DNA from: Siphonodentalium dalli
Lineage: Eukaryota; Mollusca; Scaphopoda; Gadilida; Siphonodentaliidae
Length of the DNA stretch: 64,000 nucleotides
Assembly: GCA_032622095.1 (NCBI GenBank)
Contig: CP136066.1
Coordinates: 132,897,917-132,961,916 of the forward strand
Reading direction: 5' to 3'
The notes beneath the pieces are model-generated. The model did no database searches. It was not told where the DNA came from and saw only the letters and a list, made by a program, of their open reading frames with translations. The position numbers were made by a program, and so were the translations under genes. Positions 1 through 64,000 of this stretch are shown here, piece after piece (position 1 is the stretch's first letter; every line of letters begins with the position of its first letter).

Positions 1-102
1 TTTGGATTGGGTGGAGTTCGATCCCCAGCCTGTGATGGTGAAGCGCGCCTTGCGACTCAAAGTCCGACATCAATACCACTAACACCGAAGCGACCCCAAA
101 AA
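1..102 (-). repeat. tRNA-derived SINE, tRNA-like part
   Basis: On the minus strand this reads as a tRNA-like sequence starting GGGGTCGCTTCGGTG, with a box A-like stretch and a box B-like GGATCGAACTCC. It matches the copy at 44582-44673 over about 90 bp, including the GACTTTGAGTCGCAAGGCGC block. It is diverged and too imperfect to be a functional tRNA gene. Confidence 0.65.
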
Positions 103-239
103 GGAAGGTCAAATGAAAAATCTACCATATACCTAACACAATATCAGTGGAGCGATTAGCACTGCGGAAAGCTGAAATGTCTAAGTAATACTAGATGTCA
201 ACATGAAGAGATATATAAAGTTTGGGATCCAGCATGAGA

Positions 240-480
240 GATGTGACATGTAGAGCGTGCCGAGTCATGCAAAGAGTATAATCCAAGATGGCCACTGGCA
301 GCCATGTTTTTTAACAAAATATGGACAAATTCGATGGCTCCAATCTAGTGGTCACTCCAAAGATCCATATGAAGTCAGTTAAGGGATGTCGTCTGTAGGG
401 TGTGCCGAAGGATTTATTCATGCAAAGAGTAAAGTCCAAGGTGGCTGCTGGTGGCATTGTTTTTCATAAAAAATCGTTCA
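240..480 (-). repeat. Family A core fragment, inverted
   Basis: This contains CAAGATGGCCACTGGCAGCC and GTCATGCAAAGAGTA, the reverse of the ~165-bp core repeat seen at 16976-19150. About 1.5 diverged units; no element ends are seen. The rest of 103-956 shows nothing recognisable. Confidence 0.6.
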
Positions 481-956
481 AATACGATAGCTTACATCTT
501 CGGGATTCACACACTTTCTTTAATTACTCTGCCTGTCAAAATCCAATAACCCCAATCGATCTGCAAGTCATTTCTTAATTATATTCCAAATTATAAGCCT
601 CTATGACATAAATTTTCGCAATGAAAAGGTCCCGGGATCCTTTCCCACAACTGGTGGAAATATTCCTGGGTTCCCTGTTCTACTGAAATCAGTGACATTA
701 TGTTTTTATATGCCCCTTTAAAAAAAACGGTACGTATTATGTTATTGGTGTTATTTATATTGTTATTGGTGCTGAATTAGTGAGCAGGAGAGATGGCCAC
801 CTTGTTCATTATCATGAAGAGCGTTTCACCTCACAGTCCCATTTACCCTATTTTATGATAATAAGAGTAAAATCTGTAGTTTCCAAATTAAATCCAGGAA
901 TGGGTGCCAAAATTCAAATGTAGAACCAACTTCTGATTTCTAATGATTTTTTTTAG

Positions 957-1014
957 GTATATAGCTGCCAGCAAGAGGGCAGAGAGGCATATATTGCTCA
1001 AACTAGCTGATGAG
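957..1014 (+). CDS. CDIN1: CDIN1 in-window exon 1
   Basis: The acceptor is a T-rich tract ending AG at 955-956; the donor GTAATA begins at 1015. It encodes [19 protein letters not shown] after one base of a split codon. This matches the helical segment preceding the conserved (I/V)D(F/Y)AP block of the family. The preceding exon is not in the window. Confidence 0.85.
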
Positions 1015-4000
1015 GTAATATTTCCATAATGATATTGATCAGCATACTGACTGATAGCATCTACATGTATATTAAAATTGTTCCAATTCTGCTGTTAGGT
1101 TTTTGTCAGAAATTATTCAATTGCTGTTCTATGATCTAATTATTTAAGCTTTCCTTATCTAACTGAATTGTTTCATACCTTATCTACTCTGGTATCAAGC
1201 GAGGTCTGATTGATTGGAAGCATAGTACACTGTTCTGTTCCTCTGTGCATGTAGATATGTGGAACAATAGTTCTGGTCTACAATGCTCTGCCTATGATAT
1301 GTGGCTTACAAAATGACAATATGCAAAGTAGTTATTCAGAATGGAATGGATCACCCATGGAGGTTCAGTCCCGCCCATTGTGGTTTGGTATCCTAGCCTG
1401 GACCAATCCAAAGTGGTCTGGTTCACTTATTTGTGAACGAATGGTCCTTTTCTTAGTAAAGTGCTCAGCATATATAGAAAATCAATGTTATTGCATTGAA
1501 ACAATGCCGAAGACAATGTCTATAGAACCTATCAGAGAAGTTCCAGATGTACATGTTTATAGATGCACATGAACTTTGTTTTGTCAAAGACGACAAATAG
1601 CATAATTAAAGGTTAACATTTTCAGGACAATTGTAGGATGGACAAGACCAATTAAATGGTTTCATCTTTCTTGGCTATCAATCTCGTATATATTTTGAAG
1701 ACCTCTGTTTGTATGTTTGTATGTATGTTTGTATGTATGTTTGTATGTATGTTTGTCATTTATACAAATCTACGATTCTCGACCGATCGGGACGAAACTT
1801 GGTAAGTGTGTGTAGTTTGACCAGGCGGTGGACGTTGTCGTATTGGCGAGCCCGTTCGGCGCCCGCTTCGCGCATGCGCAGACGAGATCTCGGAAACGGG
1901 TGGAGCTATCGACTTGAAATTTGCTATGTGAATGTATCTTGCCCCGGATGCGAATTTTATCGGGTTGCCGAGCCCGTGCGACGCCAGCTTTGCGCATGCG
2001 CAGACGAGATCTCGGAAACGGGTGGAGCTATCGACTTGAAATTTGGTATGTGAATGTATCTTGCCCCGGATACAAATTTTATCGGGTCGCCGAGCCCGTG
2101 CGACGCCAGCTTCGCGCATGCGCAGACGAGATCTCGGAAACGGGTGGAGCTATTGACTTGAAATTTGGTTTTTGAATAGCCCGGACAACGTCGGGCTCAT
2201 CGGCTAGTATTGATATATAGAGGGAACTTGATGTGTTGAGGCCTTATAATAACCTAATACACAATTGAATATATTATATTGCTTGCATATATATGTACAG
2301 TAAATAAACTTTCTTCTTATAATAACACAAACCAAACTTTATTTTCGGCTATCTGGTTTGTGTTTCATTAAAAAATATTTTTGAAAAACATGATTTTCCG
2401 TTGTGAGATTGCTGAATGATGAATCTGATGTGATGAGCTGAAACTTATTGCTCAAAATTGACAATGACAGACTGGAAGTTCATAAAATATGCTTACTTTG
2501 ATCTGTTTCCAATGATAAACTACACAAAAGTTAGACACTACACCCATAAACTATTAAACAATACTTGCTGGTGTAAAATTTTTAAAACTATTTTTAAACT
2601 GGAACAACTATTATCATCAATACACTCAAGAGTTGATAAAAATTTTGAAGCGGTATTCCTGAACTTTACGACCCAATTTTTGGTCTCCGATGACTAACTC
2701 GAAATATAAACAAATGCTATAATTGTCACATTTTATTCTTTCTTAATCAATCAAGGGCGGATCTAAGGGGGTGGCGCCCCTGACGCGCACCCCCCCCCTA
2801 TTTTCGCCAGAGCAAGGAATTTTTGCGAGGTGTCCTGGCGCCATTTGTCTCTGGCACCCGAAGATTCCGCACTGAATATTGCTAACATGCATGCAAATAC
2901 AGCAGTTTACATGTTTTACATTACTCAAACGTATAGTTATTTTAACTGTGGGTTGAAATGACTTCAATTTGGTATTCCACGCGATATGTATAGCCATGCA
3001 AGGGGCGAATCCAACATCCCGAGATGAGGGCCCCCGGGCTATTTTTCGGTATGCAGAGTAAACAATTTCTGCGACATTTTGTATCGGATTGTCGGAAAAT
3101 ATCTCGCCCGGTGCCAAGTTTTGGGCGCCCGAAGTTTCAACACTGAATATTTCTATCAAAAATAAATATAGCAATTCTAAAAGTGGAGTCAAAATTTAGA
3201 CAATTCCATCTATATGTAAAGAACAAATGAATGATAAAAGTGAGTCATCTACAGTGCACTCTAGGTTATACAATGTAGTCCGATTAACGCTCAGATTATA
3301 AAACGCACTGGTGGCAGTATCATCGCGAAGAGATTATCTAAAGGCACATACGCCATACTACTATGTACCGTATACATAGTATATTTTCAAAGTATTATAC
3401 AAATACATTGCTGGTTCGTTTCCAATGGTATATATGCATGGCATTTAAAATTGGTTATATCTTCCATCGTGCATGTTGTGCCACCCTAATTGGAACAAAT
3501 GTGTGATAACAAGACATCTTTAGGTCACGACAAATACGCATCTGCCATTGCTTAATAAAAAAAGTCCTTCAAAACATCGGTTTTCATGTGTCATTATCGT
3601 TATTAGTCAGTTGATTGACTGAACATATATTTATTCATAACCCAAACATTTACACAATATATATTTATCTACATACAATAGTTTAATTAACATTATGGAT
3701 GCAACCAGAATGTAGATGAATAGGGGATTGGAATACTAGTTAATCAGTTCGGTGTCAGATATTTTTTGGTGAAAAACTGTGTTTATACTAATAAAACAAG
3801 TACATGATTGGAGTGTGATCGGACCACCCGTTTGGCTTGTATTGATGACTTATTTTGCTGGTGTATCATGAAGCTGATGGCTATTAGAAGTAAAACTGAA
3901 AAAATCAGAATGGTCAATGGAGGAATTAAGTGGTTGGATAGATGCATTGTATTGCCAGCCGAAACACTTCATACTAGCACTGTCTAGAAGCCATGATTTT

Positions 4001-7000
4001 GCGATTATTCATTCTGAATTACAAAATATTCTCACATGCACCAGCCCAAACCATAGGCGACCCGGTGATTCTGGGGGCTTATTCCATGGGCATGTCCAGC
4101 ACGCCAAAATCATCATGTCGCCCTGATAATGCACTATCATTTGCACAGGTGTTCAGAAAATAAGTTCACCCTCCATAGTATACCGTAATTGTACTGAATG
4201 TTATTGTCACTCGTTCCATATAGGCCTAATATAAAGCAATATAAACTGGGCCCAGAACACAGGAAAACGTGTCGTTTTGAATGTAGCATACGCAAAATGT
4301 CCCGGGGGAGGTCCCCCCTCTCGTGCTCTTCCCAACTCGCCACTTCGTGGCTCGGATGATGCTACGCATCATATATAAAACAATACATACCGCCCCCTTT
4401 TCAAATTTTCTGGATCCGCCACTGTCAATGGCATGTCATTATTATTATTAGTATTGGTATGAAGCTGAATAAATGTTAATAGGCATGAAACACATTCCTT
4501 TATCCCCAACTAGTTTATCGCATTGCACAGTTTCACTGATCAGTCTTATTCATTATCTTAATTTTCGCGGTATAGTAACTATGGACGTGTTTACAAAATT
4601 ATGTCATTATTTGGGGCTATGGTTGGAGTCGCCCAATTTCTTAAAGTATCATTGTGTGTTATGATGCGGGAAACGACACTTCATTCAGCTGATAGAGATT
4701 GTTGCTGCCAAGCGTATCTATTAAAGTGCATTGACCAATCAGATGCACACATTTAAGCGAAAGTATCTATGAAAAGTATCTATAATCTATAAAAAAATTA
4801 TGTATTGGTGTTGGTGGGGTATTCTTGTCCATTCCTTTAGATGTAAAGAATGTGATTTTGATATTGAATGCCTTCAATGTCATCTCATATTATTTTTATT
4901 AAAATTTTAATCTTTTCAGATTGATTTTGCCCCAACAACTATGGCTCGGATGATTATTGAACGGTATCTGGCAGTCACTAAATATGATGGAGAGAATCGT
5001 AAGATCGTTGTTATGTTTTCACTTTTGCAAAACTGAGTTTAGATGGTTATTATTACTTGCAGGAAACGTTGTGTAAAAAGCTATTTTTTACCTCTCTTAG
5101 AATGCAAATCACTTCTGAATGCCGCATGCATGAAATCATTCAAATGACCATGTGCGTGGAAGTGTAAGGAAACTGTCCGCGTGTTCAATAGTCTGTATAA
5201 AAATAGTATTATGACATTCGTTTGCATGCACGCTATAATCTATAACTTATATAAGGACAGACTATAGCTGGAGTGTTTTCCCCATAATTGAATGTCATCA
5301 AGGTCATGAAGTGGATTTTCACCAGTAAAATATTTTAAAGTAGCGATGTCAAAAAAATACAAGAAACAAATAATCAGAGTCAGTAGCAGTAAAGACTTTT
5401 AAAAAATGGCCATTCCACAAAGATTTAATTCACGATGTTGATGGTGATAGCAAATGATGCAATTTGAAATGCATATTATGATCTGAATTTTGGCCTCAAA
5501 TTCAAGGGAAAGCCAGGAAAATTTGAGGGAAGGTTCCTAATTTTATTGAAAAACATGGCCGTCAGCAGCAATCTTGGATATTTGTCTTTGCATGACTAAA
5601 TCCTTCAGCACACCCTACAGGCCACATCCCTCATATAATTGTCATCAAAATTCGTATGGATTTTCACCTGGTGACTGGTGACCTTTAGATGGGAACCATA
5701 ATTTTTTTTCCGAAATTAGTTAAAAAACATTGCCATGGCCACCAGCAGCCATCTTGGATTTTACTCTATGTATGACTAAATTCAATTGGCAAACCCTACA
5801 GGCCATATCTCATCATCATCAAACTTTGTGGTGACCTCTAGATGGGAGCCACTGATTAGTTACCATATTCGATAAAAAAAAGGCCTCCAGTGGCCATCTT
5901 GGATTTCACATTTGAATTCATTGGCACATTCTGCAGCCCACATTAATTGGAGAACATTTTTTTAATTTACATGCATGTTTAGGATACTTCTAGATGTGAG
6001 CTATCGAATATGAACATTTTTCTTTGAAAAACATGGCTGTTGGCAGCCATCTTGGATTTTACTCTTTGCATGACTAAATACTTCAGCACACACCTACAGC
6101 CAACATTATTAATCGAATCAATCCCAAACTTCATATGGCTCTTCGGATTGACCTCTGATTACACATTTAAACTTTCTGCATTCAAATTTCCTTATCGCTC
6201 CATTGACTGTACGAAGGTATGCTAGCATAGATTACTCATTATTACTTTGTTTTACATGAAGTAGGCATATTTAATTAATTAACAAATACACATAAATTCC
6301 TCTATTCACAAATAAGAATATTATTGTTCCTTCAATAAGCTCTTCACCCAAACCATGGTTCAAGTGAGTATTTGAATTCTGTAGCAAAACATAGATCAAC
6401 TCAATGGAGAAGAAACTGCACTTCGTTTTACTGACAGTCTTATAAGCTTTAGAGCCAAACCCCTGTCTTTTTCCATATTGATTACTATAATTATACCCCC
6501 CGCAACGAAGTTAGGGGGGGGTATACTGGAGTCAGCTCGTTCGTCCGTCGTCCGTCCGTCGTCCGTCCGTGGACACAAATTTGTCCGGAGTATTTCTCAG
6601 TCGTTTTTTTATCAATATCCGTGAAACTTGGCACAGGCATCAACCACCATGGGAACCTGTGCACCTGCGATTATGACGTTTGTCCGGAATTTTTTGGTGG
6701 AGTTATCCCCCTTTTTCGACTTAGAATTTTTTTGCAACATGTATAATTTTGCTACTCCCTCGCAATAATTACATCTGACTTTTGAATTATTATTGATTTA
6801 TTGATGCTTTGCTGTAACTTAATATCCAATATATACTTTTTTTTAACTGGGTAGAAGATCCATTTAGTAAAGAAAGGGTTAAACTAAGGTTCAGGAGACT
6901 AACGGCAAGCTGACAATAATTTTTCAGCTTCAAAGGGAGTGGTATCTCATTATCTGAAGGATCCACACACAATTGATAATGCACACCTGGCAATAGAAGT

Positions 7001-10000
7001 ACAAGAGGTGAGTATACTGTATTCACCAGTCAGTAAACCCGGGGTGGGGGTGGGTGGTGTTAACTGTAAAGCGCACTTACAGACTCCATTTACAGTACAC
7101 CACCTCTTGTCTGCTCCCATCCATTGTTCATGGTCTCTCCCTACAAAATACCATGAGTGATTTCACTTCCTGTTTTGGGTTAGTCCATAATTAGGAATAG
7201 GAAATTAGGAAGTGGAACATTAACTGGCGGGGGCTGGTGCACATTTTAACTCAAAAAGTGGGTATTGGGCTTAATACTCACAAGGACCCCCATGTGCAAA
7301 AAATCAGTTAGCCTGGTGACGGTAGTGGCGATTGTGAACTCCTGTAAGATAGTGAAGTGATAGATAAAGGAATATTGTTCTGAAAATGTTTTAGTATTTT
7401 CTTTCAATATACCAATATTATATAATTATAATGTCCATTTTGCCAAAATAATCGTGCGTTTGATTGCTAATTTTGTTTTTATAACGAAAAACAAAAAATA
7501 TCCGAAGAAAGCCGAATATCTTCTTATGTTGTAGACGAAGTCACCTGATTGTCACATGATCAGCGGTTGGTGCGGCACATGATTTATCACATGACGTAGC
7601 GATTGGGGGAATTCCCGTACTATCAAAACAAGCGACGGCCATATTGGAAAACTGGTATTTCTCGAAGTGAAAATTTATATTGTCACGGATAAAATGACCG
7701 ACAGCGACACCGACGATTACAGTTCTGATGATTATGGACCTCTTTGTGTCAATTACGCATAACAATAGGATTATAAAATATATAAACGTTCGCCGTGGTT
7801 CGTTTAAACATCCAATCATTTTTAACACTTTTTGAAGGAGGGATAATAATCCGGTTTAATATGTAATCACATATACAAACGCTCTTTATTAGCACCATAT
7901 CGGGAATAGGCTTAACAGTGAACGCTCTTTATTGAGTCATGGTAAAGGAAAATTGGGACTCGACTTCGAACAGTTGTCATCCGTGATCGTGAATATTTAC
8001 TGATTACACCAATACACGTAAATACATGTACACGAACTTGCGATATACATGCTTTATATATCCGTCAAAGTCATAGCAATTTCCGGTTTATTAAACTCTT
8101 TTTATTCGCACCATATTAGGAATACTCTTAACATGGAACGCTCTTTATTAGGGTCCTGCGAATATTCGATTCGAGATTCGATTCGAAAGTCAAATTCCAT
8201 TCGAATTCGAGTCGAAATTGCCAACTCGAAATTTCGAATATACACTGATAGAAAAGTAGGCTGTTTACGGACAAGTACACACGTCGATCGTATATGTTTT
8301 TTTGCCATATAATAGAGAAAATGATGTATATATGCAACTTATAATTCTTATAATTATTGTACGTCGCGATTATATGTATTAAATATAATAAGCAATTAGC
8401 CACTATAGCACGACTAAATATATCTGGTTCTAGCTTTGAACAAGGTAGCCAAAAGCTCGGAGATCGCCGATGGTCTGACGCCGCGTAAATTATAATACCT
8501 ATGAGACAGAGCAACCTCTAGCGTTATCCGCCGTCTATCTGTCTCAGATTCTGCGTCATGTAATATAGCTGAGAATTTGGTATTGAACAACATGGTATTG
8601 AAAACTGCATTTTGGCCGTATTTTCTTTTGAAGTTGACTTTCAGTTTCGGAGCATTACTTGACAGTTGACAATATGTCCGTTATTCATGTTTATTTTAAA
8701 CACGATAAGGCTGCAGGCAGGGACTTACACGTGTGATGGGTTCAAAATGGTGTATAAATCGCAAGCATCTGGGACAACGATCCATCTATGGAATTATCTG
8801 TCCAAGAAGCATCCATGCAGCACTACACAAACAGGCTACCCTGCGACTGTTGTTGCATCTTCAAGTTTATAACAATGGGTGATTCCAAATGTCGATTTGA
8901 AATTTTGCATATACATGCAAACAGTATAAATTTCGCGTGATTTTAGTTCCAATAATCAATTTAGTGGTTATATATTAATCGTCGTGACGGCCGCATGGAC
9001 GTTTTAATCTGTTTTTTTCTCTCGACAATTATCATTTGAAGTTAATAGAATTGCAAACGATGGTTCATCGCCACATAAGTTATGATGGAACTTCGTCCAT
9101 GTAGTTCATAGAACGTTTCACAAATCGACTAATCGTTGACAAAACATGCCCAATTGAGAATACAACACACAGATGTGATTCAATTCGATATTTGATTCGA
9201 TATTCGATTCGATTGCCTGAACTCGATTCGATATTCGATTCGATCAAAATCTCCAATTCGCAGGACTCTTTATTGAGTCATGGTGAAGGAAACTGGAGAC
9301 TCGACTTAGAATAGTTGTCATCGTGAATACTTTACTAAATTATTCATCAATATACTCCCCACTTTAACTGCAATTGTATGTATTCGTAACCATGACTGAC
9401 TCGTAAAATTAAACGCTCTTTATGTATTCGCTTTTTAGCGATAGGTTCGATTGGATATACTCATGACTGGATGCTCTGGCAAATTTATATTCTTTATGGG
9501 AGTTGACGTTTTTCTTGGGATGGCATTCTCGTCGGTGGTCCGTTTGTTTAATGTTGGGGTTGCGTCTCTTCTGAGTTGTTGTCGGTAGCCACTGTTTGGG
9601 CCAAGTGTATTCGCGTTGTGCTCAAAACACCTTTTTTCGAAGTGGACGGAACAAATTGTGGACCATTTCGTAGGAAACCACTTCAATAGTTTCTGATTTT
9701 GCGCAATGGGTTTCCCACAGAAATCCGCCAAATGTCACGTAAACGAACATCGTTTGGAAATGAATGCAGAATTATACCTAACTGAGAGTCACTATACCGG
9801 CCATAGCCGAAAACACTGCATTTATTTGGTATTGTCACAAACGAATACGGGACACTCGGGGCATATATATGGAAAATTAAAACAACATCGTGAACACGCA
9901 CCCGAATAGGGTTCACATGTCGGCTCGTGTTTTTGTAAGCTTTATTTTTTACATGAAAGTTTTATCTACCCCGCTCAATCGGCCTTCTATATTTTTTGTC

Positions 10001-13000
10001 AAAACAATAACTTTCCAAACAGCACTTATGACAAATCACAAGTGAAGATAACTCACCGGGCGATGACAATTCACGATGTGTACACAATGTTATTGACATA
10101 TAGTCATGCCCCGCAGTAATTCATTACACTCACGCGCTGATATCGAACCCGCATTTTCCATCGCCACTCAAATGACGTCATATAGGTAGACATAATTAAC
10201 TCCGACTCCGATTCCGTGTTTTTAATTAGTTTACTCATTTGACGTCATATGAGGATTTGCGACGGAGATAGCCGACAACCGGTGGGGGTATTATTTATTT
10301 ATTTCTTGGCTTATTTATTACGCGATTGTTGTGGGACTTGGATCATTGTGATCATAATATGGGTGGCTTTCCGATAGTGTTTTATTGTTTCATCCGGACA
10401 GAAATCCTTTAAGTCAAATTTTCAAGGCAATTGTTCAAATTGTGACTAAAGCATGAAACTTTGCACATATGTACATATTCACATACACATTGATATTAGA
10501 TATGGAGCCATGCTGAAATTTCACTTTAACCCTCCTTTAGGGGTTTTCTGAATTTAAAGAGCATTTCGTGATTATATAATTTATAAATGTCGCAATTAAT
10601 CTTACCATGAAATATGCGATTTAATATTCGGTATATACAGTAAGTATGATTCTGAGAGATATAATGCTACATTTTTAGGGTAAATTTGGAACTCCCCGTC
10701 CAAGATGGCCGTCAAAATGGCACCTGAAAGAGGAAATTTGATGTTTTTTCACTAAAATATTCTCGATCAGGTTCTGCTGTATGGAACTGGTTTGGAAATG
10801 TGACTTTATTTTGTAATGCTCATGTTAAGTGATCATTGGAGCAATGAAATATGCCATTCTTGTGATCCAAGTCCCTTCCGACACCTCAATAATTTTATTA
10901 TACAGAACTCGGTATGAAATTTCAACAAAATTCACTGTTAGGATTCTAGTCATATTTTAACAAGAAATTGACAGAACTGTGCAAATTAAGTGAGGCATAC
11001 AATTACTTATGAATATTTGAACTCAATGGAACAAAAATTGTCACTTGGTCTGAAAATGGCTGCCAAAACCTGGAAAATGGTAAATATTGCCCCAGCATGC
11101 CATGTAATCGCTTACAAGTTGTGATCACAGGAGCTTGGAATTTGGTCAAAACCCCTCTTTTATTGGCGGAACCACCACCCGGGGCCATAGGCCACAGAAG
11201 GAACGAAACAACAAATTGTTGCCACCCATTTTGAACTCAACTGTATTCCTACAAAAAATATATTTTCACTTAAAACTTTTGGTACCTCTTACATCTTAGA
11301 TGCCAATAGGTATATTTTTCCAGTTCTTCGAAAACCTCACTTTATTTCGGTAATGTATTGTAAATTCACCAACGAAGACAAATCCGCGACATCTTCATCA
11401 CCCATTCTAGAATCTGAGTAGCGGAACTGGTACCGAAATATGCGGAAACTTTAAAACTATGATCCGGAGACGGATAGCATGAAAGTACCGTTTATAATTT
11501 CGAACATAGCTGCTGATTACATGTTTATTACATGACCGTACCGACTATGATTATGATTATTTTATTCATAACTCATTCATATGATATATACAATTATATA
11601 CACAGTGTAATAGTATAACATTCAATGAGCTATCGGGGACAGCATAACCAAGAAGGTTGTCTACCTGCCGTCCCCGTTGAAAAGTAATATAACTATACAT
11701 GTAATAATAATTTTAATTTATCTAGGTTTTGTCTTGTTAACTTTAAACATTGGTATATAAAAGTCTGTTTTTTTAATAAATAATAGTATAATTCGTTTGG
11801 CGTTCACCGTTCATCGCTCAGTTTGTGATATGGTATGTAAAGTACAAGCATGTGGAATATGGATATGTGGATGAGGCCAGCGGAGAACCATGATAATTGT
11901 TTAACCAATGGGTCGGATAAGGCATTCGAATAATACATTCATGTATTTCCTGGATAGGGTGATGATGCACATGTATTATCTATCCTTCTCTCTTGTTATA
12001 CAATGTCAGTTATCGCTATGCGAATACTATATACTTATTAACATCGTTGCAGTCAGGACAATTGAATTTAAAAATTGAATTTCCAATTCATGAGCACAGG
12101 CTATATAATCATATGCATAAAGCCATTCTTTGAGACGTATACTATTTATAGATCCTGGTACCGGTACAGTTGACAATACTTATAGTTGCTTATTACATAA
12201 AATTTATGTTAGCGAGTTTATCACAAACACAAATTTATAAACTAGTTATTCGGTAAACCAGTTTGCATTACAACTTGCAAACGCACACATAAAACGTATA
12301 CTGTAAAGAATACGCAGGTTAATTTTGTGCTCTTACATTAAAGAATCTTATTACATTTTGTTACTGTATTTGGCATATTAATGGCGAGTTTTTGTACCCT
12401 ACATTGACAATTTTGAATTTCGCGAAACTAAACACTCGTTCTATATATGCATGGCCAATATCATTACCTAACTCAAGAAAAATGTCTTCTCTCATCAACT
12501 AAGACATATATTTGTTCGTCAGAACTAGTAAAAAACAGCATTTTATGTGGAAATAATTCAGATATTCTGGCAACGAATCTGCACCAAAACGCACAAAGGA
12601 ATCGCTTCATGCATAGGCATATATACCAGGCCTCCCGTGAGTCTATATATCTTTTTCTTCTCCTATGGGAGAGAGAGAGAGAGAGAGAGAGGGGGAGCTA
12701 GAGAGTTTTGGTCCCCTTATGACCAATCATTGCAACCAGTAGCATTACAAAGTCAAGTAGTACATATAGGCCTACCGGTACATAACGAACATAAAACAAG
12801 AAGAAAAAAACAATACCACGTGGTCGTGCCATAAATAGAAATAAATTATATATGAAATATTTGTACAAATTACCATTCAGTCAAATGAAGAATATCTTCT
12901 TGGGTAGTCGTGAGATGATAACAGCAGACACAGAAAAATACAGAAATTTTCAGGAAAATGCACAAAACATCAGGATTAGATCTTCAAAAACGAGCATAGT

Positions 13001-16000
13001 ATGATGCAAACATAAACTGATTTAAGTTTTCTGGCACCTAAATTCGAAAACCGCACGCACTTTCAAATATTTTTGAATTTCGCGGGCTTTAAATTTAGGT
13101 TTCGATTTTATTTCGTTCCGACTTTGTTATTCCGGAAAAATGGTTTTGTGTCGTTTGTCATTCCGATTCTAGAACGGATGATGAAGATGTCGCGGATTTG
13201 TCTTCGTTGGTGAATTTACAATACATTACCGAAATAAAGTGAGGTTTTCGAAGAACTGGAAAAATATACAGGTCTATGGAATGTTGTAGGTTGGCATCTA
13301 AGGTGTAAGAGGTACCAAAAGTTTTTAGTGAAAATATATTTTTTGTAGGAATACAGTTGAGTTCAAAATGGGTGGCAACAATTTGTTGTTTCGTTCCTTC
13401 CGTGGCCTATGGCCCCGGGTGGTGGTTCCGCCAATAAAAGAGGGGTTTTGACCAAATTCCAAGCTCCTGTGTTGTGATTGACGAATACAATTGGCTATGC
13501 TGTCTTATATACATTAAATTCAAACATTTCTGATGCACATTGGTTAAGTGTTACTAATGTAACCACTGACATTATCAGAATTATTGGATTTTTCTATCAC
13601 AAACTTTACATAAAAATCGGTAATTTACTTTTCAGGTTTGGACCATTTATTCGAGTATTCAACTATTTTTTCTATCAAAGATGTTTATTAGTTTTGATCT
13701 GTCTTAAATGCGTCACACTAACGTGTTTTAGACAAAATTACTCAAGATGGCTTCCAAAATGGCAACCACATTTGGTAAAAAAAAGGTTGTTTTTTTACAT
13801 AACAGTATTCTCTGTGTTCCCAAGAATTAGCAAATTGTAACTCACTTGGTTATTAACCATGTTACTTAATCCACTGACTAGTACATGTTTCATTCTCGTT
13901 GTCACTGTACCTTCTGAGGCATGAGAATTTCATTTTAAATGATGTACTGTAGTATGGACATTTGCCAAAGATGTCTTTTGGGACTCTGGCCATATTTTTG
14001 AACGAAAATGGGCAGAATGTCTAAATCAACTGAGTGAAACCATATTATGTGGCTACTCTCGACCATTAGCATAAAAATCAACTTAACATATGTTGTATGT
14101 CAAAGTGGCAACCAGGGAGTGAATGTGTGGTCAATTGATGAGGTGAATAGTTCTATAGGGAGTTATTGTATGGTAATGAATGATGCGAAGGAGTAGCCTA
14201 TATGGTGATGGGGTGGTGTGTCCATGGTGAGATGTATAGGTATACAAGGGTGACTGTATGGTCATTTGTGAGGAGAATAGCTATACAAGGATTATTTGTA
14301 TGGTTATTGAAGTGGTGTGTGGGTATAATGATAGTAGCTGTATGTTCATCTTTGTGTAGTTTATGTATATATAGAGTGACTCTATGGTCATGGTAGCTGT
14401 GTGATCATGGATGGGGTGTGTTAGTATACATCGAGTGGCTGAATTGTCATGGGCGAGGTGTCTATGCAAATCTGGAATGTACGAATGGTTGTGTGGAGTA
14501 TTGGTATATCCATCGGTGAGGTGTATATGTATATCTGGATTGACTTTATGGTCATGAGTGGGTGTATATGTATATCTTGAATGGGTATATGGTCATGGGT
14601 ATGAAGAAAAGGTATACAGTGAGTGACTGTATGGCCAATGGTGAGGTGTTGCGCGCGTTGTATTGCTATATACACTGCAACAATAACCATAGAGCAACTC
14701 CTGGTATACATATACACCTCACCAATGACCATACAACACTTTTATATATACAAATGCCCCGCACACATGGCCACTTACACACTTCAGGCTTGAATATACT
14801 CCTAACTCAAGACAATTCAGCCACTTGCTGTATACCCATACACAACATTTGTAGTCATACAGTCACTCCTTGTTTACCAATTTACCTCACCATTGGCCAT
14901 ACGATCACTCCCTGTATACATATTGGCCACACCATGGCCATATAGCCAAATAAATATATACAATGTACATACACACCACAATGCCTATTATAGAATCACT
15001 CCAGGTATCCATCAACACTTTATCATTGGTCACCATACAGACCTACTAGATATGTGTATCTTGGGTGGATATGTGACCATAAATGTGGCAAATAGATATA
15101 CAGGGAGTGATTGTATGTCCAATTGTGAGGCAAATAGGTATACAAGAAGTGACTTTATAATCACGAATTGTCGTGGGTGCAGTGTAGGAGTATACCTGGT
15201 GTGCCTGAATGGTTGACTCAAGTGTGGTTGTATGGTCATGATTGAGGTGTATGTTTATAAAGTGAGTGGCTACATGGTCATTTGTGTGGTGTTCATGTAT
15301 ATATAACATGATTGTATGGTCATGGGTGAGTTCTGCAGTTGGACCTTTGTTGGCTATCACTTTCCATGATAACAAGTATATGTTAATCGATTGGGAGGTA
15401 ATGTCAGAGAGTTCTTCATCTTGGTGGCCTTTTATATGCACAATGGATGAAACGGTTTTCCTGACATTTAATAGTCAATCAATCCTGATGTCAATGGCCC
15501 AGAATTTGATGTTATTAAGCAGTTTTGTTTACTCATCTCCTCGTTTGACTTTCTAAAAGGCCTTCTCGTCCACCTGCCAATGCTTTACGCTGACTATTTC
15601 TCCGTCATTCTAGTGTGCTAGGTGTGGGATGCCTACGCCGATAGACGTGTTACATGATCTGACACTCACTTACCTGTAATGGTTGCACATGTTATTGGGC
15701 CAGAGTAGGCATATAATATTATGGCGCTCTCAGTTCAGTTTCAGAGTTCTGCTCATTTCCGTTCAAAATCATGGCCAGAATCCCACAAGAATTTTTGGGC
15801 AAAATTACATACTGCGTGATTTAAAATGAAATCATCATGCCGCATAAACTACAGTAAAACCTCTCTAAACCGAACACCCTTCGGACCGGCCCTTTTGTTC
15901 GGTTTAGAGAGGTGTTCGGTTTACAGAAAATCGCAAAACCATCGGAATATATTGCCGCAGTCAGTAAGAGTTATCGAGATCCGAACACCTCATTACTGAT

Positions 16001-19000
16001 TACTTAAACTTTATTCAATAAACTACAAAATAAAACATAAATTGCAATAGATAAACATGCTATATTAAGAAATAAATATATGTATAGATAAACCAGGAAA
16101 CACGCGGTTTTTGAAAATGTAGATTTCAACTCTGAGCTATAATTAATTGTGATAAATAACTTATATAAATAACAATATAAAAAAAATAAAAAATTAATTG
16201 TGATAAGTTGATTTAATAAAACTGTGATGGTAACAATAAACCACTGTACTGTACTTTTAGCGAATTAGTGTTTAGTTTGGACAATTGTTGTAAAAACAAA
16301 GAGTCCATTCCAGCACAATAGCTGATGTAAAAACAACGTGTCAGTGCTCTAATTACATGTACCTGTGAAGTCACCATTGTTCAATCAGTTTGTGATACAA
16401 GCAAACGTATCTAGCTGTATCTGCATGTATCTGAAGGTGGTGCAGTGCAGTAACCAATTCTGGTTTAGGCGCATCTAATTAGATACCTGTTGTTATACCC
16501 CCACTTTCGAAGAAAATGGGGGGGGGGGTATACTGGATTGACTGCGTCTGTCCGTCAATCTTTCTCCCTCTGTGTGTCCTTCCGTCCGTCTGTCCATCCG
16601 TCTGTCCGTCTGACCTCATAACTCGAACAACTATGAACCAATTTCAATAATTTTTTGTATGCAATTTCCTTAGGACTGCCTCTCCACATGTACATGATGC
16701 TAATTGCGGTTCGGTCCGACCTTTTTTTTTTAAAGTTACACCTCATTTTTGACTTAGAAAATTTCACGCTTTTTCGGTCTCCGGATGATATCTCAAGTTC
16801 GGATCCTTTAATTGCAAATACCGTTTTTTTGTAGATCAGTCATATCAAGATACAATTTGAGTTTGATCCGATGATTTTTAGCTCAACTTACTTTTGTAAG
16901 TTTGAGCTATTGCCATGGCTTGGCGTCCGTGTGTGCGTGTGTTTGTGTGTGCGTGTGTCCGTGTGTCCGTCAACAATTTCCTTTGGCGCGGGCTACAGGT
17001 CGTACCTTTGGTCCGATCTTTATGAAATTTGTCATGAATGTTGACATTGACATGTAGATGGGAACGAGTCATTTTGGGGTCATTCGGCCAAAAAACATGG
17101 CCGCTGGTGGCCATTTTGGATTTCAAAATTCAATCCATTGGCGCGGGCTACAGGTCGTACTGTTCGTCTGATCATTATGAAATTTGTCATGGATGTTAAT
17201 ATTGACATGTAGATGGGAACGAGTCATTTTGGGGTCGTTCAGCCAAAAAACATGGCAGCTGGCAGCCATCTTCGATTTTACTCTTTGCATGACTAAATCC
17301 TTTGGCGCAGGCTACAGGTCGTAGTTTTGATCAGAACTTCATGAAATTTGTCATGGATGTTAACAATGACATGTAGATGGGAACGAGTGATTTTGGGGTT
17401 GTTCGGCCAAAAAACATGGCCGCCAGCAGCCATCATGGATTTTACTCTTTGCATGACTAAATCCTTTGGCGCGGGCTACAGGTCGTACCTATGGTCTGAT
17501 CTTTATGAATTTTGTCATGAATGTTGACATTGACATGGAGATGGGAACGAGTCATTGTGGGGTCATTCTGCCAAAAAACATGGCCGCTGGTGGCCATTTT
17601 GGATTTCAAAATTCAATCCATTGGCGCGGGCTACAGGTCGTGCTGTTCGTCTGATCATTATGAAATTTGTCATGGATGTTAATATTGACATTTAGATGGG
17701 AACGAGTGATTTTGGGGTCGTTCAGCCAAAAAACATGGCTGCCAGCAGCCATCTTGGATTTTACTCTTTGCATGACTAAATTCTTTGGCGCGGGCTACAG
17801 GTTGTAGCTTTGGTCAGAACTTCATGAAATTTGTCATGGATGTTAACAATGACATGTAGATGGGAACGAGTGATTTTGGGGTCATTCGGCCAAAAAACAT
17901 GGCCGCCAGCAACCATCTTGGATTTTACTCTTTGCATGACTAAATCCTTTGGCACGGGTTACAGGTCGTACCTTTGGTCTGACCTTTATGAAATTTGTCA
18001 TGAATATTGATATTGACATGTATATGGGAACGAGTCATTTTGGGGTTGACATGTATATGGGAACGAGTCATTTTGGGGTCATACGGCCAAAAAACATGGC
18101 CGCTGGTGGCCATTTTGGATTTCAAAATTCAATCCATTGGCGCGGGCTACAGGTCGTGCTGTTCGTCTGATCATCATGAAATTTGTCATGGATGTTAACA
18201 ATGACATGTAGATGGGAACGAGTGATTTTGAGGTCGTTCAGCCAAAAAACATGGCCGCCAGCAGCCATCTTGGATTTTACTCTTTGCATGACTAAATTCT
18301 TTGGCGCGGGCTACAGGTTGTAGCTTTGGTCAGAACTTCATGAAATTTGTCATGGATGTTAACAATGACATGTAGATGGGAACGAGTGATTTTGGGGTTG
18401 TTCGGCCAAAAAACATGGCCGCCAGCAGCCATCTTGGATTTTACTCTTTCAATGACTAAATCCTTTGGCGCGGGTTACAGGTCGTACCTTTGGTCTGACC
18501 TTTATGAAATTTGTCATGAATATTGATATTGACATGTATATGGGAACGAGTCATTTTGGGGTCATTCGGCCAAAAAACATGGCCGCTGGCAGCCATCTTG
18601 GATTTCAAAATTCAATCCATTGGCACGCGCTACAGGTCGTACTGTTCGTCTGATCATCATGATATTTATCATGGATGTTAATATTAACATGTAGATGGGA
18701 ACGAGTCATTTTGGGGTCCGCCAGCAGCCATATTGGATTTTACTCTTTGCATGAATAAATCCTTTGGTGTGGGCTACAGATCGTAGCTTTGGTTGGAACT
18801 TCAAGAAATTTGTCATGTATGTTATCAATGACATGTAGATGTGAAACGAGTCATTTTGGGGTCGTTCAGCCGAAAAACATGGCCATCTTGGATTTTACTC
18901 TTTGCATGACTAAATCCATTGGCACAGGCTACAGGTCATATCTTTGATCAGATCATTATGAGATTTGTAAAGGCTGTAGATGGGAACAAGTCATTTTGGG

Positions 19001-22000
19001 GTAATTCGGAAAAAAAACATGGCTGCCGTTGGCCATTTTAGAATTTACGCTTTGCATCAATAAATCCATTGGCACACCATAATCACCACATCCCTGATCC
19101 GATCATTATGAAACCTGTTATAAATGTTGATATTGACATGTACATCTAGTCTTACTTAGACATTTCAATTAGCACTTTTCCTATTCCTCCATTTACTGTC
19201 GACCATTAAATTATTCCCCTACCTAAGTTGAGCTACAGTGTCATTGACACTTTCATTTCTAGAGTATTGGAAAATTCAATTTTCTTCTTCTTTTTTTTTG
19301 GTTTTCAGATGATAACTAAAGTTTGGACTGTTGGACTGTTCAATTAAAAATTCCGTTTTTTGTGTGAGTCAATGATATCAAATGATACAGGTCAAGTTCG
19401 ATTTTTGAGTTTGATCCGATGATTTTTCTCAGAGTTATGGGCTTTTTGACTTAGAAAATTCAATTTTTCTTGTTTTTTCTTTGGTTTCCAGATGATAACT
19501 CAAGTTTGGATTGTTTAATTGGAAATTCTGTTTTTTTTTGTGGGTCGTTCATATCAAAATACAGGTCAAGTTCGAATTTGAGTTTGATCCAATGATTTTT
19601 CCCAAAGTTATGGGCCTTTCGACTTTGAATTTTTTTTTATATAATTTTCTGTTTTTCTGTATGAGGGTACCTTCATAGTTTAATCAACTCCTCCTACAGT
19701 TTTGATCGTAGATATTTGAAACTTCCTTTTTAGCTCACCTGAGACGAAGTCTCCAGTGGAGCTATAGTCATCACTCCTCGTCCGTCGTCCGTCCGTCCAT
19801 CCGTCCGTCCATCCGTCCGTCCGTCAACAATTCTTTGAACATCTTCTCCTCTGAAACCGGAAGACCGAATTGGTTCATATTTGGTGTGGATGTTCCCTAG
19901 GTGACTCTCATTCAGATTTGTTCAAATGAGGTCACTGGGTCAAATAGTTGCGAAGCCAGGGCCATAACTCTATTCCTCCATAGTAATTCTTACAACGACT
20001 TCTTTTTCAGAACCATTGGGCCGATTTAGCTAATATTTGGTACTGAGGGTCCTTGGGTGACTGGTGTTCAGATTTGTTCAAATGAGGTCACCCGGTCAAT
20101 TAGTTGAGAAACCAGGGCCATAACTCATAGTAATTCTTACAATGACTTCTTCTAAAACCATATTTGGCCGATTTAGCTTATATTTGGTAAAGAGAGACCT
20201 TGGGTGACTGGGGTTCAGATTTGGTAAAATGGGGTCACTGGGTCAAATTTGGGCAGAGCCAGGGACATAACTCTAAAAAAATAATAACATTTTTGCATTT
20301 TGACCTTTGATTTTTTTTAGACATATCACAGCTACCCAACCCCACCCTCCCCCACCCCACCTCCTGTCCCTGCCACACCACACTGTATCATACCATGTTA
20401 TCTCTTCCTTGTTCACCCCATTAAAATCCTTGTTTTGATCACAGCTGTAGGAGTATCAAAAAGCTGTGTGTGCAGTCGTTAAAACCTAATAATCTATGTC
20501 AACACCTCTCAGACACTGGTAGCTGATGGTTTCATGAATGGAATATAATTCTCAGAAAGCACTTGCTCTCAAGGTCATGGGAATTTTGTTAAGCTAATGT
20601 AGTCAAATAAATGTTGTATGTCATATTCTCACAGGGATGTCCCGACAGTGTTGGGGGGGGGGGGGGGTGACTGACAGATTTGTTCAATGAAATGTAAATT
20701 TGAAGCTCTTATGAGAAGAAGCTATAGTCATCACTTCTCATCTGTCACCTGTTCATCTGTCTGTCCGTCCATCCATCTGTCAACAATTCTTTGAACATCT
20801 TTTCTAGGTCATAAGACTGAATGGGTTCATATTTGGTGTGGATGTTCCCTAGGTGACTCACATTCAGATTTGTTCACATGAGGTCACTGTCAAATGGTTG
20901 TGAAGCCAGGGCCATAACTCTTGCCCTCCATAGTAATTCTTAAAAACGACTTCTCGTGTACCATCAGGTTGAATTTGTTCATATTTGGTATGAAGGGTCC
21001 TTTGGTGACTGTAGTTCAGATTTGTTCAAATGGGGTCATCCTGGTCAAATAGGGGCCAAGCAAAGGACAGTTTTCCTCTTAATATGCTTCATTTACACGG
21101 ACCGTCAGGTTTATTTTACTGGTATTTAGTATGAAGGGTTCTTTGGTGTCTGGGATTCAAATTTATGCAGATGGGGTCACCAGGTTAAATAGGGTGGGAC
21201 CAGGGACATAACTGTATGTCTCTATAGTAATACTTATAATGTCTTCTCAAGAGAGGTTGGACCATATAGTATGGAGGATCCTTTAGTGACTGAGATTCAG
21301 ATCTGTTAACATGAGGTCAACCCATTAAGAAATGACGGGACTATGGGGACTAAATACTTTTGTGTCTAAAAAATCATTAAAATACAAAATTCATTCAAAC
21401 GTCTACCTTGGAACTACCTGACTGATTAATCTGACATACATATAGTGTTTTTGGGTCCATGGATAATTGGGCTTTAAACATGTCTAAATGGTTTTATATA
21501 AAGCGCTATTGAGATTGAAAATTTCCAACAATTGAGAAAGTTTGATATGTCGGTTGTGAAATTTCAACCTAAGACTTGGGAGTCTGGGCCCCGGGCGAGA
21601 GGGGACTTCTTGAGCTGGAGGAGGGGGTGATCACTAGTGTACAGTTGGTAATTTCAAGTTAGATTTTGTAATTTCAAGGTAGATTTTGTAGATTTGGTAT
21701 TTTGATATTCACTGATCTACATTCATGAATCCTCTCTAGCCACATATCCTGTTTAGAACTACTTCTTTTAAAGTGATTATGAAAAGTTCTGACTGTTGTG
21801 GTCTCCAAAGTCCCAGTCTTATCAGTCTTTGCAGTCTGGTGAGCGACCCCACAGTCTTTGACTGTCTTGTTTTTGGATGCTATCACACTCGACAAAAGCC
21901 ATCTTAGATGTTAAGGTTGCGTTTCATTTTCTACCCTTTTTTGGGTTTCTGCAATCATTCGAACAAATATGAACCAATATCAAAATTATTAATCCAAATT

Positions 22001-25000
22001 TTTCTTCAAAGTTAAAAATCTTTTTTGTTGGGTTTACAGATAATGCGGGTTGAATTTGCCACGGTGGGGGTATGCTAGCACTCGAGTGCACACCTCTTGT
22101 TTTAATCCATTTCAAAGCTTTGCCGATACAAAAGACCGCTAATTAAATTGGTACGCTTATTCAATAGTACGAAAGTACATTACCTGCTTGCACGCGCGTT
22201 TGTCTGGTATCGCTTTCGGAATTTATTTAGTTCAAGATTAAATATAAATACAGCAGTATCTTTTTATTCTCAGGCATTATATTCGTTTTAGTTTGTAAAT
22301 AAATTTGATTAATGTACCAAGAACACTTCGTCCGTTTGTAACTAACTGTTGTCACTGACAGTGATCAAGGTCACACACATGTCAACTCAAAAGCGGAAAT
22401 GTTCACATCATTACCTTTTAACTGATTGCGTTCGGTCTCTTCCATCGCTTTAAGCGTTCGGATTTTGGAGGTAAACATTAGTGTATTTGTTCACTTTTGG
22501 ACTAATAAAGCTGTCCGGTATTTGGAGTACAGAGGTTTCGGATTACAGAGGTAATAATTAGTGACAATGCACTTGGGTAAATTCGGGACCAAACAACTCG
22601 TTCGGAATGGAGAGGGGTTCATATTGTAGAGGGTCCGGTTTGGAGAGGTTTCACTGTACTGGGACAACAAGAATAGAACATATAGTTGTCAGTTGATTAA
22701 GTGACATGTTTAATAAGCAAATGAATCACAATGTGCAACCTTCACAGAAGAACAGAGAATAATGTCTGGGATATATTGAAAAATATAAACTTTTCTACCA
22801 AATTTTGTAGACATTTTGCAAGCCAGCTTGAGTATAATTTTCTAAAAACACATCAGTGTGATGCATTTAAGACGGATCAAAACAATAAATAAAAAAGATA
22901 GTTCCATTTTACTTGAAAAAAAATGGTGCAAACCTGATTACCGATTTTGAGAGAAAATTCCATAAATTTGGTAATGTAATGGTAACACTTATACAAGATG
23001 CATCATAAATGTTAGTACTCAATGTATATATGGTAAAACAGCCAATTTTATTCATCATCCACAACTTTTAAGCGATTGCATGGCACGACTGGACAATATT
23101 TTCCATATTTTGGCCGCCATTTTTTAAAAACCAAAGTGACAATTTTGGTTCCATTGAGTTGAAATATTCATAAGTAATGGTATGCTTCACTTACTTTGCA
23201 CAGTTCTGCTCATTTCTTGTTGAAATATGACTAGAATCTCAATGGTGATTTTTGGTGAAATTTTATACCGCGTTCTGTAAAATCAAATTATTGGGGGATC
23301 GGATGGGGCTGGGATCTCAAGAATTGCATATTTCATTGCTCCAGTGACCAGTTAACATGAACAATATAAAATAATGTCACATTTCCGAACCAGTTCCATA
23401 CAGAAGAAACTGGTCTAGAGGATATTAGTGAAAAAATGTAAATGCCATTTTGATGGTCATCTTGAACGGGGAGTTTCAATTTTGCCCGAAAAATGTGCCA
23501 TTATATCGCGCTGAGTCATACTTGCTGTATATCCGTAATTGTCCCCCGAAAAATTAATTTTTGGGGGACTATTGTAATCGGCCCCATCCGTTCGTCCGTC
23601 CGTCCAGTCCGTCCGTCCATGCGTCCGGAGTTATAACTCCAGTAATGATCATCCGATTTGATTGAAACTTGGTATGTAGGTGTCTCAACCAAGAACACAG
23701 GTGCTCTGTAATTCTGGGTATGATCCGATGTTCTTTTATGGAGTTATTTTCCTTTTTTCAACTTTTTACTTAGAAAATTTCTCACTTTTTCGGTTTCTGG
23801 ATGATATCTCAAGTTTGGATCCTTTAATTGCAAATACGGTTTTTATGTGGATCAGTCATATCAAAATACAGGTCAGGTTCGAATTTGAGTCTGATCCGAT
23901 GATTTTTCTCAGAGTTATGGGCTTTTCGACTTAGTAAATTCAATTTTTCTTCCTTTTTCTTTAGTTTCCGGATGATAACTCAAGTTTGGACTGTTCAATT
24001 GAAAATTCTGTTTTTAGCTCACCTGAGACGAAGTCTCCGGTGGAGCTATAGTCATCACTCCTCGTCCGTCGTCCGTCTGTCCGTCCGTCCGTCCGTCTGT
24101 CCGTCCGTCAACTTTTTTAAAAACATCTTCTCCTCTGAAACCATCATACCGAATTGGTTCATATTTGGTGTGGATGTTCCCTAGGTGACTCTCATTCAGA
24201 TTTGTTCAAATGAGGTCACTGGGTCAAATAGTTGCGAAACCAGGGCCATAACTCTATTCCTCCATAGTAATTCTTTTAACAACTTCTTTTCCATAACCAT
24301 TGTGCCGATTTAGCTAATATTTGGTATGGAGGGTCCTTGGGTGGCTGGTGTTCAGATTTGTTCAAATGAGGTCACCCGGTCAGTTAGTTGAGAAACCAGG
24401 GCCATAACTCAGTAATTCTTACAATGACTTCTTCAAAAAAAATATTGGGCCGATTTAGCTTATATTTGGTACTGAGGAACCTTGGGTGACTGGGAATCAG
24501 ATTTGTTCAAATTGGGTCACTGGCTCAAATAGGGGCAGAGCCAGGGACATAACTCTAAAAACCAAAAAATTACATTTTTGCATTTTGATCATATTTGGTG
24601 TGGATGTTCCCTAGGTGACTGTCATTCAGATTTGTTCAAATGAGGTCACTGTGTCAAACAGTTGCGAAACCAGGGCCATAACTACATTCCTCCTTGGTAA
24701 TTCTTATATCGACATCTTGTCAAGAACCATTATGCCGATTTAGTTTATATTTGGTATGTGGGGTCATTGAATGACTGGGGTTCAGATTTGTTCAAATGGG
24801 GTCACTGTGTCAAATAGGGATGGAGCCAGGGCCATAATTCCCAAAAAAATAATAATAAATTTAGGAACTCCTTGATCAATTTAACATACAAACAAAATTA
24901 TCACCCCCCCCCCCCCCCACATGACCCAGAACCCCACACTGCCCCCAACCAACAGCATTCCACCCTATCTCATTTCCTAACTCACAGGATCTCCCCCACC

Positions 25001-28000
25001 AGCACATTAAGTCAATTGTATTAGCTACAGACCCAGAGAGAGAGAGTTAATATAAATACACACACAGACATCAATTGTGATTTTTATCAGGCTGACAGGT
25101 GTGAACTTAATGCTTAGACAGCACTCATGCCAATGTGGGTTATTAAAATAAAATAAAAACAAATTATTGTTCTCTAACCTGAATTTAGTGTGTCTGGCAT
25201 TTGCAGAAAGAGGTTCCCAGAGGGTGAATTTAGTTATGCTATCCTGCACAGCAGTCTAGCATCACCAAATACACTAGCCAGGGTCCTCATTCTGCTTAAC
25301 CTCATCTTCTGGGAAGTATATAGGCACTTAAATTGACACTTTTACTTACTTTTTCCCTTCTGTTTATAGTTTCTATATCCCCTAATTTGTGAATATAAAA
25401 TGCATAATTGAGGTGCCCAGTGGGTGCACATCACCAACTTTAACTGGAGAACATCAATCTAATGCTATGTCTCCCATAGCAGTTGAGGCCTACACAGAAT
25501 GAGGTCCCCAGAGGGTGAATTTGGTGATGCTAGCCCACATTGCAGGATTGTGTCATTAAATTTACCCTTTGGGGACCTCATTGTGCAAATGTCAGACACT
25601 ATGTTCAGGCTTGGCTGTTCGAATATTTATATGTTCTTAACCACCAGTATCCAATTGAACTCATTATACCCTGATTTTGCAAAGAAAACTTGGGGGGTAT
25701 ATTGGATTGAATTTGTCAGTCTCTATGTCAGACTGTTTTCCCATCCATCCATCTGTCATTATGTCTCTATCCGTCCATCAATTGTTTTCTTCTCCAGATA
25801 CATATTAAAGACCAAATGGGTTTATATATTTAGGTGTGGATGTAAATCCTTGTTTTGATCACAGCTGTAGGAGTAACACAATACATTGGTATCACTGGGC
25901 AAAATGTTTGTGCCATCATTAATTATCTTCATGTCAACAGGTCTCCCAGACTTTCTGGTAGCTGATAGTGGCTTTATGAATGGACTTTTATCCCATGTTT
26001 ATCTCAGATACAAATTACCTGTTTGACAGATAAAGTTTATTTTTACTATTAATATTAACCATTTCATGACCAGAGTTGTGCTGGTGAGAGCAATGAAGAC
26101 ACTGTGCTTCTGCATTCTCTCATATATGCTCCCATGGGAAGCCTCCCATATAAAAGAGAATGCACTGGCTTTCAAGGTCATGGTAATTTTGTTAAGGCAA
26201 TAGGCATCCAAATAAATCATGTATGTCATATTCTTGCAGGGATGTCGCCACTGTGTTGGGGGGGGGGGGGGGGGGGGGGTGATTTACAGATTTGTTCAAT
26301 GAAATGTAATTTTTGAGCTCACATCTTCTCTAGACTGAATGGGTTCATATTTGGTGTAGATATTCCCTAGGTGACTTACATTCATCATTCATATTTGTTT
26401 AAATGAGGTCACTCTATCAAATGGTTATGAAGGCAGGGCCATAACTCTTGCTCTCCATAGTACTTCTTAAAAACTACCTCTTCTGCTGTACCATCAGGTT
26501 GAACGGGTTCATATTTGGTATGAACAGTCCTTGGGTGACCCGGAGTTCAGATTTTTTTTCAAATGGTGTTATTGGTTTTAAATGGGGTCAACTAGGGGTC
26601 AAGCAAAGGAAAGTTTTCCTCTTAATATGCTTCCTTCACACAGATCATCAGGTCTATTTTACTGATATTTAGTATGAAGGGTTCTTTGGTGTCTGGGATT
26701 CAAATTTATTCAGATGGGGTCACCAGATTAAATAGACTGGGACCAGGGACATAACTGTATGTCTCTATAGTAATACTTAAAAATGTCTTCTCAAGAGAGG
26801 TTGGACTATTTAGCTTACATATAGTATGGAGGATCCTTTAGTGACTGAGATTCAGATTTGTTAACATGAGGTCAACCTGTTAAGAAATGACGGGGCTATG
26901 GGGACTTCACTTAAAACATCTACCTTGGAACTACCTGACTGATTAATCTGACATATATATGTTGTTTTCGGGTTCATGGATAATTGGGCTTCAAACATGT
27001 CTAAATAGTTTATAAAAAGGTGCTTGTGAGAATGGAAATTTCGAACAATTGAGAAAGTTTGAGACGTCAGTTGTGAAATTCCAACCTAAGACTTGGGAAT
27101 CTGGAGCCCGGTCAGGAGGGGATATGTTGAGCTGGAGGGGGGATCTGTAGTGTTCCATTGGTAATTAAAAGGTAGATATTCGCTGATCTCTGTTTAGATC
27201 CGCTTCTTATAAAGTGATTATGAAAAGTTCTGACTGTTATGGTCTCAAGAGTCCCAGTCTTATCAGTCTTTGCAGTCTGGTGAGCGACCCCACAGTCTTT
27301 GACTGTCTTGTTTTGTGGGTCGTTCATATCAAAATACAGGTCAAGTTCGAATTTGAGTTTGATCCAATGATTTTTCCCAGAGTTATTTTTTATAATTTTC
27401 TGTATGAGGGTACCTTCATGGTGTAATGAACTCCTCCTACAGTTTTGATCGTAGATATTTGAAACTTCAGAGTATTGTTACCCACATATTGGAGATGTGC
27501 AACATGTATATAGATGAGGGAAATTTTTTTTTTTTACGGAATTATTAACCCTTTCGACTAAGAACATTTCAACATTTTTTTAAATTTCTTTAACAAAGCG
27601 GCATCGACTTACCACGTTGTCGGGGGACACTGTGGTCGGCCGACCTTTTATTTTAAATTGCAGATTCCATGGTAAGATTAATTGTGACATTTATTAAATA
27701 ATATAATCACGAAACACTCTTTAATTTTGGAAAACCCCTTAAAAAAGGGGTTAAAGTGACATTTCAGCATGGCTCCATATCTAATATCAATTGGTATGTG
27801 AATATGTACATATGTGCAAAATGTCATGCTTTAGTCATGAATTGAACTATTCTTTTACTAATATACTCCACTAAGATGGTATCAGGAGTGCGGGTGCTCC
27901 AATGGGATGGCTGACGTGCCTGGTATCATCCAGTTGTCATCCTGAAGGGCATCTTCCACTCGTTGGGTTCCGAAATCCAGTCTGGAACCACTTCTGGTCG

Positions 28001-31000
28001 TCCAACAGCAGGAGACCGACAGAGATTCCAGCGAAGTGATGCCCTTTATTCTACCAACAGAGCCGAGCCGACAGCCAAAATCTGAGATCGAAGCGGGGTC
28101 AGATAATGGCTGTTGAGGCATCCAGGCTCATCTGCAATATAGACAGATACATTTGGGATCAATTTAAATAAGGTTGTAAATTTTGGGATTAATTTGTAAA
28201 AACAATGGATTTCTACCAGTATATTTAACTGGACAAATAGTGTTCGTTGCCTCCTTTTGAACAAATGTGTAATGTCTGTTCATTCGAATATATTCCGTAC
28301 ACATTTCTCATAAGGATAATCAGAACTCACAATTTACTGAGGAACTTGTGATGAGTTCACAAGTTAATTTAGTTACATTAATGCTTATTAATCAAGCTAA
28401 TTCTTATAAAAAACACAACAGTGAGATGCAGGTGAACATACATCACTCTTCTGCATTATGTGACTACTCCGATCCAAGACACCCCACCTCCTACCAGTGA
28501 CAACCCTGCCACTACTGCATCAATTGTCTAGGCACTAGAGAGAGCACTCTCTGACCGCATGGGATATTTAAGTGACAACACATGAGTGGGGTATGATCTC
28601 AGCTTTAATGCACGATTATTTACAAGTTTGTCCTGCAGATAGCCCAATCGCAACTTAACCAATTTATAACAGATCCTCAGCTCTGACGAGAAACCGATGC
28701 AGAGAAACGCTGAAGAAACACTGCTGTACAGCGAAGGGAATTATGAGAATGGCCCGACGAGATACAATTCGGAGCAAATGCCTAAGAGGTGCTGTGAGGC
28801 GCCACTAAGGAGTAAGCTCACATGGCCAACAGGGAGAGGCCCAAACGAGCGCGATGTGGGTACAAGCAGGAGAGACCACTGGACAGCCCAAACTCCCTGT
28901 GACTTAGCACCGACCTGATGAGAACACACTCAGGCACTACAGAGAGCACTATCTGAATAAGCGTAAGAGGACTGCGCAGTCCATATAAACACTAGGTTAC
29001 TAACACCGATAAGCCACCCATCCAAGTTACCTTACAGGCTATAACGCTATGGCGACACGCACACTACCACTATCTGCAGGACCGCCATAGAGTGCGCACA
29101 CACTCCCCCAAACCAGGAGCTCCATGCCCAAAATACATCAATAATACATTTAATCCACCGGGAAAACCAGAATGTCGGTTGTCAGGAAGGTCTCCAAGGC
29201 GCCCTGGAGACTGTTCAAGTAGAGATCATTGCCGACCGGGGAGAGATGGATACCATCGGTATGAAACATGCCCTTGTCAGAACCGCAAATGTCAGGGTAC
29301 TGTTTAATACCACGACCCCCGTGATGCAGGACGAATCCCAACATTAAAGTCACGGCGCTGCCGAGCACCAACACTCTGGAGATACGCATTATGCCAATAG
29401 CGGCACGGGAAGATGTGTGACCAAATGAGGGTGCAGGATGGTAGAGTTTGTTACACATAGGAGAGCTCCTCCTTGACATTAGCGCGTAAGGCAAGGTACC
29501 CACCAGCTGTGATGTCGTTGGAGCCGAGCTGGACGACGATGTGGGTTGGGCGGCGAGACGGCGAGCAAGCTGCGAGTTCCTGTTCAAAGGTGGCGTGGAA
29601 GTCTACCCAGTGCATACCACGAGTGCCGATCCATAGAACGGAAGTGCCACAGCTGGACAGCTGGAGATGTTGACCAACAGGAGCCGCACAGCACGCTGGT
29701 GAGCCCAGTAGACGTGGGATGATCCCAAGACCCAGATAATTGCTACTGAAACGAGACTAAGCAGATGTTGAGCAGATGTATCGACGACAAACATCAGACC
29801 GCCAACGACCCCGGTGTTGGATGGCATGGTAAGGGGTGCCCAGATGTGCCAGATATGTTGCGCCACCAGAGTGCCAGATGTACGCAATGCCAGATGGAGC
29901 ACGGCCCGAAACTGGGCGAAAGTGAGCGGGGTCTGAGTCGGGTGAGAAAGGAACAGTCCTGTGGATCACTGTGTCAAATAGGGGCAGAGCCATGGACATG
30001 ATTCTTTCCCTAAATAGTTATTCCTAAAACATCGTCTCAAGAACCAGTTGGCATATTTAGCATATATTTGGTATGGAGAGTCCTTGGGTGACTGGTATTC
30101 ATATTTGTTCAAATGGGGTCACCAGGTCAAATAGGGGTGCGACCCTATAGTAATTCTTAAAATGGCTCCTCCTCGAGACCCACCAGGGTGGGGGTGATCA
30201 GGTCCATGCAGTTGAAAATTTCAAAGTGGACACCCCACTGCTCAGTGGAGACCCACTAGCTACGTCCCTCTTTAGGACTACTTGTTTTTAAGTTATTTTG
30301 ACAAGTACTATTTCTTATGGTCTTCCTAGTCCCAGTCTTCTCAGTCTTTACAGTCTGGTGAGCGTCTCTACAATCATTGACTGTCTTGTTTGGAAATTGG
30401 TCTCAGATTTTAAAACTTACAGCAATATTTTCGTGATGGAAGGATATAACCATGTTATTAATTACAACTAACATCATCTCTTCATGCTTCATGTATCTAT
30501 TTCTACAAATCCATGGTTAGCAAAGACATTTCAGCAAAATTTGAGAAGTTAAATTGTTTATCTTCGCTAAACGTCTACTCACAAATTTGGACTGTCTGCT
30601 TGCCAAACTAAACGGATATAAACTATTTTAATACATTGGATGGCTATGATTGGACAGATCATTAAAATTCATCAATAATTCTAATGATATACTGATATTG
30701 CAACAAGTAATGTACAAGGTAGTTTCAGGTTGATCATGTGTTCAGGTGTCAATCCAATTGCATGAAATTAGTCTGTTACTATAAGTAGAAAAAGAATAGT
30801 CATGTATGAATATTCATCGATAGTAGATGAGTAGTAATCTATCGGATATAGTATGGCAGCATGCAACCAATCAGAACGCGAGAAATAGTAGTGAGATATA
30901 ATATCAGACTACAATGTCCCAAGCTCTTGAAGAATTTCCATTTCTATTTCTCGTATTTCTATTCTCCTCTATTAATATCATTCTTTGTTTCCATAGAGGG

Positions 31001-34000
31001 TCATGATTTTCACAAGTTCTATTCTAGAATTATCCCGCATTGTTTATCTGGGAATAAGGATTTTTGGACTAAACTATATTTCCATGTATAAATAAACATT
31101 ACTTTCTTACAATAATATTCATTTGTGAGTTCAACTTCAGCTCCCCATCTTTGTTGACAAATGTAGGAATATGTATAGCATCCATAATGCAACCACTTGT
31201 TTAGTTATTATATCATGTGACTTTTCTGATTTTCCATCTTGATTGATGATTCTTGAATTCTTTCATATTGCACTGATAATGATGATTGTCGTGACATATT
31301 CATTTCTGTTTGCTTTCAGTGCATTGTAGCTGATGACCATTATGGACCGATTGTTGATAGCATTAAACAGTATCCTTTAATTGTAGTTCAAATCCAGCTG
31401 AATGTTTTCTATTGTTTGCCCTTGGAAGATATACTGAAGATTCCCTGCGGTTGTCAAAACCTGGTGGTTATGTTAAAGAGCTTTTTATGTTACTATCTCT
31501 TGTTAAGGTGAAATGTATTGAGATAGAATGACACCAGTGGTTGAAATGGTGAATGATATTACACAAGCTTGTTGTGACATGATGGTACAATGTAAAGTGA
31601 GAACCCACTGTGTTCTATGATTATTGCACACCCAGAGACTGTAGCTTACAAAATACTAAAAACTTTTGCATTTGACTGCTGGCCTTTGTCAGCAAGTATA
31701 TAATTCCAGAACAATTAGATTATGATTACTTTGAAATATACATTGATCAGTAGACTATACCAATTGTGTATATATGTATGTTAAAAAAGTTATAAAATTT
31801 GGGTTACATAAGATACATCAACATTTTCTGTTAAAGACAATGTTAATTGTAAAACATGTGAAGTAGTGTACTAGTATGTGTTTAGATGTCTGAAATGTGA
31901 TTAGGCTGTGAACGTTGGGGAAACTGTTTGGAGGAGAGAATAGATAGGTTTATTTAGAGAATTTCTAACTTCCGAAGCCAGTCACTTTTATCTTGGGTCC
32001 TGCAAACATTTTGATTTTGGCTGAACCCATTATCGTACTGAATAACCTTTTTAATATTCGAGAATCGAACCGAATATCAAATTGAACAAAATAACAGATT
32101 GGACAATTCAAGAATGTCCATAAATAAGGGTATTTTCCACACAGGAAAGTTCAGTTTTATCTCTCAGTTGATGTTGCACGTTTCTTTTGGGGAAGTAAAA
32201 TAGAGCGGGTTTCCCTGAATCTGCTCCAGCAAACATATTCGAAGGGTGAATGTGGAATGGTCAATATAAATAGTTTTATGCATTCAATGAAATAACATGG
32301 GTTAAAAAAAATCTTTTTTCAACAGGCAGTCTATGGGCTATATTCACATCCTAAAATAGATATCTCACCAAAAATTGGTATCTTGCTATTCCTAAAACCC
32401 TGTGGATGAGATTGATGACCTGTGGATGAGATTGCTATTCCTAAAACCCTGTAATGAGATTGATGACCCTTTCTGGTCTGATGTGATAAATGCATGGGCT
32501 AATTTTAATGAAGCCATTACGCCTAATAAATCAGAAGCAATATTATTACAGATAACTACTGAGTTTACTCAGAACAGGAATCCCATAGAGAGTCTTTGAC
32601 TAGATAGAAAAGGAATTTACTTTATAAATGACATGATTAACGAGAATGGATGTTTATTGAGAGCAATATGAAGAAAACTCTCATATCCAAGTCACTTTAT
32701 ATTATATAACCGTGTAAGCAAGGCTGTTGAAAAAAAGTTTCTGAATTTGAAACCTGAATGTATCCAACTAAGATGGTTACAGCGACCTATCATGCTTTTC
32801 CAACTATATCGACTCCTGTGCTCATCATCTAGAGATAATTATAACGCAATGGCACACTTAAGAATAGTGATACCTAAGTCAAATGGGAATCCGATCTGAA
32901 TATCCAAGTAGATGAAGGAGTGTGGGCGAAAATCATGGCTATCCCTTTTATAAGTTGCCAAGATATCAAATATCGATGGTTCCAATACCGAATTAATACA
33001 AGAATTCTGGGGACAAATTACCTTCTGAAGAAAATATAACAAAAAGAGAGTGATTTATGCACATTCTGTAAACAAGAAGCGGAAACAATCAAACGCTTTA
33101 ATACTATGGGAGTCTAAAATTATATCAAAATTTTGGGAAGAAATAGTGAAATGGATATTTCGGAGCACTGGAACTATATAGAACTGAATTCAATGTCAGT
33201 TATATTGAAAATACTAACATACTAACTACAATACTTATATTCGTGAAATTCCACATATATAGATACAAATTCGTGAGGAATATCCAAGCCTTGTGGACAG
33301 AATCGGAGCTCAAAACATTACTATGCAGTTGAAAAGATGTCATTCTGCAACAAATGCCTCGACCATGCCTTCTATAGACAATGGTAACACTGGGAAGATC
33401 TGCTGAAAACATAGGAGATAACTCTATGACTATATATAGCATAACTAACTGAATGAAAGTCTTCATTAAAGGAACACTTTTTTATCAGAATTAACTCAGA
33501 AATAGTGAATTAACGTGTAATTATCAACAAATAATCAGTGAAAATCAAACTGAAACACATACTGAAGATGAACAGTGAGTATAAAGTATACCTGTGTTAT
33601 TCTTCTGTCAAACAGCTGAGAAAATATCCTTATCCTAGGTATTGATTATTTGGAGCAGTAGCCTCATAATCACAACTTGTGCATGTTACGGTTCTATTTC
33701 AAGCCAATCACAGCTGTTACGGTTCAATACAGGAGATTTATTTGAACGAGTTCTGCACTTTGGGCAGAATATTGTTTGGCGCATCAAATGTTTTAAACCC
33801 TATAATGAATGTAGCATATGTTATTTGCATAATCCAACAGGTATATTAAGAAATAATAGTATATATAGCTATCTAGTATAACCAGAGATTAAGTGACATT
33901 AGCTTTCCTTTTAGCGCTCGATCAAATATTGACTGTAATGTATATAGAATATGTAGCTAGTGTCATCGCTTAAACTCTTTATGTCTGTGAGGGGGATTTG

Positions 34001-37000
34001 AGCATTTATTGGGCGAGGATCTGCTGAGTCCAATAGATGCCAAATCACCCAAGCAGACATAAACAGTTTAAGCGATGACACTAGCTACATATTTTATTTA
34101 TCCATCACACAAAACTTGCCTTTTGTGAGGTAAATCTGTCATTTTCCTCAGTTTTACATTCGTTACTTCGATATCACCCTTACATTTATTAGGTCAAGCA
34201 AACTAGTTACCATTCATGACATGGGAAAACCAGAGTGCTGCTTAGAGTGAAATAGTTTTTTTTTTTAATAGTTATTCTAAGCTGGCCTTGTTCTAATGGT
34301 TTATAGATGTTTTAAAGCGAAAACACATATCTGTTTGATGAATTATTTATCAATTGTAAATATTGGTAAATTATGGATGATTAAAATGTCCCAAAATCAC
34401 AATGCCATTTAGGTTTGGTTGGCATCTCTAGTTACTTGCGCAATTTGCATATACAATTATGTCATGAAAGTAGTACTAACCTAATAAATCTATGTTGACC
34501 TAATAAAGCTACATTGACGTAATAAATGTAATGTTTATTATGCAGTCTTTATATAGCCAATAGAGGTAGTGAGCAGTAGATAAATAACAATATCCCCTCT
34601 CCAAGTTGAGCTACAGTATCATTGAGACTTTCATATTTTTGGGTTTGAAGTTTGCTCAGACTGGGACTATCATGGCTGAGCACATGTCAGAATGTGTTTT
34701 TTGTACCGATCCAATCACCTGTCAGAATATGATTTTCGTACCGATCCAGTCATCTGTCAGAATGTGTTTTTTGTACTGATCCAATTAGTCCCAATCTGCT
34801 GGTACGTAAACCAGCTAAGATATTGGGATAGACAGATTCTGTGTTTACGTCCCAGAACGCCCTGATAGCCTTTCTATGACAGTGTTTACGCGCTAGTTAC
34901 CAGAAATAAACGTAATCAAATATCACAATTTAGACAATAAACGGGGTTGTTCCGTAGAAGACATGATGTTTGTTCTCAACACCACATCAATTGTCATTTG
35001 AAAGTAGTAATTTAATGTGAGAAAATTATATTGCAGTGTTTACATATTTTAAAAAGTATGCAAACTCAATTGACCTCACAAAGTGACATCGGCATATTCC
35101 GGAACTCATAAGGTAAACATCAACAACCCCACGTGTTCATAAATCATGAAATACCCGGTAATTTGTAAATTGGAAATTACATATATATTGCTAGTCCAAG
35201 TCTTCTTGTACTAAAACCAGCTAAGATATTGGGATGGCGATGCTGGCGTTTAGTCCAAGACCGCCCTATATGCTCGCTTATGACACGGCTTAAGCGTTAG
35301 TGACCCGCTCAAATAAAACCACAATTATATGAAATAAAATATCACAATTGCGACAATAAACGGATATTTTCCGCAGAAGACATGCTATTTTATCTGAAAC
35401 CCACATCAGTTGTGAATTTAAAACGGTAATTTAATGCGAAAAGAGACATTTACCTCAATGTTTACAATTTTTTAAAAGTATGCGAACTCGGTTGACCTCG
35501 CGAACTGTGTTCGGCATTTTCCATTGAAAATATTCCATAGATTTTGGACAACAACGCAAATTACGAAGAATTCTCCATTGTAATCGTAATTATGTGTGTC
35601 AATAAATAAAATAATAAATAGATTAATTAAACATTGAAGATATAAATGTAATACATTAAATAAATTACGGGGAATTACAACCCTCTCAAAGTTTAAAACA
35701 GTGTAAACACAACGAGTATTGGAATAAATAATATGGTGCTACATTTCCCACATTTGGTGGACTTCGGCGAAATTAAGATATATACTAAGCGAACAGAGCA
35801 ATATACTGCTCTTGTTAAGCACACAAAAAATCAAACAAAATTTGTATAAATTTTTAACCTTAAAGGCACGTGAGGTCTTAATTGTCGAAAATATTCATAT
35901 TTGTTCCAAACACCGTAAACAGAAAAACATTAAAAAGCATACAGTTTCGTTCAAATATACGATGACCATCGCGTAAACAGCATGTTATCATAAATACCTA
36001 CTATATTTTACCTAAGCAAGAGCCTGATTGGGTTACAGAGGACAGCACAATGCTACTGGCTAATCACACACAAATGGCATAAACGCTCTTTATTAGTTCC
36101 ATATCAGGAATTCACCAACAAAGAACGCTCTTTATGTTTACCATCATAATATAAACAAACACCAGAAAAGTAACTTTTTATGCTTTTGTTTACATAACAA
36201 TGGTTAAACATATGAGAATAACATACTGTTTATGCGATATTTCTTATTTATATACGGACAAAGTCTGTTTACATTTTGATGTTCTTTCTGTTTGTGGCGG
36301 TTTTTGACGGTGGAAATATTTTCACAGGATACCCACCGCCAAGGACAACAACGCAAATTACGAAGAATTCTCCATTGTAATCGTAATTATGTGTGTCAAT
36401 AAATAAAATAATAAATAGATTAATTAAACATTGAAGATATAAATGTAATACATTAAATAAATTACGGGGAATTACAACCCTCTCAAAGTTTAAAACAGTG
36501 TAAACACAACGAGTATTAGAATAAATAATATGGTGCTACATTTCCCACATTTGGTGGAATTCGGCGAAATTAAGATATATACTAAGCGAACAGAGCAATA
36601 TACTGCTCTTGTTAAGCACACAAAAAATCAAACAAAATTTGTATAAATTTTTAACCTTAAGTTTGAAAAGTCCCACTAAAACGGAAGAACTATATTTCGA
36701 AACTGTGTGATTCGGTTCTCCGATTATTTTATCAACACAAAAGTCAAAATGCACATGGATGAAAATCACACGGATGGAAAGTCAGACACAAGAGTTCTAA
36801 TTTGCTCCAATTTTGACAAGTTGCTTGCGAAAATTGTCAACAAAACTACCGTTCTGATCCTCCATTATGTCATTAAGTTTTTAGTGCGGGAATTGTTCTG
36901 AAAGCACATAGAAAACTGGACTTTCGGGCGATCGGTTTTCGCCATTTTTGTTCGGAAAACCCGCGCTATATATAGAAACGGAAAGTAGAATTCCCAGAAC

Positions 37001-40000
37001 AAACAGCGGATTATGCCGAACTTATTCGGATCACTTCGGCTTTCGGTTAAAACGTAAACAAACAGAGAAACAAATCGATGTTTATGGCAATCAACCGGAA
37101 TATTCTATGTGTAATTTAACATTAAAGTTAGATTATTATACACCATTGTGACCATAAGATGTAAGCCTTTCCGATGTATATAGCATCATGTATTGATTTG
37201 CTAGGTAAATCGAGTAAAATACACCACAGATTCCCGCCACAGATCGTGGGCGTAAGTCGTGTGGTAGGATTGGTATGCAAGCGGGCTTGGACTAAACGCC
37301 AGCATCGCCATCCCAATATCTTAGCTGGTTTTAGTACAAGAAGACTTGGACTAATATATTGCTAGATATTCCGTGTAAGAAATGCTTATCTAATAAGTAA
37401 TATAGGACCACTTACAATTAAAATAATCACATAATAGGATTTTGGAATAAAATAACAGCTCACATTGTCGGCGTCCTTTGTGTACGGGCATACTCGATTT
37501 GTTTCTGGGTGATTTTGGGTGTACTGGATTGTTGGCATAAAAGCTGTACAATGCAGATTAAAATTCGGAACTCTTCGGCTCTCAGTTAAAACGTAAACAA
37601 ATCAATGTTTGTCCTAATAAACCAGAATATTCTATGTGTAATTTAACATGAAACTTAGATTATTATACATCATTATAACCATAAGATGTCACTCTTTCCA
37701 AAATATATAGCATCATGTAATGATTTGTTGGGTAACATCGAGTAAAAGAACCGACCAATCCCACCACCAAGTGTGGGCATAAAGTCTGTTATAGGATGTC
37801 AAAGGGCACAGTCTGGGAAAACACAGCATATGTCTATCCCAATATCTTAGCTGGTTTACATACCAGCGGACTGGGACTATGATCCGATCATCTCTTATGA
37901 GGGGTCTTTCGTTGATATCTTATCTTGTTGTAGTCAATTAGCCCCATATTAACTTAAAAATTGGGTATAAATCCATTTTAACCCACCCCTCGACTTTAAA
38001 TTTTTGTTTTGTTTTATCAAGATTTTTGCAACCATTTTTTGATAATTTTCACCACTTTCTATCTGTTTCCTATCAACTACCTATTGCAGGTTGGTGTATG
38101 TGATTAGCCCAGTTTGTCATGGCAGTGATCGCTTACATAATGTTTCCATGCATTTTATGTTCAGAGAAACGTAGACTAGCTGACAGATACCGGGTATTTA
38201 GCAATTTTACAATGAGAAACAATCTATACTGAGTATTACTGACTGAAGGCAGTTTTGATGTTAAAATTACATTCGATCTAAGTTTTATAAGTCCAAAAAT
38301 AGTGGAGGAAATATTTTTTTGAGCAGCAGAAAAAAATGCTATTGGGGCCTCTTGATCACCCACCCACCTCCTCATACATGCTCGGAAAAAATTGTTTGAC
38401 ACCCCCCCCCCCAGTTTTTACAAATAAATCAATAATCTTTTGCTGGCCGCTTCTGGTCGACAATGTTGGCCATTTTATTCACAAACAATGTTGTCATTAA
38501 TTACTGAATATACAATGATGGTTGTGTTTGACCTTAACCACTTGCAGCTCAATTGGACACGAGTATGAATGCAAGCTGATTAGGAGATGTGATGAGCTTG
38601 GTTTGTCATATATAGGTAACTATATGTTGTATTTGCATGGCATGCTTTGCGTTCAGACGATTTTTGTAACATTGTCATTCACATAATCAGATTGGAGAAA
38701 AAGTTAATTAATGTTGATCAAAACTTTTGAAATAGCTGTAGAAATAAGGCATTCCAATTTTTAGGTTATTGAAAATGACTCAATGATTTATCCAAGTATT
38801 AAGTGATAATAATTACAGGACTTCTCACTCTACATAGATTCTACTAAAGTCAAAAATTACAAAGGCTGCTTTAATTCATTAAATACTACCAACATTGATA
38901 GTTAGCCGATGAAACTTGATCGAAGGTGACTGCTTCTTTCAGTTTTATGCTTTCATCAGCAAATGTTATTCTACTGCCAAATTACATAATAGAGCAATTG
39001 GAAGTCAAGCAATCTTTATATGAAGGCCTATCATCCAGATATTATTGAAAAATATGTATATTCTTTTCTTCACAATGAACCAAAAGTGTTTATATACTGT
39101 ATTATATTATGTGATATTGATAAATTTGTAATCTGAATTATTATAATTTACTGAGTATCTCATGTTTCCCTGTTTTCTGTTTAAGGAGAAGATCAGATGA
39201 GAATACGAGGCTATGACAAGACTCCAGATATTAAGCTGGAAATCCCAATAGGTACCGTCGAATGAATTCCTGTGTATATAATCATTTTATTGAAGTCTGG
39301 ATGTTGCACCATGAACAGAGTTTTTGTTCCCAAAATAGTCTCTGGTTTGGTGTGTTTTAATGAATTCTCTCATTTAAGTTAATGTCCTCAAAAATATTTA
39401 TTCATATACATGTAATTCTGATATTTCACATGTTATTAATGTCTTAAATTTCTGCATATGCAACCACAGATATCTTGCATGACCAAAACATTGTCTTCTA
39501 AACAAGACAATGTAGCCAATAAGGTTGCATGTTACAATTATATAGTTTATAAAACTGATACAGACAATGGACCATTCTGATCTGATGCTCATGAGAATTA
39601 AATTATTATTATTATTATTATAAAATACATTTCAAATGCATTCCACAATGGTTTATATGGTTTATGGTGAGCTTGGAAGATGGCCATTGCGTGTTGAAAT
39701 TGACAAAAGAATGACCTCATTTTGGAGCCGCCTAATGACGAAAAAAAAAAGTAATCACCCCTTCATATTGTACAAGTTAATTTTAGCTATGAAAGGCGGT
39801 GGCAAAAGAATACGCTACCTTGATCACATTGAAGACATTTTTGTGCGTGCGGATTGCGAAGACAACTGGAAAACACAGTTACCCGTTTCGAATTCTAAAC
39901 TTCAATATATGCACAAAAAACTACTTGGCAATTTTTTTCTCCAGTGGAATAATGAAGTTTCTCAATCGTCACGAGGAGAATTTTATCGTAACCTGAAAAA

Positions 40001-40609
40001 ATGTCCTTCGCTTAGTCGTTTTTATGTTGAATGTCCCTTTAATTCAATTATCTCGCTACAGAGAATTCGTACATCAAATCATAGATTAGGCGTTGAAACT
40101 ATGAAGTGGGCAAAATCTAAGAACCAAAAGAAAGGGATATCTGGAATTGGCTCATGTCAGTTATGTGGCGCCATCATGTGCGATGAATATCATTTTGTAA
40201 TAGTTTGTCCAAATTTACGTGAATACCGCATGAAATATATTGACGAATCGATCTGGAAAAATCCATCGCGAGAGTCTTTTTATGGCTTATTAAATTCTTC
40301 TGACACAATGAAGCTAAACAAACTTTCAAACTTTATAAAAATCGGATTGAAACAATTTAAATAACTATTCAAATATTTGGCGATCGTGGTGCTTATATGT
40401 GTGTGCGTCTGTATGTGTGAACATGCAGACATACATATATGTGAAGATCACGTCGTAGATTCCTTATTCATAGTACAACTATGCATATTATGTTACTATT
40501 TGTATGGCTTCCACGTGTTTTAGATATGCAAAATTCCATAACGAATATCGAGTGTGCCATAATACAATATGTATGTGTTTGTGTATGTATATATATGTAT
40601 ATGTGTGTA

Positions 40610-40654
<45 letters not shown>

Positions 40655-43600
40655 GTTGTATGTGTATATGTGTATATATATGTATAAGTGTGTATGTGTT
40701 TGTATGCATGTATATTTATACATATGTATGTATGTTTGTGTGAGTATGTATACGTATATAATATGTGTGTATTTATAAGTGTGTGTAAACATTATATGAG
40801 TCAATTTAATTACAGATAATAATCATGTACGTAATATTGGTACATCATTATTTACAACAACTTGGTTTCCAAAAAGAAAATGAGAAAACAGTACTATATA
40901 TACTAACCATGATGTATATTTATGTAATTTCTTCTTCTTTTTTTCCCGGTTCGCTTAGAATCTTTAAATAAGTCTATCGAGATCTGTATTGTTCTATTCC
41001 GGACATGTTAATGCAATATTGGACCGTAACTGATTATTATCTGCATTGTATTCTGTCTATGTATACCCCGGAAAGTTCTAATTTGTATATAGTGTATATA
41101 TGTTTTCTCATGTACCATGTATTATAATGGCTGAGAATAAAGCATTACTTACTTACTTAAACCAAAACAATCAATTAGTTCCAATGCGCGTACAAAATAG
41201 AAACATCCTACAAAAACAACAAAATATCATTTTGTCCTTGCAGCCTGTTAGTATGTACAAAATATAGATATCATACACATATAACAATAATAATACAACA
41301 ATTAAAGTCTATGATTGTCACTGCACCACATAAAGCTAGCTATATCTCAAAACATAATTTGAAGAGATGAGTTTTCTACGACCTTATTGAGGGCACATTG
41401 TGTGTTCAGTGTAATCAGTCTGCAGGATCCGCGATGAGTTTAATTAAATATAAATTGTTAATATCTCAAAACATTAGTAATCAAAGTGGTATAATTTTTA
41501 TTGTCTTCTTTTCGATAAATGACAAGTTATTCAAGAAAAAAACAAACAAATTAAGAATAAAATATGTGAGGTATGAGCCAAACAGCTGCTAGCTCAAGCT
41601 TCCTAAGAATACATACCTCAAGGTACCTCATTTGAATTTGGATAGAGAAACTCTTTCCAAAAGTTCAGTATGGACATCATCCCTATTTAAAATTTGTCCT
41701 CCGCCTCCCGTCTTAAGTCTCGGGTGTTAATGGACATATATAGTCATGATAATTCAGCGATCTCAAGCATTCCTTACACATGTAGCTCAGTTGTGATAAT
41801 CACTGCCTTGTTCCCACGGATACGCTATGACCCGGTTAGCTGCCAAAACCCGCATTGCGAAACACATCAACACATTAATTTTGTCATATTTCTAATGTTT
41901 TTTCCCATTTGATATGGCCTCTATATGAATGCCCTCTTGTTGTCAGTGACTTGCCATTGTTCAAATCTAATCATTTGAATGTACCCAATCCGATTCAATG
42001 GTCCCCATATCCAACATCAAAATTTTTTGTGCCGCTTCAGTTGTCAGAATCGATTAAATAAAATTGCCCAAAAAGAGTTATTTATCAACATTTTGTCAAC
42101 GAAATTTGGCCGGATTGTCAAATATCTAACTTCCAAAATCACTTGATTTTAAAGTTATCCATCTTCATCTGCAAATTGGTCCAAGACCATCAGCTTGACA
42201 ATTATTACATATTTCGGGAATATCATATTTCAAAAATCGATATCTGATCACTCTGAGCTTTGATGGGTGGGTTCCTCAACTCAAATCAAATGATTTTTAC
42301 CCCTGAAGCCAAATAAATAGTAATTTTGGAGTATTAATTTGGATTAAGAAGCTTTAAATGGGAATCTAAATATTGTTTTCTGCATTGCTGATACATTTTA
42401 AGTTCTATCCGGGGACAGTGCAAAGACTATACTATTATGGCTAAATGATCAATCATATTATATTTTGCCGGCATTAAATGGTAGAGTACCACAGTTTTAA
42501 GTACTGCTGCTGACTGATTCACATTCTTTTCTGTTTTACAGCTGTGAATGGCAGAGTTGTAAATTGGATAGAGAGCAAGGCTTCATTCGGTGATGAGTTC
42601 AGTCACAAGGGCTACCTCAAAGATCAATTCTGGAGTTACTGGAATAGGTATATACACCAAATGTCATAGCTGTTAAACCCTTTCTTTCTCCACTTGCCAA
42701 ATTATTGTGACCTATAGCCCAACAATGCATCTGTAGCCAATACAACTTTCTTGCATCATCAATTTAATGAAATATCAAGTTAAATCATACATGTTTTGTG
42801 TATCTTCTTATGGTTCATTATTCCCCTAAGATATCCTAACCACTAAACTATATGGTATATTTCTTCTAAGTCCTTACTTTTCGAAGGGAGAAACTAAAAT
42901 TGGTATGAAATATCGATGGTACAATATTGTATCATATTTAGTGAACGTCGCTTCCGGATTATTGCCAGCGCTTCGATAGGCCTCACTTTTCTCTCCTTCG
43001 CCATCAATTTTATAACACAAAACGAACTTATCAGTGTCCTTACTAAATGAAGTCCATACATTTAGCAAATTCATTATAGAGAACTTCGTACTCTTAATAA
43101 TATTATAACAATCAAACAAGATCATGGCGTACATGTAGTTATGTCATTCATGCCAATACCAGCCATTAAATTTTCTTACAAAAGGCACCATTTGTAAAGT
43201 TTCCGTTGTCTCCGGCGTATCGAATCCCCTAAGATAAAAATGGTCTTCATGGTCAGCAAATTATAGAGGTGAGGTATCATCACTCAAGACTGCAAAAAAC
43301 GTGATTGACAGATCACCTCCGTGCAATGGCCGCCAAATTTAGCCCACTAAATTATCATTTTCAGTTTGGATATGCCGGAGAGAATCTAGATCCATTGGTC
43401 AACATTCTTCACATTTCATCCAAAATCCACACATTTTGGTAGATGCCAAGGATTGTCTGTCTTTCCAACTATTTATTCAACTTTAAATGAATGCATGGAG
43501 TTCAGTTCAGACAGTTCGAATCCTCGGTTTTTAGAAAACCAAACATTGTGAGAATCCGTTGAAGGAGAGCGGAAAAACGCAATTCCACAGTAAAGTATAC

Positions 43601-46600
43601 ACATACCGGTATGACTAAATGTCTTGTTTAGCTTGTAATGAATGTAGACGTGTTGATTTGAAGAATGATAATATCTGACACTAACAGTTAAGTTTTGGCT
43701 GTGGATAAGAAATTGACAACACGCCGTTCTACCATAATGATATATTTGTGAGGTCGGGGGAATATTTGTAGCGGTAAGGAAAATGATCAAACTCTACTGA
43801 GTAGCGCGGTTAGTAACACAAAACGTATTGTATGGTTATGCATTTGTCTGCGGTATTTCAGTATTAGCTGCAGGATAATGCTATTGTGCAACTATGTGGT
43901 CCACAGTGCTCATGTAAGAAGACCCAATAGGAACCTCACATCATAAAACGAATTTACGTCAATCGCAACACAAAATATGCAGAACGCATTTCAATGCAAA
44001 TTAAAAACGATTGTTCGCGATATTTCGAACGTTGTGGGGTTATAAACAGAGTGTCCTCTTTATATTATAACATAGCTATGAGGTGAGAGATCTCCGCACA
44101 TTGTACTTCTCATGGCAACAATTGTCGAGATGTGGGTTATTTAATCAGAGGAAATGAGTTTTAGGTGCAGGGTAACAGCACTGATTATAGACAAAAACAA
44201 ATTTCTTGCCAAATCCGTACGTGCTGAATACTCAAGCAGTCGTTCAAGTCCGACAATCCTCGGTGATTTCTGGGATCAATGTGTTCATAAACCTATGAAT
44301 GACATTGAAAGTGACATCACGTTCATAGGTTTATGAACACATTGACTCAGGAGGCGTGTCTACCGTAACGCTATGGGGAAATCGGAAGCGATATTAGGTG
44401 TATGTAAATATAAAACAATGTCTGCCTGTTTGTATAACCCTGGTGTGATTTTCGTATGTTTGTAACATTTCACCTGCACTTCAGGTGTTTGTCACACCTG
44501 AAGAGCTTAACCTAAGCGAAATCAGTAAAACCACTAAACTATAAACATAGTTTGATTTTTGAGACAATGCAAATTTTTTGAGATTGGGTGGGATACGAAC
44601 CCCGGCCCGACGGCGAGCGCGCCTTGCGACTCAAAGTCCGACGTCAATACCACACGGCCACCGAAGCAACCCCAAAAAAGGAAGCTCGAATGGCAGCTGT
44701 ATTCCGACGTCGCACTTAGGACGCAATATTCACATTTTACGGTCTCTATATATATATGTATGTAGGAGGTACGGCACAGCGGCAATGTTATATATTTTTT
44801 GCCTCTGAAACATGGCGAGCATTGCTCTTAGAACATGCTTGGGACTATACAACACACCAGGCGCCTGGTGTGTTGTATAGTCCCAAGCATGTTCTAAGAG
44901 CAATGCTCGCCATGTTTCAGAGGCAAAAAATATATAACATTGCCGCTGTGCCGTACCTCCTACATACATATAAACATAGTACTAGTATACTTATCACCTA
45001 AGTTAACATACTTAACAAGCAACTTACGAGAACTCAACTCGACCAACGCTATACTAAGACAGTTAGGCTTCCCTGGCTAAACTTTAATCTTATTAGAAGA
45101 AGCAATCAGATATTGTTTGTTTGCATTGTCGTGCTTATTTCTACTGAAGCCCAGTAATGCGAGTTAGATTTTTATTAAAAGTAGAAATTCTGAGATAAAA
45201 TTTTGAATATTTGAGATAAAATATAGAAAATTTTAGATAATAAATAGAAATATTTGAAATAAAAAGTCTGATTTTTTTTGACATAGCACATGTAGCTACA
45301 TTGTCATAACGTATGAACACTGCCATTCCAAGTGGTAAACCCTTGAGGGGGGGTGGCCTGTGAAAGAATTCTGAGTATGGCTGAGGGTATGGTGTTTCTA
45401 GGGGTATTTTTGGTGGTGATCCAACCCCACGATCTTGGATTTTACCATATTAATAAATGGACACAGTCATGCATGCATGCACCTATAGTACTAAAGCCTT
45501 TCCACTCAACATGCGAGACTCACGCGACTGTTTTGTCTTCAGTACATGCAAAATGATTTTTCAACTCTTTATCTTGAATAATCAACTTTTTATCAATAAT
45601 CTAACTGGCAGTACTGGAATTCCATAGATTTTCGATATCATGCAATATTCTCATGAGTATAGAAGCCATGTATGGACAATTGGTCAAAATCAGATTACGT
45701 TCATTTCAGTTATTGTACCGAGGTCGCGAAATAGACACCCAGGAAATAATTCAGGAGGCATACCTCCTGAAATAACATTTGGACAGGATTTGTTTTCGAT
45801 CTTATCCAAGAATTTGACGAGAATCGGATTAAGTTTTCTGTAATTATCGTGCATAGCACTGCCTAACACAACAACTTATCTGCACCTTGTATAATTGTCT
45901 TTTCTATTTACATGCACATGAAATCGGTATTTGTACCCGGTACAGTATAAATGAATTCGCTCCACCTCTTTAGGTGGAGTAAATCTTTGAAAAATATACC
46001 TGGGACACTTGAAATATACCCCGAACAAATCTGTTCACATGGCAAAAATATGTTTCAGGTACAAACAATTGTACCTAAAAATGGTATATACCTATACCTA
46101 TAGTCCAGGAACATTAGGGTAAACTAAGTGAAAAATACCACTGAAGAGAAGCCGAATATGTTTAGAACAACATATTAAAAGTCCCCAAGAGGTGAGCATT
46201 TTATGCTGTAGCAATTTCCCCCGAGGGTTCATATTTCAGTGAAATAGAAAATAGGAATATTGGTCGGAGAGTGTTAACATAGTCACTGTTTATCAAAGTT
46301 AACTATAATTGATAATGTATTATGTTAACTATAATTGATAATGTTAACTATAATTGATAATGTATTATGTTAACTATAATTGATAATGTATTATGTTAAC
46401 TATAATTGATAATGTATTATGTTGCAAAAACATTTTGAACTCGTTTTCACTGATTGAAAATATCGACCCTAATCAACTAAATTGTGATATGTGCCAAACA
46501 TCTTTTCAACATTTTTATCTCAACTTGACAAAGTCAAGTTTGAGCTATTGCCATTGTTGGTCCTCTGTGCATGTGTGTTTGTGTCTGTCAACAATTTCCT

Positions 46601-48276
46601 TTGGAACAGGCCACATCCCTCATCCGATCATCACCAAACTTCATATGGATCTTCGGGTGACCTCTAGATGGGAGCTTTCCATTTTTTCCTCATTTTTAGC
46701 TCAACTTTACTTTATAAAGTTTGAGCTATTGCCATGGCTTAGTATCCGTCGTCTGTGTGTGCCTGTGTGCTTGTGCGAGCCATCAACTATACAGGCTACA
46801 GGTCTTACCTTTGGTCGGATCACTATGAAATTTGTCATAGCTGTTGACATTGACATGTAGATGGGAATGAGTCATTTTGGGGTCATTTGGAAAAAAAACA
46901 TTGCCGCCAGTGGCCATCTTGGATTTCAAAATTCAATCCATTAGCACGGGCTACAGGTCGTACTTGTCAGGGATGTTAATATTGACATGTAGATGGTAAC
47001 AAGTAATTTTGGGGTCAATCGGCCAAAAAACATGGCCACCAGCAGCCATCTTGGAATTTACTCTTTGCATGACTAAATCCTTTGCCATGGGCTACAGGTC
47101 GTACCTTTGGTCGGATCATCATGAAATTTGTCTTAAAATGTTAATATTGACATGTAGATGGGAACGACTCATTTTGGGGTCATTCGGCCATAAAACATGG
47201 CCACCAGCAGCCCTCTTGGATTTTACTCTTTGCATAACTAAATCCTTTGGCACACCCTACAGTCCACTTCCCTCATCCGATCATCACCAAACTTCATATT
47301 AATCTTGATATTGATCTACTAGATGCAAGCTATCAAATGATTTTGAATTTCATTGGAAAACATAGCCATCAGCAACCATCTTGGATTTTACTTTATATAA
47401 ATATATCTCTTCATGTTGATAATCTAGTATTACTTAGACCTTTCAACATTCTGCATTCTTATCGCTCCATTGACTGTAACATATGAAATTATTCCCTTTC
47501 CAAGTTGAGATCCAGTGTCATTGACACTTTCATTTTTTTTAAATATGGCCGTGACGGCCATCTTGGATATCACATTTGAATCCATCATCACAACATGCAG
47601 CCCACAATTATTGCGAAATGTTTTGAAAATGTTTAAGTTTTAATCCATTGGCACATCCTACAGCTTGAATCAGAAAAATATTTTTAAACTTTTCAGGATC
47701 TCTAGATGGGAGCTATCAAATTTTAAACTTGGCCATCGGCAACCATGTTGGATTTTATACTTTGCATGACTAAATCCTTTGTCACACCCTACAGACCACA
47801 TCCTTCATACTATTCACCAAACTTCATCGTCTGGGTGAATCTAATGAAGAATTCCTTCGGCACACTCTGCATGAAACAATTCTTCGGGGTGACCTCTAGA
47901 TGTGAATTATCCAATTTTTCCAAAATTCATTAAAAATATGGCCGCCAGCAACCAATCTTCGATTTCATATGTGAATCCATCGGCACACCCTTCGGCCCAC
48001 ATTTATTGTGAAATGAAAATAATGTACACAATATAAGCCCTTTACTGAAACTTTTTTGACTTTCCTTCTTCTTTATCCTTCTATTCATTGCTCAGCAATG
48101 TACGATTATCTTCTTATATTATTTTGTTTATATTTTCTCTGTTCAGGTTTGGACCAGGACTCGTTATATACTGGTTTGGGTTCATTGATGACCTCGACAT
48201 TCACCAAGATAAAGGCATCATGCTGTTTGATGACTTCCCAGAGAATGTTGTCCAAATGAACCCACTGATGAGGTGA
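957..48276 (+). CDS. CDIN1: CDIN1 (C15orf41) orthologue, C-terminal 8 exons; 5' part outside window
   Basis: Join of 957-1014, 4920-4998, 6928-7007, 31320-31369, 38548-38615, 39186-39251, 42542-42647 and 48147-48276: 637 bp, giving 211 residues after one leading partial-codon base. CDIN1 is a PD-(D/E)XK superfamily nuclease that binds codanin-1; human mutations cause congenital dyserythropoietic anaemia type I. Seen here: TPD at in-window residues 124-126 and the E-x-K of IESKAS at 144-146, the core nuclease signature, followed by the conserved [18 protein letters not shown] block. I recall human CDIN1 as about 281 residues, so roughly 70 N-terminal residues are missing upstream. The C-terminus ends at the same place as the human protein. 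All introns are GT-AG with matching phases. Recognition rests on remembered similarity across every exon; orthology is highly likely. Confidence 0.93.
1015..1681. other. Intron sequence, nothing recognised
   Basis: First part of the intron between in-window exons 1 and 2. No conserved ORF, RNA or repeat recognised. Confidence 0.5.
1682..2207 (+). mobile_element. Non-autonomous canonical Helitron
   Basis: The 5' end is TCTCGTATATAT after an A. The 3' end is a hairpin (AGCCCG 2178-2183 with CGGGCT 2192-2197), then seven bases, then CTAG at 2204-2207 followed by T. That is the textbook Helitron terminus, with insertion between A and T. Inside are a GTAT/GTTT microsatellite (1708-1756) and three 122-bp tandem units with high CpG. 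No Rep/helicase is present. Confidence 0.85.
1881..2175 (+). repeat. 122-bp tandem units inside the Helitron
   Basis: Units begin GACGAGATCTCGG at 1881, 2003 and 2125, so the period is 122 bp; the last unit is partial, and a partial unit precedes the first. The GC-rich units create overlapping open frames on both strands; none resembles a protein. Confidence 0.9.
2753..4425. mobile_element. Possible hAT-like element with short GGCGGATC(T/C)A ends
   Basis: GGGCGGATCTA near 2755 and TGGATCCGCC near 4412-4421 are inverted termini, of a kind I associate with hAT elements. Internally a ~50-bp stretch (GCACCCGAAG...CACTGAATAT) occurs twice, near 2851 and 3125. No clean target duplication was found. 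The reading frames in it are not recognisable proteins. Confidence 0.4.
4426..4919. other. Intron sequence, nothing recognised
   Basis: Intron immediately upstream of in-window exon 2. Only ordinary AT-rich sequence is seen. Confidence 0.4.
4920..4998 (+). CDS. CDIN1: CDIN1 in-window exon 2
   Basis: The acceptor TCTTTTCAG ends at 4919; the donor GTAAGAT starts at 4999. It encodes [20 protein letters not shown] and then KYDGEN, with the last base C completing a proline codon in the next exon. IDFAP..MAR(M/L)I(I/L)ER is a strong family block. Confidence 0.93.
5540..6210 (+). repeat. Degenerate family A core repeats
   Basis: About four diverged units contain AACATGGC-type, CAGCAGCCATCTTGGATTTT-type and TTTGCATGACTAAAT strings, spaced roughly 160 bp. 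They sit in the intron between in-window exons 2 and 3. The 5' hairpin and 3' hairpin of family A are missing. Confidence 0.65.
6491..6745 (+). mobile_element. Family C 5' end, truncated
   Basis: It begins TTATACCCCCC, pairs with GGGGGGGGTATACTGG to form the 5' hairpin, then has GTCCGTCCGTCGTCC minisatellite and a core like that of 51560-52120. No 3' terminus is seen before exon 3. Confidence 0.7.
6928..7007 (+). CDS. CDIN1: CDIN1 in-window exon 3
   Basis: The acceptor TTTTTCAG ends at 6927 and the donor GTGAGT starts at 7008. It encodes (P)[19 protein letters not shown] and then LAIEVQE. It ends on a codon boundary and is followed by a 24.3 kb intron full of nested repeats. Confidence 0.9.
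7008..7870. other. Intron, start of the 24 kb nested-repeat intron
   Basis: No assignable feature. On the plus strand, ATG at 7694 opens a 22-codon acidic frame ([15 protein letters not shown]...) after a short CpG-bearing stretch. It could be a first exon of a decayed transposon gene, but nothing downstream supports it. Confidence 0.3.
8150..9266 (+). mobile_element. hAT-type transposon copy, 1.1 kb, internally deleted
   Basis: Ends are GGGTCCTGCGAAT on the left and ATTCGCAGGAC on the right, with subterminal TTCGATTCGA-rich blocks (8164-8245 and 9180-9245). An exact 8-bp duplication TCTTTATT flanks it (8142-8149 and 9267-9274), as expected for hAT. It contains a BED zinc-finger remnant but no transposase core. 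Confidence 0.85.
8650..8872 (+). pseudogene. BED zinc-finger remnant of hAT transposase
   Basis: The frame ending at the TAA of 8870-8872 reads [20 protein letters not shown] followed by NYLSKKHP. The spacing of the final H and KHP and the K-S-x-T/S tract resemble a BED finger (C-x2-C...H-x4-H). The second cysteine is not in place, and an upstream [12 protein letters not shown] piece is in another frame, so it is frameshifted. It lies inside the hAT copy, which supports its origin. Confidence 0.55.
9431..9916 (-). pseudogene. THAP zinc-finger domain ORF, frameshifted
   Basis: On the minus strand one frame gives [19 protein letters not shown] and [13 protein letters not shown]. Around 9700-9720 the reading shifts to a frame giving [20 protein letters not shown]. 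Together these match a THAP C2CH finger: first C, the FP..(D)..LR..W stretch, then C-x2-H. The second cysteine of the first pair appears as tyrosine (CSVFGY) and a frameshift is required, so it is probably dead. THAP domains occur in host regulators and in transposases; the repeat context suggests a transposon source. Confidence 0.65.
9920..10429. other. Intron sequence, nothing recognised
   Basis: AT-rich; two copies of AATGACGTCATAT-like sequence near 10173 and 10240 hold CRE-like TGACGTCA cores. No gene or element ends seen. R-type sequence may begin slightly before 10430. Confidence 0.35.
11126..13471. mobile_element. Element E: 2.35 kb TIR transposon, ~300-bp inverted ends
   Basis: 11126-11416 is the near-identical reverse complement of 13165-13471; the ends are CACAGGAGCTTGG and CCAAGCTCCTGTG. 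A 7-bp duplication TTGTGAT flanks it (11119-11125, 13472-13478). R copy 2 provides the unoccupied site near 23053-23069. The interior has no credible protein, so it is non-autonomous. Superfamily unclear; a 7-8 bp duplication would allow P-like or hAT-like. Confidence 0.85.
12667..12691 (+). repeat. (GA)n microsatellite
   Basis: A GAGAGA run inside element E, bordered by GGGGGAGC. Confidence 0.9.
14105..15330. repeat. ~45-bp minisatellite with an inverted middle block
   Basis: Degenerate units around GACTGTATGGTCATGGGTGA and GGTATACAGGGAGT repeat in plus orientation at about 14105-14670 and 15041-15330. They read in minus orientation (CACTCCCTGTATAC, CACCATGGCCATA) at about 14690-15040. Open frames on both strands come from the repeat and have no protein similarity I recognise. 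Inversion breakpoints lie near 14680 and 15040. Confidence 0.75.
15331..15719. other. Intron sequence, nothing recognised
   Basis: Unique-looking DNA between the minisatellite and R copy 2. No feature supported. Confidence 0.4.
16880..19258 (+). mobile_element. Helentron/pearl-like element A1 with 165-bp core array
   Basis: The 5' hairpin (16880-16908) starts AGCTCAACTT. A GT-rich tract (16927-16975) is followed by the core array. The 3' end has AAGTTGAGCT, an exact inverse of the 5' arm, then hairpin AGTGTCATTGACACT (19237-19251), then TTCATTT. The host sequence GATGATTTTT resumes after it as CTAGAGTATTGG, matching the intact host version GATGATTTTTCTCAGAG near 19422. So insertion was in a T run without duplication. 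Confidence 0.85.
16976..19150 (+). repeat. ~165-bp core satellite with ~483-bp higher-order period
   Basis: About 13 units of 158-168 bp are marked by GGCGCGGGCTACAGGTCGTA and CAGCAGCCATCTTGGATTTT. Three unit types alternate, so near-identical segments recur at 17466, 17949 and 18465. A 33-bp block (starting at GACATGTATATGGGAACGAG) is duplicated in tandem at about 18015-18080. Units decay towards the 3' end. Short open frames here are products of the repeat. Confidence 0.85.
19259..19731 (+). repeat. C/D-type core repeats between A1 and B1
   Basis: Two to three diverged units contain CAGATGATAACTCAAGTTTG-type and GTTTGATCC-type strings, spaced ~165 bp. The same core is in D at 23760-24015. 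The string TTCTGTTTTTTTTTGTGGGT near 19527 is the unoccupied version of the B2 insertion site. Confidence 0.75.
19732..21872 (+). mobile_element. Helentron-like element B1, nested in C1
   Basis: The 5' hairpin starts AGCTCACCTGAGAC and pairs with GTCTCCAGTGGAGCT. GTCC minisatellite follows at 19780-19825. Core blocks of ~165-170 bp (GGGCCATAACTC, CAGATTTGTTCAAATG, GGTCACTGGGTCAAAT) lie at 19850-20280 and 20800-21350. The 3' end has GGTGAGC (inverse of the start), hairpin ACAGTCTTTGACTGT (21851-21865) and CTTGTTTTT. A 15-G run sits at 20653-20667. No coding region. Confidence 0.85.
24016..27314 (+). mobile_element. Helentron-like element B2, nested in D
   Basis: Same termini as B1: AGCTCACCTGAGACGAAGTC start, GTCC minisatellite at 24060-24110, GGTGAGC and hairpin ACAGTCTTTGACTGT (27292-27306), then CTTGTTTT. 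It differs by ~1 kb of extra DNA (about 24860-25840), which includes a C-like fragment (GGGGGGTATATTGGATTG near 25691). A 22-G run is at 26258-26279. The host core resumes as GTGGGTCGTTCATATC. Confidence 0.8.
25501..25580. repeat. Inverted repeat inside B2
   Basis: GAGGTCCCCAGAGGGTGAAT is mirrored by AAATTTACCCTTTGGGGACC about 40 bp later. Diverged copies of the same GGTTCCCAGAGGGTGAATTT are near 25211. This is the B2-specific part absent from B1. Confidence 0.7.
27851..29149. other. Unassigned DNA 3' of the recombinase/SGNH remnant
   Basis: Relatively GC-rich, with two similar ~30-bp motifs (GGCACTA...GAGAGCACT.TCTGA) at 28530 and 28933. It may be the downstream part of the minus-strand recombinase element, but no protein is recognisable and no element end was found. 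Confidence 0.3.
29150..29756 (-). pseudogene. SGNH/GDSL-hydrolase-like domain following the recombinase
   Basis: Minus-strand blocks in order: [17 protein letters not shown] (block I, G-x-S), [16 protein letters not shown] (block III, GxND), and [19 protein letters not shown] then GALETFL (block V, D-x-x-H). The blocks are in different frames with stops between them, so the gene is dead. In cnidarian and molluscan genomes I recall such SGNH domains directly after a tyrosine recombinase in one transposon ORF; this arrangement agrees. It is probably transposon-derived, not host. Confidence 0.65.
29757..29999 (-). pseudogene. Tyrosine recombinase C-terminal remnant
   Basis: On the minus strand one frame gives [18 protein letters not shown] then [13 protein letters not shown], the C-terminal hallmark of DIRS/Crypton-type tyrosine recombinases (HSFR-x-GAAT...GRW.SD..RRYI), including the candidate tyrosine nucleophile. 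Just upstream, the [13 protein letters not shown] piece is in another frame and the catalytic HSFR is degraded, so it is broken. The frame stops at a possible acceptor-like TTAG before the SGNH part. Confidence 0.65.
29965..30391 (+). mobile_element. Family B fragment B4, 3' part
   Basis: It has B core strings (CTGTGTCAAATAGGGGCAGA, GGTGACTGG, CAAATGGGGTCACC) and the 3' end: CAGTCTGGTGAGC, a diverged hairpin ACAATCATTGACTGT (30370-30384) and CTTGTTT. The sequence immediately after is the T1 repeat, so B4 sits inside a T1 copy. Confidence 0.75.
30392..30905 (+). mobile_element. T1 transposon, partial copy (right part)
   Basis: It matches 49603-50136 over about 490 bp, ending in the same terminus (CAGCATGCAACCAATCAGAA...GAGATATAATAT). 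The left half is missing, being replaced by B4 and the recombinase remnant. Confidence 0.7.
30906..31319. other. Intron end upstream of CDIN1 exon 4
   Basis: AT-rich intron with a clear polypyrimidine acceptor at its end; nothing else recognised. Confidence 0.5.
31320..31369 (+). CDS. CDIN1: CDIN1 in-window exon 4
   Basis: The acceptor TGCTTTCAG ends at 31319; the donor GTATCC starts at 31370. It encodes [16 protein letters not shown] plus two bases of a histidine codon. It matches the family block with YGP(I/L)VD. The exon is too short to show as an open reading frame. Confidence 0.92.
31370..32383. other. Intron sequence, nothing recognised
   Basis: AT-rich intron following exon 4. No ORF or repeat of note. 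Confidence 0.5.
32384..33430 (+). pseudogene. L1/Tx1-type non-LTR retrotransposon, C-terminal remnant
   Basis: Broken plus-strand frames read in order: [53 protein letters not shown], then [16 protein letters not shown], the typical C-x2-C zinc segment, and a region ending near DNGNTGKIC. This is the tail of an L1-like reverse transcriptase protein. There are several stops and frameshifts. A ~40-bp stretch (TTGCTATTCCTAAAACCCTG) is duplicated at the 5' edge (32384-32468). Confidence 0.75.
33431..33947. other. Intron sequence, nothing recognised
   Basis: AT-rich intron DNA between the L1 remnant and the next inverted repeat. Confidence 0.45.
33948..34094. repeat. Foldback inverted repeat, ~70-bp arms
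   Basis: AATATGTAGCTAGTGTCATC at the left is the mirror of GATGACACTAGCTACATATT at the right; pairing continues through TTTATGTCTG and into GGGATTTG/CAAATCACCC with a loop of under 15 bp. It looks like a foldback MITE; no target duplication was recognised. Confidence 0.85.
34598..34640 (+). repeat. Solo family A 3' end
   Basis: CCAAGTTGAGCTACAGTATC followed by ATTGAGACTTTCAT: the family A terminus with a mutated hairpin. No core repeats precede it. Confidence 0.7.
34686..34788 (+). repeat. 35-bp tandem repeat, target of transposon N1
   Basis: Units start GTCAGAATGTGTTTTTTGTA at 34686, 34721 and 34756. The third unit is cut by N1, and its end (GATCATCT) reappears at 37884 after the element. 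Confidence 0.85.
35192..37353. mobile_element. TIR transposon N2 (inner), same family nested in N1
   Basis: The ends TAGTCCAAGTCTTCTTGTAC and GTACAAGAAGACTTGGACTA are perfect inverted repeats continuing for ~68 bp. The exact 9-bp duplication ATATATTGC lies at 35183-35191 and 37354-37362. N2 is related to N1 at both ends and in subterminal DNA (e.g. TTCTATGTGTAATTTAACAT near 37103 and 37631). Perfect termini suggest it moved recently relative to N1. Confidence 0.9.
35546..36660 (+). repeat. 318-bp near-identical direct repeat inside N2
   Basis: 35546-35863 and 36343-36660 are offset by 797 bp and differ at very few positions (for example TTGGAAT against TTAGAAT). The 479-bp spacer contains two CGCTCTTTAT motifs. 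It could be a tandem duplication or a small retroelement with direct ends; no TG...CA ends are seen. Confidence 0.9.
37889..38547. other. Intron end upstream of CDIN1 exon 5
   Basis: Unremarkable AT-rich intron; a C-run is at 38403-38412. Confidence 0.45.
38548..38615 (+). CDS. CDIN1: CDIN1 in-window exon 5
   Basis: The acceptor CTTGCAG ends at 38547; the donor GTAACT starts at 38616. It encodes (H)[18 protein letters not shown] and then LSYI plus one base of a glycine codon. The IGHE(Y/H)E motif is family-typical. Confidence 0.92.
39186..39251 (+). CDS. CDIN1: CDIN1 in-window exon 6 (PD of the nuclease motif)
   Basis: The acceptor TTTAAG ends at 39185; the donor GTACCG starts at 39252. It encodes (G)[18 protein letters not shown] and then IPI, with one base shared with the next exon. 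GYDKTPD carries the aspartate of the PD-(D/E)XK core. The acceptor polypyrimidine tract is weak next to the others. Confidence 0.92.
39252..39620. other. Intron sequence, nothing recognised
   Basis: Intron after exon 6, ending in an (ATT)n microsatellite at about 39601-39621, next to the LINE insertion. Confidence 0.5.
39636..40364 (+). CDS. Non-LTR retrotransposon, C-terminal ORF fragment (242 aa)
   Basis: An intact frame reads [19 protein letters not shown] near the start, then a C-x2-C-x8-H-x4-C zinc motif (C174, C177, H186, C191) within CQLCGAI...[10 protein letters not shown]. This layout is the C-terminal tail after the reverse transcriptase domain of invertebrate LINEs. The methionine is not a native start: an in-frame stop lies just upstream next to an (ATT)n tract, so the copy is 5'-truncated. 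It sits in sense orientation in a CDIN1 intron. The lack of stops suggests a fairly young copy. Confidence 0.8.
   Translation: MHSTMVYMVYGELGRWPLRVEIDKRMTSFWSRLMTKKKSNHPFILYKLILAMKGGGKRIRYLDHIEDIFVRADCEDNWKTQLPVSNSKLQYMHKKLLGNFFLQWNNEVSQSSRGEFYRNLKKCPSLSRFYVECPFNSIISLQRIRTSNHRLGVETMKWAKSKNQKKGISGIGSCQLCGAIMCDEYHFVIVCPNLREYRMKYIDESIWKNPSRESFYGLLNSSDTMKLNKLSNFIKIGLKQFK
40563..40800 (+). repeat. (GTAT)n/(AT)n microsatellite in LINE 3' UTR
   Basis: About 240 bp of mixed TGTA, GTGT and ATAT steps. Long open frames of Y/I/C/V on both strands are artefacts of the repeat. Confidence 0.95.
41158..42541. other. Intron sequence, nothing recognised
   Basis: Ordinary AT-rich intron leading to the exon 7 acceptor. 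Confidence 0.45.
42542..42647 (+). CDS. CDIN1: CDIN1 in-window exon 7 (ExK of the nuclease motif)
   Basis: The acceptor CTGTTTTACAG ends at 42541; the donor GTATAT starts at 42648. It encodes [18 protein letters not shown] and then [16 protein letters not shown], with split codons at both ends. IESK supplies the catalytic E-x-K. It is the most conserved exon in the window. Confidence 0.95.
42648..44275. other. Intron sequence, nothing recognised
   Basis: First part of the intron between exons 7 and 8. No repeat or gene was identified. Confidence 0.45.
44276..44346. repeat. Inverted repeat, ~24-bp arms
   Basis: CAATGTGTTCATAAACCTAT and ATAGGTTTATGAACACATTG flank a ~22-bp loop. The pairing is perfect. 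A smaller hairpin, CTTCAGGTGT/ACACCTGAAG, lies at 44480-44504. Confidence 0.9.
44582..44673 (-). repeat. tRNA-derived SINE, tRNA-like part
   Basis: On the minus strand it starts GGGGTTGCTTCGGTGGCCGT and has a box B-like GGGTTCGTATCCC. It shares the GACTTTGAGTCGCAAGGCGC block with the copy at position 1. It is directly beside the 220-bp palindrome, which could form part of or have inserted beside the SINE body. Confidence 0.7.
44753..44972. repeat. Perfect 220-bp palindrome without spacer
   Basis: The centre is between 44862 and 44863 (CACCAGGC|GCCTGGTG). I paired both 110-bp arms and found no mismatch; pairing breaks at 44752/44973. As a result the same 71-codon frame reads on both strands; it is not a gene. 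The ends lie in TATATATGTATGTAGG-type sequence. Confidence 0.95.
44973..46297. other. Intron sequence with minor simple repeats
   Basis: 45170-45262 holds diverged ~20-bp units like GAAATATTTGAGATAAAA. Otherwise nothing is recognised. Confidence 0.45.
46298..46420 (+). repeat. 26-bp tandem repeat, five units
   Basis: The unit starts GTTAACTATAATTGATAATG. Starts are at 46298, 46324, 46343, 46369 and 46395; the second unit lacks seven bases. Units are otherwise essentially identical. Confidence 0.95.
46518..48010 (+). mobile_element. Older family A element (A'), split by A2
   Basis: 46518-46697 begins with the 5' hairpin (CTCAACTTGACAAAGTCAAG), a GT tract and a core of the variant TCCGATCATCACCAAACTTC type; 47536-48010 continues with the same core type (GCCATCTTGG, ATGACTAAATCC). 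No 3' hairpin is seen before exon 8. Confidence 0.65.
46698..47535 (+). mobile_element. Helentron/pearl-like element A2
   Basis: The 5' hairpin AGCTCAACTTTACTTTATAA...TTGAGCT follows a T run. About four 160-bp core units follow (GGCTACAGGTCGTACCTTTGG at 47089 and similar). The 3' end has AAGTTGAG and hairpin AGTGTCATTGACACT (47514-47528), then TTCATTTTTT. Confidence 0.8.
48147..48276 (+). CDS. CDIN1: CDIN1 last coding exon
   Basis: The acceptor TTCTCTGTTCAG ends at 48146. It encodes [36 protein letters not shown] and MNPLMR, and stops at TGA 48274-48276. The protein end lines up in length with the human C-terminus. The stop lies inside AGGTGA, which also begins a 20-bp tandem repeat and resembles a 5' splice site; length agreement favours a true stop. 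Confidence 0.93.
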
Positions 48277-48360
48277 CGAAGGTCATCTTAAGGTGATAAA
48301 GATCATACTAAGGTGACATAGGTCATACTAAGGTGACAAAGGTCATACTAAGGTGACAAG
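48271..48360 (+). repeat. CDIN1: 20-bp tandem repeat overlapping the CDIN1 stop codon
   Basis: Four and a half units of AGGTGACAAAGGTCATACTA-type sequence begin at 48271, 48291, 48311, 48331 and 48351. The first unit contains the last arginine codon and TGA. Every unit carries AAGGTGA, a potential splice-donor-like string. Confidence 0.9.
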
Positions 48361-48692
48361 ATGCAGATCACCATGAAGATCTCACAGGTTCGATCTGACA
48401 GAATTTGCTGAGAAATGACACGGCTATAGTATAGAAGTGATTCAAAGGTTCCATGGACTTGGATTTAACAAGGCTGATGGATCGTATGTTCAAAGTGGCT
48501 GCAATAACTGATGTCAATACTCTATAACTCCAAATGCAGATGTGATGGCTAGTATGATGTTTTGTGTCTTCCAAGTAGCCAAGTCGTTGGCTCAATGATT
48601 TTATCAGGATTTGAATATAGACTTTGTTTGTGAGGTCTGGAGATATCTCAAAGGCAAATTGTCATCAATATTCATACATCCAAATAAATAAA
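48277..48692 (+). other. CDIN1: CDIN1 3' UTR with poly(A) signals
   Basis: This follows the stop codon. Overlapping AATAAA hexamers lie at 48683-48688 and 48687-48692, the first good polyadenylation signals downstream. The UTR opens with a 20-bp tandem repeat. The real cleavage site is not visible without transcript data. Confidence 0.55.
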
Positions 48693-49319
48693 TTATTATG
48701 CTCTTGCATACATTTATAACGGCAATTATTTAAAATTATACTATTCCGGTAGATAAATAACTTGTCAGCTGCAACCTTTGTTCATTTGAAAGTCGTATCT
48801 CCAATTGAAAATGCAACAATATAGCAACTGATAATTGGACATTTCCAGCTGCCTGATGTCAGATAGTTTGACCTGATCTGAAGTCAGTGCAGTACCATAA
48901 TTTTGAAGAAGAAATAATATTAGCAAAGAGGACTAACCAAAAAAAAAAAAAACACGCCAATCAGGGTTCACGCGGCCGCTTGCCAAATGCAAAAATAATT
49001 CACATTTGGCAAAAAATAATTTTATTTGGCAAAAGATTTGGCACGTAATTTCTTGATTCCACAATAAAGTACGTAATAAAATTGTCAGTTTAGAAATAAA
49101 ACGAACCATGTCATGGTAGCTTTTGTAAAGATGACACCCCTATCAACAGTTTGTTAATCTGATTACATATGACAGTTAGATAGTGTGTGTGATGATGATG
49201 TTTACACAACCGATCCCCTTTCTTTATAGAAGTGTTGTTGTGTGATGTAGTCCTTCTATTGATTTGTGACATATCTCTTGCTTTATGATAACCCACCACG
49301 GGGACAAGAATTATTATAT
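48693..49319. other. Intergenic, nothing recognised
   Basis: Past the CDIN1 poly(A) signals; includes short repeats of TTTGGCAAAA (48980-49040) and an A-run at 48940-48952. Confidence 0.45.
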
Positions 49320-50136
49320 AATATTATATCTCACATGACTTTCTCACACTCTGATTGACTGCACACTGCTATACTATTATATAGGTAATGAATGGCTTGG
49401 AGTTGACTATGCCAAAATAGTGGTCCTCGAGGAGGAATAGTCCACGAGCCGCAGGCGAGTGGACTATTCCTCATCGAGGACCACTATTTTGGCATAGTCA
49501 ACAACAAGACATTCATTATTTATTATATTATATCGAACATTGGAACCAATTCTCACATAATATCTGTGTCTGATTTTGTCACATTTTTTATTTACCGTGA
49601 ATTTTGGAAATCAGTCTCAGATTTTACAATTTATGGCAATCTGTTGACGATGGCAGGGGGGCATAACTATGTTATTAGTTACATCTAACAGCACCTCTTC
49701 ATGATTCATGCATTTATTGCTATAAATACGTCATTAGCAAAGACATTTTGGCGAAATTGTAGAAGTTAACTAGCTTAACTTTGATTAAAACGGAAATGGA
49801 AGTTATAAATAACTTCCGTGCTGGCATTACAAAATTAGGACTGGCCGCTTGCCAACCAAATGGACAAACTATTAAATGCATTGGCTAGTTATAACCGATA
49901 TTTGTAAGATCATTACAATTCACCAATACATCTAATGATATGCCTATATTGCAACAAGTATCGTTCATGGTATAGTTTAAGATTTGCCGTATCTTCAGCT
50001 TTCGTGAAATGAGTTTGTTACTATAAATAGAAAAAGAATAGTAGGCATGTAGGAATCCTACTGGGGTACTATCGTATAATAGTATAGCAGTGTGCAGCCA
50101 ATCAGAATGTGAGAAAGTTATGTGAGATATAATATT
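49320..50136. mobile_element. T1: 817-bp non-autonomous DNA transposon
   Basis: Left AATATTATATCTCACATGAC and right GTTATGTGAGATATAATATT are inverted; similarity runs ~62 bp through CTGATTG(A/G)CTGCACACTGC. The interior contains a strong hairpin (49411-49503). A partial second copy is at 30392-30905. No target duplication is evident and no ORF. Confidence 0.75.
49411..49503. repeat. Inverted repeat inside T1, ~42-bp arms
   Basis: GTTGACTATGCCAAAATAGT pairs with ACTATTTTGGCATAGTCAAC and, inward, GGAATAGTCCAC pairs with GTGGACTATTCC around the loop GAGCCGCAGGCGA. One or two small interruptions. Confidence 0.9.
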
Positions 50137-50157
50137 GTAATGTAGAAACATTGGTAC

Positions 50158-50661
50158 AGATGGGTCACCTGACCAAGCTAATGTCATGGTATAGGTGCAA
50201 CTTCTCATGTTCCATGAATACTGGCTAAGAATAAAGCATTACTTACCTTTGATATCAGATGACTTAAAAGGAGAATAATAAATTATATGATCATATAAAG
50301 AGCGTTTATTGTCATTCTAGAAGATATGTGAGAAATTGGTGGTAAAACCATTATATGATGGGAAGAGAATTAGTCAGAGGTTACAGGTATGTCGCGTTAT
50401 GTTTGTAGTGTCGCAAATGGAATCAGGATAGAGGTGTTACCGTGTTGGACTGTTATTTAAAAATTGGCCACCAATTTTCCCACATATCTTCTGGAATGAT
50501 GATAAGCGCTCTTTATTGATCATATAATCTACTAGTACCACTTCAAGTCATCTAAGGTCAAAGGTAAGTAATATTTTATTCTCGGCCATTATTCATGGTT
50601 GGAACATGAGAAGATGTGCCTATCCCATGCAATTCCCCTGGTCAGGTGACCCATCTAAAAA
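50158..50661. repeat. Foldback element with LINE-like tails in its arms
   Basis: 50158-50343 is about 80% the reverse complement of 50463-50661. Outer pieces are AGATGGGTCACCTGACCA and TGGTCAGGTGACCCATCT. Each arm carries the LINE 3' terminus (AGAATAAAGCATTACTTACC and its inverse) and an AAAGAGCG(T/C)TTAT motif. The loop is ~120 bp. Confidence 0.8.
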
Positions 50662-51509
50662 AAAATTCCTACATAAGAAATACTCTTTATTGCTCACATT
50701 TGCTCCTCTAAGTCATCTGAGGTCAACGACACTCTATGGGTCAATTTATCCCTGTGTTTCATATTTCACCGACCAGATTGCAACCATTTTGGGTATATAA
50801 TTAGTTATTAAATTTAATTAATTATTAGTGCCCTTTTAAGAGATCTGATGTCAACGGGAACTATCTAGTAAGATTCCCCGAGTCAATTTACTCATATGTA
50901 CAAATTTTCAGCTCCAAGGTTCCAGCCGTTTCTGTATAAATTTTGTATAAGCAATCAGTAGATAAAAGCCAATTGCGACAGCCTTTCAAGTTTGACACTG
51001 CGTGTTGTAGCTAGTAGTCCCTCATATGATGTCACATGAAGGAAGATTAACGATGCATAATCCATAATGGAATATTCAAGCGCATGAATCGGCATAACTC
51101 TTCAGTTACTTGTGGCCTATCACAAAAATCTTTTCGGCAAAGTGCTCAGTGGATAAGCGGGCATCGATAAATATTTTTTTTTTTACACCGGTGTAATCCT
51201 TTAACAGAACATAAACAAAGGACTGAACATCAGTCACTAATTGTGTTTAAATAAATTTAATTGATTAGTATGTGTCATTTTCTTGATATTCAACCATACT
51301 TACATCAGCATATAGAGGGGTGAGAGTCAACAAAATCTGAAAACATTAAAATACCTCTTTCCGGTCATATCCCAACAAATGAAATTTTGTTAGGTATATA
51401 CTAAATCAATCTCTAACAACTTTGGGTCTCTTTATCTCAGTCATCATGGGTCATCTTTGGTATGATCATGAACCACCATGTGGAAGTGATATCCACAGAC
51501 AGCATGTCA
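50662..51509. other. Intergenic, nothing recognised
   Basis: AT-rich. Diverged GACATCAGATG-type strings (e.g. GTCATCTGAGGTCAA) suggest very old repeats. Confidence 0.4.
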
Positions 51510-52272
51510 CCCCCCCCCCCCCCCCCCCCCCGGCAACGTTCGTCCGTCGTCCATCCGTTCGTGGACACATATTTGTCCAGAGTTTTTCTCAGTCGTTTTT
51601 TTATCAATTTCTGTGAAACTTGGCACAGACATCAACCACCATGGGAACCTGTGCACCTGCGATTATGACCTCTGTCAGACTTTTTTTGGTGGAGTTATCC
51701 CCCCCCCCCTTTTTCGACTTAGAAATTTTTCGCAACATGTATAATTTTGTCCGAGCTTTTATTCCTACATTTTTAGGTCAATTATTTTTAACTTGGCACA
51801 GATATTTAGTACCATGGTAACCTGCATGTGCACCTGCGATTATGACGTCTGTCCGACATTTTTTGGTGGAGTTATCCCCCTTTTTCTACTTAGAAATTTT
51901 GTTGTAACATGCATAATTTTGTCCGAGCTTTTATTCCTACATTTTTAGGTCAATGTTTTTTAATCTTGGCACTGATATTTAGTACCATGGGAACCTGTGC
52001 ACCTGCGATTATGATGTCTGTCCGACTTTTTTTTGTGGAGTTATTCCCCTTTTTCGACTTAGAACAAAATCTCAACATGCATAATTTTGTCCAAGCTTTT
52101 ATTCCTACATTTTTCGGTCAATAGGTTTAAGATTAGGCTTAGGGTTGTGCACCTGCAATAGGAACTGTTATTTTATTATTTTAACTAAATGTTTACTGAC
52201 ATGTGAAACATCTTAGTATTTTAAAAACACGGGGGGTATCCTTAGTACCATTGGGACAGTCACACCTCTAGT
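51510..52272 (+). mobile_element. Family C variant element, 185-bp core
   Basis: A 22-C run (51510-51531) stands in place of the 5' hairpin, followed by GTCCGTCGTCCATCCG. Three core units of ~185 bp follow (TTATTCCTACATTTTTAGGT, GTGCACCTGCGATTATGA). The end has GGGGGGTAT and CACACCTCTAGTTT. It is related to the truncated copy at 6491. Confidence 0.7.
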
Positions 52273-53033
52273 TTCCATTTAATATCCTCGCAAGCGTAGT
52301 TTATGTGGGATATAGGAATGGGTTCAATATGTCCAATTGTAACAACTTTGAAACTCCCTACCTGAGTCATCAAAGGTCCAATTTGAATAATGAACCACCA
52401 TGGGAGAAGGGATATTCACATATTTTGGTCATTCATTTATGGCATAGTTAGGGCCCTTGGTACAAAAATGTGTATTTGCCAACATTGGATATCTGTAACT
52501 CAATTGTCGTAGGTCATGTTCAAGTCATCTTTAGTATACTAGAAATGAGGCGGCATGAAGGGAACAATAGCCACATGTAACAGATATTGTTCATTCATTT
52601 CTTATAACATTATGGCCCTTAAAGTGTAAAATACATTTATCCCTGTCAGAGACATATCCAGGAATTGTTTGGGGTGTTCTGTTTCTGTGTCGAAAATATC
52701 CCCATATAAAAATAATGCCTCCTGAGAACCCAAGTGAACTCAAGGTTTATGAATTAAACTTTATTATTCCACACCCATTGACGTGAGGCACATGTATTCA
52801 ACGGAATCCCTGCCATTGAATACATAGTAGTGTATACCTCTAGTGTGTAATACAAGCCGGAACTATTCTTGTTGACGTTGTCGCCAAGAAAGATGACGTA
52901 CATTACGTCGATCACCCGCTTCCGGTGATTCCCCCATAATTACTGGCTATTTGTCAGACTTAAATCACAATAAAGATGGCTATAGTAACAATGGAGGTGA
53001 CATTCATGGATTGAACTTATCTGACTGAACGGT
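52273..53033. other. Intergenic; one small inverted repeat
   Basis: ATGTATTCAA (52792-52801) pairs with TTGAATACAT (52816-52825). Nothing else is recognised. Confidence 0.5.
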
Positions 53034-53221
53034 GTAGAATAAATACAGAACACAACTTGCATCATAATCTCGAATCTTTTATCGAACTCGTTGCGGACGG
53101 TGCAAAGTTATATTTCACTCGAGCTACGCTCTCGCGAAATATATCCTTGCGCCATCCGCAACTCATTCGATAAAAGATTCTCGATTAAGATGCGCGTTGT
53201 GTTCTGTCTATTTATTCATCA
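53034..53221. repeat. Foldback MITE-like element, ~80-bp arms
   Basis: GAATAAATACAGAACACAAC (left) matches the inverse of GTTGTGTTCTGTCTATTTATTC (right, with two extra bases). Pairing continues through AATCTTTTATCGAA and GTTGCGGA. Overall about 85% matched. Confidence 0.8.
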
Positions 53222-53329
53222 GTACCCAGTAGAAAACAACTGGGAATTCTAAGGTTCAGCATTTCTTCCTTAGATGTATTTGGGTCTTCAGTTTGTTTAA
53301 CCTTCTGTTAAATAGAGAATGCAGTGAAA

Positions 53330-53735
53330 CTCATAGAACATCCTTTTCTCTGAAACTACTAGTGCAAGCCTATTTGGTTCATATTGGGTCTGAACTCTGA
53401 AGGGCAACTACCATTCAAATTTCTTTTAAACTGATTCAACCTGTCAAATCAGGATGGAGCTAGGGGAGTTTTTTCCCTGCAATGACATCATTGAAATTCC
53501 AAAAAACATCTCTGAATCCATGAAACTATTTGGCTTATATTTGGTATGGAGGGTCCTTATTCAAGGCTTATTGTGTGAGTTGGAGTCAGATTTGTTAAAA
53601 CAAGGTTGGAAGGTCAAAAAGGGGTGGAACTTGGAGCTTGAGACTTTTCCCTGCAATGAATTAGGTCAAATGGAGTTCAGTGGATGGTTAAAAAGGACCA
53701 GACCTAGGAGGGTGTTTACCACCCCACAATGAGTT
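53330..53735 (+). repeat. Highly diverged family B core
   Basis: It contains TTTGGCTTATATTTGGTATG, GGAGGGTCCTTATTCAAGG and GTCAGATTTGTTAAAACAAG, each recognisable from B cores. No termini. Confidence 0.6.
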
Positions 53736-54469
53736 CCGAATACCAGTAAACATAGAGGGGTGAAACATACATACAGGACCAGTTGATAAAATATAGAGTA
53801 CAAGACAGATTTCACACTGATATACTACTTATCACACCAATTTTCAACATATCAAGAGACATGAGACTGACATTGTCCTATGACATTGTCTAGCTATTAA
53901 GTATTATGAAGCTAGGAATCTTGAGTGGAGTGGTTATTTTGAAGAGAGAGTCTTACGGCTTTCTTTATTATACATTTCTTTATTTCTTTTAAGATATTTT
54001 CAACTTGGTATGGATGAGGGTGATTCAGAACATATTTTGAAGTAATTTTGAATCAGTATGTTATAGATACTAGTTTTCAATTTCTCCTATCCAATCTGTT
54101 GAGCCTCTGAGCAGTCATGACTGTCTTTGTAGAGTAATGTACCTCAGAGTGTAAACTGCAGCTACGTCAAACACACCAATGAAACCGTCTGCAACAACAT
54201 TTAATCTATGTATATCAGTCATCGTAGGTTAGGTTTGGCACCCATCACGGACCAGCCTAGAGGGCGACTTGGAAGACATCTTCTCCCTAAAAATAAAAAT
54301 GTGGCACTTCTCCCTATTTTTGTCCCAGGGACAAGTGACCTCTCTCATACCAATAATGCATATGTCCCAAAAGCATGTTTAAAATAAATTTGCTGATTAA
54401 AATGGTGTTCTCACTCACTATACTGGTTTTATAAATGAGCGCTTGTGTTGCTTTCATCTGTGCATGCAT
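53736..54469. other. Intergenic, nothing recognised
   Basis: No feature supported. Confidence 0.45.
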
Positions 54470-55740
54470 TCATCAATAATTTCCTTTAGCACACCATACA
54501 GGCCACATCACTCATCCGATCATCACCAAACTTCATTTGGATCTTCGGGGTGCCCTCTAGAATGATGGGAGCCATTGATTTTTTTTCCAAATTAAAAAAA
54601 AAAACATGACCATCAGCAGCCATCAAGGATTTCAAATTTTAATCCATCGGCACACCCAGCAGCCCGCATTTATCTGAATTTTTTTTATAAATAATTGGCA
54701 TGTTTATGGTCACCTGGATGGGAGCTATCAAACTTGAATGAATTTCGATGAAAAACATGGTAGCTGGCAGCCATCTTGGATTTACTCTTTGCATGACTAA
54801 ATCCTTTGGCACACCCTACAGACCACATTCGTCATCCAATAGTCACCAAACTTGAGAGGGATCTTCTGGGTGACCACTAGCTGGGAGCCATAACATTTTT
54901 CCAAATTTAGTTTAAAAACATGGCCAATATTTTTTATCCAGTTGATCCCAAACTTCATATGGATCATCGGGTTGACCTCTGGTATTACTAAATGTTTAAA
55001 CTTTCCACATTACTTATCACACCATTGAGTGTAATGTATGACATTATCTCGTCTCCATGTTGAGCTTCAGTGTCATTGACAATTTCAATGGAGAAATGTT
55101 TTGAAAATTTATAGGCATATTTAGGATCACCTCCAGCTCCTATCATATTTTAGCTATTTTCTATGAAAAACATGGCCGGCAGCAGCCATATTGGATTTTA
55201 CTCATTGCATGTCTTAATTCTTTGGCACAGCTTGCATGCCACATCTCTCATCCAATTATCACCAATCTTCATATGGATCTACGTGGTGACCTCTAGATGG
55301 AGACATACCAGTAAATTCATTAAAAAATATCGCCACCAGCACTCCAGAAGCCATCTTGGATTTCATATTTGAATCCATCGGCACACTCTGGAGCCCGTAT
55401 TTATTGGAGAAGTGTTTCGAAAATTTACAGGAAAGTTTAGGATCACCTCTTGTTGGCAGCTATTGAATTGGAACAATTTTCAATAAAAAAAATGGCCACT
55501 GGCAGCCATCTTGGATTTACTCTTAGCATGATTAAATCTTTTAGCACAACCTACAGGCCACATCTCTCATCCGATCATCACCAAATTTCATATGGATCTT
55601 TGGGGTGACGTCTAGATGGGTGCCATCGGTTTTATTTCCGAAATACATTAAAAAATATGACCGCCAGCAGCCATCTTTGATTTCATAAATGAAGCTATCG
55701 GCACACCCTGCAGCCCGCATTTATTGTAGAATGACCAATT
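54470..55740 (+). repeat. Degenerate family A array, about seven units
   Basis: Core strings such as GCAGCCATCTTGGATTT and CACACCCTGCAGCCCGCATT repeat irregularly. An internal 3' terminus is at 55056-55090 (GTTGAGCTTCAGTGTCATTG then ACAATTTC), implying at least two fused copies. Confidence 0.7.
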
Positions 55741-56151
55741 GTTTTGCATTTTGTGTCATAATTATTCTAGTTGCATATTAATACATTATAATGTCCTCAC
55801 ACTGTTAATATATTAACGATCAACCTATATTAACATGTTATGAATGAATAAGATGGTACCTCACATAAATGCATTATGGTCGACAAAAAAGCCGGGTAAT
55901 GCCATCTTTTACTAAATTCATGGATAAAACGCACATGAGGATTATACTGAGTAACCTGTACCTTCCATCAAACAGAATGCCTTATTACAAGTAGCCATCT
56001 GGGTACTATTGTGGTGGGTCATGTGCAGCACACATCAGTCCTGCAATCCTTATAATACAGTCATAGTCATATATCAAATTAATAAACACCATTATATATA
56101 TATATACTCTACCATAGTAGACCAGTTGTCTTTCTTCAGTAGTAGTAATTA
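55741..56151. other. Intergenic with an (AT)n run
   Basis: (TA)n lies at about 56093-56106; nothing else is recognised. Confidence 0.5.
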
Positions 56152-56761
56152 TTATACCCCCACTTTCGAAGAAAATGGGGGGTATACTGGATTGACTGCG
56201 TCCGTCTGTCCGTCACGCTTTCTCCCTCCGTGGTACCGTCCGTCCGACCTCCTAACTCGAACAACTATGAACCGATTTGAATAATTTTTTGTATGCAATC
56301 TCCTTAGGACTGCCTCTCTGCATGATGCTAATTGCAGTTCGGTCTGACTTTGTTTTTGTTAAGTTAAGCCTCATTTTCGACTTATTTTGACTTAGAAAAT
56401 TCTGTCCGACTTAATAACCTTAACAAATATGAACCGATTTCAATAATGTTTGGTATACATGCTTCTCACAATACCCTCTCTACATGATGCGGCTAGGGAT
56501 TGGCTCAGACTGTTTTTCGAAATATTACACTTCATTTTCGACTTATTTTGACTTAGAAAATTCTGTCCGACTTAACAACTTTAACAAATATGAACCAATT
56601 TGAATAATTTTTTCTGTACAAGCTTCTTGTGACACCATATCGATATTATTAGTCCGAATTTTTCTTTAAGGTTAAAAATCTTTTTTGTTGGGTTTACGGA
56701 TAATGCGGGTTGAATTTGCCACGGTGGGGGTATGCTAGTACTAGAATGCACACCTCTTGTT
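56152..56761 (+). mobile_element. Helentron-like element C2, uninterrupted
   Basis: A compact 610-bp copy of the C family: TTATACCCCCACTTTCGAAG start with G-run/TATACTGG partner, GTCCGTCTGTCCGTC tract, three ~165-bp core units (CGAACAACTATGAACCG, TTTTGACTTAGAAAATTCTG), then CACGGTGGGGGTATGC and CACACCTCTTGTT. The terminal hairpin is mutated. It serves as the reference for interpreting C1. Confidence 0.8.
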
Positions 56762-57017
56762 CATTTTATCATTGTCAAGGACATGGCATACATGAATATG
56801 TCCCATGTTATACTATTAAAGTGATGTATATTTTTGATTTTCGTTCAAAAATAAGTTGAGAACGTGTCAGTCGCAAAACATTTGTCTGTGAATTCTTGTC
56901 TTGGTTCTTTGCTTCATATTCCAAAAAGGTCTCCGCTTTTATGACAAATAAATAAACAATAATTAGAAGGATAATTATCCAATGGTTAGCTATGATTTTT
57001 CTCCATCCAGTGCTTGT

Positions 57018-57110
57018 CCCGATTCGATTCGGATTCGATGTCGACATTGGACACCCGATTCGATTCGAGATTTGATTCAGTTGCCGAATTTCCGATTTGC
57101 AAGACCTATA
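57018..57110. repeat. hAT terminus fragment (TTCGATTCGA-rich)
   Basis: CCGATTCGATTCGGATTCGA and CCGATTCGATTCGAGATTTG followed by CCGATTTGCAAGACC resemble the end region of the hAT at 8150-9266, diverged. Confidence 0.5.
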
Positions 57111-57711
57111 TGAAAATTGTATGTATGGCAGATTTTTATGATGTTCAATGGTATATATGTGAACCATCATCCACAAACAACAGGTTTTGTCCATTCATAT
57201 ATTCTTGAGTTATAACAGTTATAGCGTAAAAACACATGTGACAAATTTTGGTCTCTATTTGTATCAGACATTGCAGGTCAGATTTGTAACCAATTTACTC
57301 TGTTTTGCCAATCAAAAAACTAGAGAACAATGTTTTCCCTCAAATTATCTGGCCCCCACACCATCATCAACTGGGCATACTTGACTCCACAATTAAATAA
57401 CCCACATATCAACATGATATACATGTACTGCTGAACTTGACTAATTATGTCTCAGTTGACTCAACTTCCCTGATATTAGGTATCCCCTTTCATCAGAAGT
57501 CACTTTTGTATTGACAAAAGTCTCATATTGTTACTGAAACGATTTCCGAATGTCTCTAATCAGTGTATGGCAGAGATAATGTTTGGCTGATTGCTCTCAG
57601 ACAATCAGTTAATCCATCTATCAATAAGACCTACATCACTAACAGGTTTGCTCATATCCGTAACAATTGGCTATTGTTAGTTCTACCTTCGAACAAATTC
57701 ATAACTGATTT
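57111..57711. other. Intergenic, nothing recognised
   Basis: No feature supported. Confidence 0.45.
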
Positions 57712-59160
57712 GGAGCTATAGCCATCACTCCACATCCGTCGGTCCATCAATTGAGCCGTCCGTCCGTCAACAATTCTTTAAACTTCTTCTCCAAAACCAT
57801 AAGACCGAATGGGTTCATATTTGGTGTGGATGTTCCTTAGGTGGCTCATATTCAGATTTGTTCAATTGAGGTCACTGGGTCAAATAGTTGCGAAGCCAGG
57901 GCCTTAACTCATTTCCTCCATAGTAATCTTAAAACAACTTTTCAAGTACCTGAGGTCCAAATGGGTTCATATTTGGTATGAAGGGTCCTTGGGTGACTGG
58001 GGTTCAGATTTTGTTCAAATGACGTCACTGGGTAAAATGTGAGTGGGGCCAGGGACATAACTAAAAATAAATTCAAATGGAAAAAAAAATTCAATTATGA
58101 TTTTTAATTTTAAATTCAAATTTTGGAAAAATAACCATGTTATAACATCTGCCAGGGTACACCGACCAAATTTAGTTGAAATTTGGTCTAGGGGTCTGGG
58201 AGAAAAATTATGAACAGACAGAAACATTACCCTTGCCAGTTGATGGGTGGAGTCAGTACATGTAGTCATATACCCCTGTATATGTATGCCACAATATTAT
58301 TTGAGAAATCATCTCCTTCACTGACAACAATATAAAGCTTGTCTGCCTACCATTCTCACTCCAATGTCTCTTGTGTATGAAATGAGACCTTATTTTATCT
58401 GACAGTGTTTGATAAACAAATAACAGAAATGGCTGGATGTTTATTTGTGTCATTCATTGCATTTAAATTAGATTAATTCCCATGTGTTGTGTTCTATGCA
58501 GTATACAGGCAGGTGTTACAATATTATGTTTATATAGGCTATTAACTCCTTTTCATCTGTGATAATGATGTGTCTTATTTTTTATGCTGATGATTTCAAG
58601 GAACAATTATCAGAGGTGCCATGTTGATAACCCTTCCCTAAAGTTTTCCCTTATTTTAAGGGAAATGAACTCACTTCAATTTCTATACCCTTTGAAATTA
58701 CTTGATCAATGGATATCATAGATTGGGATTTACCTTTGGTTCAAATAGGTGCAGAGATTTAACACTCCCGCACCCACCCTATTTATGCTATGAATTCATT
58801 TTTGGTACTTGTTTATGGATTCCTATATTACATGTAATAATTTTGATATATACCAGTATTATCAGTCAGGTTTTGATAAATTTCCAACAGCTGGACATCT
58901 TAAAGTACCAGTGTAATTACAATGTAGATTGGTCCAGTTGGGAGGTAATGGGCAATGATCTATTGGGGAGGGGAGGGGTGTGCAATTAGAAATTTCAAGG
59001 TGGACAACCCCACATCCCCTCCCACTGTTCAACGAAAAACCTCTATCTGTGTCCCTGTTTAGAACTACCTGTTATAAAGTGATTTGACAAGTACTGACTA
59101 TTGTAGTCTTCAGAGTCCCAAGTCTTCTCCATCTTTACAGTCATTGACTGTCTTGTTTTT
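57712..59160 (+). mobile_element. Helentron-like element B3, degraded
   Basis: The 5' half-hairpin is GGAGCTATAGCCATCACTCC with a GTCC tract at 57737-57770. Core units at 57780-58070 (GGGTTCATATTTGGTATGAA, GGGTTCAGAT). The 3' hairpin ACAGTCATTGACTGT is at 59137-59151, followed by CTTGTTTTT. The GGTGAGC arm before it is lost. Confidence 0.7.
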
Positions 59161-62137
59161 TAAAATATATTTATTGACAAATAATGTATGGATAAATACA
59201 TAAATATAAGGGATTGGAGGATAAGTTCTGAAACACTTAGGTGGACCTCTGCTCCCTACAAACAAATATATTCAAAACAAAATTACAAAGTAATATAGCA
59301 GGCTTCATTATGATGGGCATGAAGTTTCAAATTTAATATGTATAATACTGTAGTTTGAACTTGGTTATTAAAATATGATTGTTTAACGAATCAAAGAATG
59401 GTGATGGGGTGTGTATACATATTAGGGAATATTTGAATGGGACATTTCTAAAGGAGGGTTATTAAATAGAAATTAGGGATGTTCTCCCCCCGTTTAGGAG
59501 GATAACTATATAGGGAATGGGTCAATCGATTGGGGTTACAATATGTGGGCAATAATAGGTTGTGTGGGGGTCATGAAAAGGGGTCGAAAATTTTGGCTGG
59601 TTCACAGGAGCTCATTTGTAAAAAGTCGCAAGCGTATCAGACGAGAGATGCTTCTATAATAATACTGTACTCATTATGTGTTAGGGTAATATATCCTTTG
59701 ATAAGAGCTTCATGGGATAATACGCCAAAAGATCTCATGGTTTTATCAATTCCATGCGATGATGTATATAAATGGGGTAATACATAAAAAACAGGGATTC
59801 CACAGGCGCACATGGTGTTGTCAGTGATGTGGTTTTAAGTTTATCATAATTCAGGTTGCTAAAATATTTCTGATTCAACAATGTATGATATTAATCTTAC
59901 AGTTGCACATCAATTGTCCTTGGGAAGAATGTTTTCTACATGCTTCGAGATAACAAAAGTTGTTTTCTAAATCATCTGAATTTGGTAAAAAGTAGCGGCT
60001 AACATCTCTGACAAGGGGTAGGAGCAGTTGAGATAAAAATTGCGGGGGTGGGAGGGGGGGTAGGCTTTGCTGCAGGCAGCGAGTTCGATCTGGCAATCTG
60101 CCCACCTCGACGACATGGATCAACTCACTGCTGTGATAAAAGGTTTTTTATTATATGAAGCCCAGTGTACAATAATAACCATTAAATTACAGATTTGTTT
60201 TACTCCAGTAGTTTAATTTTCTTATTTTCAACGGATAAATCATCGTTAATGGGAACATCTCGGCAATTTCCTTACGAGTGTGATCTGATTTTATCTGGGG
60301 AAATCACACTCAGTGTGATCTGAGGATTTGGATTAGATCGTCAAACAATAGTGGTATTTAGGGCAGAATAAAATATAAGATTTGCTGTGTGCTGGCATGT
60401 TGATTGCTGACCCTGGAATATCACCGCTTTCAATGCGTTCAGGGAAACCAACCATATGTTAGTCCAACTATCGAGTGATGTAAGGTCATGGTCTATTATT
60501 CATCAGGAGGGGTGTTCATAAAATATCAGAACAGATAGCACACACGGAGTCATACCTTCTTTTCTGTTTCGCTTGAAAATACAAGATCGCACCATGTCTT
60601 CAGTGGAATGTAAACCAGTTCTCATGGGTTAGGTTTGAACCCATGATACAAGTGCAAAAGGATTTATATTCATTGGTGGGAAATGTAAAGTTAATAACTG
60701 ATTATCTGAACATATCTAAGGGAACTACTGTCAATGAGTATTTAATAAAGAGAGGGTTAATATAAAATCTGGTTTTTTTTGGGGCAATTTGTCCGGTGTT
60801 CTTGCATTGTTCCGGGTTTCTTGTCGCACATTGATATGGGGATTTTATATGCCGTTCGATTTGTGTAATATGCCCTGCGATGGAGATACCAAATTGTCTG
60901 TAGGCAACTACATCCTTCAGCACTGTTCTGTTGATAATTGATGTTTTTATCCTTGCATGTAGTGTCGAAGATTGACCAGGATGATATTCCTGATCTCAGA
61001 TATTACAATTTTTGGGGATATGATTTTGTGCATTGTACATTGTGAAATGAATGTATTTTATGAAAATCTCCACTACCATGAAGGAAACATGTAGACACAA
61101 CAAAAAAAGTCTAGGATATGCACATTGGATATACAAATTTGAATTCAAAATGGAGGCATTTGCCTCATCACAAAGTTGCTTATGGTTAACAGCTTAAAAT
61201 AGGTATCAGACTAATGTTTCATATCATTTGATGGTTGTCTTTAAAATTTGTCTATCTCTTCCAGGCTACTAGTTTTATCAACAATAGGCATTTATCAAAT
61301 CATAAATAAATATCAGCAATGTCTGCTTTCCTCTAAAAAACTGTTACAAACCATAAATTCATAAGCCCGGCCCACAATGGTCTTAATTTCTTGCTACCCT
61401 ATTTGAAATTGTATAAAACTTGTAGGAGAAACATTGCACTTTAACAAACTAGGCATCCTTAAATAATGCAAACTTATATTTTCTATACCAGAATCTTAAG
61501 CATAGAGCATGAGTTATTGCCTTGAACATATAGGCCACCCTTAAAAGCTGCATGAAATATGTATCTTCTATGTATCTAGTATGTCACCTGATTGTCCTCA
61601 GTTGTTCCTGAGTCGTATCTACAAGCATTTAATAGCATAGTTAGTGAGCTACTGTTACTAGGGAGGTTTAGGTTTAAGAACTTCTAACTTCAAACTTAAG
61701 TCACATTTTTCGTATACAGCAGTATACATTGCAACGTAATAACCAGTACCATTACTTGCCATTAGCAATTACCATTACCATTACTTTTAAAATGACAAGT
61801 AATGCATTACCATCACCATTACTTTCAAAAGTAATGCTTTACAATTACCATTACTTTCAGTGTGTTGGTTTTAAAATTAAGATATAAAGACTGTGTATGT
61901 GGTCTCCCTGCTAATCCAAGTTTATAAATGTTCTTTTATAAATTATTTTTATTTTTTTAACAAAAATATAAGCTTTCATGTGCTTCCAATGGGAATGAGT
62001 TAATGGCAGTGGTAATTTCCCTTAAACGATATGAGACATTTTATGAGCAGTATACTTATTAAAACAAATGATAAACAAGGACAATCATTACCTACCCTAT
62101 TTCTTCCAAGATAATGTTACATTCTTTAGTAAGGGTT
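59161..62137. other. Intergenic, no gene recognised
   Basis: AT-rich with scattered short open frames that resemble nothing I know. 61725-61860 contains a degenerate CATTACCATTACTTT-type simple repeat. Confidence 0.4.
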
Positions 62138-62220
62138 AGAGCACAAGAATAGTTCTTTACCAGAATCAGTCGAGTCGAAGATGAGATTTATTCTGGTAAA
62201 GAACTATTCGCATGCTCTGA
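62138..62220. repeat. Inverted repeat, ~30-bp arms
   Basis: AGAATAGTTCTTTACCAGAA pairs with TTCTGGTAAAGAACTATTCG, with further GAGCA/TGCTC matches outside. Confidence 0.85.
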
Positions 62221-64000
62221 CTGACTTAGAGCACAATTGACCCCCACATAATGTGATTAACTGGAAGTGCGGCATTGAGCATGTGTTGACCACGACGCAC
62301 AATCCGTGCGCTGACCGAGATTGAACACAATAGCCCGTTAGCCACACCAAACAACATGATTAACCATGCAGTGATCACCGTTGGAATGTGAATAAATATG
62401 TCTGAAACAACGCAGACTGGTTCCATGCACATGATTAACAGGTGACCCGTATCACCAAAACCAATCACCTTGCAGATTTGTGGCCCAGATCCCATGTAGT
62501 TTGGAAAGTTGAATGTGGCAGTCGCATATATATCATGTACCATTATTTTACAAATAAGTGGATCATAAATTACAAAGAAGTCGGTCTGCCAGAAGATAAG
62601 GAGTTTGATCTTCAAGTGTTCGACATGTTTTCAACAACCATCTTAGTTTTTTGCAAAGGTAATGCTGCACATCATTATTATGTGATAAACGTGATGCTGT
62701 TACAAGAAAACTGTCTTTGTTATTAGTTATCTCGGAATTATGCGAACAATATAAATCCCAAAGTGTTTATTCATATTTCCACCACCTAGTGGTAATTCTG
62801 TTGGGTTATTGGATAACACTATTCAGTAGTTCTATTTGATTTGATTTGATCGTTGGATTAGTGGTCCTGAGTACCTGTGAATATTTTCGGAACTGGATTA
62901 GCTCTGGATAATTATAATAAATGTAATTATTCTACCAGTTAATAAATAATTCAACCAACGCATGTGTTACTGTGGCCATCCCCTTCCACTCACCCTGTTG
63001 ATGTATATATATTCTATTTTTGGTAAAGCACACCAATTACCCAAGCCTGGCAAAAAATATATCGGTGATATCCCATTGATCGACACATGCCACTCATAAC
63101 AAACAAATCGCATGGTCGTTTCAACTGTTCAATGTACGTAACTTCAATTATTATACCAGAGGCAATGCACAGGGGGTTGTAACGCACTACATTGTGAAAT
63201 TTGGTATTATAACCTCATTTACTCTACTTTTATGGCATGAAAAATGTTAAAAATTTGACTGTTTTCAGGTACCAAGAACTTCTGTAAAATATATTTTTAT
63301 TCAAAAGTGCAGTTCATATATCCATGATATCAAATCTCAAGATCATGAGAGGAGATTTAATTATTCTTTATTTGTGAAATTTTATGATTATTTTCATTAA
63401 GAAAGGCAACTACCCGTTAATAATTTGTTATATTGGAGGATTTTCATGCCATGCCTGTTGATCAATGAATAATTGGGCTGAGATGAGTTGTGGGTCATGG
63501 GCTCAAAACCAAGTTCATGCTGACCTGTGACCACCATATCTCTTGACACTGTGGCCTAATTCCTGTTGATTGGTCCCTGCTTGACTGGACCACACTGCAT
63601 GTCAACATTTGTTTGCATTGGGCTGGAATATTTGTGACTGCTTTATTCTTCATTATAATATATAGGGGCATGATGCTATATTATGCAATTAAAAATCTAA
63701 CTCAACATTATGATACAAATGAAGTGTCCTCTCATTGAGCCAAGACAATAAGCTATTTGGTGATTTGAGCTTTGTGTGAAATTATTAATTTTTCTAGCAG
63801 TTCTTGGTACCGAAAGGGGCAAAAAATTTAATTAAATTTTCAACGTCTCAAATGTATTAAAATCCATTGTTTTGTTGTCTCTTAATAATTGCTCAGATTC
63901 TACATAAAATGAAGATCATGATATGTGAAATTCAAGATTTTTGCCAGACAGATCGATCCAGAGAAATTCTTTGTTGAAGATCTCTTGCCATTTTTGGCTG
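62221..64000. other. Intergenic, no gene recognised
   Basis: A plus-strand open frame (62442-62726) contains KWIINYKEVGLPEDKEFDL and a possible donor AAAG|GTAATG at 62658. I cannot assign it to any family, so it is left as a possible orphan exon. The remainder shows nothing. Confidence 0.3.

Follow-up and report, generated by a model that had tools for sequence, protein, structure and literature searches.

The closest described system is the Cg_HINE group of the oyster Crassostrea gigas (PMC7492417, available text). There the 5' subterminal inverted repeat (subTIR) is followed by its own inverted copy and the 3' subTIR by a palindrome. A microsatellite, often of the GTCC type, and central repeats of 140-180 bp are present. 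Cg_HINE elements insert at TT with no target-site duplication and are described as non-autonomous, with no identified autonomous partner, and a given repeat cluster is consistently found with one pair of flanks. HINE/DINE-1 elements of mite, mosquito and fly have a palindromic 5' subTIR or IR and a 3' subTIR followed by a palindrome (PMC4067079, in the portions available). Their target is T-rich, the number of flanking T varies and some copies contain tandem repeats. Related designs in molluscs are the pearl elements CvA, CvE and CvG of Crassostrea virginica, DTC84 of Donax and MgE of Mytilus, in which, by the available descriptions, modular ends enclose short arrays with repeats of about 160 bp (PMC7492417, PMC11136912, PMC5139131).

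The window is the whole 64-kb stretch of DNA that was analysed and all coordinates are positions within it. It contains four families (A, B, C and D) of short non-coding mobile DNA nested in one another. Judged by their sequence features, A, B, C and D are very probably four families of HINEs, that is, non-coding, Helentron-dependent transposons of the rolling-circle type. They resemble the HINE/DINE-1 and mollusc elements above in the features listed and match Cg_HINE closely except in how arrays go with ends, a likeness by published description and not by sequence. All four families of an earlier sequence-only reading were present; they lie not side by side but as two nests, C (16495-22101) split by A and B1, and D (23541-27652) split by B2. 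The features are as follows.

16495-22101, plus strand: HINE-like C element of the long form, which carries a D-type array and is split by A and B1; 5' hairpin 16495-16531, then a GTCC-rich tract at about 16546-16613, inverted arm 22066-22073, 3' hairpin 22078-22089, tail ACACCTCTTGTT
16880-19257, plus strand: A element inside C, its empty site seen in other C and D copies; 5' hairpin 16880-16908 then GT-rich tract, core repeats of about 164 bp 16979-18968, inverted arm 19225-19234, 3' hairpin 19237-19251, tail TTCATT
19732-21871, plus strand: B1 element inside C, for which four C copies (L017, L018, L067, L073) have the empty site; 5' hairpin 19732-19763, GTCC tract 19779-19825, repeats of about 147 bp, inverted arm 21838-21844, 3' hairpin 21851-21865, tail CTTGTT
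23541-27652, plus strand: D element, interrupted by B2; 5' hairpin 23541-23569, GTCC tract 23587-23627 then tandem array, inverted arm 27622-27628, 3' hairpin 27634-27645, tail TTTTATT
24016-27312, plus strand: B2 element inside D, for which many D and C arrays have the empty site; 5' hairpin 24016-24047, inverted arm 27279-27285, 3' hairpin 27292-27306, tail CTTGTT
10530-10722, minus strand: paralogous empty site of the D insertion, where the host repeat is the same but lacks D, 83% over the 198 bp that span the junction
46698-47535, plus strand: second A copy
56154-56761, plus strand: second C copy, of the short form, which lacks the D-type array

The common plan read from the sequence alone held for A, B, C and D. 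In each a 5' hairpin is present, its first arm recurs inverted before a perfect 3' hairpin, and every string was found where it had been reported. Both end features of HINEs, a 5' subTIR that is palindromic or followed by its own inverse and a 3' inverted-repeat copy followed by a palindrome near the 3' end, were therefore present in all four families. The spacer between inverted arm and 3' hairpin was 2 (A), 6 (B), 4 (C) and 5 (D) nt. After TT the elements start with AGCTC, ATACC or GTCCC, and they finish with TTCATT, CTTGTT or TTTTATT.

The plan was also searched for with a detector blind to the sequence itself. It required a 9-nt arm in a self-hairpin with no more than 1 mismatch, and the exact inverse of that arm within 14 nt upstream of a stem of at least 6 that is followed by Ts. 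Over 16301-28000 it returned exactly A, C and D on the plus strand and zero on the minus strand. The mean over 100 dinucleotide shuffles was 0.1 (maximum 2) and 0/100 reached three, while six other 11.7-kb pieces of the window gave 0-2 per strand. B was not picked up because its two ends agree over only 7 nt. The 5' hairpins folded more strongly as single-stranded DNA than shuffled sequences, with z of -5.8 (A), -2.8 (B), -2.3 (C) and -4.0 (D). Folding energies of the 3' hairpins were not significant against shuffles (z -1.4, -1.7, -0.05 and +0.3, respectively) and were dropped as evidence; since energy alone is not significant, the evidence for these short hairpins is their conservation across copies. 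Covariation of 5' and 3' arms within families was looked for by eye in the fetched C and D copies, and the arms were nearly invariant.

In every copy, two short end modules enclose a microsatellite and an array whose repeats measure about 145-170 bp. The tract expected after the 5' hairpin was GT-rich in A and of GTCC type in B, C and D. Core repeats had been put at about 165-185 bp. The period was about 164 bp in A, and spacing was about 145-170 bp in the C and D arrays; the range was wrong for B, whose core period is 147 bp. The longest ATG ORF in the seven window copies was 119 aa. A tblastn search with the Helentron-type proteins X and Y described below gave no match in the window, in L001-L026 or in a long B copy. 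The HINE interior, lacking a transposase gene and with an internal microsatellite and tandem repeats (frequent in HINEs, not obligatory), was thus present.

These parts suggest how such an element could move. A Helentron Rep would nick at the TT before the 5' hairpin, a helicase would peel off one strand and the 3' hairpin would serve as the termination signal. The 5' arm could pair in either of two ways, with its neighbour to form the hairpin or with the inverted arm that precedes the 3' hairpin, and the latter pairing may bring both ends together for joining. The internal array would be passive cargo that families could exchange, as suggested by the D-type array of the long C copies.

Helentron-type proteins encoded by the genome have OTU, DUF6570, Rep and PIF1 domains and, at the C-terminus, a weak Exo_endo_phos match. 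An autonomous Helentron would join Rep, a PIF1 helicase and a C-terminal AP-type endonuclease in one protein. In X and Y, genes located elsewhere in the genome, Rep and PIF1 both scored above the Pfam cut-off. The Exo_endo_phos match was below it in Y (E 0.0017, 18.6 bits against a curated cut-off of 24.5) and also in X (E 0.0095). The Reps of X and Y are 59% identical and more diverged ones are present. X and Y make at least two Helentron-type protein families in this genome, which holds recent open genes of that type. RGSPHxH is given as the Helentron Rep signature in the available part of PMC4067079. Unlike the Helentrons of mite, mosquito and fly described there, the X family deviates in Rep motif 2, which reads ARGAKHWH, and the motif patterns used found none in Y; X and Y may for this reason be a distinct branch. 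A second class of strong Rep genes gave matches of about 160-216 bits, with ORFs up to 1,697 aa.

Rep genes were searched for with PF14214 (457 candidates, 150 scored, at least 151 matches) and with the X Rep protein (218 candidates, 137 scored, at least 142 matches). Flanks of 12 Rep loci were fetched, in full or in part: X at C2:5.30M and C8:164.6M; an X relative at C8:4.87M; Y at C1:214.4M and, partly, C1:169.5M, C5:132.1M and C3:70.9M; further loci at C2:166.37M, C3:12.6M, C3:145.0M and C1:61.5M; and the strong-Rep class at C3:17.6M. Three intervals between neighbouring strong-Rep genes (L033-L035) were also covered. No A, B, C or D end pair was found around a Rep ORF in the fetched flanks of the 12 loci or in the three intervals, the ends of the autonomous elements lying beyond the flanks. 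X and Y homology reaches over 9 kb upstream of Rep and over 4 kb beyond the end of the ORF, and the flanks stopped short of the ends of these elements. When the Rep loci were scanned for arm-hairpin pairs of any kind, most counts resembled those of swapped-locus controls. Excess links at C3:145.0M and Y (9 and 20 raw, loosest settings) were read as noise because the listed pairs had AT-rich arms and lacked a position at TT together with a T-rich tail.

A-D ends or end fragments, which look like HINE insertions, were common in the Rep-locus flanks. For example, L028 and L030 contained B, L027 had a B 3' end, A 3' ends were seen in L029, L042, L049 and L053, and L032 had a D-like 3' end. Three Y copies (L041, L043, L044) shared the position of a C fragment.

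The sequence-only reading had proposed several lineages mobilised by the same Helentron machinery. That single common machinery is unproven because the fetched flanks contained no copy in which A-D ends go with a Rep gene. The chances are about even that the four families are instead moved by several Helentron families, each with its own end pair. The end sequences differ between families, and the genome holds two or more Helentron-type protein families besides more diverged ones. Nothing direct speaks against several machineries, but the tail CTTGTT common to B, C and a fifth family (E) and the first six bases common to A and B hint at overlapping recognition. HINE/DINE-1 elements of mite, mosquito and fly have autonomous partners that share their ends, according to the available text (PMC4067079), whereas none was found here in the fetched Rep flanks. 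With HINEs and recent open Helentron-type genes in the same genome, it could be revealed which autonomous element moves such HINEs.

Genome copies of C (15) and D (17) were fetched; few full A and B copies were read. Both ends were recovered in 13/17 D and 10/15 C copies. The others (4/17 D, 5/15 C) had no 3' end at the score threshold used, and arrays were scored only in copies with a recovered 3' end. The ends of the four families differed in sequence as first described, but C and D are not wholly different because some C copies carry the D-type array. This array was found inside the unrelated C ends in 5/12 C copies, largely matching monomer by monomer. The carriers were the interrupted C copy of the window and 4 of the 10 fetched C copies for which both ends were recovered, among them C_L067, a deleted form. 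In two of the five copies the left switch point of the array was at the short motif ACTTAGAAAATT, present in both families. There is evidence that the A-D families are not fully independent and that internal arrays were exchanged. In this they are unlike Cg_HINE as far as its available description goes (PMC7492417), since here one array type lies inside two unrelated end pairs.

We somewhat favour the reading that the HINE central array is an exchangeable cassette and that a whole D-type array, several monomers in order, moved into C. If true, families with different ends spread the same satellite-like repeats, and array and end sequences evolve separately. An array ancestral to both families and replaced in short C, with no transfer from D into C, is unlikely. 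The monomer tree, from which near-duplicate D copies L061 and L066 and monomers under 110 bp were left out, is unrooted, and 15 of its 30 inner branches have support below 80 with only 5 strongly supported, which leaves room for this ancestry. Against it, the C monomers of array positions 1 and 2 group into clades (93/91 and 97/94) placed among D monomers, and in 7/12 C copies the same ends enclose a different interior. The common array bears on the movement of satellite-like repeats between mobile elements, a question discussed for oysters.

TT preceded the start of the 5' hairpin in all fetched copies (17/17 D, 15/15 C; 32/32 together), with a small bias on this count as the search queries contained the TT. 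The flanks of these copies differed, save for three pairs with common flanks. Empty sites were found for four of the five insertions (A, B1, B2 and D), every one in T-rich sequence. Apart from the insert, filled and empty sites differed only in the number of T. The T runs of empty sites varied, with 7-8 at the B1 site (four copies), 4-10 at the B2 site (six copies) and 5-6 in most copies of the A site. A constant gain of two T per insertion was dropped as an interpretation because of this variation. Target-site duplication was examined in 10 D and 8 C copies that had both ends and differed from one another in the last eight bases of their flanks; this rule removed the duplicates L061, L066 and L072 and also L058 and L073, which matched another copy in those eight bases only. 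Shared flank 4-6 mers were not above shuffled pairs. Insertion was HINE-like, at TT or T-rich sequence and with no target-site duplication, from which a duplication of a few T only would be indistinguishable.

Neither conserved ends elsewhere than at the hairpins nor target-site duplications, the two outcomes named beforehand as telling against the HINE reading, were seen in the fetched copies. The proposed Helentron/HINE-type architecture was upheld in its ends at hairpins, TT or T-run insertion, empty sites, lack of excess longer duplications, non-coding content, and microsatellite with central repeats. It is very improbable that A-D are MITEs moved by cut-and-paste with terminal inverted repeats. 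The high copy number and the presence of an inverted arm at either end fit such elements, and pearl and DTC84, of similar design, were first so named. However, the 3' inverted arm is not terminal but is followed by a hairpin of its own and a tail, the two ends of an element are unlike, and terminal inverted repeats flanked by target-site duplication, as in MITE/TIR elements, were absent from A-D, where filled and empty sites differ in T number only, the insert aside. Non-autonomous canonical Helitrons (5'-TC ... CTRR-3', inserted between A and T) are the least credible assignment, as A-D have neither a TC start nor a CTRR end and insert into TT or T runs, although the genome also has the strong-Rep class, which may be canonical Helitrons.

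The ends of B across the genome also speak for the HINE reading. The 5' hairpin of B (32 nt) had 4,192 exact copies and its 3' end (34 nt) 3,083, with 0 for the reversed-pattern control of each. A same-strand 3' end lay 0.2-8 kb downstream (median 2,958 bp) for 45 of the first 100 5' ends listed, compared to 3, 0 and 0 in three controls. Of the 3' ends listed within the covered stretch, 44/68 had a 5' end upstream. Four (with E, five) abundant HINE-like families are added in this 2.2-Gb genome, the kind itself being known, and nested insertions with empty sites make target choice and ends directly readable.

The four repeat families A, B, C and D are real and well defined. They are of a known kind, the HINE-like (non-autonomous, Helentron-dependent) elements, and have their plan in common with oyster Cg_HINE. 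The result beyond this kind is an internal repeat array common to families with unrelated ends. All the arm and hairpin strings of the sequence-only reading were found in the window at their proposed positions. Read together with copies elsewhere in the genome, the sequence of the ~11 kb region is that of two nests of elements:

16495 to ~22101: C element, host, disrupted by A and B1
16880-19257: A element, inserted in C
19732-21871: B element (B1), inserted in C
23541 to ~27652: D element, host, disrupted by a second B
24016-27312: second B element (B2), inserted in D

Identity of 5' ends to the window copy was 94-99% for B, 92-96% for A, 87-93% for D and 84-90% for C in the best 40 of 1,203-2,510 candidates per family, i.e. 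the closest copies, with the window copy itself left out. The nesting order fits this relative age, as the nested A and B are closer to their best relatives than the hosts C and D. Further related families were suggested in the window by a diverged B-like 3' end (59137-59151), a C-like 5' hairpin (6493-6526) and a C-like 3' end (52232-52260).

A detector using architecture only identified A, C and D in the nest region with no other match there. In 100 dinucleotide shuffles the same detector matched 0.1 times on average and never more than twice. Elsewhere in the window, six 11.7-kb pieces gave 0-2 matches per strand, and the piece with two contains a second C copy. B escaped the detector, which needs 9 nt, as its two ends agree over 7 nt. 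The 32-nt 5' hairpin of B had 4,192 exact genome matches and its 34-nt 3' end (two free positions) had 3,083, with 0 for each reversed pattern. A same-strand 3' end lay 0.2-8 kb downstream of 45 of the 100 first-listed 5' ends, compared to 3, 0 and 0 in three controls. In reverse, 44 of the 68 listed 3' ends of the same stretch had a 5' end upstream. These counts are well above the controls, indicating that the two ends of B belong together far beyond the window.

The copies examined end at the hairpins, as had been proposed. TT directly preceded the 5' hairpin in 32/32 copies (17 D, 15 C, including three pairs with shared flanks, L060/L061, L058/L066 and L069/L072), while the upstream sequence otherwise varied by copy. 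TT was also present in five A and five B copies. Search queries started 5-6 bases upstream of the hairpin, which may slightly favor copies with TT. The 3' hairpin was followed by TTTTAT in 12 of 13 D copies and by ACACCTCTT in 10/10 C copies with both ends recovered, and then by divergence. In the window TTTCATT ends A and GTCTTGTT ends B.

Empty host copies were present in the DNA examined for four of the five window insertions; an empty site for C was not found there. That of D is an 83% paralogue inside the window and is less exact than the others. Filled T runs were 5+3 for A, 5+5 for B1 and 5+4 for B2, and the matching empty runs were mostly 6, 8 and 7, respectively, ranging from 7 to 8 in four copies of the B1 site and from 4 to 10 in six of the B2 site. 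This indicates that the elements insert into T runs and add approximately two T, not an exact number. Target-site duplications, which the sequence-only reading had named as contrary evidence, were not apparent in the flanks beyond a few T. Short words common to both flanks were no more frequent than in shuffled pairs: left and right flanks shared 4-, 5- and 6-mers in 8, 7 and 4 of 10 D copies (7.3, 6.2 and 2.9 in shuffled pairs) and in 2, 1 and 1 of 8 C copies (2.3, 1.8 and 0.7). Insertion at TT and the absence of longer duplications are independent of the exact T gain. A fifth HINE-like family, E (ATACGCC ... GGGCGTAT ... CTCTTG), was located at ~2955-3488 inside a B copy at locus L042. In at least 17 B copies without E the two sides abut, with an overlap of at most 5 bp.

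The ends of C and D are unrelated. The interiors of long C copies match D (C_L018 and D_L006 align over 616 bases at 88%), and short C copies have another interior within the same C ends. Twelve C copies have both ends, ten of them fetched and two from the window; the D-type array of tandem core repeats was present in 5 of these and absent in 7. A tree built from 22 D and 11 C monomers (33 in total) divided most deeply by array position and not by family. C monomers of positions 1 and 2 grouped into clades lying among D monomers; the third position was poorly resolved and 15/30 inner branches were weak. A single clade of all C monomers was rejected (AU p 5e-45). Since the paralogy between array positions is old, this rejection alone indicates that the whole array is shared and no more. 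Within positions the family label was clustered (5 changes compared to 9.5 in shuffles), and the nesting of sequences at single positions suggests D as the source of the array in C. The left switch point lies at a common ACTTAGAAAATT in two of the five long C copies (C_win1 and L073) and the junction is different in L018, L071 and L067. On the right side D homology stops at GAAACTTC, followed by ~90 bp of other sequence and then the part common with short C. In oyster, as described in part of PMC7492417, a repeat cluster stays with one pair of flanks, whereas here one array occurs in two unrelated end pairs. The D-type array within C ends is thus an exception to that pattern. No array exchange of this kind was found in titles and abstract openings of the open-access papers retrieved, and no priority is claimed.

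Part of PMC4778049 describes the 3' hairpin of Helraiser as a probable termination signal, its deletion increasing read-through with circles forming even so. By analogy with Helitron biochemistry, a Helentron-type Rep would nick at the TT before the 5' hairpin and the displaced strand would bear this hairpin. Pairing of the 5' arm with the inverted arm next to the 3' hairpin could keep both ends together for the second cut and joining. A 36-bp B stub (L030:3798-3833) has the 5' end only, with T on each side. An A stub of ~24 bp, also 5' end only, lies in the C element of L071 in the T run after GAAACTTCC, the same run occupied by B1 in the window. These two remnants are anecdotal but compatible with 5'-first transfer; a deletion that postdates insertion would leave a similar stub.

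ATG ORFs in seven window copies, with the inserts of C and D removed, reached 119 aa at most. A 3.6-kb B copy in L042 had no open frame >101 aa. The proteins of X and Y, two Rep and PIF1 families encoded elsewhere in the genome, had no match in the window, L001-L026 or this B copy. In the suggested search for a Rep-bearing copy with the family termini, A, B, C and D ends were common in the Rep-locus flanks examined but no matching pair enclosed a Rep ORF there. X and Y copies were alike over many kb either side of Rep with HINEs inside, placing their own ends beyond these flanks. Similarly, ten autonomous oyster elements could not be related to Cg_HINEs (part of PMC7492417).

Rep genes are numerous in the genome and one class has long ORFs of up to ~2,860 aa. 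Three long-ORF proteins (Y, X and C8:4.87M) contained an OTU protease domain, DUF6570 and Rep. The second halves of Y and X contained PIF1 and then a weak endonuclease/exonuclease/phosphatase match under the Pfam cut-off (E 0.0017 and 0.0095, respectively). In the part examined, C2:166.37M and C3:12.6M had DUF6570 as well as an OTU match below threshold. According to part of PMC4067079, an AP endonuclease at the C-terminus defines Helentrons, OTU proteases occur in them and RGSPHxH is their diagnostic Rep motif. X has ARGAKHWH in its place and a pattern search for an RGSPHxH-type motif in Y found none, so X and Y are classed as Helentron-type and not as settled Helentrons.

Among the matches listed, 11 Y copies had identical Rep scores and 14 were within 0.4 bit. 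The 6 kb downstream was 97-100% identical between Y copies, and this near-identity indicates recent movement. In the Y family (L029, L047, L030, L041 and L042, G000:C1:214403600-214438400, and relatives) most ORFs were of ~2,700 aa. The copies were homologous over >20 kb and contained several nested HINEs, and they are possibly very large elements with ends beyond the flanks examined. A tandem array with a ~1,734 bp unit (~99% identity) was located next to a Y element at L041:3829-9900, with matches also at C1:214455257-214462894. Strong Rep genes on one strand were spaced ~8-26 kb apart in a tandem-array-like manner at C1:114.63M, C6:36.91-36.93M, C2:137.06M, C1:179.79-179.82M and C9:50.09-50.14M. 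Window positions 1682-2219, with a 122-bp tandem repeat, were ~87-94% identical to sequence between strong Rep genes (L033, L034). An apparently very recent element of ~590 bp (L032:237-827) had >30 copies at 98-100% among the matches listed.
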